64,000 nt of DNA, taken from contig NZ_BSTC01000001.1 in NCBI RefSeq assembly GCF_030269305.1, forward strand, positions 261,467-325,466, read 5' to 3'. The position numbers and the translations under genes are program-made. Of the stretch, positions 1 through 64,000 are shown one piece after another. Under the pieces are notes generated by a model. That model saw nothing but the letters and a program-made list of their open reading frames with translations, ran no database searches and was not told the origin of the DNA. The number at the start of each line of letters is the position of its first letter. Within the stretch, counting starts at the first letter, position 1. Origin of the DNA: Kineosporia sp. NBRC 101731. Its GTDB lineage: Bacteria > Actinomycetota > Actinomycetes > Actinomycetales > Kineosporiaceae.

Positions 1-144
1 GTGCGTCCGTGCGTCCGTGCGTCCGTGCGTCCGTGCGTCCGTGCGTCCGTGCGTCCGTGCGTCCGTGCGTCCGTGCGTCCGTGCGTCCGTGCGTCCGTGC
101 GTCCGTGCGTCCGTGCGTCCGTGCGTCCGTGCGTCCGTGCGTCC
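1..144. repeat. 8-bp tandem repeat array, 18 exact units
   Basis: The window opens with 18 uninterrupted, identical copies of the octamer GTGCGTCC. The next eight bases (GTGTCGCC) are a degenerate unit, after which the array stops. It begins at base 1, so it probably extends beyond the window or marks a contig edge. The unit is not a multiple of three, and the open frames through it are repeat artefacts (repeated CVRASVRP-type peptides). Function is unknown; replication slippage is the usual origin of such perfect arrays. Confidence 0.97.
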
Positions 145-593
145 GTGTCGCCGTGGGACTTAGCCGGCCCTGCCTTGATGGCCATAAGCCTACGGATGAT
201 CGTTTCGCCACTCGCCGTCGCCCGATGCCAACTTGTCAGACCCATGGCTACCTACTTGCACCACCACGAGCACCAGCCCTAGCGAGGAAAGTGGCGTGTC
301 AGATAGTGACGGGCGGCGCGACCTACGGCGGTCAACCGCCAGTTCGCCACCGAGCCTTGATGCTTAGGTGGACCCCTGACGCTTGGCTGTCCTCTCAGAC
401 CACGTGTCCAGCTGCCGATCGTCTAGGCCTGCCATGACAACGACGCCCAACGTCTCTCCGCCGTAGGTCGATCCCTCTGCACCACCTGAGGTGCCCTCGA
501 CCTCGCATGCAGCCTCTGCTTGCATGAGCACACCTCGCAGAGCCCCCCGATGAATGCACGGGTCAGAACACTCGGCAGACTCCTCGTCTCGTC

Positions 594-607
594 GATTCAC
601 GTGAAAC
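594..607. other. parS: parS site 1 (GATTCACGTGAAAC)
   Basis: This 14-mer has one mismatch to the bacterial parS core GTTTCACGTGAAAC, with the central CACGTG intact. ParB encoded at 17155-18261 is the expected ligand. It is the leftmost of nine such sites in 14.4 kb. Confidence 0.8.
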
Positions 608-1138
608 ATGCTGACAGCCGATCGAGAGCAGTCGCTGCGGTCGAGCCACCTATTGAAATGGGACAGGGGCTTGTCGCATAGGGGAGGGCTTCTCGTATGT
701 CATCTGGCATGGAGGACATCACGAAGTGCCAGACAGAGGCGGAGCCCTATGGGGTGCAGCCAGGCGAGTCTGGACATGGCGCAACGGGCGATTCTGGCGG
801 AGCCGCAGTCAGTGAGCAATCCGTCGACGGCGGCGAACTGGCGGCTGCGGCGGACGATGACTTGGCTCAGCTGGCAGCTGTGGTCCCAGGCGTGGCGAAG
901 AGCTGCTGATGTAGTGAGGACCTTGTCGAGTCAGGTCGACTCGCCACGCGTTCTAGCATTGCTCAGCGGTGAGGGTCGCTGCGGCAAGCCGTCCAGTCGT
1001 GATGTGGCTGGAATGCGTCCGCCGGTGTGGTTGCCCACCGGGCCGGCCATCTGTCGAGTGGCCATCTGGCGGTTGTGAGGTCGTTGAGCACCTTCGGGCT
1101 CGTGTTGACTGCTGCATAGCAGTGGGTGCTACCAGGCC

Positions 1139-1231
1139 TAGCGCGGTGGCCACCAACGTTCGCGGGGTCAGCCCGACCAAGATCCGGTGCTTCCGCCGAG
1201 GGTGAAGCCGGTCAAGGTTCGTGGCCGCTTA
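1139..1231. mobile_element. MITE-like element, short copy, IS630-related ends
   Basis: The left end reads TAGCGCGGTGGCCACCAACG and the right end is the inverted match GTTCGTGGCCGCTTA. Both are bounded by TA, as expected for IS630/Tc1-type insertion. The left end is nearly the same as those of the copies at 4832 and 10790. At about 93 bp this copy lacks the central segment of the longer ones. It contains no gene and is probably non-autonomous. Confidence 0.6.
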
Positions 1232-2469
1232 GCCGTCCGTGGCCACAGCAACCAGCGCGGCAGCTCACGAGCGCAGATCGTGCTGCAGTTGCGTGCGGGC
1301 TCACGAACGCGGGGAGTGCCTGGAGGCCGGGGTGAGCGTGGATTTGCAGCGCTGCTGGAGGAGACGCGGTTCACGCAGACCCAGCCGGTGGGAATGACTG
1401 CTGCTCTGGATGATCGGTCCGTCCTGACAGCCCGTTGGTGCTAGCACTCGATCGTGCGGGCGTGGGTCATGTGGTGACCCACGCATCCTGCTGGCGCAGA
1501 TCGTTGGCCCGTTGGCACTGCGGTGCCATCGTCGGGCACGTCCTGGCTAGCGTTGGAATGAGGGTCATCCTGAAGCATCTGGCGCCGGCTGAACGGGATG
1601 CCCCATGCCCCATGCCTCAGGCACCTGGTCCCTGGTAGCGCCAGTCCTGGGTCTCGGTCCATGACCCGGACCTCGCCGAACGGCTGGTCCTAGACCTGCC
1701 ATTGACCTTCGCAGGGGATGGTGCGTTGCGCCCTTCACATAGGCAGGCGTTGTCGTCGCGTGCTGCTAGAGGCGCAGTGCTCAATAGCTATTGCAGTGGC
1801 CACAAATGATGGCTGGCCGCCGCTAGTTCGTGACCATGCAAACCCTCCCAAGGACGTGCAGACACATCCCGGCCGAAAATTTGGGATTGCCTGATCACGA
1901 ACGTCAAAGGTGGCCGACATATGTAGTTGCCGCCACTCGCCCGTTGGGTGGTGCCTAGCTCGATGCTGGGACTGGGACAGCGGAACATCGCTCTCCGACC
2001 GATGTTCAACGGTCAGACTCTCCCCGTCCAAGCGGGCTATCCATCACCGTTCGCGATGGTGACGCAGAAATGGCGAGATCCACACCGGGCCGGCAGCCCG
2101 TGCACAGCACCTCTGAGCCACTTCATTCGGGAGAGCTAAGAGCGGGCGCAACCTATGGTCACGGGCGGAATGGTGAGGACAGGTACGGAAGATGACAGCC
2201 ATGGACGCGCATGATGCGGACTGAGAGCAGCGTTCCCTCGGTTCTCGTGGCGACTGGCCAGCGAGGGCGTTGACGTCAGCGAGGTGTTACTTCCCAATGA
2301 ATCAGGGCCCAATGGCTACGCGTCCCGAACTAGCGCAACATCATCTGATGGAACTTTGAGGAGATGAGGCGTTCAAGAGCTGGCAGCAGATCTGCACCTC
2401 GTTCGTCTCATGTCCACTGCAGGAGTCGGCAGTTGGGGCCGCTGCTCGCGATTGTCAGCCGCTGTAGGT

Positions 2470-2502
2470 CGCCCCAGGGGACTTCCCGTGTGCCCTGGGG
2501 CG
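2470..2502. repeat. Inverted repeat, 10-bp stem
   Basis: Arms CGCCCCAGGG and CCCTGGGGCG are perfect complements around a 13-base loop. No adjacent gene needs a terminator and no T-run follows. It sits directly beside a 7-bp tandem repeat. Confidence 0.6.
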
Positions 2503-2537
2503 GCCTGCGACCTGCGACCTGCGGCCTGCGGCCTGCT
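2503..2537. repeat. 7-bp tandem repeat, five units
   Basis: Five consecutive units of RCCTGCG (G/A at the first base), the last one ending one base short of a match. No coding role is seen. Confidence 0.8.
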
Positions 2538-2602
2538 TGGCTGACGGGCCGATCGGGCGGCTCGGTTCCTATCTGGTTGGCACAAGAGGTTCACCGCAGA
2601 AC

Positions 2603-2616
2603 GTTTCACGTGAATC
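2603..2616. other. parS: parS site 2 (GTTTCACGTGAATC)
   Basis: One mismatch to GTTTCACGTGAAAC, in the right arm; the central CACGTG is intact. Confidence 0.8.
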
Positions 2617-3272
2617 AAGCTAGCCACGTTAGTTGGACACGCGTGGGGGAGCCAAGACCGGTTGGGTCAGCCAGCCCGACTCAGCTGATCTGACCGGTCC
2701 GTGGCACTGTCCAGACTTCGCCTCGAGCAAATCCCTACCTCCGGGCGGTGGTTGTACGCGCGTGCTCGGCACGAGGCTGGCCTGCGCGGAACTATGACGC
2801 CGGCGCCCCTGCGGAGGGTTCGGTGATGCCAACAGCCTTCCGTGAGAGGTTCTGTACAGGGCAACGCGCCAGTCTTGGGTGGTGGCATTGTCCGGTGAAG
2901 AGGGGTCACCCTGCGCACGGCACCCCCGTGACCGTAGGTCTGTGGCACCGTCGCGGCAATGACTCATGGACGTCGCTCCATCGATCGTCCGAGCCTGTCC
3001 AGAACGGCCCGGACGCCTCCTCGGGTGGGGAATTCCATCAGCATGAGTGTCCGGCGCCTGATGCATTACGTCCTGCCGTAACGCTTCACCCCGCTGTCTG
3101 GATCCCGGGATACTTCCTCCGCGGCGAAGTCGCGCCATAGATGCTGATCGCCGAGTGGTCCGACGGTGCCGAGGCGAACCGCGATGGCGAGATGGGGCAG
3201 GACGCAGAACCGAGGCTTGCGTAGATCGTGACCGTCGGCTGGGCGTCCACTTGCCTGTACGCGAGCTGAGGC

Positions 3273-3286
3273 GTTTCACGTGAAAC
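3273..3286. other. parS: parS site 3 (perfect)
   Basis: Exact match to the 14-bp parS core GTTTCACGTGAAAC, a full palindrome. It is the only perfect copy in the window and so probably the strongest ParB-loading site here. Confidence 0.92.
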
Positions 3287-3808
3287 CTCGACTCGCCCGG
3301 AGAGATCTTGGGCGGCTCCTACTGCCTGAACACGGTGCGGTTGCCGTGCAAGGCCAGTGCCTAAGCGTGACTGCTGGCCGAGAGCGGAGGATACGTCAGC
3401 CGACAGGCGGGGCTCGCCCGGTCCAATTCGGAGAGCTTCAGTTCACGGCGTGCGTCAAGGCTTAGCCTCCTACGCAAACAAAGCTGGGCCTGGAGCCGAG
3501 TGCCGGTGATGACAGTGACGGTGGGGGCCTTCAAGGCAGCCCGAACGGCTTCGACTGAACCGGGCTCGGCTCGGTCGTCGTGCCGGAGTCGTCAGCAGCT
3601 GGCGGGCTTGTTGGTCTTCGCAGAGGGGATCACAGCTTGGGGGCCATGTTACTGAGACCCAGTTCGCAGCAGAGATCCTTCTGTGTGGCCGGCCAAGCCT
3701 CCTAATGCCCCGCCTTGCGATGCAGGCGCCTTGCGATGGCTAGATGCCGAATGCATTGGATCCACCGTGGGGGTTGTCCGCAAGACCCACCTCGCTCAAT
3801 CAAACTTG

Positions 3809-3842
3809 CTGCAAGGCTCCTCGTCGGCGAGGAGCCTTGCAG
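3809..3842. repeat. Perfect hairpin, 15-bp stem and 4-base loop
   Basis: The left arm CTGCAAGGCTCCTCG and right arm CGAGGAGCCTTGCAG are perfect complements around loop TCGG. The shape is that of an intrinsic terminator or a single-strand recognition hairpin, but there is no flanking gene and no T-run. It could be a relic terminator or a structural element of the gene-poor region. Confidence 0.8.
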
Positions 3843-4315
3843 CGTCACCATGACCAACTGCGCCCTGGCAGATCTTGCCAACGATCACGCCGATCGGGAC
3901 CTAGGCCAAGCACATTCGGGACCACACCCACGCCCGTACTCAGCCACCGCGACTTCGCCCTGCGCACCTCGCGAGCTCACAAGCTGGGTACTGCTTCGAT
4001 GAACTATCGGAAGCCTCGCAACAGACGATCGCTGATCATCAGCAACTGCGCATCCACCGATTGGTATCCGAGCCGCACCAATCCTGTCGTCGTCGAATCT
4101 TTCCCGGACGCGCTCATCGCTACCGGCCACGAGCTCTTCGTCGACGGAGCCAGCTATCGACCTGGAAGCGATCCAGCCATACCTAGCCTGGAGGCTCGAC
4201 ACTCGAACCCGCCAACCAGATTGCACCAAGACCACAGGACACCAGGGAATGACGTGATCGAGACCGGACGCTGATCATTCTGTCCTCCCTTTCGTGTGGC
4301 GGCCGCTGAAAGTGG

Positions 4316-4612
4316 TTGTCCACAGACTCATCCCCACTGTGGACGAGCGTTGGTTGGGGAATGGCCTCTCGAAGGGAAGAGTTCGGCCGCTGATCTACGG
4401 ACCCCAAAGCCCTGTGGAAAACTCGCTCCAGTTCCCCCGTCCGGCGATGCGCCGATGTTCTTCCAAGGAGCAGGCCTCGTGTGTAGCTGTTTGCTGGGCG
4501 AGGACTTCGGGGAACAGATTGACGGACCATCTCCGCCCTGTGGATAGCGCTGTGCAGTTTTGTGGTCACAGTCGTTTGACCTGCGGTTTGGCATCACCAT
4601 GGCTGTGGAGAA
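4316..4612. other. Cluster of DnaA-box-like nonamers
   Basis: One exact TTGTCCACA lies at 4316-4324. Four one-mismatch variants, on the opposite strand, lie at 4338-4346, 4413-4421, 4539-4547 and 4604-4612 (reverse complements TCGTCCACA, TTTTCCACA, CTATCCACA, TTCTCCACA). Five boxes in 300 bp resembles part of an actinobacterial oriC. However, dnaA and dnaN, which normally flank oriC, are not in the window and no clear AT-rich unwinding element is seen. It may be a relic or accessory DnaA-binding region. Confidence 0.5.
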
Positions 4613-4831
4613 ACCTGGGGACAACCGATCAAGTGTTGATGTCCTGGAAGCATTAATCAGGGCCTCATTGGTCGACTCTGCGTCGGTTGAGACCAAGAGC
4701 GATGAGTCTTCTGATTCCCCTTCGCCGCACGCGTTCACCACGCGGAATCAAGGCTAAGAGCCCTGCTCGCCGACTGGCGGTGCCCAGCAATGGGGGAAGG
4801 TTTTCACAACAGGGACTGCCTCAGGGCGACC

Positions 4832-4952
4832 TAGTGCGGTGACCACAGACGTTCTCCGCCACTCCTTCAGCCGTGATCATTCAGACCTTCCCCGGGGAGA
4901 GTCTGCATGATCATGAACGGGGAGGCGGCTGACCTTTGTGGTCACCGCACTA
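4832..4952. mobile_element. MITE-like element with TA-bounded terminal inverted repeats
   Basis: The left end TAGTGCGGTGACCAC and right end GTGGTCACCGCACTA are a perfect 15-bp inverted pair that includes the TA dinucleotides. The element is about 121 bp. Its interior (the CAGCCGTGATCAT block and ATGATCATGAACGGGG) recurs in the copies at 8813 and 10790. The ends resemble those of the IS630-type element at 6311-7616 (TAGTGCGTTGGCCAC). It has no open reading frame, so it is probably a non-autonomous derivative mobilised by an IS630-family transposase. Confidence 0.8.
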
Positions 4953-5438
4953 GATGTTTGGCCTTGGAAGCTTTCCCACAGGGCGTGGATGGACCTGTGG
5001 ATTCTTGCTTCAGAAGCGCTACGAGCCTTCGGACCACCTGAAGCTGAACGGTGTCCCGCGTCGCGACATCGCTAAATCCAAACCGCTCCGCTCAACGGTG
5101 TGGTTGAAGAACCGTTCCAGGTCAACAGCGCATCCGGGTCAGACCCGATCCGGTTGCATCAGAGGGCTGCCAATCGCTACTCGGGAGCGGAGGTTGGCGG
5201 TCGCGACAGCTGATGCGAGGCTTGGTGCGTCCACGATCGGGTAGGTCCGCGTAAGGATCTGCTAGCAGATCAACGCCGGCAGGGCATCCGCCAGGCATAG
5301 TCCCTTGTTTGAGTACCTGCCGCCTATGTGATGTACGAGTCCCATTCCCGCAGGCGGACCAATGTCCGTGCCTGCATTTCAAATGCTGGCACTAGAGCGA
5401 ATCCTCGATCTGCGTATGCGAGGCGCTACTGATGCGCC

Positions 5439-5452
5439 GTTCCACGTGAAAC
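5439..5452. other. parS: parS site 4 (GTTCCACGTGAAAC)
   Basis: One mismatch to the parS core, in the left arm; the central CACGTG is intact. Confidence 0.8.
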
Positions 5453-6254
5453 ACATACCAGGGCTCTCACCCTCAGGAGGACGTAGTGGCGCTCGCACCG
5501 ATTCCCAGGAGCGAGAGGACCTGAACAAGTGACGGGGGACGGCCGAGTCAATCGCCTTCTTGACGGGTGATTAGGTGTGGATCACCTGTCAAGAACGGCC
5601 CGCGCAACTTCGGTCGGGAGCATCGGTCCCAATTGACCAGCAGCCAACCGCCTGACGTATCGGTCGCGGTGAACCCGTGGGCAGCCACAAGGATCTGCCA
5701 TTGCCTCTAGCAAGGACTCCCAGCGCCGCCTTGCTATCTGGCTCACGCCGTACGTGCTGACGTGCAGCAGGCGGGGATGCCGAAGCGAGCAGAGAGTCGC
5801 ACTTGGGTGATGAGGACTGGGTGGCGAGCAGATCCATCCAGTCTCCGTAGACAGTTGGTTCGCGCGTGCTGCCGAGAAGGTTCAGTTCTTCGCAGAGCCG
5901 GCCGCGTCGAGCACCCGGAGATATGAAGGAGAGGATCTTGCTGTGGACGGCCAGCGCCTGGCGGATGTATTCACCAGTGGGTCGCGATCACCCTCGGCTT
6001 CGCTCGTTCGCACCCGAACCTGTTGACGTAGTCATGGGGGTCCCGGATCCCCGGACTCCCGGTGCTGGGCTACTGCCAGGATCAGCTTCGCGAGACGCTC
6101 AAGGCCCGTCGATCTGAGGTACATGCCGTTGTGCAGCGCATGGCGACGGCCGGATATGTGTCGACGCCGGCGTAAAAGTGCTCGGGCTCATTGAATGTGC
6201 CAGGCTCCCTACTCAGACACCAAGTTGTCGAGGGTTGCTGTTTGCTAGCGCCCC

Positions 6255-6294
6255 TATCGCTCGCTCCGTTTCACGTGGAACGGAGCGAGCGATA
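6255..6294. other. parS: parS site 5 inside a 40-bp palindrome
   Basis: The core 6268-6281 reads GTTTCACGTGGAAC, one mismatch to parS. The palindrome extends well past the core: arm TATCGCTCGCTCCGTT on the left is matched by AACGGAGCGAGCGATA on the right. The whole 40 bp is self-complementary except for one base pair. No other parS site in the window has such extended arms. It lies 17 bp from the IS630-type element. Confidence 0.85.
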
Positions 6295-6310
6295 CGACTA
6301 GTCCTGCATC

Positions 6311-7616
6311 TAGTGCGTTGGCCACGAACGTTGCGGGTCAGGTTTCCGCGGGAATGATCGTGGTTCTTGGCCGACCCCAGCGGTGACCTTTCTCGGCGCG
6401 GATGCGGGCTCGTTCGCGGCGTTGGGTGGCCAGGATGTCGGGGTGGCGGGCATTGGCGTTGCGCCAGCGCAGGTGGGCTTGCAGGTCGCGGGTCAGGACG
6501 GTGTGGTTGGGGTAGTTCGAGGCGGCCATGGTGAATATCCGCGAGGGCCTGAACTGGGCTTCGATGGGGTTGGCCCAGGACGCGTAGGTCGGGGTCAGGC
6601 AGAGCTCGATGTTGTGCGCCGCGCACCATTTCCTCACCGCGGGTGTCTTGTTCGCGGAGAGGTTGTCCAGGATGACGTAGATCGGTGCGCCGTCCGGGCG
6701 GGCCGCGCGGATGCTTTTCATCGCGGCCAGGGTGTTCTGCCCGCCTTTGTGGCGGCGGTTGATGCCCCAGAGCTGGTCGTCGCCGAGGCTGTAACAGCCG
6801 TGGAGGTAGCGGATTGCGTGGCTGCGGGGGTAGGTCGCCGGGAGTTGGTCGGGGTGTTTGGCGCGGTTCCAGGTTGAGCCTTGGTGCGGGCGGATCGGCA
6901 GGGGTCCGAACTGGTCGAACGCGAAACACCGGTCCGGGAACCGGTTGGTGACTTCCTCGATCCGGTTCACTTTCGCTTAGAAGTCGGGGTCGGGGGTGAC
7001 TCTTTCCAGGTCCTAGTCCGCTGGAACGTGATGTCATGTGTGGCGAGGATCTGCCGCAGCCGTTCCCGCCCGACGGTGATCAGCCGGGCCGGTTTCATGT
7101 CCGGGTCGACCTTGGAGAATGAGCCTTTCACATAGCCGGAGAGTTTACGGATGTTCCACTGGATGAAGGGAAGCCCCAGTTTTTCGGTCTGGTGGTGGCC
7201 GTCGTGACGATGGCTTTCACGTCGTCGTCACTGATTAGGCGGGGACGGCCTCCCGCCCACCGAGGGTCCAGGCATGCCAACCCTCGATCGTTGAAGTCGT
7301 GGATCAGTTTCCCAACGGTGTCCTCGTCCGCTGCGACCAGCCGGGCGATCGCCGGGATCGGGGTCCCGGACGCCGATGCCGTGATCATCATGGCCCGCCG
7401 GACCCGGATCGATCCGTGTTTGCCTCGCCGCATGATCTGCTGCAGCCGGCGTCCTTCATCCTCGCTCAGCCGCCGGGCCCGCACTCGTTCCGCCATCGCC
7501 GCCCCTCTCACACCTGCACGAACTGTGAGGGATCAGCGTGATGGTCTGACGGCCATCACGCCCGGACCGGGTCCCGGCGTGTCACAAACCGGGCAACGTA
7601 TATGGCCAACGCACTA
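6311..7616 (-). mobile_element. IS630-family-like insertion sequence (about 1.3 kb)
   Basis: The ends are inverted repeats: TAGTGCGTTGGCCAC on the left and TGGCCAACGCACTA on the right, followed inward by a second matching block ACGTTGC. TA dinucleotides at 6311-6312 and 7615-7616 fit the TA target duplication of the IS630/Tc1/mariner superfamily. The interior carries one minus-strand transposase, now broken. The first 15 bases of the left end closely resemble the ends of the short elements at 1139, 4832 and 10790, so this is a plausible parent of that family. Confidence 0.85.
6338..7511 (-). pseudogene. IS630-family transposase, inactivated
   Basis: The gene is read on the minus strand from about 7511. 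The first part (7511-7128) encodes a helix-turn-helix N-terminus (SRR-like start, then a WAGGRPRLI linker). The second part (6970-6338) encodes the DDE catalytic domain, with CFAFDQFGPL, VILDNLSANKT and the glutamate in SWANPIEAQF giving the D, D, E residues. Three lesions separate them. A one-base deletion near 7177 (PEKLG now read as PKNWG) shifts the frame. An extra C lies in a run near 6990. A TAA at 6979-6977 stands where the family usually has Glu (DFEAKVNRIEEV). Removing these restores one continuous IS630 protein, so this is a decayed transposase. Confidence 0.85.
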
Positions 7617-8812
7617 GGTGGAACGACCTCAAGCACTGAGCAGTGCTCTGGGCAGTCATCGGCCTCCGAGCTATCAAGAGTGGCGTCAGCCGGCGAAGAC
7701 CAGGGGAGTCCGTACTCGATAACTGCCGCGAGATCGTCGACCGAGCTCTGTCGATTTGAGGGAGAGAGTCTCGACTTAGGGACGTGCGGGCGACGGCGGG
7801 GGCGCCATGATGGACGCGCATCCCAGGGTTTAGGGCTGTGGGTTGGAAGACCGCGCACAGCAGAAGGGTGGCGCGGGAATGCTCCCTCACTGTGCCACCG
7901 ACCTTGGAATGCCAGTCATTACTTGATTGCCACGAGAAATCCGACGAGCCATTGCGTCTGACACGGAACCGCATGACTGGTCAGATTGTCATCACAGTGC
8001 TCGGACCGGCTGCACACGCAACGACTGGCTGATGGTGGCTGGCGATGCTCGTTGGACGTGGCAATCGGTTGTGGCTGATCTGTCACACCCAGCGAAATGA
8101 CAGCCAGATTCCCCGCTTCGTCATGCGGTGGCTCGTCACGCTTGGACGCCGCCATCGACCTTTGTCACGACGGATGAGCTTGTGAATCTTCGCTGAGGCA
8201 GGTCACGAAGATGTGCCTTTCATAGGGGAGAAGTGGACTGAGCTCGATGTCACTGTGCATACAGATGGATATGGCAGGGGACTCCAACTGAATGGCGACC
8301 CTTGGCCAGCCGCCTTCGTCAGGTCAACCCGTGCAGCGCTTCGGCTGCTCATCGGCGGTACATGGCAGATGGCTTCCGAAGCAGCAAGCCACAGCAGTGG
8401 AACTGTTCGGCAGGTGAAATTGGCAGGGCAATTGCGATCAGGTGAATGACGCGCCAGTGTCCGCTGAGCCGATCTGGCATCTGTGGCTAACTCCTGAGCT
8501 TGGCTCAACGGCGAATGCTGGTCTCCAACGGAGGTCGTGCTGTGCAGCGCTTCGCCTCCAGCGGCTGTTGCGGATCGGGATGGGTGAATGAGCAAGGCAG
8601 CCTTGGGAGTTGCTATTCCGCATCCCTTGGGCGGAGGCCTGTTTCTAGATCAGGCAGGGTCCTCCACAGGGTGTGGGCTGAGCTGTGGATCGCTGTCGAT
8701 CGTTCTGGGCGCATAGAGCAGAGCAGCGCCGGGTGTCCCTGATGGAGAATGGGAGATGCGTGAAGCCCAAGGTTCGCCGCTGTCGACACGTCGGGTGGGT
8801 GGTTGCTCATGA

Positions 8813-8934
8813 CCTGGTTCGGTGGCCGCAAACGTTCGCCGGCACTCTCTCAGCCGTGATCGTGTGAACCTTCCCCAGGGACGGTTCCCATGATCACGAA
8901 CGGGGAAGTGGCCAAACTCCGTGGGCACCGCCTC
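8813..8934. mobile_element. MITE-like element, diverged copy
   Basis: This 122-bp copy aligns with the element at 4832-4952 over its whole length. It has a left end GGTTCGGTGGCCGCAAACG, the internal TCAGCCGTGATC block, ACCTTCCCC, ATGATCACGAACGGGG and a right end CCGTGGGCACCGCCTCA. The terminal TA and several end positions have mutated. The inverted repeats are imperfect, so it is an old copy. Confidence 0.7.
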
Positions 8935-9047
8935 AGCACTGATTCTCGCGATCAGTACTCAACCATCCTGATTCTGTTCGGGTCCTCGCACCGGCAAGAG
9001 CGCAGGCGCGTGGCTGTGACCGACTGAGGTCGATAGCCCTCGTCTTG

Positions 9048-9061
9048 GTTTCACGTGGAAC
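9048..9061. other. parS: parS site 6 (GTTTCACGTGGAAC)
   Basis: One mismatch to the parS core, in the right arm; identical to the cores at 6268 and 14229. Confidence 0.82.
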
Positions 9062-9171
9062 GTTGCCAAGGCACTCCACATCGGTACTGGGTTCGTCATG
9101 CGCGGTGAGCGCGGGTGACCTCCATCCAGGGGGAGATCTGGCAGGATCCTTCGGCGCATTCTTGGGATCGC

Positions 9172-9180
9172 TGTGGATAA
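9172..9180 (-). other. Perfect DnaA box (TTATCCACA)
   Basis: TGTGGATAA on the plus strand is an exact reverse complement of the DnaA consensus TTATCCACA. It is isolated: the nearest similar motif is a one-mismatch box at 9462-9470. Confidence 0.6.
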
Positions 9181-9333
9181 GACTTCAGGTGGATCCGCCA
9201 GGCCAAGGGCGGTGCCCTGTTCCGCGGCCCCACCGCTGGGAACTCCTGGCATAGACCATCGAGGATGGTTCTGGCTGGCCGACACTGAGATCCCGTGCGA
9301 TGGGACTTCCCTGATGCTGTGAGTTCAGCACCG

Positions 9334-9377
9334 CGGGTACGGGATGTGTTGAGGTCGGGTACGGGATGTGTTGAGGT
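9334..9377. repeat. 22-bp tandem duplication
   Basis: Two adjacent identical 22-bp units, each starting CGGGTACGGGATG and ending TTGAGGT. They lie in gene-poor DNA and show no coding or regulatory sign. Confidence 0.9.
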
Positions 9378-10405
9378 ACTGACTGCCTAGGCGCTGCTCA
9401 TCTTGGCGTTGCGAATGAAGGCCCGAGATGCGCAGCCTGGCTTCGCGGGATCGGGAATGGTTGTGGACAGACCAGCGACTCGATTTCCAGCAGGCCTTCT
9501 AGGTATTTGGCCGAAGTGGTGGGTCATCGGTGGGCTGATGATCCTGAGCTGGAGTGCGCTCACGTCATCGCGACACATCTGTTCGCCATAGTTCCCTCAG
9601 CGGCCCTTGCTCGGGTGACAGTGCTTCTGCGGGGTGGCCACTCGTTGTGTCGCGATGAACCACGAGGCCTTCGATCTGTGACAGCTACTTAGTTCGTCTT
9701 CGATCGAGCTGGAGCTCGAAGCCATCTTGGATTACGGAGTCCATTGAACGACATCGTGATCTTGGATCTGCTGCTGGACCTTGAGCAGAGGAGAAGAGCT
9801 GAAGTTGTCTGGCGCATCTGAACGATGCTGGATTCGGTCATGGAGTGGATCTGTCACGCGAACGACTCCACCTCTTCGGAGCCAGCATTGTGCGCTACCG
9901 CCTTCCTTCCGCGTGAGAGTCGGGTCGGTTGGTAAGCCTCAATTTCCGTTGCAGGTCTCAACCAGGGCTAGAAGATTCGGGCTTTTCCGCCGGCGAGATT
10001 TGGGCAGCTCCAGGGAAAAACTGCTGAGTTCTAGCATTGCGGCACGGCTGCAACGGGATGATGCCTGCGGCATTGACCGCAACGGCTTCGTCATGGGTGC
10101 CTGCTGGGCCACGGTGGTGTTGGAGTCCATGCCCCACACCAAAAGCGCGCGGGGCCACGTTCTACGGCACCATTCGGAATCTGTCCGCTACCACAATTGC
10201 GCTCGGTCATGGGTCGCCTTCAGCTGGTGTACGAGGCGTTTGCCATCGAGGTCGAATTTGCTGATCCGGGTCAGCTCCTGCATCGTTGGGCGCCGTACTC
10301 GCGATGATGAGGGTTGTTGCGGATGAGCGTGCCCGCAGCAGAGCTGCCAAGCGCGGCTCAGACCCCTCATCGTGGGTGGGGCCGGCCGCATCCCAGGCCA
10401 CGAAT

Positions 10406-10419
10406 GTTTCACGGGAAAC
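10406..10419. other. parS: parS-like site 7 (GTTTCACGGGAAAC)
   Basis: Both arms match the parS core exactly, but the central CACGTG is CACGGG. A change in the centre may weaken ParB binding, so this may be a decayed site. Confidence 0.65.
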
Positions 10420-10619
10420 GCCGCGTCCTGCGTGGATCAACGGCCCATGGGGGAGTGGGTCCTGATGAACATCGAGCCGCTGAGAACTGGATCAGATCCG
10501 TGAAGGCTGGGCCACGCAGCCACCCGATATCAACGGGCTTGCTCTGAAGAAGTGATCCAAAAGGTCTGGCACCTTGCGGGCAGAGGCGATGCGATGTTTC
10601 TGGGAACGGAGGGGTGATC

Positions 10620-10645
10620 GGCGATTGTTCGTGGTCACTGCACTA
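10620..10645. repeat. Isolated right-end fragment of the MITE family
   Basis: The sequence ending GTTCGTGGTCACTGCACTAG matches the right terminal repeat of the 4832 and 10790 elements. No convincing left end is seen upstream, so this is a truncated or heavily decayed copy, 145 bp before a fuller one. Confidence 0.5.
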
Positions 10646-10789
10646 GACCGAATCACTGCATCTGTCGGATGCGGCAATACCAGCGCTGTCAGCCCCGACG
10701 CCGCAGAGTCGTCACCCGCGCGGATAGTGCCACGCACCCGAAGGGTCCTTGGCCGGCCAATATCAGACAGCTTCGGCTCGAAAATGACC

Positions 10790-10941
10790 TAGTGCGGTGG
10801 CCACCAACGTTCGCCTGCACTGCTTCGTTCGCGATGAGGCAATCCCCAGTCTTCGGCCTGCAGATGCCCCTACTTCCTCCCCGGGGATGGCTTGCATGAT
10901 CATGAACGGGAAGGTGGCCAACCTTCGTGGTGACCGCACTG
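10790..10941. mobile_element. MITE-like element, long copy
   Basis: The left end TAGTGCGGTGGCCACCAACG is paired with the right end CGTGGTGACCGCACTG, where the terminal TA has become TG. At about 152 bp it carries an extra segment relative to the 4832 copy but shares its right-hand interior (CCCCGGGGATGG, GCATGATCATGAACGGG). It has no open reading frame of its own. Confidence 0.75.
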
Positions 10942-12648
10942 AGTCTGGGGCAACCGCCGGCAGACCCAAGGTTGACTGGACCGGTATTGCTTCTGGCCGC
11001 TGGCATCTTGGGTTCTGTCACCTTGCCGTGGCTACGGCAGATGTGCTCGTTCTGATGACACAGACGCCCAGAGCTGGTGAGCGAAGAGCTCCTCGCGATG
11101 TGCCTTCGGCTGAGTCACAACCAGATCTGACCTGCTGTGGCTGATCGAAGTCTTCGGGAAGATGTTGATCATTGGTCGCATCGATATTTGCTCTAACCGA
11201 GGGCCGTCAAGCCTGACTGGCTGAACCACTGACTGTTGCGTGTCGGACCGGAGTAAGCGTGTTGACAAGCTGTCTTGCCTTGCGGATGTCCAGCTCAATG
11301 ACAGCACTCTGAGCATTGCCAGCATCATGAAAGCGTCTTGGCCGTCCCGTCCTTCTCACGTGCCAGAGGGTCTCGGTTGGTGGCGAGACATTCAGAGGCC
11401 CAAACTTTCCTGACCGATGTGACCTCGCTGGGCCCGCCTAGAAATGCGGCGAAGAGATCTGACAGGCGATGTGGCGACATCACTGCCACTCAATGGCCCG
11501 CCTCGGAAGTGACTAGTCGTGTGGAATGGCGGCCGATCCGAGCCAGGCAGGTACCGAGCTATAAGAGAAGTTCTCATGCATCTGGGTGGCGATCCCGTGG
11601 CCAGAAAGTTGACTGGTGGCGAACCGTGGTTTGGGCGGAGGCACCAGCAAGCACTCCCTAGCGCGATCCTGACGCGAGCACGAATTGGCCAGGCCTGGAA
11701 TCGGATCATGACGGCTGACGGCAGTTAGCGGATAAGGAAGTTGCCCGAACATGGCTGAGCCAGCTGTCGTTCACCCAGCCGATGGTCATCTCAGGAGTGG
11801 CCTGACGATCGCAGCCGATGAGCCACATCGAATTCTGTCTGCCGGCATCTGGCTCATCCGTTGCAGCACGCTACTCAGGAGGTGACGAAGCCCAGAGGGA
11901 TGAGTCGGTGGCTGCTGGATTGGAAGGATGCCAATAGCCATCTGTTCACGTGAGCGAGCCGACCGCCATTGGCTGGACCAAGCGGCGCAGCTCAGCTGGC
12001 CGGCGCTATCCATGCATGGCGAAGCGATGGACGTCCCTAGTCCGGGCGCACGATGAGACATCTCATGGCCAAGATCCAGCTCAGAAGCCATAACGGTCGT
12101 AGGGCCGGGTAATTGGCTGGCTTGGCTTCGCGATTGACTACTACGACGAAATGGCGCCGACGCGGCCCCAGCCGTCCGAGCACCGGGCCAGACCGGTGCT
12201 CATGACGAGCAGCGAATCCCCAAGCATGTCCCCTGTTGATGCGCGCACAAGATGAGCCGCAACTGCCTGTTCGACCTTGGACAGGCGCCCGTCCGAAAAC
12301 AGATCATGCCGATAAGGCTCCTCGATCGCCTCACCACCCGTGAGTCAAGGCCACGGACGCGGTCTTCAACGGCTGTCTCTTCTTGGGTGGCTTGCCATGA
12401 CGAGTCTGTCGCTTCCGCCATCGACTCCGGTCGTGTGGCGATCGCGATCCGCTTCTGAAAGGGCTGGAAGCTTCGGCGGCTCACGGTCAGCATCCACTGA
12501 TGTGAACGACCCGCGTCAGCAAGACCCCAGATCCTGTCAGAGGCGTGACCGTACGGAAGGTCCTCGAGCGGTATGGCCAAGTGGGATCAGCCAGAACGAG
12601 GTGGCTCACGTCAGGGGAGTGCTGGGACTAACGAATGGCACGGCGCCG

Positions 12649-12708
12649 CTCAGTTGGCGAGCACCTCGGGATTCACACCGTTGCGGTCCGGTGTGTCGCC
12701 CAACTGAG
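12649..12708. repeat. Nested inverted repeats, possible structured element
   Basis: The outer arms CTCAGTTGGCGA (12649-12660) and TCGCCCAACTGAG (12696-12708) pair with one bulge. Inside them CACACCG (12674-12680) pairs with CGGTGTG (12689-12695). Stacked stems of this kind could form a cruciform or a folded RNA. No promoter or adjacent gene was recognised. Confidence 0.6.
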
Positions 12709-13365
12709 CTGATCTTCCGAAGGGTGCCCCGGCGGTTGATAACAGCGGTCGATCTGGCAGTGGGCTCATACAAGAAAGATCGATGACGGGGTGATGACCG
12801 CCGGCGCTCTGTGGAGGCACCACATCCGAGGTTCCCTCCTCGTGAGCCGTCCCGTGAGTTCAATAGGCCTTGGCTTGAGGGGGGTGGGCCAGGGTCTGCC
12901 GCGGAACCTGTCTGCGTCTCAACCGCCCGAGTCTGACTGTCTCAGTCTGAGTGACGCTTCACCTCTGCGCCCGATTCAGCCGGCGACGTTCGTGCTGAGA
13001 GGCAACCAGCCTGCGTCAGGCACTCCCATAGAACGAGCCAGGGGTAGCCGGCGATGTTCAGACCTGGACGGATGGGCCGCCACAGCGAACCGTAGAGCAG
13101 CGGAGGTTCTGCATGAGAGGGACGCTGGTCGGCCGCAAGCTGTCCGACGATCTCGGTGGTTGTTCGCTCAGTCCGCGGCAATACAGCTGGTTGTGACGCG
13201 GTTCGACGTGGATCGGTTCATGGAAGCAGGCCATGCACATCACCCGGCCATGGGAGCAGGTCAAGGAGCCGGCCCGGGTTAGCAGTCGGCCGATTCGAGA
13301 TATTTGATTCACATGATTGAGACGCTGGCGTTGATCAGGATGTGACGCTGGAAGACGGATAGTGG

Positions 13366-13491
13366 TCCCGGAGTCCCGGAGTCCCGGAGTCCCGGAGTCC
13401 CGGAGTCCCGGAGTCCCGGAGTCCCGGAGTCCCGGAGTCCCGGAGTCCCGGAGTCCCGGAGTCCCGGAGTCCCGGAGTCCCGGAGTCCCGG
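13366..13491. repeat. 8-bp tandem repeat array, 15.75 units
   Basis: TCCCGGAG is repeated perfectly for 126 bp. Downstream, isolated units recur (for example near 13526-13537). It is the second octamer array in the gene-poor region, with a different unit from that at 1-144 but the same period and similar size. Frames through it give repeated SPGVPESR-type peptides and are not genes. Confidence 0.97.
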
Positions 13492-14228
13492 GCGCGCGGA
13501 GTCCGGGGGGTATGAAGCCCTGGGATTCCGGAGTCCCGAAACTCGGCCGTTCAGTAGTCGAGGAGCCCAGGGGAATCGAAAGACCCGGGCCCAGGAACCG
13601 GGCAGAGTAGCTGGCTTGAGACCAGCGAGGGATGGCAGCAAGACCTGATAGTGATTGATGCTGTGGCCCCGGATAGAGATTCCGGTTACGAGGGGCAGAA
13701 CTGGATGCACCAGCTGGGACGTGGATCGCCATTTTCGAAGCGATCCTCAGATGGATTCAGGCGATCTCTTCGAGTCAACTCGGGCGAGGCGTGAATCATC
13801 AGCCGGTCACGCCGGCCGGCCAATCGCTCACGGTCGGCTGACCGCTGGATGGTGATCTGTCGGACGGGAAAGGTTCACAGGATCACGAACACGGAGGTAG
13901 CTGGTGGGGGAGGCGCTCATCGCGGATGAGGTGGCCTCGCAGCTCATGGCCTCCTGCGTCTGAGTCCTGCCTAGCGCAAGGTTGTCCAGTAGCGCTGACT
14001 CCTTCCGCGGGTCGCCAGCGATCTACTGATCACTGATCGCGTGGCAAGGAGCAGCCTCAATCGATAAGGGCACTAGGGCCGCGAGCGTGAGCAGTCAGTT
14101 GCCGCAAGACGGGCCGCCTCAGGATGTCTGGCCAGCCGCTGTCACCGGTGTCTGAAATGGCGTGCGGTCGGCGTAGACACAGCGTTGTGCGAGCCACTCC
14201 GAAGTTGCTGTATGCGCTACATCTCGTC

Positions 14229-14242
14229 GTTTCACGTGGAAC
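14229..14242. other. parS: parS site 8 (GTTTCACGTGGAAC)
   Basis: One mismatch to the parS core, in the right arm; identical to the cores at 6268 and 9048. It lies 0.6 kb upstream of parA. Confidence 0.82.
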
Positions 14243-14687
14243 AACAGGGCCCATGTAGCCGCCCTTCTCCGTCCCGTTCTTGCTCCGGGTCGCCCCTGGA
14301 GCGGGCGTCCACGAACCTTGACCGGGCCCCACCTTGTCCTTCGCCAACCGGCGGTGACCAGCCTTCGGCCGAGAGGCGTCCTCAGATCTCCGAGGATGAG
14401 GTGAAGGCCTTTCGGGAAGTAGAGGCAGTGCCTGGCCGGAGGCGGGGGGTGCAGGATCAGCAACGAGGGGACGTCGGTCGCAGCCGACGAGGGTTCGTGT
14501 CCACCGCACTAGCGCGATCCTCGCAACAGGCGAATGACTGCGCCGTCACGGTCGCCACCTGATTAGTGACTCGCAGTACACCTGGCCTCACATCATGGGT
14601 AGTGTGATGTCGACATGGTTGACTGAAGTCATCGCGATGAAAGAGCGCCGTGGGGGCGGTTCGGCGCACATCGCTCACCACTGACCT

Positions 14688-14826
14688 GTGGACAATGTGG
14701 GGATCTTCAGGTGTGGATGACTGCGGTGGATAGCGCGGAAGGCCTCCTCACCTGCTCTGATTGACCAGGCTCCGCGAGTGTCCACAAGGCAGAAAGTTTT
14801 CCACAGTCGGGAAAACCTGTGGATGA
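14688..14826. promoter_or_regulatory. DnaA-box-like cluster directly upstream of parA
   Basis: Five nonamers fall in 139 bp: TGTGGACAA at 14688-14696 (exact reverse complement of TTGTCCACA), TGTGGATGA at 14712-14720, GTGTCCACA at 14778-14786, TTTTCCACA at 14797-14805 and TGTGGATGA at 14818-14826. All but the first have one mismatch. The last two flank a GTTTTCC/GGAAAAC inverted repeat. The cluster ends 46 bp before the parA start and could couple parA expression to DnaA. Alternatively it could be a displaced piece of an origin. Confidence 0.55.
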
Positions 14827-14872
14827 GCGCACCGAGAGTGGGTCGAACGCGAGATGATGGCGGAGCTGGACA

Positions 14873-16873
14873 ATGGAAGGGACGTTGGTGAGCGAATTGG
14901 GCTGGCCCTCGGCAGCACTTAAGCGAATGGCCAATGGTCTCGGTTGGCCCAAGAGCGACCGCACGTTGGTTTCCCGTGAAACATCGCCCCGTAAACCCGA
15001 ATCCCACCCTGAGCCCGCCGCCAAGCGCGCCAACGTCTTCGCTCGTGCGGCCGAAGCAGAAGCGAAATTCGCAGTAGAGGATTCTCCGGCTTCGGGGAAG
15101 CCGGCCACCGGTCTCAGGACCGGACGGCACGCAGCGCCGGCCCAGGTGGTGCAGTCTCCGATAGCACCCCCACCCCCGTCCGTGCCCCAGTCTTCGGCAG
15201 GGTCCCAGTCTTCGCCAGGGGCTCCGCTTAAGGCGACGCCTCCAACACTGCCGACGGCTCCCTCCGGTGAGGTGGTGCGGGATGAAGATGGACTGGTCCA
15301 GTCGGTCCCGCCCCCGCCCACCGCGCCGGAGATGACGTCCAAGACCTTGAATGACCAGGGCCCCAGCTTGGCTCGGCGCCCTGATGCCGTAGTAGACCTG
15401 CGCGATTCGGTGGTCGACCTGCGCGACGACGATTTGCCACCTGCTCCGGTAGACCGCTTCACCACCGGGGGAGGAGTGTTCGCCGCGGAGAGATACGATC
15501 GTGGCGGTACACCCTTGAGAGTTCCGGGCCGGCCGATCGCTACGCCTGACATTGAAGAGATCGTCGCGACGTACGCGAGCCGGGCGGCTCTTAGTGAGAG
15601 TGGCACTTTGATCGACGTGGACCGGGCCGAGCGACATGGAAGCGCTCCGGCCAATGATCACCAGTACGTCGGCGCCGACAACGGTGCCAGCCGGACCGGG
15701 GCACGAGCCCTGAGTTCCCCCACATCATCTGCAGAGGTTCGGATGTCATCGAGCAACGAGCCCAGCAATGCGGACACTGAGGCCGGATACTCGGTTTCTG
15801 TCACCCGTCCCTGGCTGGGAGTGGAGCTGGGCGCGGAACCGACTCCGGGATTCCGGCAGCCGGTTCAGCGTCCCGCAGAAGCCCGGGAGGCAGGCGCGAC
15901 GACCGCACCGGCGGCGACAGGAAGTCAGCCGCTGGTCGAATCGATCTCGCTGATCGACGACACTCCGCTTGCGCTGGAGGTCGCTGAAGACACGCGCCGC
16001 CGCATCGCGCTGGCCGGGCGTCGTTTCCCCCGCCCGAAGGAGACGCGGGTACTGACCGTGTCGAACCAGAAGGGCGGCGTCGGTAAGACAACGACGACGG
16101 TCAACCTGGCAGCTGCTCTCGCCCAGGCCGGCCTGCGGGTGCTGGTGCTCGACAACGACCCCCAGGGCAACGCGTCCACCGCTCTGGGCATCGACCACCA
16201 CGCCGAGGTGCCGAGCATCTACGACGTGCTGGTCGAAGGGATGCCGCTGAAAGACGTCGTGCAGAAATGCCCAGACGTCGAGAACCTCTGGTGTGCGCCG
16301 GCCACGATCGACTTGGCCGGTGCCGAGATCGAACTGGTCTCGTTGGTGGCGCGTGAGTCGCGGCTGCAGCGGGCAGTGGCCACCTACCTCGAGGAGCAGG
16401 AGGCCGGCCCTGGGCGTCTCGACTACATCCTCATCGACTGCCCGCCGAGCCTCGGACTGCTGACGGTCAACGCGTTCGTCGCGGCGCAGGAGGTGCTGAT
16501 CCCGATTCAGTGCGAGTACTACGCGCTGGAGGGTCTGTCTCAGCTGCTGCGTAACGTGGACCTGATCAAGGGGCACCTCAACCCCAGGCTTCACGTCTCC
16601 ACGATTCTCCTGACCATGTACGACGGGCGTACCCGCCTGTCGTCGCAGGTTGCCGACGAGGTTCGGGCACACTTCACCACCGAGGTGCTGAAGACGACGG
16701 TTCCGCGGTCGGTCCGGATCTCCGAGGCTCCGAGTCACGGGCAGACGGTCATGACCTACGACCCGGCCTCGAGCGGTGCGCTCTCCTACCTGGAGGCCGC
16801 ACGTGAGCTGGCCGAGCAGGTCCTTGACGACAATGAGCGCGAGCAGCGACAGGCCCACGCAAACCGCACGTGA
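14873..16873 (+). CDS. parA: ParA chromosome-partitioning ATPase with long N-terminal extension
   Basis: ParA is the Walker-type ATPase that moves or anchors ParB-parS complexes. The conserved domain starts near residue 390. It has the deviant Walker A KGGVGKTT at 400-407, DNDPQG at 427-432 and DCPPS from D522, and closely follows actinobacterial ParA thereafter. The first 390 or so residues are Pro/Ser/Ala-rich and predicted disordered, with a repeated VDLRD motif. They include VSRET (33-37), a motif that Streptomyces ParA also carries and that is encoded by a parS-like site. Actinobacterial ParA is usually 300-350 residues; this is 666. ATG 14873 has GGAG seven bases upstream; GTG 14888 is an alternative. 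parB follows after 281 bp. Confidence 0.93.
   Translation: MEGTLVSELGWPSAALKRMANGLGWPKSDRTLVSRETSPRKPESHPEPAAKRANVFARAAEAEAKFAVEDSPASGKPATGLRTGRHAAPAQVVQSPIAPPPPSVPQSSAGSQSSPGAPLKATPPTLPTAPSGEVVRDEDGLVQSVPPPPTAPEMTSKTLNDQGPSLARRPDAVVDLRDSVVDLRDDDLPPAPVDRFTTGGGVFAAERYDRGGTPLRVPGRPIATPDIEEIVATYASRAALSESGTLIDVDRAERHGSAPANDHQYVGADNGASRTGARALSSPTSSAEVRMSSSNEPSNADTEAGYSVSVTRPWLGVELGAEPTPGFRQPVQRPAEAREAGATTAPAATGSQPLVESISLIDDTPLALEVAEDTRRRIALAGRRFPRPKETRVLTVSNQKGGVGKTTTTVNLAAALAQAGLRVLVLDNDPQGNASTALGIDHHAEVPSIYDVLVEGMPLKDVVQKCPDVENLWCAPATIDLAGAEIELVSLVARESRLQRAVATYLEEQEAGPGRLDYILIDCPPSLGLLTVNAFVAAQEVLIPIQCEYYALEGLSQLLRNVDLIKGHLNPRLHVSTILLTMYDGRTRLSSQVADEVRAHFTTEVLKTTVPRSVRISEAPSHGQTVMTYDPASSGALSYLEAARELAEQVLDDNEREQRQAHANRT
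14969..14982. other. parS: parS site 9 (GTTTCCCGTGAAAC), inside parA
   Basis: One mismatch to the parS core, in the centre (CCCGTG). It is read in frame as Val-Ser-Arg-Glu-Thr in the N-terminus of ParA, a placement also known in other actinobacteria. It is the rightmost parS-like site I find in the window. Confidence 0.75.
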
Positions 16874-17154
16874 AACAGACAGCAACGACCAAAGATCAAG
16901 ACCGACCGGTCGTGACAACGGCCTTGGTTGCGACTGGGGCGTTCGGACGAGAACGGCCAGTAGCCACCCGACTCGACGGGCTGAGGGGTTCAGCCTTGAG
17001 GCATATCCGTCGAGTCGGGATGTAAGAGCTGCGCCACACGGGTGAATCTCACCCGATGGGCGCACAGGCAAGGCCGTTGACGGGGACTCGACAGCCAACC
17101 GGCGCAAGCACGTGACAGAGCGGAAAGACCCATGCGTAATGACGAGGAGCAGGC

Positions 17155-18261
17155 GTGAGCGACAAGCGTAGAGGCTTGGGGCGAGGCCTCGGAGCGCTGA
17201 TCCCGCCGCCTCCGGCCGCCCGCCCTGCTGGCGACAGCCCGGTAGACAGCGCTTTCTTCAGTGAGCGTCAGGACGGCGAAAGTCCGGCCGACGCGACGAA
17301 GGCCAAGGAGCCGGCGGCGAAGGTCACGCCGGAGACGACAGACACCAAGGTCGAGCCGGAGGCCACGCCGGCCAAGCCCGAAGAGCCGAAGGGCCCCGAA
17401 CTGGTCCAGGTGCCGGGCGCCTACTTCACCGAACTTCCGGTCGGCACCATCGGGCCGAACCCCCGCCAGCCGCGGACGGAGTTCGACCAAGAGGCGATGG
17501 CCGAGCTGGTGCACTCGATCAAAGAGATCGGTGTTCTTCAGCCCATCGTCGTGCGAGCGGTGCCCGGCATCGACGCCGATGGCAAAGAGATCTCCTACCA
17601 GCTCATCATGGGCGAGCGTCGGTGGCGAGCGAGCAAGGAGGCCGGGCTCGAGACGGTCCCGGCGATCGTCCGCGACACCAACGATGATGACCTGCTGCGC
17701 GATGCCCTGCTCGAGAACCTGCACCGCAGTGAACTGAACCCTCTGGAAGAGGCCGCGGCCTACCAGCAGTTGCTCGACGACTTCGGTTGTACGCACGAGG
17801 TTCTGGCCACGCGGATCGGCCGGTCCCGGCCGCAGATCAGCAACACGATCCGGCTCCTTCGTCTGCCGTCCAAGGTGCAGAAGCGGGTTGCGGCCGGAGT
17901 GCTCTCGGCCGGTCACGCCCGTGCGCTGCTCGGTCTCGAAGACTCCGAGGCCATGGACAAGCTCGCGACGCGCATTGTTGAAGAGGGACTCTCCGTCCGG
18001 TCGACGGAAGAGGTCGTCAAGCTCACCGATCCGAGCGAGACCAAGTCCAAGCCGCGCAACAAGCCGAAGGCAGGCGGCCGCAACGTCGAGCTCGACGACC
18101 TGGCGAGCCGCCTAGCCGACCTGCTCGACACCCGCGTCAACATTGCTCTCGGCCAGTCCAAGGGCAAGCTGAGTGTCGAGTTCGCCAGCGTCGAAGATCT
18201 CAACCGGATCCTCGACATCCTCACCCCGGAGTTGCGTAAGGCATTCCAGAACGGGGAGTAG
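17155..18261 (+). CDS. parB: ParB centromere-binding CTPase
   Basis: ParB loads at parS as a CTP-dependent sliding clamp and works with ParA. After a basic RRGLGRGLGALIP start and a low-complexity linker, the N-terminal CTPase domain contains GERRWRAS (153-160) and ENLHRSELNPLEEA (from 187). A helix-turn-helix region (TRIGRSRPQISNTIRLL) reads parS, and the C-terminal dimerisation segment ends at 368. The length is normal for actinobacteria. GTG 17155 follows a GAGGAG ribosome site. The gene lies downstream of parA in the same direction and ends just before a strong terminator. Its targets are presumably the nine upstream sites. Confidence 0.97.
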   Translation: MSDKRRGLGRGLGALIPPPPAARPAGDSPVDSAFFSERQDGESPADATKAKEPAAKVTPETTDTKVEPEATPAKPEEPKGPELVQVPGAYFTELPVGTIGPNPRQPRTEFDQEAMAELVHSIKEIGVLQPIVVRAVPGIDADGKEISYQLIMGERRWRASKEAGLETVPAIVRDTNDDDLLRDALLENLHRSELNPLEEAAAYQQLLDDFGCTHEVLATRIGRSRPQISNTIRLLRLPSKVQKRVAAGVLSAGHARALLGLEDSEAMDKLATRIVEEGLSVRSTEEVVKLTDPSETKSKPRNKPKAGGRNVELDDLASRLADLLDTRVNIALGQSKGKLSVEFASVEDLNRILDILTPELRKAFQNGE

Positions 18262-18272
18262 AACCCAACACC

Positions 18273-18314
18273 TTGAGGACGCCTACCAGCACGCGTGCTG
18301 GTAGGCGTCCTCAA
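18273..18314. terminator. Bidirectional terminator between parB and ddl
   Basis: A perfect 19-bp stem (TTGAGGACGCCTACCAGCA and its complement) encloses loop CGCG, so the whole 42 bp is a palindrome. It sits between the convergent genes parB and the D-Ala ligase, 12 bp after the parB stop. Confidence 0.92.
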
Positions 18315-18331
18315 TGCTGTGGGAAGAACCG

Positions 18332-19273
18332 TCAGACGAGCGCCCGCTCGACCAACTGCCGGTAGACCGACGCCGGCGACAGCCCGGCGGCCTCGATCGA
18401 CATCGGCAGCAACGACGTCTCGGTCATGCCCGGCGCCACGTTGACCTCGAGAAACCACGGTTGCCCGGTCTTGTCCACGATGAGATCGGTGCGGGACACA
18501 TGGCGCAGCCCGAACGCCTCGTGCGCAGACAGCGCGGCGGCCTTCACCGCGGCCGCGGTCTCGTCAGAAAGCCGGGCCGGGCAGAAGAACTCGGTTGCCC
18601 CGGCGATGTACCGCGCGTCGAAATCGTAGAAGCCGGAGTCCGGCACGATCTCTACCGGTGGCAGGGCGACCGGACCGTCACCCGTGTCCAGCACCGTCAC
18701 GGCGACCTCGACCCCGGAGATCTGCTGCTCGACCAGCGCCACATCCCCGTACGCGAAGCAGTCGACCATCGCCCGCGGCAACGACTCCTCCCGGCGCACG
18801 GCACTCGCGCCCAGCGCCGATCCACCCCGCGCCGGCTTCACCACCAGCGGCAGACCGAGGCGTTCCACGATCGAGGTCAGTACCCGGTTCGCCCCGAGCT
18901 CCCGGAAGATGCCGTGCGGCAACGCGACGAATCGCGGTGCGGTCAGCCCGGCCTCCGCGGCGATGCTCTTCGCTACGGACTTGTCCCACGAGAGCCGGCA
19001 CGCGGCCGGGTCGGAGCCGACGTAGGGCACCCCGACGAGCTCGAGAACATCTCGTACGGCGCCGTCCTCACCACTGACCCCATGCAACAGCGGCCACACC
19101 ACATCGATCTGACCCGACCGCAGGGTGTCGAGCAGCCGGTCGTCGACATCGGTGACCGTGACCTCGCATCCGGCCTCACGCAAGACCTCGGCGACCCGGC
19201 GGCCCGACCGTAGAGATACCTCGCGCTCGTGCGAGAGGCCACCCGCCAGGATCAGAACCCGCGGTGACAACAT
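18332..19273 (-). CDS. ddl: D-alanine--D-alanine ligase family protein
   Basis: This ATP-grasp enzyme joins two D-alanines for the peptidoglycan precursor. It shows an N-terminal HEREVSLRSG motif, LHGVSGEDG, the ATP-grasp lysine region LPLVVKPARGGSALG, and the metal and ATP site FLEVNVAPGMTETS near the C-terminus. At 313 residues the length is slightly short but normal. I chose ATG 19273 because GGAGG and GGAAG precede it; an in-frame ATG at 19297 lacks a ribosome site. It lies 40 bp downstream of the aminotransferase on the same strand, so the two are probably co-transcribed. Actinobacteria often have another ddl elsewhere, so this may be a second copy or a related D-Ala-D-X ligase. Confidence 0.9.
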   Translation of the reverse strand: MLSPRVLILAGGLSHEREVSLRSGRRVAEVLREAGCEVTVTDVDDRLLDTLRSGQIDVVWPLLHGVSGEDGAVRDVLELVGVPYVGSDPAACRLSWDKSVAKSIAAEAGLTAPRFVALPHGIFRELGANRVLTSIVERLGLPLVVKPARGGSALGASAVRREESLPRAMVDCFAYGDVALVEQQISGVEVAVTVLDTGDGPVALPPVEIVPDSGFYDFDARYIAGATEFFCPARLSDETAAAVKAAALSAHEAFGLRHVSRTDLIVDKTGQPWFLEVNVAPGMTETSLLPMSIEAAGLSPASVYRQLVERALV

Positions 19274-19313
19274 GACTTCCGTACCTCCATCAGACATTTG
19301 TTCGTGACGTGAA

Positions 19314-20633
19314 CTAGGAGAGATCAGGGCCCGGCGACTCGAAGGACGAGCCGATCCGGTTCGATCGCGGTGCGGGGCCGAAAGTGGCCTGCACCTCCAG
19401 CTCTTCGTCGATGACTCCGGCCAGCCGGCGGACGCCTTCACGAATCCGCTCCGGGGTCGGGTAGCAGTACGACAGCCGCATGTAGTCGCGACCCTGCCCG
19501 TCGGTGTAGAAGCCGGTTCCGGGCGCATAGGCCACGCGGGCCGTGACCGCGCGGGGCAGCATGGCTTTCGTGTCCAGGCCGTCGGGCACCTGGACCCAGA
19601 CGTAGAAACCGCCCTGCGGGTTCGTCCAGTTCGAGGTGGGCAGCATGTCGTGCAGAGCCTGCAGCATGGCGTCGCGGCGTTCGCGGTAGAGCTCGCGGAA
19701 CAGGCCGATCTGATGCTTCCAGTCGTGCTCGGCCAGGTAGGTGGAGACTGCCATCTGGCTGAACGAGCTGGGGCACAGGATCGCGGATTCGCTGGCCAGG
19801 ACCAGTTTCTCGCGCACGGCGTGCGGGGCGACGGCCCAGCCCACCCGGAAACCGGGGGCGAAGGTCTTGGAGAAGGAACCCAGGTAGATCACGCCGTCGT
19901 CATCGAAGGAACGCATCGCCGGCAGTGGGTCGCCGTCGAAACCGAGCAGACCGTAGGGGTCGTCTTCCATCACGAGAACGCCGAAGCGGCGGGTGATCTC
20001 CAGGATCTGAGGGCGCCGGTGGGCGGCCATGGTGACGCCCGCCGGGTTGTGGTAGTTGGGAACCGTGTACAGCAGTTTTGCTCGTCGGCCGGCGCGCCGC
20101 AGAGCGACCAGGGTCTCCGAAAGCGCCTCAGGAATAAGGCCTTCCTCGTCCATCGGGACATGGATGACATCGGCCTGATACGACCGGAAAACTCCCAGCG
20201 CACCCACGTAGCTGGGAGCCTCGGCGAGAACGACGTCCCCGGGGTCGACAAAAATGCGGGTCACCAGGTCGAGGGCCTGCTGGGAGCCGGTCGTCACGAC
20301 AATGTCGTCGGGATGGGCGGTGACCTGGTTGGGCGCCATCACGTCGAGGATGCGCCGGCGTAGGTCCGGATCTCCCTGGCCGGAGCCGTACTGCAGAGCG
20401 ACCGAGCCTTTCCGGTCGACCAGCCCAGCCAGCGACCGGCTGACCACATCCATGGGAAGGGCCGAGAGGTTGGGCATGCCACCGGCGAGCGACACCACCT
20501 CGGGGCGACTGGCCACGGCGAACAGGGCCCGGATCTCGGATGCCGTCATTCCGTGGGTGCGTGCTGCGTACGAGCCCAGCCAGCGGTCCAGCCGCGAACC
20601 CTTGTCGTTCCTGAACCCATCACCGGTCTGCAT
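19314..20633 (-). CDS. PLP-dependent aminotransferase, class I/II
   Basis: This fold-type I aminotransferase resembles 2-aminoadipate (LysN-like) or MocR-type enzymes but lacks a DNA-binding N-terminus. Key residues are NPAG (Asn of the cofactor site), the aspartate in MEDDPYG, and the Schiff-base lysine in GSFSKTFAPG, at about residue 256 from the chosen start. The C-terminal RLSYCYPTPERI is also typical. The start at ATG 20633 has a GGTGGGA ribosome-like site. An in-frame ATG at 20711 would add 26 residues but has none. The substrate is unknown. Its neighbour ddl suggests amino-acid supply for the cell wall, which is inference only. Confidence 0.88.
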   Translation of the reverse strand: MQTGDGFRNDKGSRLDRWLGSYAARTHGMTASEIRALFAVASRPEVVSLAGGMPNLSALPMDVVSRSLAGLVDRKGSVALQYGSGQGDPDLRRRILDVMAPNQVTAHPDDIVVTTGSQQALDLVTRIFVDPGDVVLAEAPSYVGALGVFRSYQADVIHVPMDEEGLIPEALSETLVALRRAGRRAKLLYTVPNYHNPAGVTMAAHRRPQILEITRRFGVLVMEDDPYGLLGFDGDPLPAMRSFDDDGVIYLGSFSKTFAPGFRVGWAVAPHAVREKLVLASESAILCPSSFSQMAVSTYLAEHDWKHQIGLFRELYRERRDAMLQALHDMLPTSNWTNPQGGFYVWVQVPDGLDTKAMLPRAVTARVAYAPGTGFYTDGQGRDYMRLSYCYPTPERIREGVRRLAGVIDEELEVQATFGPAPRSNRIGSSFESPGPDLS

Positions 20634-20866
20634 GGTGCTGATCCCACCTTCACCGCTCGCGAGGCCTGAGTGGAGCAGACCATCAGGAAGAGTGGGCGTT
20701 GTCCATGGCATTACGTTCAGTAACTGGAAAGTAACTACATGACGTATTCACGTGGGCGGCGCGACAGGCTTACGATCTTTTTCGTTCGTACCCCTCGTCA
20801 GTATCCTTCTGTCTGCCGAGGATCTGATCGTCTCAAGATCGCACCGACCGCTGCAGGAGCTGCTGG

Positions 20867-21529
20867 ATGAGCCGCAGGCTCGCACCGCTCACGCTGGACA
20901 ACCTCTCGGATCTTCCGAGTACGTGCCGGCGTTGTGTCACCTGGGAACTCGACCCGCTGGCAGCGAAACAGGCCATGAAGGCCGGGGATACCGGGTTCGA
21001 GAAAGAGGCCTGGATCTCCGGGACGCTGCTGGAGTGGGGTTCGTGCGGCCGGATAGCCTATGTCGACGAGCAGCCCGCCGGTTTCGTCACCTACGCGCCG
21101 CCCACCCTGGTGCCGCGGGCCCTGGAGTTCCCGACGTCACCCGTCAGTGGCGACGCCGTGCTGCTGATGACCGCCCGGGTGCTGCCCCAGTTCGCCGGCG
21201 CCGGCCTGGCCCGGATGCTGCTGCAAGCCACGGCGAAAGACCTGAGCAAGCGCGGAGTGCGGGCGCTGGAGGCTTTCGGGCTGACCGCCGGTGGAGCCAT
21301 GACCGCGGCGCCGGACGATGAGGACAAGGAGAAGGCGTCCTGCCTCGTGCCGGCCGACCTGCTCACCGCTGTCGGGTTCAAGACGGTGCGCCAGCACCAC
21401 CGTTTTCCGCGGCTGCGACTCGAACTCAAGACCGCTACGTCGTGGCGCGAAGATGTCGAACTCGCCCTCGAGCAGATCCTGGGCACCGTTCGCCTCCCCG
21501 CGCTCACCGGCACCGGCGTCGCTCCGTAG
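20867..21529 (+). CDS. GNAT-family N-acetyltransferase
   Basis: A 220-residue protein with an acetyl-CoA-binding segment of GNAT type (TARVLPQFAGAGLARMLL, about residues 100-117) followed by an alpha/beta continuation. A Cys-x-x-Cys (CRRC, about 21-24) lies near the N-terminus. A protein of similar type lies between parB and cwlM in other actinobacteria; its substrate is not established to my knowledge. GGAG lies seven bases before ATG 20867. It is transcribed alone and closed by the terminator at 21578. Confidence 0.82.
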   Translation: MSRRLAPLTLDNLSDLPSTCRRCVTWELDPLAAKQAMKAGDTGFEKEAWISGTLLEWGSCGRIAYVDEQPAGFVTYAPPTLVPRALEFPTSPVSGDAVLLMTARVLPQFAGAGLARMLLQATAKDLSKRGVRALEAFGLTAGGAMTAAPDDEDKEKASCLVPADLLTAVGFKTVRQHHRFPRLRLELKTATSWREDVELALEQILGTVRLPALTGTGVAP

Positions 21530-21577
21530 CTCACGTCGTCCTCAAAACAACTCAATGAGGGACGTTGGTCAGCCCCA

Positions 21578-21616
21578 CGCGAGAGGCCCCCACCGATGCG
21601 GTGGGGGCCTCTCGCG
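21578..21616. terminator. Bidirectional terminator between GNAT gene and cwlM
   Basis: A 17-bp perfect stem (CGCGAGAGGCCCCCACC and its complement) closes the loop GATGC. It lies between convergent genes, about 50 bp after the acetyltransferase stop and 12 bp after the cwlM stop on the other strand. Confidence 0.92.
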
Positions 21617-21628
21617 CGACTCAAGAGA

Positions 21629-22837
21629 TCAGCGCTGACGAGCGAAGGCCTGAACGTCGCTGAGCGACAGCGTGCCGGTCTCGGCATCGTTCTCGGCCAG
21701 GTACAGACGCTGCACGGCGAACAGCATCGACTCGGCGATCAAGGCCCGGAAGTCCGCGTCACCCAGACGCTCGGCATCGCCGGGATTGGTGAGATACCCC
21801 AGGGCGAGGATCACCGCGGGCATCCGGGTCAGCCGCACCGGATCGTACGAGCACGGGTGGCTGCGGTCGTCCAGCATCCCGGTGCGGGCCACGATCTCGC
21901 GCTGCAACAGCACCGCCAGACGCTGTCCGACCTCCGAGTGCTGCCCGACCCGGCCACCACCCCAGTAATACGTGGCCACACCCGAGGCCACCGGGTTCGC
22001 GAGCCGCTCGGTGACCAGGGAGATCACCAGATCGGCGCCCTCCGACTCGGCCAGGGCCACTCGGTCTTCGGTACTGATGTCCTCGTCCGGCTGACGGGTC
22101 AACCGGACCCGGGCACCGACGGCGGAAAGCCGTTCGGCCAGCTGCAGAGCGACGTCGTAAGCCACGGTCGCCTCGTTGAGCCCACCGGCACCCGGTGTGC
22201 GGTCGGATCCGGGGTCGAGCACCACGGTCTTGCCGGTCAGGCTGACACCGGCCATGGCCACGGAGCCCCGCGAGCGCAACGCCCAGGCGTCTCCGCCCGA
22301 GACGGACCGCCCGAGAGCGCCGATGGCCGTGAAGGTGGGGCGACCACAGATGCCGTCGGCGGGCAGGCCGAGACCACGCTGCAGTTCACGCAGCGACGCC
22401 TCGGTGGCCGGCCCGAAGATGCCGTCGACCGGGCCGGCGTGCAGACCCAGCACGACCATCCGCTCCTGGAGCGCCGACACGTCGTCGCCGCGCATCCAGT
22501 GGCCGGCGGTGAGCAGCAGGGTGCGGTCGCCCAGACGCCAGCGGGCGCCGTCCAGGGCAAAGGCCGTCTGCGGCCCGACCAGGCCGTCGGCGACCAGGCC
22601 GCGGTCTTGCTGGAAACCGCGCACGGCCCCGTCGAGCTGGTGATCGAAGAGGGATTGCTCGGCCGAAGGAGCGCCCGGCAGCAGGGCACCCGCCCGGATC
22701 AGCAGGGCACGCACAACCGGCACGAGATCGTCGGTGTCACCCAGGCGGAGCGGGCGCCCGGCCGCAGCGAGCAGGCTGGTGGGCACATCCACGGCGGCCG
22801 GCGCTCCGTTCTGATGGCGGGGGGAAGAACTCACCAT
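21629..22837 (-). CDS. cwlM: CwlM-like pseudo-amidase with two peptidoglycan-binding domains
   Basis: Two PG_binding_1 repeats (about residues 31-95 and 115-172) precede an Amidase_3 domain (about 203-380). The zinc and catalytic positions are not conserved: the usual DPGH is DPGS (S211), the SIH histidine is Val (SLVT, V275) and the ECG glutamate is Ala (ALG, about 345); only Glu222 remains. It is therefore very unlikely to cleave peptidoglycan. Mycobacterial CwlM is a cytoplasmic activator of MurA that is phosphorylated by PknB near its C-terminus. Here the C-terminus has ETGTLSLSD (Thr387, Thr389) as possible sites. No signal peptide is seen. It starts 11 bp after the trxA stop. Start codon choice (ATG 22837 or the next GTG) is uncertain because no clear ribosome site precedes either. 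Confidence 0.9.
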   Translation of the reverse strand: MVSSSPRHQNGAPAAVDVPTSLLAAAGRPLRLGDTDDLVPVVRALLIRAGALLPGAPSAEQSLFDHQLDGAVRGFQQDRGLVADGLVGPQTAFALDGARWRLGDRTLLLTAGHWMRGDDVSALQERMVVLGLHAGPVDGIFGPATEASLRELQRGLGLPADGICGRPTFTAIGALGRSVSGGDAWALRSRGSVAMAGVSLTGKTVVLDPGSDRTPGAGGLNEATVAYDVALQLAERLSAVGARVRLTRQPDEDISTEDRVALAESEGADLVISLVTERLANPVASGVATYYWGGGRVGQHSEVGQRLAVLLQREIVARTGMLDDRSHPCSYDPVRLTRMPAVILALGYLTNPGDAERLGDADFRALIAESMLFAVQRLYLAENDAETGTLSLSDVQAFARQR

Positions 22838-22848
22838 CGTCGGTGGGG

Positions 22849-23184
22849 TCAGTTCAGGAAGTCGGCCAGTTCACGGAGCAGGATCGGCTTCGGCTTCGCA
22901 CCGATGAGCGACTTCACCAGCTCCCCGTTCTGGTACACGTTCAGCGTCGGGATCGAGGTGATGCCCGCGGAGGCCGCGACCTTCGGGTTCTCATCGGTGT
23001 TGATCTTCACCACGGTGATCTCCGGGTGCTGCGCGGCGATCTCGGCCAGGACCGGCGCCACCTGCAGGCACGGACCGCACCACGGGGCCCAGAAGTCGAC
23101 CAGCACCGGCTTGTCAGACTTCAGCACCTCGGCGTCGAACGTCTCGTCCGTGACGGCCTTCGGCGCGCTGGTCGTGTCAGCCAT
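22849..23184 (-). CDS. trxA: Thioredoxin
   Basis: A 111-residue single-domain thioredoxin with active site WCGPC (35-39), the cis-proline segment SIPTL, and no signal peptide. It reduces protein disulfides in the cytoplasm and is itself reduced by the TrxB encoded just upstream. ATG 23184 follows GAGGAG. It lies between trxB and cwlM on the same strand. A GC-rich hairpin lies in the 145-bp trxB-trxA gap, so trxA may also have its own promoter. Confidence 0.97.
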   Translation of the reverse strand: MADTTSAPKAVTDETFDAEVLKSDKPVLVDFWAPWCGPCLQVAPVLAEIAAQHPEITVVKINTDENPKVAASAGITSIPTLNVYQNGELVKSLIGAKPKPILLRELADFLN

Positions 23185-23295
23185 GGGTTTCTCCTCGAAA
23201 GTGGCAAGCAGTGAAGCGATTTCAATTCAGCGAGACCAGGCCCACAACGGGTCTGGACGATGATGCCGGACCCGGTGGGCCACGGTGGGGAGGCC

Positions 23296-23320
23296 GGGCC
23301 CGCGAGTTCCCCGCGGGCCC
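23296..23320 (-). terminator. Hairpin between trxB and trxA
   Basis: Arms GGGCCCGCG and CGCGGGCCC pair around seven bases, starting ten bases after the trxB stop. There is no T-run, so it may be an attenuator or an mRNA-stability stem rather than a full terminator. Confidence 0.55.
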
Positions 23321-23329
23321 GCAACCACC

Positions 23330-24352
23330 TCAGTGAGTGACGGCGCTCCAGTTGGCGACCGTTTCGGTGCGCTCCTTGGCCGCGCTCGCCACGGCACCCT
23401 CGTCGAGGCCGTTGGTGACGTCTTCCACCGCGGCCAGGAAGCGCTCGGCGTCGATCGCGGCCGTGGTGCCGGACGCTGCGGCGGTGATGGCCTGCTGGTA
23501 CTCGTGGTCGACCACGTCACCACAGGCGAACACACCGGGCACGCTGGTGCGCGAGGACCGGCCCTCGGTCTTGATGTAGCCGGCGTCGTCGAGCTCCAGC
23601 ACACCCTTGATCAGCTCGGTGCGCGGGTCGTGGCCGATCGCCACGAACAGGCCGGTGATGTCCAGGTCGCGCTCCTCACCGGTGACGGTGTCGCGCAGCC
23701 GGATGCCGGAGACCTTCGCGTCGCCGTGGATGTCCACGACCTCGCTGTTCCAGGCCCAGCGGATCTTCGGGTTGGCCTGCGCACGGTCCTGCATGATCTT
23801 CGAGGCGCGCAGCGAGTCGCGGCGGTGCACCACGGTGACCGAGCGGGCGAAGCGGGTGAGGAAGGTGGCCTCTTCCAGCGCGGAGTCGCCACCGCCGATC
23901 ACGGCGATGTCCTGCTCGCGGAAGAAGAAGCCGTCACAGGTCGCGCACCAGCTCACGCCGTGCCCGGAGAGAACCTTCTCCTTGGGCAGGCCGAGCTCGC
24001 GGTAGGCCGAGCCGGTGGCCAGGATCACGGACCGGGCCCGGTAGGTCGTGCCGTCGTGCAGCTTGACCTCTTTGATGTCACCCGTGGCGTGCAGCTCCGT
24101 GACGTCGTCCGGGATCAGCTCGGCCCCGAACTTCTCGGCCTGGCTGCGGATCTTGTCCATCAGCTCCGGGCCCTGGATGCCGTCGGGGAAGCCGGGGAAG
24201 TTCTCCACCTCGGTGGTGTTCATCAGAGCGCCACCGGAGGTCACCGAACCCTCGAAGACCAGGGGGTTCAGGTTGGCGCGCGCCGCGTACAGAGCCGCGG
24301 TGTAGCCCGCCGGGCCCGAACCGATGATGATGACGTTCCTGACGTCGCTCAC
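23330..24352 (-). CDS. trxB: Thioredoxin reductase (NADPH)
   Basis: This FAD-dependent enzyme transfers electrons from NADPH to thioredoxin. It shows the FAD-binding GSGPAG (11-16), redox-active CATC (C136, C139) and NADPH-binding GGGDSA (153-158), with CGDV in the C-terminal FAD segment. Its 340 residues are normal, with a short tail of about 25 residues past the core. GTG 24352 follows GGAGAAG. It lies 114 bp downstream of the anti-sigma gene. A trx pair downstream of sigM is also found in mycobacteria, and the setting suggests induction by thiol or envelope stress. Confidence 0.97.
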
Positions 24353-24466
24353 GTCTTCTCCAAGTCCACGGAATTGCCTGCTCGCTGTAGAACCGTTCGG
24401 GTGGTCGTCGTGTTCCCGACGCCACCGACCGCGCAGGCTCAGTAGGTGCCCCTGTTCAGAGGCGCC

Positions 24467-25828
24467 TCACGACTGCACCTCGACCACGTCGATGGTGCCG
24501 TCGTCACCAGGTTGACAGGTTCTGGCGACGATCCACACGTCGTATCCGCCACTTGCACCAGGCAGGACGATCAGTGCGGCCTCGCGGCCGTTGTACGTGG
24601 CGAGGTCGACCGCGACCGGCTGGGCGTCTTTCTGGTCGATCGCCTGGAGACATTTCTCCAGCGCCTCCGGGTCTTTCAGCAGGTCACCGTTGTCGGCCGT
24701 ATCACCCGTATCGGCTGAATCGCCCGAGGTCGAGGAGTCGGAGGCACCCGGCATCTCGCCGGTCTCGGGCTCACCCTCGCTCCGGGCGGACATGGTGGTG
24801 TCGCCGTCTTCCGCAGCTCCGGAAGAAGCCGTGACCGGGGTCGTCACCAGACTGTCGATCTGCTTCTTCAGGCCGGCGCGCTGGTACTTGGTGCCGGTTT
24901 CCTGCACCGAGGCCAGAAGAGGACCGCTCGCTGTCGTGCTCGCGCTGCTGGAGTCACCGTCCGAGCCCCGGCCCTTGAGCATCCAGGCGGTGCCGCCGCC
25001 GGCCAGGGCCAGCACCAGCACCACCGCGGCCACGAGGCCCGCAGGGATCCGCGGCCAGCGCGAGGGCTCTTCGGCCTTCTGCTCCTCCAGCGCCTGGCGA
25101 CGCACGCGCACGGCCTGGGTGGAGTTCTCCATCCGGGTGAGCTTGCCGGGAGCACGGTCGCGCACCGGCCGCATCGTCCGGGTCATCGAACCGGTGTCGG
25201 GCCCCTGCACCGCCCGGGCCCCGCGGCGCTTGCGCACCGGCTGGGTCAGCTCCGGGTCGGGGCCGTTGTCACGGACCGCCGGCTGCAGGATGGTCGCGTC
25301 ACCCGCCGGGAACGCCGGCGAGTCGTTGCTCGTGGGCAGGTTGAGAGGCCGCACCGTGAAGGACGAGGTGTTCGGGGCGGGCTGCGAACGATCGCGCCGC
25401 ACCGGTTGCGGGCCGGTGTGGTGCTGAGGCGGGGATTGCTGGGGTTGCGGGCCGGTCGGGCGCTGACGCTGGGGGCCGGTGGGGTGTTGCTGCTGCGGGC
25501 CGGTGTTGCCACCGTGGACATCACGGCGCATCGGGCCGGTGGCGCCACGACGGGTCTGCGGTTGTGACTGCGGCAGCGGTTGTGACACCTGGCCGCCCCG
25601 GGCCATGGCGAGTGCCTGCTCCAGCCGGGCCATCACCTGCGGGGGCATCGTCTCGGGCGGTGCCTGCCGGATCAGGCTACGGATGCCCTCGGCGCTCGAG
25701 AGCACCGCGGAGCATCGGGCACAGCCCATCACGTGGCCCTCGACCTGCCGGGCCACATCAATGGGAAGTACATCGGCGGCGAGGTCGGCGAGGAGGTCAT
25801 CTTCCGGGTGCGCGGGCATGCTCACCAC
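24467..25828 (-). CDS. Zinc-type anti-sigma factor, membrane-anchored
   Basis: The N-terminus has the HxxxCxxC motif of zinc anti-sigma domains (H32, C36, C39), expected to hold the SigM-like factor encoded just upstream. A long Gln/Pro-rich linker with repeated TGPQ motifs is followed by one transmembrane helix (about 260-283). A periplasmic-side domain of about 170 residues follows, acidic and Ser/Thr-rich at first and then ordered. The protein is larger than most RsmM-type anti-sigma factors because of the linker. The start overlaps the sigM stop by 7 bp, so translation is coupled. GTG 25828, the next GTG and ATG 25819 are all possible starts behind GGAG. Confidence 0.88.
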   Translation of the reverse strand: MVSMPAHPEDDLLADLAADVLPIDVARQVEGHVMGCARCSAVLSSAEGIRSLIRQAPPETMPPQVMARLEQALAMARGGQVSQPLPQSQPQTRRGATGPMRRDVHGGNTGPQQQHPTGPQRQRPTGPQPQQSPPQHHTGPQPVRRDRSQPAPNTSSFTVRPLNLPTSNDSPAFPAGDATILQPAVRDNGPDPELTQPVRKRRGARAVQGPDTGSMTRTMRPVRDRAPGKLTRMENSTQAVRVRRQALEEQKAEEPSRWPRIPAGLVAAVVLVLALAGGGTAWMLKGRGSDGDSSSASTTASGPLLASVQETGTKYQRAGLKKQIDSLVTTPVTASSGAAEDGDTTMSARSEGEPETGEMPGASDSSTSGDSADTGDTADNGDLLKDPEALEKCLQAIDQKDAQPVAVDLATYNGREAALIVLPGASGGYDVWIVARTCQPGDDGTIDVVEVQS

Positions 25829-26589
25829 CCCTCTCCTGCTCGGCTGCGTCCTCGTGGCGGTTCGTCAGATCTGACGCGGCCGGTGCCTCTAGGGTTCCCG
25901 GGATTTCCCTGACGGCCACCCTGTTCATCGTCGTAGGGGTCGTTGCGGTAGGGGCTCGGGCGGGCGTCACCGATGAAACCGGGCGTTGCGGTACTGGCCC
26001 GGCCAGGTTGGCGATCATGGTTCTGCACGGGGGAAACACGCTGGGGCCCGGGCACCTCACCGCGCAGCAACTGGGCCAGGGCAACCCGGCCGCGGGAGCA
26101 TCGCGACTTCACCGTGCCTTCCGCCACACCGAGCATCTGGGCCACCTCGGCGACCGGGACGTCGTCCAGATCAACCAGCACCAGGGCCACGCGTTGCGCC
26201 TCGGGGAGCTTGTTCAGGGCGGACCGGACGTCGAGCCGGGCCACCGTGGCGCCGTGTTCGTCGATCCCCGTGATCACGTCGCGCTCGCCCAGCGGCACGC
26301 TCGGCCGGGCGGCACGCCGGCGCATGCGGTCGAGCGCGGCGTTCACCACGATCCGGTGCAGCCACGTACTGACCGCTGCGTCGCCCCGATAGTGGTCGGC
26401 ATAGCGCAGTGCCGAGACCATCGCGTCCTGCACGGCGTCGGCGGCTTCCTCAGGATCCCCGGTGGTGCGCAGAGCGACCGCCCAGAGGCGGTCGGCGTGC
26501 CGGCGGACGATCGTGGAGAAGGCGTCCGGATCGCCGGTGAGGTGGGCTGCGATCAGACGGCGGTCGTCCACCTCGCCGTCGTCACTCAC
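25822..26589 (-). CDS. sigM: ECF RNA polymerase sigma factor, SigM-like
   Basis: Region 2 (about 20-90, with FSTIVRRHADRLWAVA and YRGDAAVSTWLHRIVVNAALD) and region 4 (about 125-175, helix-turn-helix VAEVAQMLGVAEGTVKSR) identify an ECF sigma factor. A hydrophilic tail of about 70 residues follows region 4, which is unusual for the group. By position and partner it corresponds to mycobacterial SigM. The GTG start overlaps the upstream pseudokinase stop by 4 bp and the stop overlaps the anti-sigma start by 7 bp, so kinase-like protein, sigma and anti-sigma are made from one coupled message. Confidence 0.92.
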   Translation of the reverse strand: MSDDGEVDDRRLIAAHLTGDPDAFSTIVRRHADRLWAVALRTTGDPEEAADAVQDAMVSALRYADHYRGDAAVSTWLHRIVVNAALDRMRRRAARPSVPLGERDVITGIDEHGATVARLDVRSALNKLPEAQRVALVLVDLDDVPVAEVAQMLGVAEGTVKSRCSRGRVALAQLLRGEVPGPQRVSPVQNHDRQPGRASTATPGFIGDARPSPYRNDPYDDEQGGRQGNPGNPRGTGRVRSDEPPRGRSRAGEGW

Positions 26590-29500
26590 GTCAGTCGCAC
26601 CTCGGAGACATTCAGCCGGTACTCACCCTCGATCGAGGGCAGTTCGGTGAACCACACAATGACGTACTTCGCCTCATCGACATCGTCATCGGGGTCGACC
26701 GTGATCTTGCCGTCGCCCAACGTCCCGGAGCCGATCAGCTTCGAGCCGTCGTAGTCCGGCCCGTCGGCAGAGCGCAGCTGCACCCGGCCACCCGTTCCGG
26801 CGACATCGATCTCAGCGGAGCTTACCGCCGCCGAACGCCTCAACTCGATCGCCAGCCCCAGGCCTTTCTTCAGGCCTCCAAATTTGGCATTTCCGTACCA
26901 GTTGGACTCCCATTCGGTGCCCTTCTTGCCGTCCACCGCCCGGGGTGCGTCCGTGGAGTTCTCGTCGCCGTCACCCTGTGGATCGATCGCCGTGGCGGTA
27001 CGGATCTTCACCGGCTCGACGGTCTTCTCGACGGGTTCGGCCGACACCGAGGCCTTCGCCTCGGCACTGACCCCCGGGCTCGGAGGTGGCTCGACCGTGT
27101 TCGCGGGCTGTGTGGTGATGCGAGGGCCCGTCTCCCGGACGGCGACCGAGTCGTCGTCGGAATCGAGCACGAGCCCGCGCAGCTGCCAGGCGGCCACCAG
27201 CAGGAGCACCAGGAACACCCCGACAATGCCGAACAGCACCTTGCGGGACTGCCCCTTGGACGGCGCCTCCGGCGGGATCACGATCGGGAACGGTCCGCTC
27301 GATTCCAGCGGTGAGGGTGGTTCGTTCGAGTGCGGGTTGTGCGACCAGCCCTGTTCCCAGGGCAGGCGGGAGGCGGCGGCCGCCGGCGCGCGCCCGTCGG
27401 CAGGGCCACGATGACGTCCTGGACCGGCCGGCTGGGAACCCATGGCGGAATGCTCACCCCAGGTGTCGCCGGGCGCCACCTCACCGTCGGGCGCGTCGCC
27501 ACCCGGCCGGCCTGCGCCGGGCTGACCCGCTGAGCTCGCCGAGGCGAAGAACGACGGCGAAGCCCCTGGTCCGGCGTCCGGAGTGATCGGTCGGGCCATC
27601 AGGTTGGGGTTGCCGGAGCCCGGTACATCGGCAAGGGGGCGCGAGGTCGGCCGGCCGGCCCGAAGACCGGCGGCGGTGCGGGCCGCCGCAGCGGTCGGGA
27701 TCGGGCCGCTGTCGAGCAGATTCGGCCTCGGCTGGTTCGGGCTGCCCGCTGATCTGGGGGGCTGGGCGAACTGCGCGGATCGTACGGTCGAGGGCTGCGG
27801 CGGCCTTGGAGGCTGTTGGGGCTGTCGAGGTTGCCGGACGGGTTCCGGAGCTGACGAGGCCGATTGATGCTGCTGGTTCTGCTGCGCCTTGCGGGCCTCG
27901 CGCAGAGGTGCCGGGGTGAGATCGGTGTTCGCGGCCGGCTCGATCCCGAAGAGGGCGTCGGTACGGTCGCCACCCTTCGGTCGCGGCGGCAGCGGCATCG
28001 AACCGGTCATCGCGACGCTGGGGGTCGGGAAGATCGACGCGGTACGCCGCACGGGCGGGCTCATCGGCCCGGCGTGTTCCGCGCTCTGGGGGCGGCTCGG
28101 CGGGCGGCCCTGGGGGCTCTGGGGAGCTTGAGGGCGAGGCTGGGCCTGTGGGCGCTGTGGTGATTGAGGACGTTGGGGAGACCCCGGTCCTTGGGGCACC
28201 TGGGGAGCGGCGGTGGCTTTTCGGGGTGCCGGACGGGCACCGTCGGTGCGGTTGCCACCGGTCGGCTGGTTCGGCTGGATGTTCTGCGCGGTCTCCGGCG
28301 CGGCTTCTTCCCCGGGCGGGGTGCTGCCGAACATCGCGTCGGTGCGGCCGCCGCCCTGAGCCCGTGGCGGCAACGTCATCGAGCCGGTGATCGCGACGCT
28401 CGGGGTCGGGAACAGCGACGCGGTGCGCCGTTCCGGCCGGGCTGCGGGGCGGTTGGGCGCGGCGTTCTCCGGGGGAGCGGCCGACGAACGCTCGGCCGGC
28501 GTCCCGCTCGGCCAGGCCTGCGGGCGCGAGCCGCGGTTGACCGGCGGTTGCCCGGACGGGTTGCCGGCCGACCGGACCTGGGAGAACAGCTCGGGGGAAA
28601 CCGCACTCGGCGGGAGGGTCGCGTCCGGATCCACTTCCCGGTCGCGCCGCCGCGGGTCGAACAGGCTCTCGCCACCGGCGGGGGCCCATGCCGACGCGGC
28701 CCGGGCCGGGGTTCCTGGACCGACCGGTCCGGAAGTGCCCTGGCCAGGGGAGGACTGACCGGAAGAAACCGGGCCACCCGGCCGGAAACCCGAGGCGGGT
28801 GTCTGGCCCCGGGGCGGGCGGCCACGCATGACCAGCGCCGGGTTCGGCGTGGCCGGGGCAACGGGACGGCGGGGGCGGGAGGCCGACCGCAGCGGGGCCT
28901 CGTCGGCGCTCGGCCAGGGGGAGAGCGCACCGACGACCTCGGCCGGGGTGTGCGGACCGCTGTCCAGCGGCCCGAGCGTGAGCAGGCACAGCCGGTTCAG
29001 GTCGCCGGGGATGTCGGGGATCAGCTCGGAGGGCGCGATCGGTCCACCGTCGTTCGCCCGCGGGGCCGGCGCGAAACCGGCGTCGTCGAGCGGCCAGCGC
29101 CCGGTGAGCCCGGCGTAGAGCAGGCCGACGAGGCTCAGCGCGTCCATCCGGCTGGCCGTGGCCGCGACCTTGGGGTCGAGCCCGGCGGAGGCGGCCTCGA
29201 CGGCCACTCCGGAGATCTTGATGGTGTTGTCGTAGGTGATGATCACCGAGCGCGGGGTCAGCCGCAGATGGTGCAGTCCGCGGGCAGCGGCGCCGCGCAG
29301 GCCCTGGGCTACCTCGCCGACGATGCGGCGCACCACCGGCGGATCCAGGGGGGCCCGCTCGATCAGGGTGGCCAGGCTGTCGCCGTCGACGTCGGCGCTC
29401 ACCACGAACGTGATGTCCTCGTGCGTGCCCACGTCGAGCACCCGCACGAGGCGCGGATCATCGATCAGGGCGGCGCGGCGCGCGGCGTCGGCCACGTCGG

Positions 29501-29657
29501 CCGAGTAGGGGTGTCCGGGTCGCATGACCCGAACCGTCACCGGCCGGTCGAGCGTGAGGTCCGCCGCCCGCCAGACCGACGAGTCGGTGTTGGCGTGATA
29601 GCGGTCTTCAAGTCGGTAGCGGCCGGCCAGAACGGTGCCGCGGGTGGCGTTGGACAA
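26586..29657 (-). CDS. Membrane pseudokinase with discoidin-like outer domain
   Basis: The first 260 or so residues resemble a Ser/Thr kinase fold (GTVLAGRYRLEDRY start) but lack the catalytic signature. The VAIK lysine position reads VTVRVM, the HRDLKPxN loop reads HHLRLTPRSV, and DFG is absent (KISGV). A Pro-rich linker of more than 500 residues contains a repeated RRTAS(L/I)FPTPSVA block. A transmembrane helix lies at about 806-830, and the C-terminal 140 residues look like a discoidin/F5-F8-type beta-sandwich. In mycobacteria the pseudokinase is fused to MurJ and binds FhaA; here it is a separate gene next to murJ. TTG 29657 is preferred because GGAAGGAG lies nine bases upstream and the kinase fold starts there; a GTG/ATG start at 29822 is possible. 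Confidence 0.83.
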   Translation of the reverse strand: MSNATRGTVLAGRYRLEDRYHANTDSSVWRAADLTLDRPVTVRVMRPGHPYSADVADAARRAALIDDPRLVRVLDVGTHEDITFVVSADVDGDSLATLIERAPLDPPVVRRIVGEVAQGLRGAAARGLHHLRLTPRSVIITYDNTIKISGVAVEAASAGLDPKVAATASRMDALSLVGLLYAGLTGRWPLDDAGFAPAPRANDGGPIAPSELIPDIPGDLNRLCLLTLGPLDSGPHTPAEVVGALSPWPSADEAPLRSASRPRRPVAPATPNPALVMRGRPPRGQTPASGFRPGGPVSSGQSSPGQGTSGPVGPGTPARAASAWAPAGGESLFDPRRRDREVDPDATLPPSAVSPELFSQVRSAGNPSGQPPVNRGSRPQAWPSGTPAERSSAAPPENAAPNRPAARPERRTASLFPTPSVAITGSMTLPPRAQGGGRTDAMFGSTPPGEEAAPETAQNIQPNQPTGGNRTDGARPAPRKATAAPQVPQGPGSPQRPQSPQRPQAQPRPQAPQSPQGRPPSRPQSAEHAGPMSPPVRRTASIFPTPSVAMTGSMPLPPRPKGGDRTDALFGIEPAANTDLTPAPLREARKAQQNQQHQSASSAPEPVRQPRQPQQPPRPPQPSTVRSAQFAQPPRSAGSPNQPRPNLLDSGPIPTAAAARTAAGLRAGRPTSRPLADVPGSGNPNLMARPITPDAGPGASPSFFASASSAGQPGAGRPGGDAPDGEVAPGDTWGEHSAMGSQPAGPGRHRGPADGRAPAAAASRLPWEQGWSHNPHSNEPPSPLESSGPFPIVIPPEAPSKGQSRKVLFGIVGVFLVLLLVAAWQLRGLVLDSDDDSVAVRETGPRITTQPANTVEPPPSPGVSAEAKASVSAEPVEKTVEPVKIRTATAIDPQGDGDENSTDAPRAVDGKKGTEWESNWYGNAKFGGLKKGLGLAIELRRSAAVSSAEIDVAGTGGRVQLRSADGPDYDGSKLIGSGTLGDGKITVDPDDDVDEAKYVIVWFTELPSIEGEYRLNVSEVRLT

Positions 29658-29916
29658 GCCCGTGCACTCCTTCCAGCCCGATGGCAGCGCAGTCCGTCTG
29701 CAGTCCGTCTTGTCGGCAGTCGGCACGGATGCCGGCCGCTGACGGGATCGTCGGTACGGATCCGTATTCCATCGTAGTTCTCCCGGTCGCCCGGAACGAG
29801 ATGTCATGCACATCACGCACACAAGAGCGCCTTACGCCCCATTGGAGTGACACGCGGGAACCAGTGAGAACACAGAGTGAGGACGACGCGATGGCGTCGC
29901 CCTCCAGTGTCCGTTC

Positions 29917-32715
29917 TCAGTAGGTCGAGTGCCGGGCGACCGTCTCCGGAGACGACGGCAACCGTCGCAACAGCGGCCCGAAAACGTCCTCGATCTCCTG
30001 GACCCCGAGCTGACGCAGGCCTGCCACGTAGATGAACAGCAGCATGAGCCCACCGACGACGGTGGCGATGATGCACGTCACCCAACCGTCGCCGAGGAAG
30101 ATGTGGGTGGACCGCGCCATCAGCCAGGCCACACCACCACCGATGCCGCCCACTGCGAACAGTTCGATGTGGGAGCGCACCACCGCGCGTCCGTCCAGGT
30201 CACCGAAGCGCATCCGCAGGATCCAGTAGGACAGCAGCGCGCTGACGAAGTTCGACGCAGCCATCGAGAGGCCGACTCCGATGACGATGTACTGCGGGCT
30301 CTCACGCAGCAGATAGAGCGAGACCAGGTTTCCCGCGGCCCAGGTGCCGCTCGTGGCGATCTGGATGAAGAACGGTGTCTTCGCGTCTTCGAAGGCGAAG
30401 AACACCCGCTGGAACAGATACTGCGCGCTGAAGGGCACCAGGCCCACCGCCATGGCCATCACCACGTAGGCAATGCCGTTGGTGGTAGATCGGTTGGCGC
30501 TCGGGAACATCGAGGCGGCGATGTCGGGCCCGAGAGCCAGGATGGCAGCCGTCGAGACCACGGTGGCCAGACCCGTCAGCCGCAGCCCGAGCGAGAGGTC
30601 GGCCCGCACGTCCCGGATCCGGTTCTCTGCCGCGGCATTCGACATCCGCGTGAACAGCGCGGTGACGAGCGAGACCGCTACCAGCGAGTGCGGCAGCATG
30701 AACAGCAGCAGGGCGTTGTCGTAGATCGCCTTACCGGTGTTGATCGCTGCGTCCGGATGATCTTTCAGCAGGTTGCTGGCGGTGGTGGTGACCTTCGAGA
30801 TGACCACGAAGGCCAGCTGCTGCACGACCACCGCGGCGAAGGTCCAGCCGGCCACCCGGCTCGCCGAGGCCAGGCCCACTCCGCGCAGACCGAACTTCGG
30901 CCGGTAGCGGATACCGGCGCGGCTCAGCAGGGGGATCAGCACCAGGGCCTGGGTCGCCACGCCGAGGGTCTGGCTGCCGGCCAGCAGCATGACCTTGGTG
31001 CCGGTCCATTCCGTACCCGACTGGGTGCCCCCGCCGTAGACCGCGATGAAGGCGGCCAGACCGGCGATCGAGACCACGTTGTTGAGCACCGGCGACCACA
31101 TGAACGCGCCGAACTTGCCGCGGGCGTTCAGCACCTGGCCGAGCAGGGTGTAGACGCCGTAGAAGAACACCTGGGGCAGACACCACAGTGAGAACGCCGC
31201 GGTCAGGGCGATCAGGTCGGGGTCCCAGTCGTCGGACGCGTAGACCTTGACCAGTAACGGCGAGCCGATGAGCACCAGCACCGTGACCACGGCGAGTAGA
31301 CCGAGCGCCGCGGTCAACAGGCGGTTGATGTAGTCCTCGCCGCCGTCTTTCTGCTTGGCGGCCCGGGCGATCTGCGGAACCAGGACCGCGTTCAGCACAC
31401 CGCCGGCCAGGAGGATGTAGAGCGCGTTGGGCATGATGTTGGCGACCGAGAAGGCATCCGCCGCACCGGCGTCACCGCCCGGCGTCACTGCCGCGACCAA
31501 CACCGAGGCGCGCACGAAACCGAGCAGCCGGGAGACCATCGTTCCCGCTGCCATCAGTGCGCTGCTGCCCAGCAGCGAGGAGGCGCGCGAGGCAGACTGT
31601 GCCCGGTTGTCCTCGTCCTGATCCGCCGCCTCGAAGTCCGGCTCGGCCTGACCTCGGTCGCCGTAGTCCCAGTCGTCGTACCCGTGCTCGTCGTACCCAC
31701 GATCGTCATAGCCGCGGTCGTCACGGGAACGCGGCGCCACCGGTGGCAGCGGCCGGCGCGGGGCCCGGGCGATCGGCGCCCGGATCGGCGCGATCGGCCG
31801 GGTGACGTCCGAGGGCATCGCGGTGCCCTCGACGAGCCCCAGCAGGTTCAGTGAACCCGTCAGCTCGGCCGGGTCGAGGCCGGACAGGTCGTAAGGGCTG
31901 TCGGGGGTCGGGGGCGGCGGCTGGGCTGCACGACGGCCTCGCCGGCTGTTGCCGGGTGCCGGGGTCTCGGGGTCGAGCGGGTGGAAGTACTGCTGCTGCT
32001 CCCCGCTCCCGGAGTCCCAGTCGTCGTACCCCTGCTCGTACCCCTGCTGATAACCCTGGTTGTCGTACCCCGGGTCGGAGCCACCGTGCTCCGGATCGCC
32101 AGGGCCGGTCCGGTCGTCACGCGTCTGGTCGTAGGGCTCGTCGTACTGCCCGTATCCGCCGCCCTGACCCGAAGCACCGGCCTGGCCGTACTCGCCCTCC
32201 GCGTACCGGGCCTGCTCGGGCCGGTACGGCCGCACCTGCACGGTGGGGTCTTCGGGGGCCACCGGCAGCGGCACGGCGTGCTGGTTCTGCGGGTCCTGGT
32301 GCTGGTTGCGTGGCCGCCGGAACTCCTGCGGCACCGGCCGGGTGGGGTCGGCCGGTGCCACCGGCTGATCGCCCTGATCGACCCGGGGCGGTGCCGGGCG
32401 CGGCCGACGCCGGCGCGGCTCGGCCGGTGGCTGGTTCCACCAGGCGTCGGCGGGCTGCTGCGGCTGCGGGGCCGGGGGTGGCTGCTGCTGCGCCTGCCGC
32501 TGGGCCTGGCGCTGAGCCGACCGTGATCGGCGGGTGGGACCTTCGTGCTGGGACACGTACTCGGACTCTCTCTGGGCCGCGTACGGGTCTCCCTCGTACT
32601 GGTCTTGCGGGTACTGCTCCTGCGGGTGCTGACCGTCAGCCCGCCGAGGTCGCATCGGGCGGTCCGGGTCGTCGGAGGGCACGGGTGTGCCGTCGTCCGA
32701 CGACCACCCGCTCAC
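29917..32715 (-). CDS. murJ: MurJ/MviN-type lipid II flippase with long cytoplasmic N-terminus
   Basis: The MOP-superfamily core starts near residue 377 (LLGSSALMAAGTMVSRLLGFVR, the typical MviN entry) and has about 14 hydrophobic helices. It flips lipid II across the membrane for peptidoglycan synthesis. The first 376 residues are Gln/Pro/Tyr/Asp-rich, with repeated YDDRGYDE-type motifs, and are predicted disordered. The C-terminal pseudokinase of mycobacterial MviN is absent and is encoded by the next gene. The GTG start overlaps the stop of the DUF6049-like gene in a GTGA 4-bp junction and is preceded by GGAGAA. Confidence 0.94.
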   Translation of the reverse strand: MSGWSSDDGTPVPSDDPDRPMRPRRADGQHPQEQYPQDQYEGDPYAAQRESEYVSQHEGPTRRSRSAQRQAQRQAQQQPPPAPQPQQPADAWWNQPPAEPRRRRPRPAPPRVDQGDQPVAPADPTRPVPQEFRRPRNQHQDPQNQHAVPLPVAPEDPTVQVRPYRPEQARYAEGEYGQAGASGQGGGYGQYDEPYDQTRDDRTGPGDPEHGGSDPGYDNQGYQQGYEQGYDDWDSGSGEQQQYFHPLDPETPAPGNSRRGRRAAQPPPPTPDSPYDLSGLDPAELTGSLNLLGLVEGTAMPSDVTRPIAPIRAPIARAPRRPLPPVAPRSRDDRGYDDRGYDEHGYDDWDYGDRGQAEPDFEAADQDEDNRAQSASRASSLLGSSALMAAGTMVSRLLGFVRASVLVAAVTPGGDAGAADAFSVANIMPNALYILLAGGVLNAVLVPQIARAAKQKDGGEDYINRLLTAALGLLAVVTVLVLIGSPLLVKVYASDDWDPDLIALTAAFSLWCLPQVFFYGVYTLLGQVLNARGKFGAFMWSPVLNNVVSIAGLAAFIAVYGGGTQSGTEWTGTKVMLLAGSQTLGVATQALVLIPLLSRAGIRYRPKFGLRGVGLASASRVAGWTFAAVVVQQLAFVVISKVTTTASNLLKDHPDAAINTGKAIYDNALLLFMLPHSLVAVSLVTALFTRMSNAAAENRIRDVRADLSLGLRLTGLATVVSTAAILALGPDIAASMFPSANRSTTNGIAYVVMAMAVGLVPFSAQYLFQRVFFAFEDAKTPFFIQIATSGTWAAGNLVSLYLLRESPQYIVIGVGLSMAASNFVSALLSYWILRMRFGDLDGRAVVRSHIELFAVGGIGGGVAWLMARSTHIFLGDGWVTCIIATVVGGLMLLFIYVAGLRQLGVQEIEDVFGPLLRRLPSSPETVARHSTY

Positions 32716-35336
32716 CTGTTCTCCTTCGGCATCGTCGGACTGCGACGCTCCGCCCCTTTCGTTGCGGCCATCGTCGGTACCGAGCTGGACTTCTGTTCAT
32801 GCATACCCCGCGGGGCACCCGGAGTCCCGGAGGCTGATCCGGTGCCGGGGGCGCGAAGTTTGTCGTCCCCGGTAACTGAGCCTTGTGGAGATCGTTCTGT
32901 TGCGCCACCCGAGCGCTGGATCGGTGCGCTGTCCGTCACATTCGCCGGTTCGGCAGGGACGTCAGGGGTGGGAGAACCGTCAGTGGCGATGGGCGGCGCG
33001 GCTTCCTTCGTCACCTTGCGGGCAGCGCGGGTGGCCTCGTCATCGACGTCCGGAATCGAGTTGAGCGGCACCTTCGGCCGGGTCTTGTTGCGCCGGAAGC
33101 TGCGCAGCAGACCGACGAGCAGCAGCAGGCCCAGCAGGACCGCCATGCCGATCATGCCCCAGCTCTCCCAGTTCGGGCGCACCTTGACCTCGAAGGTCTG
33201 CGGGCTGCCGAGCACCCGCTGCTTCGTGCCCTCGCCGGTCAGCAGCTTGGTCTCGACCAGCACGTTGCCGGTCGCGATGGCGGTGGCCTCGACCCGGAAC
33301 GACTGCCGGTGCCCCGCCAGGATGGTGACGGGGTCGGGCTGGCGATCGATCTTCAGCTGGCCGGACCCGGCGCTGAAACTCACCGAGACCCGCAGGTCGA
33401 AGTCGGTCTTGTTGTCCACGGTGACGGGGATCAGGGCGGAGCGGGCCGTGAAGACCTTGCTCTCCGTCCCGATGAGCAACTGCACCTTGCCGGTGAGATC
33501 GCCCACGTCGTCCATCACCGCCCGGCGGGCCTGGGCCTGACCGTCCAGGTCGGACCGCCAGGCGTAGGACAGCAGCGAGGTGATGCGCTGCTCCAGGCGC
33601 TGTACGACGTCCTGATTGTTGATCAGCGCCGGGGCGATGTTGCCCAGATCGCGGTCCATGGCCTGGGCGTTGCTCAGGTTGCCCTTGGGCAGCTCGCTGC
33701 GCACTGCCTTCCGGCCGTACCGATGGGCCTCGCGGTCAACGGCGGTGGACTGACCCAGCTTCTTCAGACTGCCGATCGACACCCACGAGGCCTCGCGCAG
33801 GGCATTGGTCAGCCGCTGCACGTCGCCCGGCTGCGGGTCCCAGTTGCGCGGCGCCACGGCCAGGACCTGCCGGGACTGCGAGTCGGAGGTGGGCGCGGCC
33901 GACTCGGCGCTGATGGCGGCCAGGACGGCGAGCATGGTCTGCGTGGTCTCGGCACCGCGATCACGGCCGGAATCGGCGAACAGGTCGGACAGCTCGTCGT
34001 CGTAGAGCAGGCCGGTGAGCGTGTTGTCCTTGCTGCGCACCGTGCTCTTACCGTTCGGGGTGTAGCTGATCTCCGGTTCGGCCGGCTGCTGGCTCTCGGA
34101 GAGGATCACCGACTGGTGCCCGGTGTCCACGAGGCCGTCGATCGCCTGCCGCGAGATCTGACCATCGGCCGGCCAGGCGATGCGCGAGTACAGCGACGAG
34201 CCCAGCGCCTTCTTCTCGATCGACTCGCCGAGCTTGTCCGACTGACGTAGCAGGCCGGAGCTCTTACCGCCCTTGAGCAGGGAGTTCAGATCGGTGTCGG
34301 CATACGGCAGGCCGAGCACCGTGCGCTTCTTACGACCTGAGACGATGCGGCTGAGCCAGGCCGTTCCGGCCGTCTTCGCGGCCTCGTTGCTGATGGCGAA
34401 CGGGGTCGCCGCCTCGTTGCCGGAGGGCTGGCTGGGAGAGACAGAGGACGAGCTGGTCGCCTCGTCGTCGCCGTCGGCCTCCTCGTCGTCCTGGGTGGCG
34501 GCCTCACTGATCCCGCCCTCCTTCAGAGACTGGGCGGCGGCCAGCAGCGCGGGGTCGACGGCCCAGCCGATGGCCGGGTCGTCGGTGGCGGTGAGGATGC
34601 GCGAGAGCCGGGAGTCGGGCAGCAGTTCGGCCGCGGCCTCCTCGGTCGCCAGGCCCGCCGTGGTGGAGGGGACGACCGAGGTCAGCGGCGCGAGCAGGGT
34701 CAGCCCGACCTTCGAGTCGCTCTCCTGCGGGGCCCAGACCAGGGTGGAACGGATCGCGTCGAGCTGCCGGCCGGCCGCCGAGGAGGCGACCAGCGAGAAC
34801 GGGCGCGCCCCGAAGGAACTGCCCCAGCTGGTGAGCCCCAGCCCGCCGGCCGGGACGGTCAGCGTGAACGGCACCGACTGCTTCGCCCGGACATTGCCGA
34901 GGTTCTGGCTCCTGAGAAGGGTGCTCGTGGTGGCCACGTCGCCGTTCTCGACCCAGTCGATCACCGCCTCGCGCCCGTCCAGCACGGCGTAACTGAACCG
35001 CAGCGACACCGTGACGTTCTTCAGGGCCCGGGCGCTGAAGTTCCGCGCGACCCCGGTGACCACCAGATCGTCCTGTGCCGTCACCGAGGTCGGCGAGACG
35101 CGCGACAGGGTGAGTTGCAGGTTCCGGGAGGCAGTGGCGGAGCCCTGAGTTCTTGTGGACGTCGATGAGCCCCCGGAGGTGGTGGTCACCTGCTCGGGGG
35201 TGGAGTTCGATGGCTGGGCCTGTCTGCTCGAGGCAGCCAGGGCAGGCGCAGTGGACGGGCCCAGCACCCCGAGGGTGATGGCCATGGTCAATATTCCGGT
35301 GGTGAGCCCCCGGCGCACGTTCGCCAGGTACCTCAC
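32712..35336 (-). CDS. Secreted, membrane-anchored protein, DUF6049-like
   Basis: A signal peptide covers residues 1-35 (hydrophobic GILTMAITLGVLGPSTAPALA), and a single transmembrane helix near residue 740 (MIGMAVLLGLLLLVGLLRS) is followed by a cytoplasmic tail. The roughly 700-residue outer part has a beta-sandwich-like N-terminal section and a longer alpha/beta section, with Ser/Thr-rich stretches. A protein of this type lies between the mutT-like gene and murJ in mycobacteria (Rv3909 position) and Streptomyces; its function is unknown. Both ends overlap neighbours by 4 bp (GTGA), so it is co-translated with the NUDIX gene and murJ. A cell-envelope role is inferred from context. Confidence 0.83.
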   Translation of the reverse strand: MRYLANVRRGLTTGILTMAITLGVLGPSTAPALAASSRQAQPSNSTPEQVTTTSGGSSTSTRTQGSATASRNLQLTLSRVSPTSVTAQDDLVVTGVARNFSARALKNVTVSLRFSYAVLDGREAVIDWVENGDVATTSTLLRSQNLGNVRAKQSVPFTLTVPAGGLGLTSWGSSFGARPFSLVASSAAGRQLDAIRSTLVWAPQESDSKVGLTLLAPLTSVVPSTTAGLATEEAAAELLPDSRLSRILTATDDPAIGWAVDPALLAAAQSLKEGGISEAATQDDEEADGDDEATSSSSVSPSQPSGNEAATPFAISNEAAKTAGTAWLSRIVSGRKKRTVLGLPYADTDLNSLLKGGKSSGLLRQSDKLGESIEKKALGSSLYSRIAWPADGQISRQAIDGLVDTGHQSVILSESQQPAEPEISYTPNGKSTVRSKDNTLTGLLYDDELSDLFADSGRDRGAETTQTMLAVLAAISAESAAPTSDSQSRQVLAVAPRNWDPQPGDVQRLTNALREASWVSIGSLKKLGQSTAVDREAHRYGRKAVRSELPKGNLSNAQAMDRDLGNIAPALINNQDVVQRLEQRITSLLSYAWRSDLDGQAQARRAVMDDVGDLTGKVQLLIGTESKVFTARSALIPVTVDNKTDFDLRVSVSFSAGSGQLKIDRQPDPVTILAGHRQSFRVEATAIATGNVLVETKLLTGEGTKQRVLGSPQTFEVKVRPNWESWGMIGMAVLLGLLLLVGLLRSFRRNKTRPKVPLNSIPDVDDEATRAARKVTKEAAPPIATDGSPTPDVPAEPANVTDSAPIQRSGGATERSPQGSVTGDDKLRAPGTGSASGTPGAPRGMHEQKSSSVPTMAATKGAERRSPTMPKENR

Positions 35337-35819
35337 GCGGAATCCAGGAGTCGCACACTCGCCTCGCGCGCTATCCGGCGTTCATTGGGGAACGCCAGTT
35401 TCTGGTCAAGTTCAGGAAGAGGCACCCAGGCCACGTCGATCGCCTCGTGGTCCGGATCGCCCTCGGTACTGAGCTGGCCGCCGGTGGCCAGCAACAGGTA
35501 ATGATGCACGTGCTTGTGTACTCGTTTGCCCTCGACCGAGAACCAATAGTCGATCGTTCCCAGACCGTGAAGTATCCGGCCACGAATGCCGGTCTCCTCC
35601 TCGATCTCCCGGACGGCCGCCTGTTCGGGCGTCTCGTCCAGTTCCAGATGCCCCTTGGGCAGGCACCACTCGACCCGTCCAGCGCGGTTCAGCCGGGCGA
35701 TCACGGCCCCTCGCGGGGCCTCACCCGAGCGGTCGACGACCAGGCCGCCGGCCGAGGTCTCCTCCACGGTCGGCAGCGACCTGCGCGGCCCGTTCGGGGG
35801 CCGTGAGGGTCGGGGCATG
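35333..35819 (-). CDS. NUDIX hydrolase, MutT4-like
   Basis: The NUDIX box runs from residue 56 to 78 (GHLELDETPEQAAVREIEEETGI split as G-x5-E-x7-RE-x2-EE-x-G-I), complete with all metal ligands. The enzyme hydrolyses a nucleoside diphosphate derivative; the substrate is not predictable, though the mycobacterial gene at this place is called mutT4. It is the first gene of the minus-strand envelope operon. Its start faces pcnA across a very short gap. ATG 35819 and GTG 35845 are both possible, neither with a clear ribosome site. Confidence 0.85.
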
Positions 35820-35867
35820 TCGTCACTGTACTTACCCTGGCGCACCCATCTGGCACGCTTGGGACTC

Positions 35868-37439
35868 GTGCCACAGACCCCCTCCGACGACCTGACCGAT
35901 GCCCGCCGGGCTGCGGCAGCGCGTCTGGTCCCGCTTCAGCCCCTGCTCACCGAGCTCGGATCCGTCTTCTCCTCCGCAGGTCACCGGCTCGCGCTGGTGG
36001 GTGGGCCGGTGCGCGACGCCCTGCTCGGTAGGCAGAGTCCCGATCTCGACTTCACCACGGACGCGCGCCCGGAAGAGACCATCCGGCTGCTGCGTGGGTG
36101 GGGTGACTCGCACTGGGACATCGGCAAGGCCTTCGGCACCATCGGCGCGCGCAAGGGTGACCACGTGGTGGAGGTCACCACCTACCGCGCCGACGTCTAC
36201 CGCGAGGACTCCCGAAAGCCTCAGGTGGCCTTCGGCGACACGCTCGAGGCCGATCTGCTGCGCCGTGACTTCACCGTCAACGCCATGGCTCTGGAGCTGC
36301 CGGAGCTGACGTTCGTCGACCCGTACGGCGGGCTGGCCGACCTGACGGCCGGGCTGCTGCGCACGCCTGGTGCCCCCGAGATCTCGTTCGGTGACGATCC
36401 GCTGCGGATGATGCGTGGGGCCCGGTTCGCCGCCCAGCTCGGGTTCAGCGTTGCCCCGGAGGCCCTGACCGCGATGACGGCGATGGCCGACCGCATCTCC
36501 ATCGTCTCGGCCGAGCGGGTCCGCGTGGAGCTGGAGAAGCTGCTGCTGGCCCCCGACCCGCGCCCCGGCCTGGAACTGCTGGTCTCCACCGGTCTGGCCG
36601 CGCACGTGCTGCCCGAGCTGCCGGCCCTGAAGCTGGAGATCGACGAGCACCACCGGCACAAGGACGTCTACGAGCACTCGCTGATCGTGCTGGAGCAGGC
36701 GATCGCGCTGGAGGACGGCCCGGACGGCCCGGTGCCGGGCCCGGACCTGGTGCTGCGTCTGGCCGCGATCCTGCACGACATCGGCAAGCCGGCCACCCGC
36801 CGGTTCGAGGAGGGCGGCGGTGTGTCCTTCCACCACCACGAGATGGAGGGCGCCAAGCTCACCACCCGGCGGATGAAGGCGCTGCGGTTCGACAAGGAGA
36901 CGATCCAGCAGGTCTCCCGCCTGGTGCAGCTGCACCTGCGCTTCCACGGCTACGGCGACGGCGCCTGGACCGATTCGGCCGTACGCCGCTACGTCACCGA
37001 TGCCGGCCCGTTGCTGGACCGTCTGCACAAGCTCACCCGCTCCGACTGCACCACGCGCAACCGGCGTAAGGCGAGCCGGCTCGCCTCCGCCTACGACGAC
37101 CTGGAACTGCGCATCGCGGAACTGCGGGAACGGGAAGAACTCGACGCCGTCCGTCCCGACCTGGACGGCAACCAGATCATGGAGATCCTCGGCATCCCGG
37201 CTGGACGCGACGTGGGCCGGGCCTGGAAGTTCCTGAAAGACCTGCGTCTGGACCGGGGGCAGATCGGCTACGACGAGGCGCGCGAGGCGCTCGTTGCCTG
37301 GTGGGCGGGGGAACAGGCGTCCGCCGGCCCGACCGCCGACCAGACTTCTGGTGACCGGGTGGGTGGGACGAGTGACGGCGATGACCCGTCCGGGGCAACA
37401 CCCGCCCGTCGGGGCGGGGAAACCACCGCATCGGCCTAA
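35868..37439 (+). CDS. pcnA: CCA tRNA nucleotidyltransferase / PcnA-type
   Basis: A class II nucleotidyltransferase that adds or repairs the CCA end of tRNA. The head shows GGPVRD (45-50) and the catalytic DLD (59-61), then VNAMAL. A bacterial HD domain (LAAILHDIGKPATR, about residue 300) follows, as in actinobacterial PcnA. It ends with a Thr/Gly-rich tail of about 45 residues beyond the usual C-terminus. GTG 35868 begins the conserved region; an upstream in-frame extension overlaps the divergent NUDIX gene and is rejected. The ribosome site is weak, so a leaderless or short-leader message is possible. Confidence 0.93.
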   Translation: MPQTPSDDLTDARRAAAARLVPLQPLLTELGSVFSSAGHRLALVGGPVRDALLGRQSPDLDFTTDARPEETIRLLRGWGDSHWDIGKAFGTIGARKGDHVVEVTTYRADVYREDSRKPQVAFGDTLEADLLRRDFTVNAMALELPELTFVDPYGGLADLTAGLLRTPGAPEISFGDDPLRMMRGARFAAQLGFSVAPEALTAMTAMADRISIVSAERVRVELEKLLLAPDPRPGLELLVSTGLAAHVLPELPALKLEIDEHHRHKDVYEHSLIVLEQAIALEDGPDGPVPGPDLVLRLAAILHDIGKPATRRFEEGGGVSFHHHEMEGAKLTTRRMKALRFDKETIQQVSRLVQLHLRFHGYGDGAWTDSAVRRYVTDAGPLLDRLHKLTRSDCTTRNRRKASRLASAYDDLELRIAELREREELDAVRPDLDGNQIMEILGIPAGRDVGRAWKFLKDLRLDRGQIGYDEAREALVAWWAGEQASAGPTADQTSGDRVGGTSDGDDPSGATPARRGGETTASA

Positions 37440-37848
37440 TCGTTAGCTACGAAGTGACCGGACACCCCGGCAGGAGCGCCGGTCGTCAGGGAACATGGAG
37501 ACGAGGTAATCCGGGGATTGTCCGGAATATGGACGCCTGAGGGGGTGGCCTTGATCGCAGAGACTGTGCGCTGATCACTCTTGGTCACCGTCAGGATTTG
37601 TGGTGAGAGCCGCGTTCATTCGCAACAATTGGGCTGTGTCGCGGCGCGTCAAAGGGCAACGGCTACGCCTGATGGGGTAAGCCTGGTCGTTTTTCTTTGG
37701 CATCGCCGTTGGTCTCCGGGCCCGCTGGACTCTAGAGTGGCGGAGCCTCGGACACTTGAGGTGAGATCAGGCGCAACCCGTTGTACAAGGCAATCTGCAA
37801 CGCGGAGCGACCGAGTCGTTACTAGTACTAGTAAGGGGAGGAGTCATC
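37440..37848. promoter_or_regulatory. 409-bp upstream region of the FHA gene
   Basis: No open frame here looks coding. A possible promoter is TTGGTC near 37708 with TAGAGT about 18 bp later. The notable element is the perfect palindrome at 37819-37834, listed separately. Confidence 0.4.
37819..37834. promoter_or_regulatory. 16-bp perfect palindrome, operator-like
   Basis: TTACTAGTACTAGTAA is fully self-complementary and AT-rich in a GC-rich genome. It lies immediately before the GGGGAGGAG ribosome site and 14 bp before GTG 37849. A repressor bound here would block transcription or translation of the FHA gene. No regulator for it can be named. Confidence 0.6.
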
Positions 37849-40164
37849 GTGCAAAGCGGGATCGCCTATGCCGCAGGGCAACTCCTTGCCGTGGTCGCGC
37901 CGAGAACTGTGCTCGTCGTGGACGCGCCGACGGACTGGTCTCTGGCCGGCCCGTTGTGGGAGCTGGCCCTCGACGACGCACCCGTCGACGAGATCCTCGA
38001 CGTGCTGGTCCGGCGCGGTATTCGCACCGCGCCCAGCTTCGCGATCGTCCGGGTCGAGGTGGACGCCGTTCGCGCCCTCGTCCGGGGCAGCGTGCCGGTG
38101 TGCTTCGAACGGGCCGGTGAGCCGGTCCGGCTGGACGCCACCGGTGCCACCACCTGGCTGGAAGGCCTGATCTCAGGCGCCCGCCGGGTCCTCGTCGGCG
38201 ATGTGGAGACCAACTCCGAACTGCCGTTCACCGTCTCGACCGGGGTCGTGCTGGTTTCCGGCCTGGCCCTGAACTGCACGCCGACCACGTCCGACAGCGA
38301 CGCGGACGCGCCGGCTGCCATCTCCGAAGCGCCGGCCGCCGCACTCCCGGCCGCCGCCGCGCTCGAGGCACCGGCCGACTCGCCGTCCTCCGAATCCTCG
38401 GCCCCGCTGAGCCTGGCCGGGTCCGGCGCCTCCGACCGGGTCGTCGACCTGACCGAGGGCGAACCGCGCACTCCCGCCTACTCCGGTGCTCCGGGTATCG
38501 AGGCCCGTGAGGGCTGGCAGCCGCTGCCGACCCGCACCGGTGGGTTCCAGCGCGAGGTCAACGGCCACGTGCCGTCGGTGCTCGACTCCCCGTCCACGGG
38601 CTCCTCCTCCAGCGGCGCCCTGCAGTCGTCCTCCGGTTCGACCCCCACGCCCGCGTCGTTCTTCGACTCGCGCAGCGGTAGCGACGACCCGGGCGAACTG
38701 CTCGATGTCGACGACCTCTCCGGCGGCTCGTCCGACGAGAACGAGGGCGAGAGCGCCCGTTCGTTCGACTTCGACGACCTGCTCACCGACGACGCACCCG
38801 ACTCCGGCCCGGTCGAACTGTCGAGCCCGGACCCCGGCGGCAACGACGCGCTCAACCTGAACGGTTCCGGTCACGGCCCCGGCGTACCGCCGAAGCCGCG
38901 TCCGGGGGGTGCCCCCGCCGGCTGGCCGCCCGTCGCCGACGAGCCCGACCCGTTCTCTCAGTTCCGGTCCGAGCCGGAAGCGCCTGCCCCGGCACCGTGG
39001 GGTGCCCCGGAGCCGACGCCCAGTGCGTTCTCCTCGGAACCGGCCCCCAGCGCCTTCTCCCCGGAGCCCACGCCGAGTGCGTTCTCCCCGGAGCCGACGC
39101 CCAGTGCCTTCTCCTCGGAGCCCGCCCCGAGTGCGTTCTCCCCGGAGCCCACGCCGCAGCCCGAGCAGCCCCCGCTGGGTGAGCTGCCGTTGCGTGTGCG
39201 TGGCCGGTCGCTGCGCCCCGAGCACCAGATGCCGCCGTCGGCCCCGAACTCCCCGGTCAACGGTTCCCGCATGCTCGGCAACCCGGCCGACCGTTCGCCG
39301 CAGGGCACCGGATCGATCTTCGAGGCCCCGGTCGCTCCCGCGGCCCCGGTCGAGGAGAACGACTCCGAGGTCTCCCGGGTCGACTTGCCCCCGGCCTTCT
39401 TCCGCGGTTCCCGTAACCGTCCGGAGGACGAGCTCGAGGACGAGGCCCCGCAGGCCGAGTCCAGCTGGCAGAGCGGTCCGGAGAGCGACTCCTGGGCCCC
39501 GCCGAGCCACGGGTTCAACGGTTCCGGTTTCAACGGCCAGCCTCCGGCCTTCGGTGGCCCGCCGGCGATGCCCGACACCTTCCGCCCGGACACCGAGGCC
39601 GGTGACCAGGGCTACGAGGACGAAGAGGGCACGGTCGCCGACGAGCCGATCTCCGACGACGACCAGCAGGACTCGGCGGAAGATGTCGAGGGTCGCGAGC
39701 CCCCGCGTCTGCTGGGTGTCTGGTGCGACGCCGGGCACGTCACCTCGCCCGACCGCTCCGAGTGCCGGGTCTGTGGCCTGACGGTTCCGCCGCAGGCGCC
39801 GATCCTGGTCGCCCGCCCGCCCCTGGGCGTGCTGGTGTTCGACAACGGTGACCGCATCGAGGTCGACCGCCCGGTCGTGCTCGGTCGTGACCCCAAGCCG
39901 CGCACCGACTCGGCCGACCCCGAGGCGCCGTACCTGCACGCCGTGGCCAGCTCGACCGGCCAGGTGTCCCGCACGCACGCCGAGATCCGGCCCTCGGGCT
40001 GGGACGTCCTGCTCACCGACCTGGGCGCGATGAACGGCACGGCGCTGACCCTTCCGGGTGAGTCGCCGCAGGCCATCGACCCGGGTGTGCCCACCGTGAT
40101 CAGCCCGGGCTGCCGGGTCGACCTCGGTGGCGAGACCGGCTTCGTGTTCGAGGTCGAAAACTAG
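37849..40164 (+). CDS. FHA-domain protein with zinc-ribbon and Pro-rich repeats
   Basis: The C-terminal FHA domain (about residues 675-765: VVLGRDPK, SRTHAEIRPSGWDV, LGAMNGTAL) binds phosphothreonine peptides. A Cys-type zinc-ribbon-like motif (CDAGHVTSPDRSECRVC) lies just before it. The N-terminus is a folded domain of about 150 residues, unrecognised. Between them is an acidic, Pro/Ser-rich linker with six tandem nine-residue repeats of (S/P)EP(T/A)PSAFS type (about 385-438). No signal peptide is present. It is probably a reader of Ser/Thr kinase signalling; the kinase is not in the window. GTG 37849 follows a strong GGGGAGGAG site. Its stop abuts the MFS stop with no gap. Confidence 0.85.
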   Translation: MQSGIAYAAGQLLAVVAPRTVLVVDAPTDWSLAGPLWELALDDAPVDEILDVLVRRGIRTAPSFAIVRVEVDAVRALVRGSVPVCFERAGEPVRLDATGATTWLEGLISGARRVLVGDVETNSELPFTVSTGVVLVSGLALNCTPTTSDSDADAPAAISEAPAAALPAAAALEAPADSPSSESSAPLSLAGSGASDRVVDLTEGEPRTPAYSGAPGIEAREGWQPLPTRTGGFQREVNGHVPSVLDSPSTGSSSSGALQSSSGSTPTPASFFDSRSGSDDPGELLDVDDLSGGSSDENEGESARSFDFDDLLTDDAPDSGPVELSSPDPGGNDALNLNGSGHGPGVPPKPRPGGAPAGWPPVADEPDPFSQFRSEPEAPAPAPWGAPEPTPSAFSSEPAPSAFSPEPTPSAFSPEPTPSAFSSEPAPSAFSPEPTPQPEQPPLGELPLRVRGRSLRPEHQMPPSAPNSPVNGSRMLGNPADRSPQGTGSIFEAPVAPAAPVEENDSEVSRVDLPPAFFRGSRNRPEDELEDEAPQAESSWQSGPESDSWAPPSHGFNGSGFNGQPPAFGGPPAMPDTFRPDTEAGDQGYEDEEGTVADEPISDDDQQDSAEDVEGREPPRLLGVWCDAGHVTSPDRSECRVCGLTVPPQAPILVARPPLGVLVFDNGDRIEVDRPVVLGRDPKPRTDSADPEAPYLHAVASSTGQVSRTHAEIRPSGWDVLLTDLGAMNGTALTLPGESPQAIDPGVPTVISPGCRVDLGGETGFVFEVEN

Positions 40165-41529
40165 TCAGTCCAGATTCCGCTGACGAGCGGGGGTCCGGTT
40201 CACCGGGCCCCCGCTCGCGTTTTGCGCCTGGGCCCGCTGGCGGTGCTCGCGGAAGGTGTAGCCCACGCCCGCGACGGTGAACAACAGGGCGACATCCATG
40301 AAAACCATCTGTGAGTAGCCGTTCTGGGGCAGCAGCAGGATGGACAGGCCGGCCGCGGAAACCAGTGCGACGTTGAAGACCACGTCGTACAAGCCGAAGA
40401 CGCGTCCGCGGAAGGCGTCGTCGACGTCTCCCTGCAAGATCGAGTCCACGCAGATCTTGATGCTCTGGCCGGTGGCGCCGAACACGAAAGAGCCGAAGTA
40501 GAGCAGCCAGATCGCCGCGTCGGCCACGAAGAACGCCTGCACCACGGCCGAGATGGCCAGGCAGGCGCCGATCCAGCGCCAGGCCCCGATCCGGGCGGCC
40601 ACCATCGGCGTGACGAAGGCGGCGGTGGCCACGCCGAGGCCAAGCGCACCCACCACCTGAGCCAGCAGCCGAACCCCCGCGTCCGGGTTGTTCGGGTCGC
40701 TGAAGTAGTTGCGGCACAACAACATCACCGTGATGGTCATGATCCCGTAGCCGATTCGGTGCACCCCGATCACACCCAGGGCGTTGGCCACCGTGCGGCG
40801 GCTGCGGATGTGCTGCCCCCCGGCCCGCAGGTCGCGCAGCACGTCGCCGGCCAGGCTGCCGATCGAGCGCAGGTTCAGCGGTGCGCTCTGGTCCGGGCCG
40901 AGCAGGGTGCGGGGCATGCGCAGGGCCAGGAGCGAGGCGGTGGCGTAGCCGAGGGCCGCGATCGTGACCACGGTGGCGTCGGTGGAGTCGCCCGCGCCCA
41001 GCAGCATCCGCACGCCGTAGCCGAGGGCCCCGCCGGTCATCGTGGCCACGGTGCCGCAGGTGGGGGAGACGGCGTTGGCCATCACCAGCTCGTGCCGGGG
41101 CACCACGTGCGGCAGTGACGCGCCCAGACCGGCGAGGAAGAACCGGTTCATCGACAGACAGGCCAGAGCGCTCGCATAGACCGGCGGGCCGACCCCGAGG
41201 ATGAAGATCATCGTGGCCACCGCGAGCACCATCACCGACCGGATCGCATTGGCCAGCAGCAGAACCTGCCGTCGTTGCCAGACGTCGAGCAGGACGCCGG
41301 CGAACGGGCCGATCAGGGTGTAGGGCACAACCGTCACCACGGCCGCGATCGCCACGGCGGTGGGGGTGGTGGCGCGGTCGGCGGAGAAGAAGACCAGGCT
41401 GGCCAGGCCCACCTGGAAAGCTCCGTCGCTGGCCTGGGACACCAGACGCACGGAGAACAGCTTGCGGAAGTTCGCGCCCCGCAGCACGACCATCAGGTCG
41501 GCGAGGAATGACGTTCGGTCTCCCGGCAC
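40165..41529 (-). CDS. MFS transporter
   Basis: A 454-residue protein with about 12 hydrophobic helices and the MFS loop motif after helix 2 (GPFAGVLLDVWQRRQ). It probably exports a small molecule; the substrate is unknown. A second loop between helices 6 and 7 is basic. It is convergent with the FHA gene: the two stop codons touch, leaving no room for a terminator. It lies 102 bp downstream of the endonuclease V gene and may be read from the same promoter. The GTG 41529 start has no strong ribosome site. Confidence 0.85.
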   Translation of the reverse strand: MPGDRTSFLADLMVVLRGANFRKLFSVRLVSQASDGAFQVGLASLVFFSADRATTPTAVAIAAVVTVVPYTLIGPFAGVLLDVWQRRQVLLLANAIRSVMVLAVATMIFILGVGPPVYASALACLSMNRFFLAGLGASLPHVVPRHELVMANAVSPTCGTVATMTGGALGYGVRMLLGAGDSTDATVVTIAALGYATASLLALRMPRTLLGPDQSAPLNLRSIGSLAGDVLRDLRAGGQHIRSRRTVANALGVIGVHRIGYGIMTITVMLLCRNYFSDPNNPDAGVRLLAQVVGALGLGVATAAFVTPMVAARIGAWRWIGACLAISAVVQAFFVADAAIWLLYFGSFVFGATGQSIKICVDSILQGDVDDAFRGRVFGLYDVVFNVALVSAAGLSILLLPQNGYSQMVFMDVALLFTVAGVGYTFREHRQRAQAQNASGGPVNRTPARQRNLD

Positions 41530-41631
41530 CCGACCAACAGTAGGCGCGTCATTGCTTCGTGCAACGGATGAGCTGCGAAAATCGGCCGTTTCCCGGAAGC
41601 CGCCGGCAGGTGCAGACCGACCGGCGGACCG

Positions 41632-42147
41632 TCAGACAGCCGGGGGTAACCCCTTCGACAGGCGGTCGACTGCGCGCAGCGCCTCGGGGATCCGGTGCGG
41701 GCCGGCGAGGTGACGCACCAGAGCGGCCGCCTCGTCCACTGCTATGCCTGCTGCGGTGACGTGCAACGGGCGCTGCGACGATCCCCGGCACACCTCCACC
41801 GCATGCGTGGCAGTGCGAAAGGGGGTCTTCGCCACGCCGATCACGGTCAGGCCGAACTCGTTGTGCACGTAGCGACCCATCCCGGCGGTACCGGTCGGGT
41901 CGAGGTCGACGAATCCGTCCACCAGCAGCAGATCGGGCAGCTCGTCGAGGCCGGACAGGACGGCTCGCACGGATGGCAGTTCGCGCTTGTAGAACTGGCC
42001 GGGTTCGTAGGGGGCCACCTCGTCCACCATGGCCACCCAGGTGCCGGTGATCCGCTCGAACAGGGGGCCCTCACCCAAGACCAGGGCGCCCCGGGCACCG
42101 CCCGCGGGCGGGTACCCCACGTCGGCCGCCGCGTATAGATGTGCCAC
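41632..42147 (-). CDS. Endonuclease V family protein (short form)
   Basis: Endonuclease V nicks DNA or RNA near deaminated bases such as inosine. The family pattern is clear: ADVGY, YEPGQFYKRELPSV, LLLVDGF and TVIGVAKTPF. The metal-site residues fit Asp in ADVGY, Glu in KRELP and Asp in LVDGF. The usual His of the DGHG segment is replaced (DGFVD), and the protein lacks about 40 N-terminal residues of the E. coli form. GTG 42147 is chosen because GGAGG precedes it; an in-frame GTG at 42165 adds six residues. Activity is plausible but unproven. Confidence 0.82.
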   Translation of the reverse strand: MAHLYAAADVGYPPAGGARGALVLGEGPLFERITGTWVAMVDEVAPYEPGQFYKRELPSVRAVLSGLDELPDLLLVDGFVDLDPTGTAGMGRYVHNEFGLTVIGVAKTPFRTATHAVEVCRGSSQRPLHVTAAGIAVDEAAALVRHLAGPHRIPEALRAVDRLSKGLPPAV

Positions 42148-42297
42148 ATCGCCTCCGTACTGCACGTTGGGGCCGATCCCGAAGATCGTCGCGAGACTAC
42201 TGGCAACCCTCGCAATCCAGCTGGTGAGGTGCCCGTTCGGGCATCTCGGCCGATATGGTCGTCCCCACGTTTTAGGGTGTTGCTGGAGGGGATTCTG

Positions 42298-42624
42298 ATG
42301 GACATTTTGTGGTTGTTTCTGATGAGTGTGCCGCTGACGGTGCTTCTCGTACTCGTCGGCGGGCTGTTGCGCGCATCCCTCGGGCGACTACCGGGGTGGT
42401 TCTTCCCCGCCGGGCTGGGGGTGTGCCTGGTGATCCTGATTGGTACGGTGATCTGGGTGCAGGAGGGCACGGAGGGGGGCCTGGAGGCGATTCCGGCCCT
42501 GGCTGCCGGGATCAACGTGGTCGTCGCGGCGGCTGCCCTGATCGTGGGCTGGATGGTGTGGAAGGTCCGGGAGATGCGCAAAACCCGGGAGCCGGACAGC
42601 GTGAACGCTGCCCGGCTCCGGTAG
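42298..42624 (+). CDS. Small membrane protein, function unknown
   Basis: A 108-residue protein with three hydrophobic segments (about 2-24, 36-52 and 63-85) and a charged C-terminal tail. No family recognised. GGAGGGG lies six bases before ATG 42298, and the codon use is typical of the genome, so it is likely a real gene. It is divergent from the endonuclease V gene. Confidence 0.7.
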   Translation: MDILWLFLMSVPLTVLLVLVGGLLRASLGRLPGWFFPAGLGVCLVILIGTVIWVQEGTEGGLEAIPALAAGINVVVAAAALIVGWMVWKVREMRKTREPDSVNAARLR

Positions 42625-42643
42625 GACGGTGGTGCTGTGAGGA

Positions 42644-43717
42644 TCAGGCCTCGCCGCGGATGAACTTCTCCACGTCTTCCTTGGCCTGACGGTCCTCGAC
42701 CTGGACCGGCGGGGACTTCATGAAGTACGCCGAGGCGGAGACAACCGGGCCACCCACGCCGCGGTCCTTGGCGATCTTCGCGGCGCGCAGGGCGTCGATG
42801 ATCACACCGGCCGAGTTCGGGGAGTCCCAGACCTCGAGCTTGTACTCCAGGTTCAGGGGCACGTTGCCGAACGCACGGCCCTCGAGGCGCACGTACGCCC
42901 ACTTACGGTCGTCCAGCCACTGCACGTAGTCGCTCGGGCCGATGTGCACGTTGCGGGCGCCGAGGTCGTGCTCGATGTTGCTGGTGACGGCCTGCGTCTT
43001 GGAGATCTTCTTCGACTCCAGGCGGTCGCGCTCGAGCATGTTCTTGAAGTCCATGTTGCCGCCGACGTTCAGCTGGTACGTGCGGTCGAGCACGACACCA
43101 CGGTCTTCGAACAGCTTGGCCATCACGCGGTGGGTGATGGTGGCGCCGACCTGGCTCTTGATGTCGTCACCCACGATCGGCACACCGGCGTCGATGAACT
43201 TCTGTGCCCACTCGGGGTCGGAGGCGATGAACACCGGCAGGGCGTTGACGAACGCGACGTTCGCATCGATCGAGGCCTGCGCGTAGAACTTGTCGGCCTC
43301 TTCCGAACCCACCGGCAGGTAGCTGACCAGGACGTCGACCTTGCGCTCCTTGAGCACGGCAACGATGTCGACCGGAGTCTCGTCCGACTCCTCGATGGTC
43401 TCCCGGTAGTACTTGCCCAGACCGTCGAGCGTGTGGCCACGCTGCACGGTGACGCCGGTCGGCGCCACGTCGGCGATCTTGATGGTGTTGTTCTCGCTCG
43501 AGTTGATCGCATCCGCGAGGTCGAAACCGACCTTCTTGGCGTCCACGTCGAAAGCGGCGACGAACTCGATGTCGCTGACGTGGTAGTCGCCGAACTGGAC
43601 GTGCATCAGGCCGGGGACGGTGCCCTGCGGGTCAGCATCGGCGTAGAAGTTAACGCCCTGCACGAGTGAGGACGCGCAGTTACCTACACCGACGATGGCA
43701 ACGCGGATGGAGCCCAT
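42644..43717 (-). CDS. ino1: Myo-inositol-1-phosphate synthase
   Basis: This NAD-dependent enzyme makes inositol 1-phosphate from glucose 6-phosphate, the first step to phosphatidylinositol and mycothiol. The N-terminal Rossmann motif [10 protein letters not shown] and the segments [25 protein letters not shown] and [16 protein letters not shown] are those of actinobacterial Ino1. At 357 residues the length matches. ATG 43717 follows AAGGAG. It is 19 bp downstream of the PadR gene, the same pair as in mycobacteria (Rv0046c/Rv0047c). Confidence 0.96.
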
Positions 43718-43736
43718 GCGTTTCTCCTTCTGGGTT

Positions 43737-44381
43737 CTAGCGGGATTCGTGATCGGGACCGGGCGCCGGGGCGGGGAGTGGCGGACGGTCACCGTCGTGT
43801 GGGGGGTGGGTCATGTTGCTCGCCCGCTCGGTGTCGATGAGCTCCGAGAGCCATCGCACCTCGCGGTCCACGGACTCCAGGCCGTGCCGCTGCAGTTCGA
43901 GCGTGTACTGCTCGGCGCGTTCCCGGCTGCGGTGCATCGACTGCCGGTAACCCTCGCGCCGCTCTTCCAGCCGGCTTCGCCTGCCCTCCAGGATCTGCAG
44001 CCGGGTGCCGGCGTCGGTCCTGGCGAAGAAGGCGAAGTGGACGTCGAAGCGCTCGTCCTCCCAGGCCGCGGGGCCGGGGTGACTGACGAGCGACTGGAAG
44101 CGCTCTTTGCCTTCGGCGGTGAGCTCGTAGACGATCTTGGCCCGCCGGCCGGCCAGGGGTGAGGCCGGGGTGGCAGTGTCGGCTCCGTTGCCGGCACCTG
44201 CCTCGTGGATCCACCCGGCGGCCAGAAGCGACTTCAGGCACGGGTACAACGTGCCGTAGGACAGCGCCCGGAACGGGCCGAGGAGAGCGTTGAGCCGCTT
44301 GCGCAGCTCGTAGCCGTGGAGCCCGGACTCCTGGAGCAGGCCGAGGACGGCCAGCTCCAGAACGTCGCTACGACGGCCCAT
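43737..44381 (-). CDS. PadR-family transcriptional regulator
   Basis: A winged-helix N-terminus of PadR type ([24 protein letters not shown], then [19 protein letters not shown]) is followed by a helical C-terminal dimerisation part (about 110-190) and a Pro-rich tail. ATG 44381 has GAGGAGG seven bases upstream. It is co-transcribed with ino1 and probably represses its own operon through the dyad at 44475-44493. The effector is unknown. Confidence 0.92.
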
Positions 44382-44474
44382 GCCGGCACCTCCTCTTCCT
44401 GTCTCTGGTCGATCCCATTGGGCTGCGAGGGGATCCGGATATACGGACTGCAGTTGCTGCGTTACATCGGAGCA

Positions 44475-44493
44475 ATGTATCGGAGCGATATAT
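44475..44493. promoter_or_regulatory. Inverted repeat, probable PadR operator
   Basis: ATGTATCG-GAG-CGATATAT is a dyad with 7 of 8 matching pairs, AT-rich as PadR operators usually are. The direct repeat ATCGGAGC at 44465 and 44479 overlaps it. It lies 94 bp upstream of the PadR start, where the padR-ino1 promoter is expected. Confidence 0.55.
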
Positions 44494-44754
44494 CCAAGGC
44501 TCGAGTTGAAGATACGACGCCGTGAACGCGAGGACAAGGCCGGGTAGCTCACAGTTGACGCCTTACTCGTGCCAAACCTGTCTCTTTGGTAACTCGGCGT
44601 TAAACCTGCGCCAGCACGACGTCACTCATAGCCAGAGCCCTTACGCTCGCTACCGGCGGATTTGGGAACAGGCGGGGGGTCGCCGCACACTGGACCGATC
44701 CGTCAAACGGACGAATGCCTCAGGGCGCACGGAAACAGGAGGGCATCGGCCATC

Positions 44755-47700
44755 GTGGAACGTCCTTCTGGTCCATCCCGTCGTCGCCCAGGTGGGCCCG
44801 ACGGAGACCCGAACGCTCGTGACGGCCTGGGTGGCCGCCGCTTGGATGCGCAGCAACCGGGTCAGTCCGGTGTCGCCGGTGGGCAGCGGCCCGCCGCGCA
44901 ACCCGGTTTGGGTGGGCGTCGGCTGAACGCGCAGCAAGGGCAGTCCCGGCCCGGGCTCGGTGGGCACCGCAACAGCAACAGCGGCGGTCAGGGTCCGGTT
45001 ACTCCTGGTGATCAGGGTCGACAGCAGCCGCCGCCGTCGCGCGCTGAACTTCGGCGCGCTCAGCAGGCTCAGGCCCAGCAGCAAGCCTCCCAGGCTCCGC
45101 AGCAGCCCCCAAGGGCTCAGCAACCTTCGCGGCCGCAGCAACCGTCGAGGCCTGCGCAGCCTTCCCGTGAACGTCCTCGCCAGAACCGGCCCGACCCGGG
45201 ATATGCGCAGGATTCGGGATATGCCGAGAACCGCAGCGCTCCGGTCGCTCCCGGTCCGTACCAGCGTGACCCCTACCAGCGTGACGAGCCGATGCGCCCG
45301 GCCGCTGATCCTCGTGAACGTCCGCGGAGCTCGCGATCAGCCGAACGGCCCAAGGCCCGCCCGGCTGCTCCCGGTTCCGACCCGTATGCCGCTCTCTCCT
45401 CCTCCGACCACCAGGAGGCTCACACCGTCGCCTACGGCGCGTCGCCGTACGACGAGCTGGGCGGTCCGGCACAGTCGCCCGACGGAATGTCACGAGGTCG
45501 ACGGGCTCAGAACCGTCTGCGGGACAGCCGCGCCGGTCAGCTGTTGGCCAACACTGGCGCGCTGAGCCTTTTCGGCAGCCAGGAGGATGAGCAACTGGAC
45601 AGGACCGGGGAGCCCTTGCGTAGCTCCCGCACGTCCCGTTCTCGTGCCGGTGGGGCTGGCGCCGGTCTGCCCCCGCAGGGCTATCACCGCTACTTCAACT
45701 ACCCGCGCTGGGGTAAGCGGGGTGTCAAGCGCTGGCTGCCGTCCTGGAAGCTGGTCACCGGTACCTTCGCGTTCTTCACGCTGCTGCTCGTCGGCGTCGT
45801 GTTCTATTTCTACAACTCGGTCGACATCCCGCCGGAAGACCCGACCACTCTGGCGCAGACCACCACGGTCTACTACGCCAACGGCAAGGACGAGATCGGC
45901 CGTCTCTCGGTGACGAACCGCGAGAGTGTGAGCCTCAAAGAGGTCCCCGAATCGCTGATCCACGCCGTGCTCGCCGCGGAAGACCACTCGTTCTATGAGA
46001 ACAGCGGTGTCAACTACACCTCGATCGTCCGCGCCGCCATCGCCACGGTGACCGGTGGGAACCAGCAGGGTGGTTCCACGATCAGCCAGCAGTACGTGAA
46101 GAACGTGTACAACGAGCGCGAAGTATCGTACAAGCGCAAGATGAACGAGGCCGTGCTGGCGGTCAAGATCAACCGCAAGCTCGACAAAGACGTCATCCTC
46201 GAGCGCTACCTCAACACCATTTACTGGGGTCGCGGTGCCTGGGGTGTACAGGCCGCCTCGAAGACCTACTTCAACAAAGACGTTTCCAAGCTCGACGAGT
46301 CCGAGAGCGCCTTCCTCGCCGGCATCATCAACGCCCCCGGGCTCGCTGACCCTACGGACGGCGACCCGCTGCACAAGGAACGCGCCAACCGCCGCTGGGG
46401 CGTCGTGCTCGATGCGATGGTCACCCGGAACTGGCTCGACGCGACCAAGCGCTCGCAGTTGACCTTCCCGAAGGTCGTCAAGCAGAAGACGACCACCTCG
46501 AGCACCGGTCAGGCCGCCTACCTGATGGAAATGGTGAAGGAAGAGGCTCAGGAAGCCGGTATCGACGAGAAAGACCTCACCACCGGCGGTTACCAGATCA
46601 CCACCACGTTCAACAAGCGCCTGGTCAATGCCGGCGACAAGGCCGTGAAGAAGTGGACCAAGGACGCGCCCAAGGGCCTACGCGTCGGCATGGCCTCGAT
46701 CAACCCGAAAACCGGTGGCGTGTTGGCCATCTACGGCGGCACGGGGATCGATAAGCAACTGAACCAGGCCACCAAGGACCGCGCCCAGGCCGCCTCCACG
46801 TTCAAGCCGTTCACCCTGATCTCGGCGCTGGAAGACGGCGTCAGCCTGGAATCGACGTACAACGGCAACAGCCCCCGCGTCATCCGGGCCGGCACCAAGG
46901 AGATCAAGAACGACAGCGGCGTCAGCTACGGCTGGATCAACCTGATCAAGGCCACGGCCAGCTCGGTCAACACCGTCTACGTCGACCTGAACAACCAGAT
47001 CGGCCCGGAGAAGACCAAGAACGCGGCGATCGCCGCCGGCATCCCGAAAGACACGCCCGACCTCGGCTCCAACCTGGTCAACGTGCTCGGTACCGCCAGC
47101 GTGCACCCCATCGACCTGGCCAACGCCTACGCCACCTTCGCGGCGCAGGGTGTGCACCGGCAGTGGCACACGATCAGCAAGATCACCAAGACCCAGAACT
47201 CTGATTACAAGTACGAAGTCCCCTCGGACGTCGTCAAGGGCGACAAGGTCTTCGACGAGGACAAGGTCGCCGACCTCACCTACGCCATGGAGCAGGTCGT
47301 CCAGCAGGGATCCGGTGTCTACGCCAAGGCACTGAACCGTCCGGTGGCCGGCAAGACCGGTACCTCGTCCGGCAGCAAGTCGGCCTGGTTCGCCGGGTTC
47401 ACCCCCCAGGTGGCCACGGTCGTCGGCCTGCACCAGGTCAAGAAAGACGGAAAGAGCCTGGGCGAACTCCAGGGCTTCGGCGGGTTCACCAGCATCTACG
47501 GTGGTTCCATCCCGGTGCGGATCTGGACCGACTACATGACCGCCGCGCTCGCCGGCAAAGAGATCGTCGACTTCGCGAAGCCGCCGCGCGGTGGTGAAGT
47601 GGTCAGCTCCTCGCCGACGCCGACGGTCACCGTGCCCCCGACCCCGACCGAGACCCCGACACCGACGCAGACCGAGCAGCCGACCCAAGAGCCCACCCGG

Positions 47701-47835
47701 CCGAGTCAGCCGACCTTCACCCAGGATCCGACGACCCCGCCGACGGAGACGACCGACCCGGTCGTCACCGAGACCACCGGCAACACTCTTCCGACGTTCC
47801 CGGGCCAGGACGACGGCAACGACGGGAACAATTGA
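44755..47835 (+). CDS. Bifunctional penicillin-binding protein, class A (PonA-like)
   Basis: The enzyme polymerises lipid II and cross-links peptidoglycan. A Gln/Pro/Arg-rich cytoplasmic N-terminus of about 330 residues precedes one transmembrane helix (about 331-355). The GT51 glycosyltransferase domain has AAEDHSFY (Glu409) and GGSTISQQYVKN. The transpeptidase domain has STFK (Ser681, Lys684), SVN (737-739) and KTGT (from Lys867). It ends in a Thr/Pro-rich tail of about 80 residues. GTG 44755 follows AGGAGGG with an 11-base spacer; a TTG at 44662 is possible. The gene position matches mycobacterial ponA1 near ino1. The next gene starts 3 bp later. Confidence 0.95.
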   Translation: MERPSGPSRRRPGGPDGDPNARDGLGGRRLDAQQPGQSGVAGGQRPAAQPGLGGRRLNAQQGQSRPGLGGHRNSNSGGQGPVTPGDQGRQQPPPSRAELRRAQQAQAQQQASQAPQQPPRAQQPSRPQQPSRPAQPSRERPRQNRPDPGYAQDSGYAENRSAPVAPGPYQRDPYQRDEPMRPAADPRERPRSSRSAERPKARPAAPGSDPYAALSSSDHQEAHTVAYGASPYDELGGPAQSPDGMSRGRRAQNRLRDSRAGQLLANTGALSLFGSQEDEQLDRTGEPLRSSRTSRSRAGGAGAGLPPQGYHRYFNYPRWGKRGVKRWLPSWKLVTGTFAFFTLLLVGVVFYFYNSVDIPPEDPTTLAQTTTVYYANGKDEIGRLSVTNRESVSLKEVPESLIHAVLAAEDHSFYENSGVNYTSIVRAAIATVTGGNQQGGSTISQQYVKNVYNEREVSYKRKMNEAVLAVKINRKLDKDVILERYLNTIYWGRGAWGVQAASKTYFNKDVSKLDESESAFLAGIINAPGLADPTDGDPLHKERANRRWGVVLDAMVTRNWLDATKRSQLTFPKVVKQKTTTSSTGQAAYLMEMVKEEAQEAGIDEKDLTTGGYQITTTFNKRLVNAGDKAVKKWTKDAPKGLRVGMASINPKTGGVLAIYGGTGIDKQLNQATKDRAQAASTFKPFTLISALEDGVSLESTYNGNSPRVIRAGTKEIKNDSGVSYGWINLIKATASSVNTVYVDLNNQIGPEKTKNAAIAAGIPKDTPDLGSNLVNVLGTASVHPIDLANAYATFAAQGVHRQWHTISKITKTQNSDYKYEVPSDVVKGDKVFDEDKVADLTYAMEQVVQQGSGVYAKALNRPVAGKTGTSSGSKSAWFAGFTPQVATVVGLHQVKKDGKSLGELQGFGGFTSIYGGSIPVRIWTDYMTAALAGKEIVDFAKPPRGGEVVSSSPTPTVTVPPTPTETPTPTQTEQPTQEPTRPSQPTFTQDPTTPPTETTDPVVTETTGNTLPTFPGQDDGNDGNN

Positions 47836-47838
47836 CGG

Positions 47839-49572
47839 ATGAGCGGCAGACGGGTCCGGCAGCCCAGTGTGAGACCGGGCTCGCCCCGCTGGTCACAGAC
47901 AGCGGCAGACATCGACGACGGTGAGGGCGTCTACGCGCCCTCCCGTCTCGACCCCCTGGTGCGCTCGGCCAGTCCCGTCATCGGCGGGCCGGCCGGGCGC
48001 CGCCTCGCCTCGGCCGGCGGATTCTGGCGCGCCGGAACCGTGCTCGTGGTGCTATCGGCCGTGGTGTTCGGGCTCGGCATCGTGCAGAAACAACATTGCC
48101 GCGCCGACGGCTGGAGCTCACCCGACCAGTTCTGGCACGCCTGTTACAGCGACATCCCGGTCGTCTACGCCAGCTCCGGCCTCGGTGGTGCTGAGCGCCT
48201 CGGCCTGACCGCATCCCTCGGGTCCGGCGGTGGCCTCGGCCAGTCACCGCTCGCCGGGCTGATGATGTGGGTCACCTCCGGCCTGATCGACGGCGATGCC
48301 GCGGGTGCCAACCGCAGCTTCTTCGACCTCACCGCGCTCCTGCTCGCCGCCCTCCTGGCGGTCGCGGTGGCAGCCACCGCATTCACCCTGGGCCGCCGGG
48401 GCTGGGACGCCTCTCACCTCGCCCTCAGCCCGGTCATCGTCACGGCCGGCCTGATCTCCTACCAGCTACTGGCCGTCGCCCTGGTCGCGGTCGCCCTCTT
48501 CGCGCTGTCCCGCAGCCGGGCCCTGGCCGGAGGCCTCCTGCTCGGCCTGGGCATCGCCGCGGCCCCCCAGGTCGCGGTGATCGCCCTGGTCGTCGCCGTG
48601 CTCTCGCTCTGGCGCTCGCACTCCTACGACCCCGAGTCCGATTCCGAAGAGGCGGCCATCGAAGCCGGCCGCGACCCACGGGCGCTCGCGGGCGTGACCT
48701 TCGCCGGCAGCGCCGTGATCGCCTGGCTGCTGGTGCGGGTCGTGCTGCTGCCCGGTGTCTCCGGCCAGCTCGGAACCACGTGGGACGCCTGGCGTCAAGG
48801 TTCACCCGGCTACGGCTCGCTCTGGCTGGTGCCGCAACTCCTGGGCGCGTCCGAGCCCGACCCGGCCTCTTCGTGGGGCGGCCGCGCCGCCCAGCTGTTC
48901 TTCGGCTGGCTCTTCGGCGCCGATGCGCTCAGCGGCACCGCGACCTCGGTGCTCGTCGTGATCGCGATGATCGTCGTGACCGCGCTGCTGCTGCGCCTCA
49001 CGGTGGCCCGGGTGGCACCGCTGGCACCGATCGGGACGGCGCGAACCGGGGACGACGACCAGACCTTCACCGGACTGCCCTCGTCCAAACCTTCGTCCGC
49101 CCTCTCGTCCACCATGGCCGACTGGGTGATCCGGCGCGTCGCGCCGGCCTCGCTCGCCGCCCTCGCGTTCCTGCTGGTGATCTCGAAATCCCTGCCGGCC
49201 CAGGCGTCCCTGCTGCTGTTGCCGTTGATGGCCCTGACCGGCCTGCGCTGGCGCGATCACCTGATCTGGGCCGCCACCGAGGCTGTCTACTTCGTCGGGA
49301 TCTGGCTCTACATCGCCGCCGAGACCACCTCCAACCGCGGGCTGCCGGCGCAGTTCTACCTGATCATGCTGCTGGCCCGGCTGGCCGGCATCACCTGGGT
49401 GGGCATCCAGGGCATCCTCGTCTACGGCGGATCACAGGCCGTGGACGAGTCGTTCCGCGACCAGGCGGTGCCCACCGGCAGCATCGGTATCGAGGAGATT
49501 TCATCTCCAGGCCTTGACGAAGGTACGCTTCGAGGCGATCGAGAAGCTGGGACTCCCCACTCCCTGGGGTGA
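47839..49572 (+). CDS. Polytopic membrane protein, GT87/Rv0051-like
   Basis: A 577-residue protein with about 12 hydrophobic segments and a hydrophilic N-terminus of about 60 residues. It resembles the membrane protein encoded after ponA1 in mycobacteria and the GT87-type (GT-C fold) mannosyltransferase group. An acidic Asp near QFWHACYSDIPVVY in the first outer loop would fit a GT-C catalytic loop, but this is weak. It starts 3 bp after the PBP stop, so the two are coupled. The donor would be a polyprenyl-phosphate sugar if it is a GT-C enzyme; this is inference. Confidence 0.75.
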   Translation: MSGRRVRQPSVRPGSPRWSQTAADIDDGEGVYAPSRLDPLVRSASPVIGGPAGRRLASAGGFWRAGTVLVVLSAVVFGLGIVQKQHCRADGWSSPDQFWHACYSDIPVVYASSGLGGAERLGLTASLGSGGGLGQSPLAGLMMWVTSGLIDGDAAGANRSFFDLTALLLAALLAVAVAATAFTLGRRGWDASHLALSPVIVTAGLISYQLLAVALVAVALFALSRSRALAGGLLLGLGIAAAPQVAVIALVVAVLSLWRSHSYDPESDSEEAAIEAGRDPRALAGVTFAGSAVIAWLLVRVVLLPGVSGQLGTTWDAWRQGSPGYGSLWLVPQLLGASEPDPASSWGGRAAQLFFGWLFGADALSGTATSVLVVIAMIVVTALLLRLTVARVAPLAPIGTARTGDDDQTFTGLPSSKPSSALSSTMADWVIRRVAPASLAALAFLLVISKSLPAQASLLLLPLMALTGLRWRDHLIWAATEAVYFVGIWLYIAAETTSNRGLPAQFYLIMLLARLAGITWVGIQGILVYGGSQAVDESFRDQAVPTGSIGIEEISSPGLDEGTLRGDREAGTPHSLG

Positions 49573-49652
49573 AGCAGCTTCCGACGACGCGCAAGACCCC
49601 TCCTGTCACGGAGAGACCGTGACCGCTTAGACCGAAGGAGGTGGGTGTTCTC

Positions 49653-49943
49653 ATGCGTCAGTACGAACTGATGATCATTCTCGACCCTGAGCTGGAAGAG
49701 CGGACCGTCGCGCCCTCGCTCGACAAGTTCCTCGGCGTCATCCGTAAGGGTGGCGGCACCGTCGAGAAGGTCGACATCTGGGGCCGTCGCCGGCTCGCGT
49801 ACGAGATTCAGAAGAAGGCCGAAGGCATCTACGCGCTGGTCGACATGACCACGACGCCTGCCGACGCCAAGGAGCTCGACCGCCAGCTCAACCTCAACGA
49901 GTCGGTGCTGCGGACGAAGCTGATCCGCCCCGGCGCTCGCTGA
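49653..49943 (+). CDS. rpsF: 30S ribosomal protein bS6
   Basis: A 96-residue bS6 protein ([19 protein letters not shown]..., [16 protein letters not shown]) of the platform of the small subunit. ATG 49653 follows AAGGAGG at a spacing of about 11; the upstream in-frame GTG at 49641 overlaps that site and is rejected. First gene of the rpsF-ssb-rpsR-rplI operon. Confidence 0.98.
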
Positions 49944-50016
49944 TCTCCTCACCGCTGTCCGGCCGTAGCGCCGTCGGCATCCCCACCAGTAACCAGCAGG
50001 ACCGGAGAGAAACCGT

Positions 50017-50595
50017 ATGGCCGGCGACACGACGCTCACGCTGATCGGCAACCTCACCAACGACCCCGAACTGCGTTTCACCCCGTCGGGGGCGGCGGTG
50101 GCCAACTTCACCGTGGCCTCGACCCCCCGCGCGTTCGACCGTCAGTCGAACGAGTGGAAAGACGGCGAGACGCTGTTCATGCGCTGCTCGGTGTGGCGAG
50201 AGGCGGCGGAGAACGTCGCTGAATCGCTGACCCGGGGTTCTCGCGTGATCGTCACCGGGCGGCTGAAGAGCCGCACGTACGACACCCGCGAGGGCGAGAA
50301 GCGCACGGTCGTCGAGCTCGAGGTCGAAGAACTCGGCCCGTCGCTGCGATACGCCACGGCCAAGGTCGCCAAGACCCAGCGCAGTGGTGGCGGTGGAGGC
50401 GGTGGCTTCGGCGGTAACGGTGGTGGCGGCGGTGGCGGTGGCTACTCCGGTGGCAACAGCGGCGGTGGCGGTGGTGGCTACTCCGGTGGTGGCGGCGGAA
50501 ACTCTTCCGCCCCGGCCGACGACCCGTGGGCCACGGGTCCGGCGTCCGGTGGCGGCGGCGGTTTCGGCGGCAGCCAGGAAGAGCCCCCCTTCTGA
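50017..50595 (+). CDS. ssb: Single-stranded DNA-binding protein
   Basis: The OB-fold (about residues 1-110: [46 protein letters not shown]) binds single-stranded DNA at forks and in repair. A Gly-rich linker of about 60 residues follows. The C-terminal tip is EEPPF, a mild variant of the usual DDDIPF that recruits partner proteins. It lies between rpsF and rpsR, the usual place in actinobacteria, with GGAGAG before ATG 50017. Confidence 0.97.
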
Positions 50596-50659
50596 TCATT
50601 CCGCCGGCCGGGCCCAGGCCCGACCGGCGAACCCACTCGTGCAGTAAGGAGTAACCACG

Positions 50660-50896
50660 ATGGCAAAGCCTCCCGTGCGCAAGCCGAAGAAGAAGCAGAA
50701 CCCCCTGAAGGCCGCCAAGATCACGGTGGTCGACTACAAGGACACCGCTCTGCTGCGGAAGTTCATCTCCGACCGGGGCAAGATCCGCGCCCGTCGGGTC
50801 ACCGGTGTCACGGTGCAGCAGCAGCGTGAGATCGCCAAGGCCGTCAAGAACGCGCGGGAGATGGCCCTGCTGCCGTACTCCAGCTCGGCTCGCTGA
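50660..50896 (+). CDS. rpsR: 30S ribosomal protein bS18
   Basis: A 78-residue, very basic protein with the bS18 core [25 protein letters not shown] and [20 protein letters not shown]. It has no CxxC zinc motif, so it is the zinc-independent form. AAGGAG precedes ATG 50660; rplI follows after 17 bp. Confidence 0.98.
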
Positions 50897-50913
50897 GTAG
50901 AGGAGAAGCGACG

Positions 50914-51363
50914 ATGAAGCTCATCCTCACGCAGGAAGTCTCTGGCCTGGGTACCCCGGGCGACGTGGTCGAGGTCAAGGACGGCTACGGCCGTAACTTC
51001 CTCGTCCCCCGTGGCCTGGCCACGGTCTGGACCAAGGGTGGCGAGAAGCAGGTTTCCGCCATCCGTAAGGCCCGTAAGACCCGTGAGATCGCCACTCTCG
51101 AAGAGGCGAACTCGGTCAAGGCCAAGCTCGAGTCGAAGCCGGTCCGCCTCGCGGTCCGCGCCGGTGCCTCGGGTCGTCTGTTCGGTGCGATCACCCCGTC
51201 CGACATCGCCGCGGCGATCGTCGAGGCGCAGGGTCCGCAGGTCGACCGCCGCAAGGTGGAGATCCCGTCGGCCATCAAGACCACGGGCGAGCACATTGCC
51301 CGGGTCCGGCTGCACGCCGACGTTCAGGCCAAGGTGACGCTGAAGGTTGTCGCCGAGGGCTGA
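50914..51363 (+). CDS. rplI: 50S ribosomal protein bL9
   Basis: A 149-residue bL9 protein. The N-terminal RNA-binding domain ([34 protein letters not shown]) is joined by a long helix to the C-terminal domain. It closes the operon, followed by the terminator at 51379. AGGAG precedes ATG 50914. Confidence 0.98.
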
Positions 51364-51378
51364 GCAGTACCTCGTTCA

Positions 51379-51415
51379 CGAAACCCGGTTCCCGCCCTGC
51401 GGGAGCCGGGTTTCG
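51379..51415 (+). terminator. Terminator after rplI
   Basis: A 17-bp stem with one mismatched pair (CGAAACCCGGTTCCCGC and GCGGGAGCCGGGTTTCG) around loop CCT, 15 bp after the rplI stop. Confidence 0.88.
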
Positions 51416-51462
51416 CGCATTGGCCCTTTGGCCGTCCTCCGTCACCGGAGAGAATGTTTCGT

Positions 51463-51666
51463 ATGAGTAACGCAGTACGACCCTCGTTCGGGCGCCGCAT
51501 GTACATGGCCCTGTTCCAGATCATGGGGCCCGCCGACGTGAAGCCCGTGGGCAGCCCGGCGGCGCACAACCCGCACGACCCGACCGTCCCGGCCGGCTAC
51601 CACCTGGAGACCTTCACCCAGCCCGACGGGGTGAAGAAGCGGATCATGGTGCCGGACTCCGAGTGA
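51463..51666 (+). CDS. Small conserved-looking protein, unknown function
   Basis: A 67-residue soluble protein (MSNAVRPSFGRRMYMALFQ..., ending KKRIMVPDSE). No domain is recognised. ATG 51463 and ATG 51454 are both possible behind GGAGAG. It is placed between the rplI terminator and the convergent MATE gene, whose stop lies 6 bp away. Codon use looks normal, so it is probably real. Confidence 0.55.
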   Translation: MSNAVRPSFGRRMYMALFQIMGPADVKPVGSPAAHNPHDPTVPAGYHLETFTQPDGVKKRIMVPDSE

Positions 51667-51672
51667 CCGGTC

Positions 51673-53028
51673 CTACCGGTAAGCGCCGGTGACCAGCCAC
51701 TGGTCACCGCGCTCGCGCCGCCGCAGCACCACCGCGCGCACCACCATCCAGCCCCCGGCGAAGGCCACCCAGAGCCACACCAGGCCGGCCTTGCCGTCCG
51801 GGCCCCAGAGCCCGATCGCGATCGCCGCCGGTGCGTACAGAGCGGTCTGGATTACGGCCGCGTAGGCCAGGAAGCGCCCGTCCCCGGCCCCGATGAGCAC
51901 GCCGTCGAGCACGAACACGTATCCGGCGACCGGCTGGGTGAGGGCCGCCACGATGAGCGCCCCGGTGAGGGCGCGCCGGACCTCGGGATCGTCGCTGAAC
52001 AGCGGCCCGAGCGCACCGGCACAGAGCAGCAGCACGCCCGCGAACACCACTCCCGCGCCGATGCCCCAGCGCACCATCCGCTGGGTCGCCTCGCGCACAC
52101 CCTCCACGTCGCCCCGGCCCAGCGCGGTCCCGGTCAGCGCCTGACCCGCGATGGCCAGCGCGTCCAGACCCAGCGCCAGCAGGTTCCAGACGTTGAGCGC
52201 CACCTGGTGGGCAGCCAGGGAGGGAGCGCCGAAACCGGCGGCCACAGCGGTGGTCAGGAGCAGCAGCAGGCGCATGGCCATGGTGCGGATGAGCAAGGGG
52301 ACGCCGGTGCGGCCTGCCAGCCTCACACCGGCCAGGTGGGGCTTCAGGGAGACACCCGCGCGGCGGGCGTCTCCCACCACGTAACCGGTCGCGGCGATCG
52401 CCATGGCGCACTGGCTGATGGTCGTGCCGATCGCCGACCCGGCGATGCCCCAGCCCACCCCGTGCACCAGCAGCAGGTTGAGCCCGGCGTTCAGCAGGGC
52501 GCCGCTGACCGCTATCCACAGGGTCACCCGGGTGTTCTGCAGTCCTCGCAGCACGCCGACCAGGGCCAGCACGATCAGCATGGCCGGCACCCCGGGCAGG
52601 GCCCAGCGCAGGTAGGTGATGGCGGCCTCGCGCACGCCGGGCTCGGCCCCGGCCGCTCCGACCAGGTCCACCGCGTAGGGCGCCACGGCGTAGCCCAGGA
52701 GCGCCACGCAGACGCCGATCCCCGCCGCCAGCCAGGCTGCGTCCATCCCGATGGCGATGGCCTTGGTGCGGTCGCCCGCGCCCATCAGCCGGGCGACGCT
52801 GCTGGTGGTGCCGTAGGCGAGGAAGACGAAGATGTAGACGGCCGTGGTCAGGATGCCGCCGGCGATGCCCAGGCCCGCCAGCTCCGTGGTGCCCAGGCGT
52901 CCGACGATGGCCGAGTCGACGAGCAGGAACATCGGTTCGGCGATCAGCGCGCCCAGCGCGGGCAGCGCCAGGGCCAGGATCTGCCGGTCGGTGTTACTCC
53001 GGCCGGGGTTCCTGCTCAGCCGGATCAC
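51673..53028 (-). CDS. MATE-family efflux transporter (DinF-like)
   Basis: A 451-residue protein of about 12 helices with the MATE entry ILALALPALGALIAEPMFLLVDSAIVGRLG and the repeated second half. It exports cationic compounds by proton or sodium exchange; the substrate is unknown. A MATE gene lies between rplI and dnaB in Streptomyces too. Start ATG 53028 is not preceded by a strong ribosome site. Confidence 0.9.
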   Translation of the reverse strand: MIRLSRNPGRSNTDRQILALALPALGALIAEPMFLLVDSAIVGRLGTTELAGLGIAGGILTTAVYIFVFLAYGTTSSVARLMGAGDRTKAIAIGMDAAWLAAGIGVCVALLGYAVAPYAVDLVGAAGAEPGVREAAITYLRWALPGVPAMLIVLALVGVLRGLQNTRVTLWIAVSGALLNAGLNLLLVHGVGWGIAGSAIGTTISQCAMAIAATGYVVGDARRAGVSLKPHLAGVRLAGRTGVPLLIRTMAMRLLLLLTTAVAAGFGAPSLAAHQVALNVWNLLALGLDALAIAGQALTGTALGRGDVEGVREATQRMVRWGIGAGVVFAGVLLLCAGALGPLFSDDPEVRRALTGALIVAALTQPVAGYVFVLDGVLIGAGDGRFLAYAAVIQTALYAPAAIAIGLWGPDGKAGLVWLWVAFAGGWMVVRAVVLRRRERGDQWLVTGAYR

Positions 53029-53291
53029 CTCGTTGTCTCGCTTTTTGCCTCGTCATGGGCGCGTCGCGGTCGACGCACACATCACAGTGTGCACGACCTG
53101 GTGCCGCAGATCCGGAATGTACCGATTTTCGTTCGGTTTCGGCCAACAGGGGTCGTTGTGAGGTTTTTGGTGACGGTGAGGTGACGATGCACTGAATGGG
53201 CCCGATCTTTTTGGCATCCACAGCCCGTGGACAGATCCTTGGCCGGTCAGAGGCCTGTGAGACCTATCTCGTCCACTAGTTTTCCCCACTG

Positions 53292-53342
53292 TTATCCACA
53301 GCCTGTGTACAAACCCCGGGCTTTGTTAACCACTTATCCACA
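53292..53342. promoter_or_regulatory. Two perfect DnaA boxes upstream of dnaB
   Basis: TTATCCACA occurs exactly at 53292-53300 and again at 53334-53342, with a weak box-like TGTGTACAA between. Imperfect boxes lie further left near 53216-53232. They are 137-187 bp before the dnaB start. DnaA binding could control dnaB transcription. Confidence 0.65.
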
Positions 53343-53478
53343 GGCGGAGCCGAGTTGTGCACCGATTAGGCCACCCCCTGTGGAGAGTGGCGTTGAACGG
53401 CTGCCCGGCGACCCGTATTTTTCAGGGGCCTGCTCACCCGTCGAGTCGGTCGCAGAGCAACAGCTGGGAAGAGGTTCG

Positions 53479-54861
53479 ATGTCACTCGCCGATCTGTCCG
53501 TGTCGCCGTCCGATTCGGGCGGTGGGTCGGACCTGGGTCGAACGCCACCGCAAGACGTGGCGGCCGAGCAGAGCGTGCTCGGCGGCATGATGCTCTCGAA
53601 AGACGCGATCGCCGACGTCGTCGAGGAGCTCCAGGGCACCGACTTCTACCGCCCGGCCAACGAGCTGGTGTACGACGCGATCCTCGACCTCTACGGCCGC
53701 GGTGAGCCCGCCGACGCCGTCACGGTCGCGGCCGAGCTGACCAAGCGCGGCGAACTGGCCAAGATCGGCGGCCCGGCCTACATCCACACCCTGATCTCGT
53801 CGGTGCCCACGGCCGCGAACGCCGGCTACTACGCCCGCATCGTGCGTGAGCGCGCCGTGCTGCGTCGCCTGGTCGACGCCGGCACCCGCATCGTCCAGCT
53901 CGGCTACAACGGCGCTGACGGCCGCGGTGGCGGTGACGTCGAGGAGATCGTGAACTCGGCGCAGGCCGAGATCTACAAGGTCAGCGAGCAGCGCACCAGC
54001 GAGGACTACCACGCCCTCTCCGAGGTGATCGAGGGCGCGATCGACGAGATCGAGGCCTCCAGCCACCGCGGCGACGGCCTGACCGGCGTCCCCACCGGCT
54101 TCGTCGACCTCGACGCCCTCACCAACGGCCTGCACCCTGGCCAGATGATCATCATTGCGGCGAGGCCGGCAATGGGCAAAAGCACCTTCGGTTTGGACAT
54201 ATTGCGTTCTGCCGCAATCCATCACCGCATGACCTCGGTCATGTTCAGCCTCGAAATGGGGCGCAACGAGATCACCATGCGTCTGCTCTCGGCCGAGGCC
54301 CGCATCCCGCTGCAGAACATGCGCAAGGGCACCATGCGGGAGGAAGACTGGACCCGTCTGGCCAAGACGATGGGCGACATCAGCGACGCGCCCCTGTTCA
54401 TCGACGACAGCCCGAACATGTCGCTGATGGAGATCCGGGCCAAGTGCCGACGACTGAAGCAGCGGCACGACCTCAAGCTCGTCGTGATCGACTACCTCCA
54501 GCTGATGACGAGCGGTAAGCGCGTCGAGAGCCGCCAGCAGGAAGTCTCCGAGTTCTCCCGGGCCATCAAGCTCCTCGCCAAGGAGCTGCAGCTGCCGGTG
54601 ATCGCGCTGAGCCAGCTGAACCGTGGTCCTGAACAGCGCACCGACAAGAAGCCGGCCATGTCCGACCTACGCGAATCCGGTTCTATTGAACAGGATGCGG
54701 ATATGGTCATCCTTCTCCACCGAGAAGACGCGTACGAGAAGGAATCTCCGCGCGCGGGCGAGGCTGATTTCATCGTGGCCAAGCACCGTAACGGTCCTAC
54801 CGACACGATCACGGTGGCGTTCCAGGGTCACTACTCGCGCTTCGTCGACATGGCGCAGTAA
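53479..54861 (+). CDS. dnaB: Replicative DNA helicase
   Basis: DnaB is the hexameric fork helicase. The N-terminal domain (PPQDVAAEQSVLGGMMLS) is followed by the RecA-like motor with Walker A ARPAMGKST (Lys234), Walker B VVIDYLQLM, and DLRESGSIEQDADMV. At 460 residues it is intact and carries no intein at the Walker A site, unlike several mycobacterial DnaB proteins. ATG 53479 follows GAAGAGG; upstream in-frame sequence covers the DnaA boxes and is noncoding. Confidence 0.97.
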   Translation: MSLADLSVSPSDSGGGSDLGRTPPQDVAAEQSVLGGMMLSKDAIADVVEELQGTDFYRPANELVYDAILDLYGRGEPADAVTVAAELTKRGELAKIGGPAYIHTLISSVPTAANAGYYARIVRERAVLRRLVDAGTRIVQLGYNGADGRGGGDVEEIVNSAQAEIYKVSEQRTSEDYHALSEVIEGAIDEIEASSHRGDGLTGVPTGFVDLDALTNGLHPGQMIIIAARPAMGKSTFGLDILRSAAIHHRMTSVMFSLEMGRNEITMRLLSAEARIPLQNMRKGTMREEDWTRLAKTMGDISDAPLFIDDSPNMSLMEIRAKCRRLKQRHDLKLVVIDYLQLMTSGKRVESRQQEVSEFSRAIKLLAKELQLPVIALSQLNRGPEQRTDKKPAMSDLRESGSIEQDADMVILLHREDAYEKESPRAGEADFIVAKHRNGPTDTITVAFQGHYSRFVDMAQ

Positions 54862-54940
54862 TGATGAAATGGAGGACGCGGCTGGTCGCCGTGCCGGTGA
54901 CGGTTGCCTGAGGAGATGGTCGGGAGGGAAGCGGTCGGCG

Positions 54941-55804
54941 ATGACTTCCATCCCTCCCAGCTGGGGTAAGGCTGAAAAACTCGACGCCGGGCAGATGGCC
55001 GATGAGCTCTTCGCCAGGACCGGGACGCGGCTCGTGGTGGAAGGGCCGTGCGCCGGCGGGGAAGTGGGTGCGGCCTTCGTGCGCTGGGAAGACGGTCACC
55101 GGTCAGTGCTCAAGTGGCGTCCGCACAGCAGGAAGGCCGATCTGCTGCGGGGTCCGCTCGCGGTCTGCGAAGCGGCCCGGACGGCGGGTATCCCGGCTCC
55201 CGGAACAGAGCTGGTGGAACAGATCGGGCACGCCGTGGTCATGGTGCAGGAGCTCAGGCCCGGCACCCAGCTCGACCATCTCGACCAGAGCCTTCTCCAC
55301 CAGGCGCTCAGCATCAATGACCGGCAGAAAGATCTGCTCGTCGACCGGCCGGACATCCCGCCGATCCAGTTGTATCTGCAGGACGACGGCCCCGGATACT
55401 GCCTGCACGAACCGCTCAGGCAGTACAGCAACCGCACCGCCGCCCTGGAGCGCCGCATCCGCGCGGTCACTTCGGACGCGGCCAGGCACCACGACGCCGT
55501 TCACCTGGACTTTCACCCGGGCAACCTGCTGGCCGAGGGCGGCTCGATCACCGGTCTCGTGGACTGGGACGGCGCCGGCCGAGGAGACCGGCGCCTCGAC
55601 CTGGTCACTCTCTACTTCGGCCTGCACCACCGAGGCCGGCGGCCGGAAACCTCGACGCTCGACGGCGTCCTCAAGCACATCCCCGACCACGAACTCCAAC
55701 CCCTCTGGGCCCACATGAGCCTGCGCCTGACCGACTGGGCCATCCGGCACCACACCGACGATGACGTGAACCATTGGCTGGATCTCGCCGAGCAACGCCT
55801 CTGA
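54941..55804 (+). CDS. APH-family phosphotransferase
   Basis: A 287-residue protein with the aminoglycoside-phosphotransferase/choline-kinase fold. The catalytic loop HLDFHPGNLL carries the HxDxxxxN pattern and VDWDGAG provides the second Asp. SVLKWRP supplies the ATP-binding lysine. The substrate may be an antibiotic, a sugar or another small alcohol; the sequence does not decide. GGGAGGGAA lies ten bases before ATG 54941. It is 79 bp after dnaB and read in the same direction. Confidence 0.82.
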   Translation: MTSIPPSWGKAEKLDAGQMADELFARTGTRLVVEGPCAGGEVGAAFVRWEDGHRSVLKWRPHSRKADLLRGPLAVCEAARTAGIPAPGTELVEQIGHAVVMVQELRPGTQLDHLDQSLLHQALSINDRQKDLLVDRPDIPPIQLYLQDDGPGYCLHEPLRQYSNRTAALERRIRAVTSDAARHHDAVHLDFHPGNLLAEGGSITGLVDWDGAGRGDRRLDLVTLYFGLHHRGRRPETSTLDGVLKHIPDHELQPLWAHMSLRLTDWAIRHHTDDDVNHWLDLAEQRL

Positions 55805-55837
55805 GATTCTGGTCGGGCTGCGTGGACCGCGAGAATC
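55805..55837 (+). terminator. Imperfect hairpin after the APH gene
   Basis: GATTCTGGTC and GACC-gcg-AGAATC form a bulged stem starting at the stop codon. There is no T-run; it is a weak terminator candidate. Confidence 0.35.
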
Positions 55838-56028
55838 ACGATCGTGCTGACCAGGAGTATGAAAACCCTGACCCATCAGTAAAGCTGGCTTACCCAGTGC
55901 GCCATGGCGAGCTGACCGGCGCGTCCTGAAGGCTTCTGAGGTATTGCCACCTGGTCATCCTGACCGCAGCGATCGGGTCTGTCGGCCTGGTTCTGTGGGG
56001 ATTGTGTGAGGGTTCCCCAGCCCTCTCG

Positions 56029-58209
56029 TCAGCCGTGAGAGAAGGTGATGCGCGGAAGCACCCGACGCAGCCAGACAGGGCACCACCAGGCAGTCTTTCC
56101 GGTCAGCCGGAGCATCACCGGCAGCAGAACAAGGCGGACCAGGAAGGCGTCCAGGAGCACGGCGATACCGAGGACGACGCCCATCTCCTTCGGGGGGAGC
56201 GGGCCGGACAGGGCGAAGGTGAAGAAGACCGCCACCATCACAGCCCCGGCGGCGAAGATCACCCGGCCCGAATGGGCCATCGCACCGACCATGGCCTCGC
56301 GCGGGTCGCCGGTGCGTTCCCAGTGTTCTTTCGCCGAGGCCAGCAGGAAGACCGTGTAATCCATGGCGATCGCGAAGACCATGGCGAAGAAGAACACCGG
56401 GGCCCAGGCGTCGAGGAAACCTTGTGAGGTGAAGCCGAGCAGTCCGGCCCCGAAGCCCTCCTGGAAGATCAGCCGGGCCACTCCGAACGCCGCCGCCGTC
56501 GAGAGAAGGCCGGCCAGCGTGCCCAGGGCGGAGATCAGCGGGGCCTGGAGTGCCACCAGCAGCAGGAGAAAGCCCAGCGCGAGCACGATCCCGATGACCA
56601 GCGGGGTCGAGTCGTCGAGTTGCTTCTTCAGGTCGAGATTCTCCACCGCTGCCCCACCGACCAGGGCTGATGTCGGGAGATCGGTGCGTAGCCGCTCGAC
56701 GGTGGTCACCAGCGCGGGATCGGACGGGTCCACCGTGGGCACGGCCTGGAACATCATGGTGCCGTCGGCCGCGGCCCCGGCCGGTGTCACCGTGGCGATG
56801 CCCGGGTCGGCGGAGAGAATCTCGGCGATGGCCAGGCTGTCACCGGCGGCACCGATGATCTGCAGGGTGCCCGGTGCTCCCGGGCCGAAGGCCTTCTGCA
56901 CCACGTCGTACCCCACCCGGGCGGAGGCGTCGGCAGGCAGCACTTTGATCGAGGGCATCGCGGTGCGCAGGCCGAGTACGGGGGCGGTGAGGGCGAGCAG
57001 GATCACGACGGCGGCGGTGCCGAACAGCACGGGACGTCGCCACAGGCGCTCGCCCCAGGCCTCGAACCGGGGGGAACGGGACTCGGACGTCCGGGACCAG
57101 GGGAGGGACAGCTTGTTGATCCGGTCCCCGAGAGACACCAGCACGAGGGGCAGCAGGGTGAGTGTCGCCGCCAGCACGAAGACCACGGCCAGCATGACGC
57201 CGGCCGCCATGGAGCGGAACGACGGGCTGGGCACCACCATCACGGCACTCAGCGACACCACCACGGTCAGGCCGCTGAGCAGCACGGCTTTACCGGCGGT
57301 GTCCATGGTTTCGGCTACCGCCCGGCGGTCGTCCAGACCCGGAACGGACCGGGCGGACCGGGCGGCCCGGGCGGCCCGGTAACGCACCACCAGGAAGAGC
57401 GCGTAATCGATGCCCAGGGCCAGCGCGAACATCATCGCGAAGTTCATCGCCCAGATCGAGACCGGCACCAGATGGTTGATCAGTACCAGCGATCCGGCCG
57501 AGGCGACCAGCCCGGCCAGGGTGAGTAGCAGCGGCAGCCCGGCGGCCAGCAGGGCCCCGAAGGCCAGCACCAGGATCGCCAGGGTGATCGGCCAGGAGTA
57601 CAGCTCGGACTTCAGCATGGCCTCGAGGTTGGCCTCGTTGAAGTCACTCCAGAGGAGGGACGATCCGGTCGGGTCGACCTGGATCCCTTCCCCGGAAAGG
57701 GCTTTCAGGGGGCCCTTGAGATCGTCCGCAGCTCGGACCATCTCGTTGGTGTCCGCGGCCGCGCCTGCCAGGAGGATGGCGGTGGACCCGTCCGGGCTGG
57801 TCTGTGGCGGGTTGACCTGCGAGATCCGGGGGTCGGCCGTCAGCAGGCGGGTGGCCTCGGTGATCACCTCGGCGCCCCGGCCCTGCGTCACCTGACCTTG
57901 GTCGGCGTGCACCACGATCTGCAGGGCGTGTGACGCAGCGCCCCCGAAGTGACTTTGAGCGGCCTCACGCACGGCGACCGATTCGGAACCGTTGGCCTGC
58001 CAGCCCGCTCCGGACAGTTCCGCCTCGACACGCGGGGCGAAAAGGCCCAGCCCGACGATCAGTACGACCCAGACGAGTGTCGTGATCCGCGTGTGGGCGG
58101 TCACCATCAACCCGAGGCGCCCGAGTGGGCCGAAAGGTCTCTCCGGTGGCTTCGGCCGGGACGGGCCGCTCGGCATGGGCACCGTCGGGTCGGAGACGGG
58201 AAAGGACAT
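56029..58209 (-). CDS. MMPL-family (RND-like) transporter
   Basis: A 726-residue protein with two copies of the RND half. Each half has one helix, a large outer loop and five helices, with the GIDYALFLVVRYR and AMDYTVFLLASAKE motifs in helix 4 of each half. Mycobacterial MMPL proteins export lipids; substrates in other actinobacteria are often unknown. The start ATG 58209 has GGAGGAAA eight bases upstream. It is divergent from a CsoR/CstR-type repressor with two operators between them, so it is probably derepressed by the signal that this repressor senses. Confidence 0.9.
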   Translation of the reverse strand: MSFPVSDPTVPMPSGPSRPKPPERPFGPLGRLGLMVTAHTRITTLVWVVLIVGLGLFAPRVEAELSGAGWQANGSESVAVREAAQSHFGGAASHALQIVVHADQGQVTQGRGAEVITEATRLLTADPRISQVNPPQTSPDGSTAILLAGAAADTNEMVRAADDLKGPLKALSGEGIQVDPTGSSLLWSDFNEANLEAMLKSELYSWPITLAILVLAFGALLAAGLPLLLTLAGLVASAGSLVLINHLVPVSIWAMNFAMMFALALGIDYALFLVVRYRAARAARSARSVPGLDDRRAVAETMDTAGKAVLLSGLTVVVSLSAVMVVPSPSFRSMAAGVMLAVVFVLAATLTLLPLVLVSLGDRINKLSLPWSRTSESRSPRFEAWGERLWRRPVLFGTAAVVILLALTAPVLGLRTAMPSIKVLPADASARVGYDVVQKAFGPGAPGTLQIIGAAGDSLAIAEILSADPGIATVTPAGAAADGTMMFQAVPTVDPSDPALVTTVERLRTDLPTSALVGGAAVENLDLKKQLDDSTPLVIGIVLALGFLLLLVALQAPLISALGTLAGLLSTAAAFGVARLIFQEGFGAGLLGFTSQGFLDAWAPVFFFAMVFAIAMDYTVFLLASAKEHWERTGDPREAMVGAMAHSGRVIFAAGAVMVAVFFTFALSGPLPPKEMGVVLGIAVLLDAFLVRLVLLPVMLRLTGKTAWWCPVWLRRVLPRITFSHG

Positions 58210-58263
58210 GGGTGATTTCCTCCGGGCCGGCGCATGGATGACCGGTGTGGGCAGGGTGGGACG

Positions 58264-58285
58264 GCTATCCCCCCGGGGGGATAGC
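58264..58285. promoter_or_regulatory. CsoR/CstR-type operator 1
   Basis: A perfect 22-bp palindrome whose half is GCTATCCCCCC. The run of C followed by G flanked by TA-rich ends is the hallmark of CsoR/CstR operators. It lies in the 185-bp space between the divergent MMPL and repressor genes. Confidence 0.88.
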
Positions 58286-58290
58286 TAACC

Positions 58291-58310
58291 ACATCCCCCC
58301 AGGGGGATGT
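58291..58310. promoter_or_regulatory. CsoR/CstR-type operator 2
   Basis: ACATCCCCCCAGGGGGATGT is a near-perfect palindrome, off only at its centre, and lies 5 bp from operator 1. Two adjacent sites allow one repressor to control both divergent genes. Confidence 0.85.
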
Positions 58311-58394
58311 AGAATCACGGACGATGGCCGAGGCGGATCACGGCTCAGCGCCGGCTGGCGTCACCTCGGAGCGTGCACGCGTCAGGAGGCCCTC

Positions 58395-58661
58395 GTGGAG
58401 CTGGAACCCACTGAAATCAAAAGCATCATCACCCGCATGAAGCGGGCCCACGGCCATTTGGGCAGCGTGATCCGGATGATGGAGGAGGGGGCCGACTGCG
58501 AGGCAGTTCTCACGCAGTTGGCGGCCGTGAACAAGGCCATCGCCCGATCCGGCTACGCCGTGGTCGCGACGGGGCTCACCCACTGCATCGCGGAGTCCGA
58601 GAACGGTCTCGAGGGTGTTGATGTGAAGAAATTGGAAAAGCTCTTCCTGGCGCTCGCCTGA
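58395..58661 (+). CDS. CsoR/CstR-family transcriptional repressor
   Basis: An 88-residue all-helical protein of the DUF156 family (RMKRAHGHLGSVIRMMEEGADCEAVLTQLAAVNKAI). In CsoR, copper is bound by Cys36, His61 and Cys65. Here Cys35 and Cys64 are kept at the same 29-residue spacing, but the His61 position is Gly60. Two Cys without that His is the CstR pattern, which senses persulfides rather than Cu(I). His63 next to Cys64 leaves some doubt. GTG 58395 follows AGGAGG. Two operators lie upstream. Confidence 0.9.
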   Translation: MELEPTEIKSIITRMKRAHGHLGSVIRMMEEGADCEAVLTQLAAVNKAIARSGYAVVATGLTHCIAESENGLEGVDVKKLEKLFLALA

Positions 58662-58666
58662 CCGAA

Positions 58667-58690
58667 GAACCACCCTCGTGAGGGCGGTTC
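58667..58690 (+). terminator. Terminator after the repressor gene
   Basis: GAACC-a-CCCTC-gt-GAGGG-c-GGTTC forms a stem with one internal mismatch, six bases after the stop codon. It probably works with the second stem at 58701. Confidence 0.7.
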
Positions 58691-58700
58691 AGGTGACCTG

Positions 58701-58736
58701 TCCCGCGGAGTCCGTGAAGTACGGACATCCGCGGGA
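58701..58736. terminator. Second hairpin before the ileS stop
   Basis: TCCCGCGGA and TCCGCGGGA form the outer stem and TCCGT/ACGGA the inner stem around GAAGT. It lies between the convergent repressor and ileS genes and can act on either strand. Confidence 0.7.
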
Positions 58737-58780
58737 CTCGGTCAGCGAAGTCCTCGCACCCTGATCCAGGGGTGGACCGG

Positions 58781-61700
58781 TCAGGCCTTGGTCACCGAGA
58801 CAGTGACGTCCACCTCACCTGCGATACCGGCGAAACCTGAGGCCAGCGCCTCGGAGCTGGTCTCTACCGCATCGGCCAGCACCTCACCGGCCACGAACTC
58901 CTGGTGGGTGCGCACCGCGTCGAGAACCTCTGACGGGCCGCTGACCACCAGGTTGATGCGGTCGGAGATGTCCAGGTCGGCGTCGCGCCGGGCCTGCTGC
59001 ACGACACGGACCACGTCGCGGGCCAGGCCCTCGACCTCGAGCTCGGGGGTGACCTCGGTGTCCAGCGCAATGGTGACACCGCGCTGGGTCTCGACCACCC
59101 AGCCCGAGCGGGGGAGCTCGGTCACGACGACCTCGTCGTCGGTCACGTCGACCAGCGCGCCCTCGAACTCGACCTTCACCACACCGTCGGCGCGCAGGGC
59201 GGCGACCACGTCGTCCGCCGGTAGTGCCGCCAGCGCCTTCGCCACTGTTTGCGTCTGCTTGCCGAAACGCTTACCCAGGGCCCGGAAGTTGGGCTTGATC
59301 TCGACGTCGACGACCGCGCCGGCGGCAGCCAGCGTGTCGAGGTTCTTGACGTTGAGTTCCTCGGCGATGTCGTCGAGCAGGGCCTGCGACAGCGTTACGC
59401 CGCCCGGCAGCCCGACATAGGCCGTGGCCAGGGGCTGACGCACCCGCACCTTCGACGCCTTGCGCGCGGCCCGGCCGGCCTCGACAGCGTTACGGGCGGT
59501 GCGCACCTCCTCCGAGAGCGCCGCGCTCATCAGCGACACGTCGGCGGTCGGCCAGTCGGCCAGGTGCACCGACTCCGCGGCCGAGGCGTTACCCGGCCGC
59601 ACGACCAGCTGCCAGACCTCCTCGGTGATGAACGGGACGATCGGCGCGAGCAGGCGGGTCAGCACATCGAGGCACTCGTACAGCGTGACGAGTGCGTCCA
59701 TGTCGCCGTCCCAGAACCGCTGGCGCGAGCGCCGCACGTACCAGTTCGACAGGTCGTCGACGAAATCGCCCAGGACGCGGCCGGTTCCGGCGGTGTCGTA
59801 GTTCTCCAGCTTGGAGTCCACATCGCGGGCGAGCGCGTGCAGCTCACCCAGCACCCAGCGGTCGAGCGTGTTGCGCTCGCGGACCGGCTTGGCCTCAGAA
59901 GGCTTCCAGTCCACGTGGCTGGCGTACAGCGAGAAGAACGACGCCGTGCTCCAGTAGGTGGCCAGGAGCTTGCGGGTGATCTCGTCGAGCGGGCCCGGAC
60001 CCACCCGCCGCGGCGACCAGGGCGAGCCCGAGCAGGCCATGAACCAGCGCAGGGCGTCGGCACCGTGGTCGTCCATCAGGGGGATGGGGGCCAGGATGTT
60101 GCCCAGGTGCTTGCTCATCTTGCGGCCGTCCTCGGCCATGATGTGGCCCAGGCAGACGACGTTCTCGTACGGCGAGCGGTCGAAGACCAGCGTGCCGACG
60201 GCCATCAGCGAGTAGAACCAGCCTCGCGTCTGGTCGATGGCCTCGGCGATGTACTGGGCGGGGTAACGGCTTTCGAGGGCCTTCTCGCTGCCGGGCACGT
60301 GTGGGTAGCCGATGGCGGCAAACGGCATGGCGCCGGAGTCGTACCAGGCGTCGATGACCTCGGGCACGCGGGTGGCCGTGGCCTGGCACTGGGGGCAGTC
60401 GAAGGTGATCTCGTCGATGAACGGACGATGCGGGTCCAGGTCGGAGAGGTCGCGTCCGGTGAGCTGGCCCAGCTCCTTCCGCGAGCCGATCGCCGTGACG
60501 TGCTCGTCGTCACCCGAGCAGCGCCACAGGGGCAGCGGCGTGCCCCAGTAGCGACTGCGCGAGAGCGCCCAGTCGATGTTGTTCTCGAGCCAGTCACCGA
60601 AGCGACCGTGCTTGATGTGCTCGGGGAACCAGTTGGTCTGCTCGTTCTCCCGCAGCAGCTGCTCGCGCACCGTGGTGGTGCGGATGTACCAGGCGGGCTG
60701 CGCGTAGTACATCAGCGGCGTGTGGCAGCGCCAGCAGTGCGGGTACGAGTGCTCGAAGCGCTGCGAGCGGAACAGCACGCCGCGCTTCTTCATGTCCATG
60801 ATCAGGGGCTCGTCGGCGTCCTTGAAGAACAGGCCGCCCACGATCGGGACGTCGTCCTTGAAGTGGCCGTTGCCCAGCACCGGGTTCACCACGGGCAGGT
60901 CGTTGGCCCGGGCGACGATGAGGTCGTCGGCGCCGAACGCGGGGGCCTGGTGCACGAGGCCCGTACCGTCGGCGGTGGTGACGTACTCGGCGAGCACGAC
61001 GCGGTGTGCGTCGGGGATCTCGATGAGGTCGAACGGACGCTGGTAGTTCAGGCCTTCCAGTTCCCGGCCCGGGAACGAGGCAAGCACCTCGGAGTCCTCA
61101 CCGAGCACGGCGACCCGCAGCGGTTCGGCGACGACGAACGTCCCCTTGTCGTTCTTCGCCAGCTGGTAGGTGACGTCGGGGTGCACCGCGACCGCGGTGT
61201 TCGACACCAGCGTCCACGGGGTGGTCGTCCAGATCAGCAGTTCGGCGTCGGCGTGGCCGGCCAGCGGCTCGACCAGCGGGAACCGAACGTAGACCGAAGG
61301 GTCCTTGACGTTCTCGTAGCCCTGCGCGACCTCGTGGTCGGACAGCGCCGTGCCACAGCGCGGGCAGTACGGCGTGACCCGGAAGTCTTCGTTCAGGCGG
61401 CCGTCGGTGTGGATCTTCTTCAGCGACCACCAGACGCTGTCCACGTACTCCGGGGACATCGTCTCGTAGGGGTTGTCGAGGTCGATCCAGTAGCCCATGC
61501 GCTCGGTGAGCTGGGCGAACTCGCCGACGTGACGGGTCACCGAGGTGCGGCAGCGCTCGTTGAAGAACGCGATGCCGACCTTCTCGATGTCGGGCTTGCC
61601 GGAGAGGTTGAGCTCCTTCTCCACGGCCAGCTCGACGGGCAGGCCGTGGCAGTCCCAGCCGGCCTGGCGGGGCACGGAGTACCCCTTCATCGTGCGGTAG

Positions 61701-61933
61701 CGCGGGAAGAGGTCCTTGAACACGCGCGCCTCGACGTGGTGCGTGCCGGGGGAGCCGTTCGCGGTCGGCGGGCCCTCGTAGAAGACCCAGCTCGCGCCGT
61801 CCTTCGTTCGCTCCAGGGTGCGCTCGAAGATCCGGTTCTGCTTCCACCAGTCGATGATCTTGTGATCCGTGGCGGGCAGGTCGATCCGCGTGGGAAGGCT
61901 GGCGAAGGGGGTGGCGAACGTCTGTTCGGCCAT
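58781..61933 (-). CDS. ileS: Isoleucyl-tRNA synthetase
   Basis: A class I synthetase of 1050 residues. The HIGH-type segment is GSPGTHHVEARVFKD (about residue 65) and KMSKH is near 604. The CP1 editing domain (WTTTPWTLVSNTAVAVHPDV) and a long C-terminal domain are those of the IleS2-like, eukaryote-like clade found in actinobacteria, which in other species is linked to mupirocin tolerance. ATG 61933 has AGGAG eight bases upstream. Expression is controlled by the T-box leader just upstream. Confidence 0.97.
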   Translation of the reverse strand: MAEQTFATPFASLPTRIDLPATDHKIIDWWKQNRIFERTLERTKDGASWVFYEGPPTANGSPGTHHVEARVFKDLFPRYRTMKGYSVPRQAGWDCHGLPVELAVEKELNLSGKPDIEKVGIAFFNERCRTSVTRHVGEFAQLTERMGYWIDLDNPYETMSPEYVDSVWWSLKKIHTDGRLNEDFRVTPYCPRCGTALSDHEVAQGYENVKDPSVYVRFPLVEPLAGHADAELLIWTTTPWTLVSNTAVAVHPDVTYQLAKNDKGTFVVAEPLRVAVLGEDSEVLASFPGRELEGLNYQRPFDLIEIPDAHRVVLAEYVTTADGTGLVHQAPAFGADDLIVARANDLPVVNPVLGNGHFKDDVPIVGGLFFKDADEPLIMDMKKRGVLFRSQRFEHSYPHCWRCHTPLMYYAQPAWYIRTTTVREQLLRENEQTNWFPEHIKHGRFGDWLENNIDWALSRSRYWGTPLPLWRCSGDDEHVTAIGSRKELGQLTGRDLSDLDPHRPFIDEITFDCPQCQATATRVPEVIDAWYDSGAMPFAAIGYPHVPGSEKALESRYPAQYIAEAIDQTRGWFYSLMAVGTLVFDRSPYENVVCLGHIMAEDGRKMSKHLGNILAPIPLMDDHGADALRWFMACSGSPWSPRRVGPGPLDEITRKLLATYWSTASFFSLYASHVDWKPSEAKPVRERNTLDRWVLGELHALARDVDSKLENYDTAGTGRVLGDFVDDLSNWYVRRSRQRFWDGDMDALVTLYECLDVLTRLLAPIVPFITEEVWQLVVRPGNASAAESVHLADWPTADVSLMSAALSEEVRTARNAVEAGRAARKASKVRVRQPLATAYVGLPGGVTLSQALLDDIAEELNVKNLDTLAAAGAVVDVEIKPNFRALGKRFGKQTQTVAKALAALPADDVVAALRADGVVKVEFEGALVDVTDDEVVVTELPRSGWVVETQRGVTIALDTEVTPELEVEGLARDVVRVVQQARRDADLDISDRINLVVSGPSEVLDAVRTHQEFVAGEVLADAVETSSEALASGFAGIAGEVDVTVSVTKA

Positions 61934-62150
61934 CGGGCGCACTCCTGGTTCGTCGGCTCGCATGAGGCATGGGACTCATGCGGGGACGAAGCTGTGCGGC
62001 TCCGCGGTACCACCCCGCTTGCACCCACAACCTGCGTGGATGCCGCTCGAAAGCCGCGATGACGTGCGGCGATTCCGTCCGGTTCTACTAGGAGGGCAGG
62101 GCCCTCGGTTCTTCCGGAGGCTCCCCGGTGATGGCCGGATCGGTGCCTTT
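61934..62150 (-). promoter_or_regulatory. T-box riboswitch (Ile, translational)
   Basis: On the minus strand the T-box signature TGGTACCGCGG lies at 62012-62002. About 110 bases before it, the short stem I carries the specifier codon AUC (62132-62130) in the segment CCGGCCATCACCGG, which matches the compact actinobacterial ileS leaders. GAGGGC/GCCCTC forms an intermediate stem. After the T-box, CTTCGTC pairs with GACGAA next to the AGGAG ribosome site, so control is most likely of translation. Uncharged tRNA-Ile would open the ribosome site. Confidence 0.93.
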
Positions 62151-62156
62151 ACGTCA

Positions 62157-62162
62157 ACTATA
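62157..62162 (-). promoter_or_regulatory. Possible -10 box of ileS
   Basis: TATAGT on the minus strand, placed 6-8 bases before the expected start of the T-box leader. No convincing -35 box is seen. Confidence 0.45.
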
Positions 62163-62245
62163 CGCGCGGCTGCAAGTCGAAATGAGGGACGAGGTGGCTG
62201 GCGCGGCGCGCAGGAGGGAGTCGCCGGGGCGGGGCGACTACCATC

Positions 62246-62281
62246 GTGGACGTGTCCACAACCGGTTGTGGACACGTCCAC
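62246..62281. promoter_or_regulatory. Perfect 36-bp palindrome upstream of gltX
   Basis: Each half is GTGGACGTGTCCACAACC or its exact complement, with no loop. It contains two facing one-mismatch DnaA boxes (GTGTCCACA and TGTGGACAC). It lies 29 bp before the gltX start and about 95 bp from the ileS leader. It may be an operator for a dimeric or tetrameric regulator, or a DnaA site. Confidence 0.75.
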
Positions 62282-62310
62282 CGGTAGACGCCCTCAAGGA
62301 CTGGACCCCA

Positions 62311-63954
62311 ATGCTCGACCGCCAGGTCATCGACTCGCTGTTCCCGGCCGACCTCCCCGAACCGGCGGAGCTGGAGCAGAAGTACCCGCCCCGGCAGCTG
62401 CCCGAGGGTGCGATGGTGACCCGGCTCGGTCCGTCCCCGACGGGGTTCGTGCACATCGGCGGTCTCTACGTCGGCATGATCAACAAGGATCTGGCCGCGA
62501 GCACCGGGGGCACGTACCTGCTCCGGATCGAGGACACCGACCAGGCCCGTGAGGTCGAGGGTGCCGCCGAGCAGTTCGGGCGGGCGTTCGGCTACTTCGG
62601 TCTGGAGGCCGACGAGCCCGAGGGTGAGTACGGCCCTTATTACCAGTCGCAGCGCGAGACCCTGTACCTGACCTTCGCGCGCGAGCTGCTGCGTGAGGGC
62701 AAGGCCTACCTGTGCTTCGCCACGCCCGAAGAGCTGGCCGACATCCGGGCCCGGCAGGAAGCGTCCAAGGCCCCGACCGGCTACTACGGTCGCTGGGCGA
62801 TCTGGCGCAACGCCACTGACGAGCAGCTGCAGACCGCCCTGGACGAGGGCCGGCCCTACGTGGTCCGGTTCCGCACCCCGGAAGACGGTGACCGCCGGGT
62901 CTCGTTCCACGACGCGATCCGCGGCAAGCTGCAGCACGAGGCCAACCGCAACGACGTCGTCATCCTGAAGAGCTCGGCCGCGGCTCTGCGTCTGCCCACC
63001 TACCACTTCGCGCACGCGGTGGACGATCACCTGATGCGGGTCACCCACGTGATCCGGGGGGAGGAGTGGATCAGCTCCGTTCCGCTGCACCTGCAGCTCT
63101 TCGACGCGCTGGGCTTCGAGCGGGTCACCTACGCGCACATCGCCCCGCTGATGAAGACGATCTCCGGTGGAAAGCGCAAGCTCTCCAAGCGGAAAGACCC
63201 CGAGGCGGGCGTCGACTTCTACATCGAGCAGGGCTTCCCGGCCCCCGCGGTGCAGTACTATCTGCGCGGCCTGGCCAACGGCCGGCTGGCCGAGATGCCG
63301 CTCGAGCAGGCACTGTCCACGCCGCTGGAGCTGGGCGAGTTCGGTGTCGCGGGTCCGCTGGTCGATCTGGTCAAGCTCGAGGGCATGAGCGCCGACTACA
63401 TCGCCTCGCTCACCAGCCCGCAGGTCTACGACCAGGTGCTGATCTGGGCGGAGCAGTTCGACCCCGAACTGGCGACGGTACTGAAGGCGGAGAAGGACCT
63501 GGCCGTCAAGGCGATCGGCGTGGAGCGCGAGGGCGTCGAGAACCCGCGCAAGGACCTGCGCAAGTGGTCGGACTTCGGCCCGCAGTACGGGTTCTTCCTC
63601 CCGACGGTGTTCCCCCTGATCGCAGGTCCCACGGACGAGCGGGCTGCCGCCCTGAACGTGGCCCCCGAGGTGGTCACCGCGTTCGTGAACACCTTCATCG
63701 AGGGCTACCAGCACCTCGAGGACCAGCCCGAGTGGTTCAACCAGATCCGTGAGGCTGCGGCCAAGAACAACTTTGCGCCCAGCCCGAAGGAGTTCAAGAA
63801 GAACCCGGACGCCTACCCGGGCTCGATCCGCGAAGCCTCGCAGCTGATCCGCGTCGCGCTCACCGGCTCGACCCGCAGCCCCGACCTGCACGCCATCGCC
63901 GTGGTGCTGGGCCAGGACGAGGTGCTGCGTCGCCTGCGGTCGCTGGCGGGCTGA
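62311..63954 (+). CDS. gltX: Glutamyl-tRNA synthetase, non-canonical (clostridial-like) type
   Basis: A class I synthetase of 547 residues. HIGG (from His48) in SPTGFVHIGGLYVGM and KLSKRK (from 290) form the active site. YLLRIEDTDQAREVEG, APTGYYGRWA, LPTYHFAHAVDDHLMRVTHVIRGEEWISS and GGKRKLSKRKDPEAGV follow a variant I associate with Clostridia and some other lineages, not the usual shorter actinobacterial GltX. It may be an additional GluRS or a replacement acquired by transfer; this needs a tree. ATG 62311 has only a weak AAGGA. It is divergent from ileS and its upstream region holds a 36-bp palindrome. Confidence 0.93.
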   Translation: MLDRQVIDSLFPADLPEPAELEQKYPPRQLPEGAMVTRLGPSPTGFVHIGGLYVGMINKDLAASTGGTYLLRIEDTDQAREVEGAAEQFGRAFGYFGLEADEPEGEYGPYYQSQRETLYLTFARELLREGKAYLCFATPEELADIRARQEASKAPTGYYGRWAIWRNATDEQLQTALDEGRPYVVRFRTPEDGDRRVSFHDAIRGKLQHEANRNDVVILKSSAAALRLPTYHFAHAVDDHLMRVTHVIRGEEWISSVPLHLQLFDALGFERVTYAHIAPLMKTISGGKRKLSKRKDPEAGVDFYIEQGFPAPAVQYYLRGLANGRLAEMPLEQALSTPLELGEFGVAGPLVDLVKLEGMSADYIASLTSPQVYDQVLIWAEQFDPELATVLKAEKDLAVKAIGVEREGVENPRKDLRKWSDFGPQYGFFLPTVFPLIAGPTDERAAALNVAPEVVTAFVNTFIEGYQHLEDQPEWFNQIREAAAKNNFAPSPKEFKKNPDAYPGSIREASQLIRVALTGSTRSPDLHAIAVVLGQDEVLRRLRSLAG

Positions 63955-64000
63955 CAAAAATCTGATGGAGGTCCCCCAGCCCTGGCGGGTCGGGAGGTGC

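Follow-up and report, generated by a model that had tools for sequence, protein, structure and literature searches.

The usual picture of a bacterial centromere is of a few short sites amid ordinary genes. The available text on Corynebacterium glutamicum (PMC7083940) describes, for an actinobacterial ParABS system like the one reported here, a ten-site cluster on the oriC side with nine of the ten sites intergenic, but these occupy separate intergenic regions across 35 kb, lie 73 kb from oriC and include one site in coding sequence. For Streptomyces, also a hyphal actinomycete, the available part of the source (PMC8743542) gives a mean of 22.8 parS sites per chromosome with a rightward bias relative to oriC, but with a mean spacing of 5.6 kb in an island of ~50 kb with conserved synteny. 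In Kineosporia, unlike in C. glutamicum, a single nearly gene-free stretch immediately upstream of parA holds ten sites.

The DNA analysed (64,000 nucleotides, “the window”) is from the soil bacterium Kineosporia sp. NBRC 101731. A sequence-only reading had placed a parS-like array beside parAB, and we found it directly upstream of parA-parB, in a nearly gene-free stretch of ~18 kb that separates parA from rsmG (which ends at window position -2932) and holds ten parS-like sites (Table 1). Sequence on the parA side is conserved in relatives from about 15375-15407. ParA and ParB are standard: ParA has AAA_31 and CbiA matches, parA adjoins parB on the same strand, the ParB relatives with solved structures are ParB and Spo0J, and ParB contains what we take to be a CTPase-type motif (GERRWR). 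The locus has the components of a chromosomal ParABS system, namely a ParB with its domains nearby, an adjacent ParA-type ATPase and several near-GTTTCACGTGAAAC sites that are close to oriC and conserved between species.

Table 1. Features of the locus, in window coordinates unless a contig (C1) is given.
Feature	Position	Strand	Remark
Nearly gene-free hypervariable spacer with array	1..15400	.	starts left of window after rsmG
parS-like site GTTTCACGTGAATC	C1:261113, 354 bases left of window		whole-genome pattern scan
Perfect tandem array (GTGCGTCC) x18	1..147	.	repeat scan
parS-like site GATTCACGTGAAAC	594..607	.	pattern match
parS-like site GTTTCACGTGAATC	2603..2616	.	pattern match
Perfect parS GTTTCACGTGAAAC	3273..3286	.	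pattern match
DnaA-box-like cluster, middle A	4316..4421	.	3 words, <=1 mismatch to TTRTCCACA
DnaA-box-like cluster, middle B	4539..4624	-	~90-base element
Short MITE-like element	4830..4953	.	CTAGTGCG terminal repeats, inverted orientation, as in IS630-type element
parS-like site GTTCCACGTGAAAC	5439..5452	.	pattern match
parS-like site GTTTCACGTGGAAC	6268..6281	.	inside 40-base palindrome 6255-6294
Decayed IS630-type element	6307..7620	-	terminal repeats 6307-6334 / 7593-7620
parS-like site GTTTCACGTGGAAC	9048..9061	.	pattern match
parS-like site GTTTCACGGGAAAC	10406..10419	.	pattern match
Perfect tandem array (GTCCCGGA) x16	13365..13491	.	repeat scan
parS-like site GTTTCACGTGGAAC	14229..14242	.	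right-end module, left partner
DnaA-box-like cluster between last two parS sites	14687..14826	.	word matches
parS-like site GTTTCCCGTGAAAC	14969..14982	.	pattern match
parA	15821..16873	+	Walker motif KGGVGKT; start uncertain
parB	17155..18261	+	ParB_N, HTH_ParB, ParB_C domains; motif GERRWR

The nine 14-mers located in the window by the sequence-only reading are all correctly placed; the one at 3273 is perfect and the other eight carry one mismatch. Far less than one such site had been expected by chance, and 100 dinucleotide shuffles gave 0.09 on average and never more than 2. The absence of sites from the right-hand 49 kb also holds, as the 64 kb contain no further site even when two mismatches are allowed. 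Across the genome (8.26 Mb) we detected 12 sites with <=1 mismatch and 14 with <=2, compared with 0 and 2 for a reversed control pattern. In combination, the shuffles and these scans rule out a chance origin. Ten of the 12 fall at C1:261113-276448 (the nine in the window and one to its left) and the remaining two are within genes, ~60 and ~186 kb further right; an equal parS density elsewhere in the genome was not found. The ten sites are spaced 0.7-3.8 kb apart and are 9.6-25 kb from the long DnaA-box-rich gap beside dnaA, the presumed oriC. The palindrome around site 6268 has arms of 20 bases that are 95% complementary, but such pairing is not a common site feature, as the remaining 58 array sites that we examined lack it.

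The DNA between the sites had been thought to have no other job. This is nearly right, but a decayed IS630-type element and DnaA-box-like clusters, both overlooked, share the same DNA; private short tandem arrays are a further addition. No uncalled gap in 505 kb is larger than the two halves of the spacer, whose sole divider is an open frame that overlies the transposon relic. No Rfam family or tRNA was detected in the array. A six-frame Pfam scan of window positions 1-14900, conducted for the source genome (G000), returned nothing but the transposase relic and a sub-threshold, low-complexity match to Cornifin that falls on a tandem array, and Pfam searches with single ORFs within the array added nothing to these. 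In the six Kineosporia arrays, a gene model trained on G000 scored every open frame from rsmG to parA at 16.4 or less. As this model is weak on rsmG (which scores just 22 in G000 and is uncalled in several relatives, including G002 and G003), the term “gene-free” is also based on the Pfam scan of G000 and on missing conservation. Promoter and terminator scans were at shuffle level. An assembly artefact is unlikely: five Kineosporia genomes have an unbroken array, which in one of them lies within a single contig, and K. babensis, the sixth, has it split among contigs ending in tandem repeats.

Each of the six Kineosporia genomes examined has 8-11 array sites, and 57 of their 67 sites sit in the array, counting five of the eight in G005 that are on a 6.9-kb gene-free contig taken as the array middle. 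Conservation is limited to the 14-mer, with flank information of <=0.26 bit over 15 positions (n=59 sites, the 57 and two with 2 mismatches). The trimmed arrays contain 6, 42, 2, 0 and 10 matches with 0-4 mismatches, respectively (shuffle means 0, 0, 0.1, 1.6 and 17), and there are no decaying sites. Half-parS motifs were not clearly enriched (23; shuffle mean 16.3, maximum 25). The order of site variants is also kept, with a summed longest common subsequence of 89 versus 63.9 +/- 3.3 (0 of 20000 permutations; orientation of the G005 middle contig assumed), and 8 of the 15 genome pairs are singly below p 0.05. In all six genomes the array has a GTTTCCCGTGAAAC-form site close to its parA end, followed in G003 and G005 by one more site.

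The distance from rsmG to parB is 12.5-20.1 kb in the five Kineosporia genomes with both genes on one contig, whereas 106 other genomes of the class have a median of 1232 bases and a maximum of 4511. The arrays are 11-19 kb long across five species, and the sixth, in three contig pieces, reaches about 15 kb or more. Alignment to the closest relative, K. mesophila (G002), gives ~90% identity for genes and ordinary intergenic DNA, and fourfold sites of rsmG, parA and parB are 82-84% identical. In the spacer, 117 of 129 windows fall below 70% identity (median 0.48; shuffled sequence 0.43), versus 15 of 236 ordinary intergenic windows (median 0.93). Despite the mostly near-random spacer, conservation extends to the 14-mers and their order, to the edges and to the DnaA-box-like clusters. 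The sequence-only reading had proposed that related genomes be compared for conservation of the sites but not of the spacer, and we found the sites kept and the spacer DNA hardly so. The sites are frozen, and turnover in the intervening kilobases far outpaces that at silent codon positions.

A point against our explanation is that, of 21 further intergenic gaps of >=600 bp on this contig, 9 likewise align to K. mesophila over <20%, four of them in one unaligned island. The source genome and K. mesophila are the one close species pair in the genus; in a second pair, from another genus (G009/G012), the spacer is less diverged (0.49-0.89). We rejected hypervariable parS spacers as a general rule: among 55 named loci there were two usable pairs, one diverged (0.69) and a Cellulomonas pair with no excess divergence (0.86). 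The diverged pair is not independent evidence because it is the G009/G012 pair.

We consider it likely, although well short of certain, that the locus is a chromosomal centromere enlarged into a nearly gene-free ParB-loading domain of ~18 kb that is coupled to DnaA. ParB would load at the ten parS sites, close as a clamp and slide outward. Because no working genes were found between the sites, neighbouring clamps could merge into one continuous ParB-coated stretch, which ParA would move and on which condensin could also load. Selection would keep the 14-base sites and their order, and probably also a long and empty spacer, while placing hardly any constraint on its sequence; point changes, growth of tandem repeats, rearrangement and small transposons would replace that sequence quickly. 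The two to four DnaA-box-like clusters may tie the domain to replication timing, as DnaA binding does for the Caulobacter centromere. The array also opens the question of whether ParB clamps require unobstructed DNA. Bacillus ParB can bypass roadblocks and ChIP profiles lack strong changes near genes, as given in the available text (PMC9242446), and therefore gene-free DNA may be unneeded. Counting against our explanation, one parS is enough for normal growth of C. glutamicum in the available description (PMC7083940).

It is possible, but in our judgement rather unlikely, that this is an ordinary parS centromere with a spacer of tolerated junk (transposons and slippage repeats) whose length has no function, the parS sites being kept because ParB needs them. 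The array does contain such material. Within the inverted repeats of the decayed element, HTH_29 (about 7227-7397) and DDE_3 (about 6551-6736) remnants lie in different frames and pass Pfam cut-offs; these domains point to the IS630 family. The open frame over the relic (6213-7037) is probably spurious as a gene and has no homologue in other arrays (best E 0.26). Short derivatives are present as well, including single CTAGTGCG ends near 1137, 10628, 10788 and 14494. This sequence, which forms the ends of the IS630-type element, is not a centromere-specific satellite: of its 21 genomic matches with <=1 mismatch, 8 are in the array and 13 elsewhere, and with <=2 mismatches on both strands its 57 matches are below the 90 of a reversed control. 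Also consistent with junk are the perfect tandem repetition of 5-9-base units in noncoding DNA, the array GC content (61-65%, versus mostly 65-74% per kb elsewhere in the window) and some short intergenic gaps elsewhere that are likewise at 0.62-0.70 identity. However, junk DNA is expected to shrink in bacteria, and here the length was kept across the species despite almost complete sequence replacement, the sites remain spread in order over the full length, and the DnaA-box-like clusters persist.

These clusters number two to four per Kineosporia array, compared with essentially 0 in shuffles. The six arrays contain 22, 16, 21, 15, 10 and 23 DnaA-box-like words (the last in three pieces), every array or piece exceeding the maximum of 100 shuffles (means ~2-5), and their density per kb is 1.17 in the array, against 0.37 for intergenic DNA elsewhere and 0.12 for genes; the long gap next to dnaA has 5.49. 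All six genomes carry 3-5 words immediately left of the GTTTCCCGTGAAAC site, and the left cluster satisfies the cluster rule in four. The middle B element is alignable in K. mesophila, G004 and G005 and more weakly matched in G001; G003 has no middle cluster. As at a datA-like locus, clustered and conserved DnaA boxes, judged by consensus words, thus occur outside oriC, which suggests candidate DnaA sites that could couple replication start to segregation at one locus. A locus primarily for DnaA control, titrating DnaA near oriC with parS interspersed, would be comparable to E. coli datA and the Bacillus DnaA-box clusters. The word excess fits this, as do the five sister-genus gaps, which have no clusters (0, 2, 0, 0 and 1 words) and are shorter. 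We nevertheless regard it as improbable, since parS is the strongest shared motif of the arrays in an unbiased word count, sister genera retain parS in the gap without clusters, and the clusters span a few hundred bases rather than 18 kb.

Very doubtful, in our view, is that the hypervariability reflects a swap of the whole block from a distant Kineosporia lineage, by recombination in the flanking genes, in one of the two close species. A swap would leave conserved flanks around an unconserved block, as observed, and site order would survive it, but there is no sharp break: at each edge, identity drops irregularly across ~1 kb, where 100-base windows that are almost free of gaps stand at 0.59-0.69. 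Neither array resembles the other four beyond short pieces, and accelerated divergence also occurs in the pair from another genus. Missed fast-evolving genes or structured RNAs are scarcely credible given the Rfam, tRNA, Pfam and open-frame results above, although the gene model misses some real genes in relatives and there is a codon-phase signal at 6.0-7.0 kb, now attributed to the transposase relic.

For the parS cluster of Myxococcus xanthus, the available text (PMC3778016) mentions neither fast spacer turnover nor DnaA-box clusters. The Caulobacter parS with DnaA boxes and rctA/parS2 of Vibrio cholerae chromosome II are similar to our proposed ParB-loading domain in that a centromere also binds a replication initiator; that binding is reported in the available part of the source (PMC6399470), whereas in Kineosporia it is predicted, at two to four clusters in an 11-19 kb array. 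Among the literature matches listed, titles and abstract beginnings name neither a gene-free parS domain nor a Kineosporia centromere. Eukaryotic regional centromeres are large, gene-poor and fast-evolving, with species-private tandem repeats. The Kineosporia domain is similarly long and gene-poor, and its bulk sequence is unconserved while position and rough length are kept. We tentatively suggest a bacterial counterpart, in which >11 kb would be kept for length and emptiness, free in sequence and held by 14-base ParB sites and DnaA clusters. In multi-chromosome hyphae, its rapid turnover might even stem from chromosomes competing to be segregated or packed into spores, comparable to centromere drive. 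Such an array opens the questions of length-only selection on DNA in bacteria and of fast centromere evolution outside eukaryotes. “Regional centromere” is used here as an analogy drawn from anatomy and conservation, with ParB occupancy predicted. The function of a regional centromere rests on the domain and not on short motifs, whereas the Kineosporia 14-mers are strictly kept; where centromeric histone marks the eukaryotic domain, conserved 14-base sites of a ParB system mark this one.

All nine parS-like 14-mers reported by the sequence-only reading (window 594-14982) were confirmed, one matching the consensus perfectly and eight with one mismatch, and the 64-kb window holds no further match at up to two mismatches. 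Shuffling the window 100 times gave a mean of 0.09 sites. The window corresponds to 261467-325466 of contig 1 (C1). Across the genome (8.26 Mb in 88 contigs), 12 sites have at most one mismatch, ten of them at 261113-276448 of C1, and allowing two mismatches gives 14. The two one-mismatch sites outside the array, lone sites at C1 336339 and 462606, lie inside called genes ~60 and ~186 kb to its right. Outlying sites occur at 54-62 kb from parB in K. mesophila and the Kineosporia genomes G003 and G004, and at ~180 kb in K. mesophila and G004; with similar distances in two to three relatives, the two could be genuine ParB sites. One array site is the centre of a 40-base palindrome (6255-6294), the sole case among the 59 array sites examined.

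The array occupies the whole interval between rsmG (ending at window -2932) and parA (ending at 16873). ParA and ParB (17155-18261) are both standard, the latter 92% identical to that of K. mesophila. To the left are DnaA, YidD, YidC, Jag and RsmG, and a DnaA-box-rich gap of 3.1 kb 3′ of dnaA is presumed to be oriC. The rsmG-parB distance between aligned ends is 20.1 kb here, 17.5 kb in K. mesophila, 19.3 kb in G004, 18.3 kb in K. rhizophila and 12.5 kb in G003 (Kineosporia being the GTDB genus of this genome); in K. babensis the two genes are on separate contigs. Five measurable genomes from other genera of the family have 4.2-7.0 kb, the interval being split in another two (G010 and G011). 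In the class sample the median is 1232 bases and the maximum 4511 (106 measurable of 118 sampled genomes, our own aside). Among named ParB loci the longest rsmG-parA interval is 5232 bases in the 72 of 80 measured, the other eight including K. mesophila, K. rhizophila and K. babensis, where rsmG lies beyond the sequence compared. In most of the class's genomes this interval is short.

A marginal frame at 6338-6970 was the only gene call from rsmG to parA by a codon model built from 194 long frames, and the two halves of the interval (9269 and 8850 bases) are the largest uncalled gaps in 505 kb, the next being 5858. No frame between rsmG and parA scored above 16.4 in any of the six Kineosporia arrays, on a scale where rsmG itself scores only 22 in our genome and goes uncalled in K. 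mesophila and G003, among others. Six-frame Pfam searches of window 1-14900 found helix-turn-helix and DDE transposase remnants in differing frames, flanked by inverted repeats (6307-6334 and 7593-7620), and otherwise just a low-complexity match below the cut-off over the tandem array at 13365. Judged by its domains, this relic is probably of IS630 type. The genome has no second full copy, just two short partial matches; its terminal repeat also occurs as short inverted pairs in the array and elsewhere in the genome, and the K. babensis array contains a related piece.

Features of the arrays (window coordinates unless marked C1)
Feature	Genome	Position	Strand	Description
Decayed IS630-type element (putative)	This genome	6307-7620	minus	HTH and DDE remnants within inverted repeats
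DnaA-box-like words	This genome	4316-4421, 4539-4624, 14687-14826		Clustered, conserved in Kineosporia
DnaA-box-like words	This genome	C1:258809-259031		Three, scattered, left of window
Tandem repeats	This genome			(GTGCGTCC)18 and (GTCCCGGA)16
Tandem repeats	K. mesophila			(CCGTG)19 and (GTCCGGGT)22
Tandem repeat	G004			(CCGTGCCG)78
Tandem repeat	G003			(GGTGCGGA)16
Tandem repeats	K. babensis			6-7-base units, 8-9 copies; two at contig ends
Tandem repeat	K. rhizophila			Only a 13-base unit, ~6 copies

Each of the six Kineosporia genomes has 8-11 array sites, together 57 of their 67 sites if one includes the five, assigned by inference, that K. babensis has on a 6.9-kb contig of its own. Sequence information across 59 array sites is limited to the 14-mer itself, and sites are either intact or missing, with no half-decayed class. 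The order of site variants is retained (summed common subsequence 89 against a permutation mean of 63.9, reached in none of 20000 permutations), and p is below 0.05 in 8 of 15 genome pairs taken singly.

The spacer DNA is hardly kept, the pattern that the sequence-only reading had proposed to look for in relatives. Against K. mesophila, 117 of 129 array windows fall below 0.7 identity (median 0.48; shuffled DNA aligns at 0.43), whereas identity is 82-84% at the fourfold sites of rsmG, parA and parB and 89.5% in ordinary intergenic gaps (66 anchored gaps, 23 with missing anchors or changed length being omitted). Private short tandem repeats occur in five of the six arrays, and no other unit of up to 12 bases reaches ten copies in 505 kb of our genome (overlapping rows merged). 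Between two genomes of another genus in the family (G009 and G012), identity in 250-base windows is 88-99% for the flanking genes, that of the spacer is 0.49-0.89, and all seven gap sites are retained in unchanged order; a Cellulomonas pair shows no excess spacer divergence. The first three sites of the G009 and G012 gap are GTTTCACGGGAAAC, the central one GTTTCACGTGGAAC and the last three GTTTCCCGTGAAAC, a one-base asymmetry oriented oppositely in the two halves.

Since 11-19 kb persisted while the sequence was replaced, we infer that spacer length may be under selection. The main rival, that the spacer is neutral junk, seems rather unlikely to us. Long gaps often differ, which counts against a special turnover of this spacer: on the same contig, 9 of 21 other gaps of at least 600 bases align over less than 20% to K. 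mesophila, four of the nine within one unaligned island. A simple block swap is opposed by the array edges, where divergence begins irregularly across ~1 kb on both sides. At C1 ~202000-221000, ~30 kb to the left of the dnaA-adjacent gap, an island of nearly 20 kb is unaligned to K. mesophila at that position and includes two stretches (5.9 and 3.4 kb) without called genes.

An unbiased word count returned TATCCACA as a second shared motif. Words within one mismatch of TTRTCCACA, which we take to be DnaA boxes with predicted binding, number 22, 16, 21, 15, 10 and 23 in the six arrays (the last being K. babensis, in three pieces), and every array or piece exceeds the maximum of 100 shuffles. 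Clusters (at least three words in 150 bases) number 2-4 per array and are essentially lacking in shuffles; five sister-genus gaps hold 0, 2, 0, 0 and 1 words and no cluster. At the parA end of all six arrays, a group of 3-5 words lies directly next to the GTTTCCCGTGAAAC site, on its left side. Four species share an alignable middle element of ~90 bases, K. rhizophila matches it more weakly, and the G003 array has none in its middle part. In the left part, all six carry a TTATCCACA word and four a cluster.

The ParABS system is ordinary and its centromere extraordinary, and the regional centromere proposed from the nine sites is probably the right reading. ParB clamps load at parS and then slide, and are halted in vitro by bound proteins, although bypass of roadblocks and ChIP profiles without a strong mark of genes are also described (PMC9242446). 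In an enlarged ParB-loading centromere, gene-free and studded with sites, clamps loaded at the ten sites would merge. Whereas the DnaA sites of the Kineosporia array are predicted from words, initiator binding is reported for Caulobacter, in which centromere-bound DnaA makes partitioning possible, and for Vibrio chromosome II, where the centromere locus binds the initiator (PMC6399470); both cases give precedent for initiator sites within a centromere.
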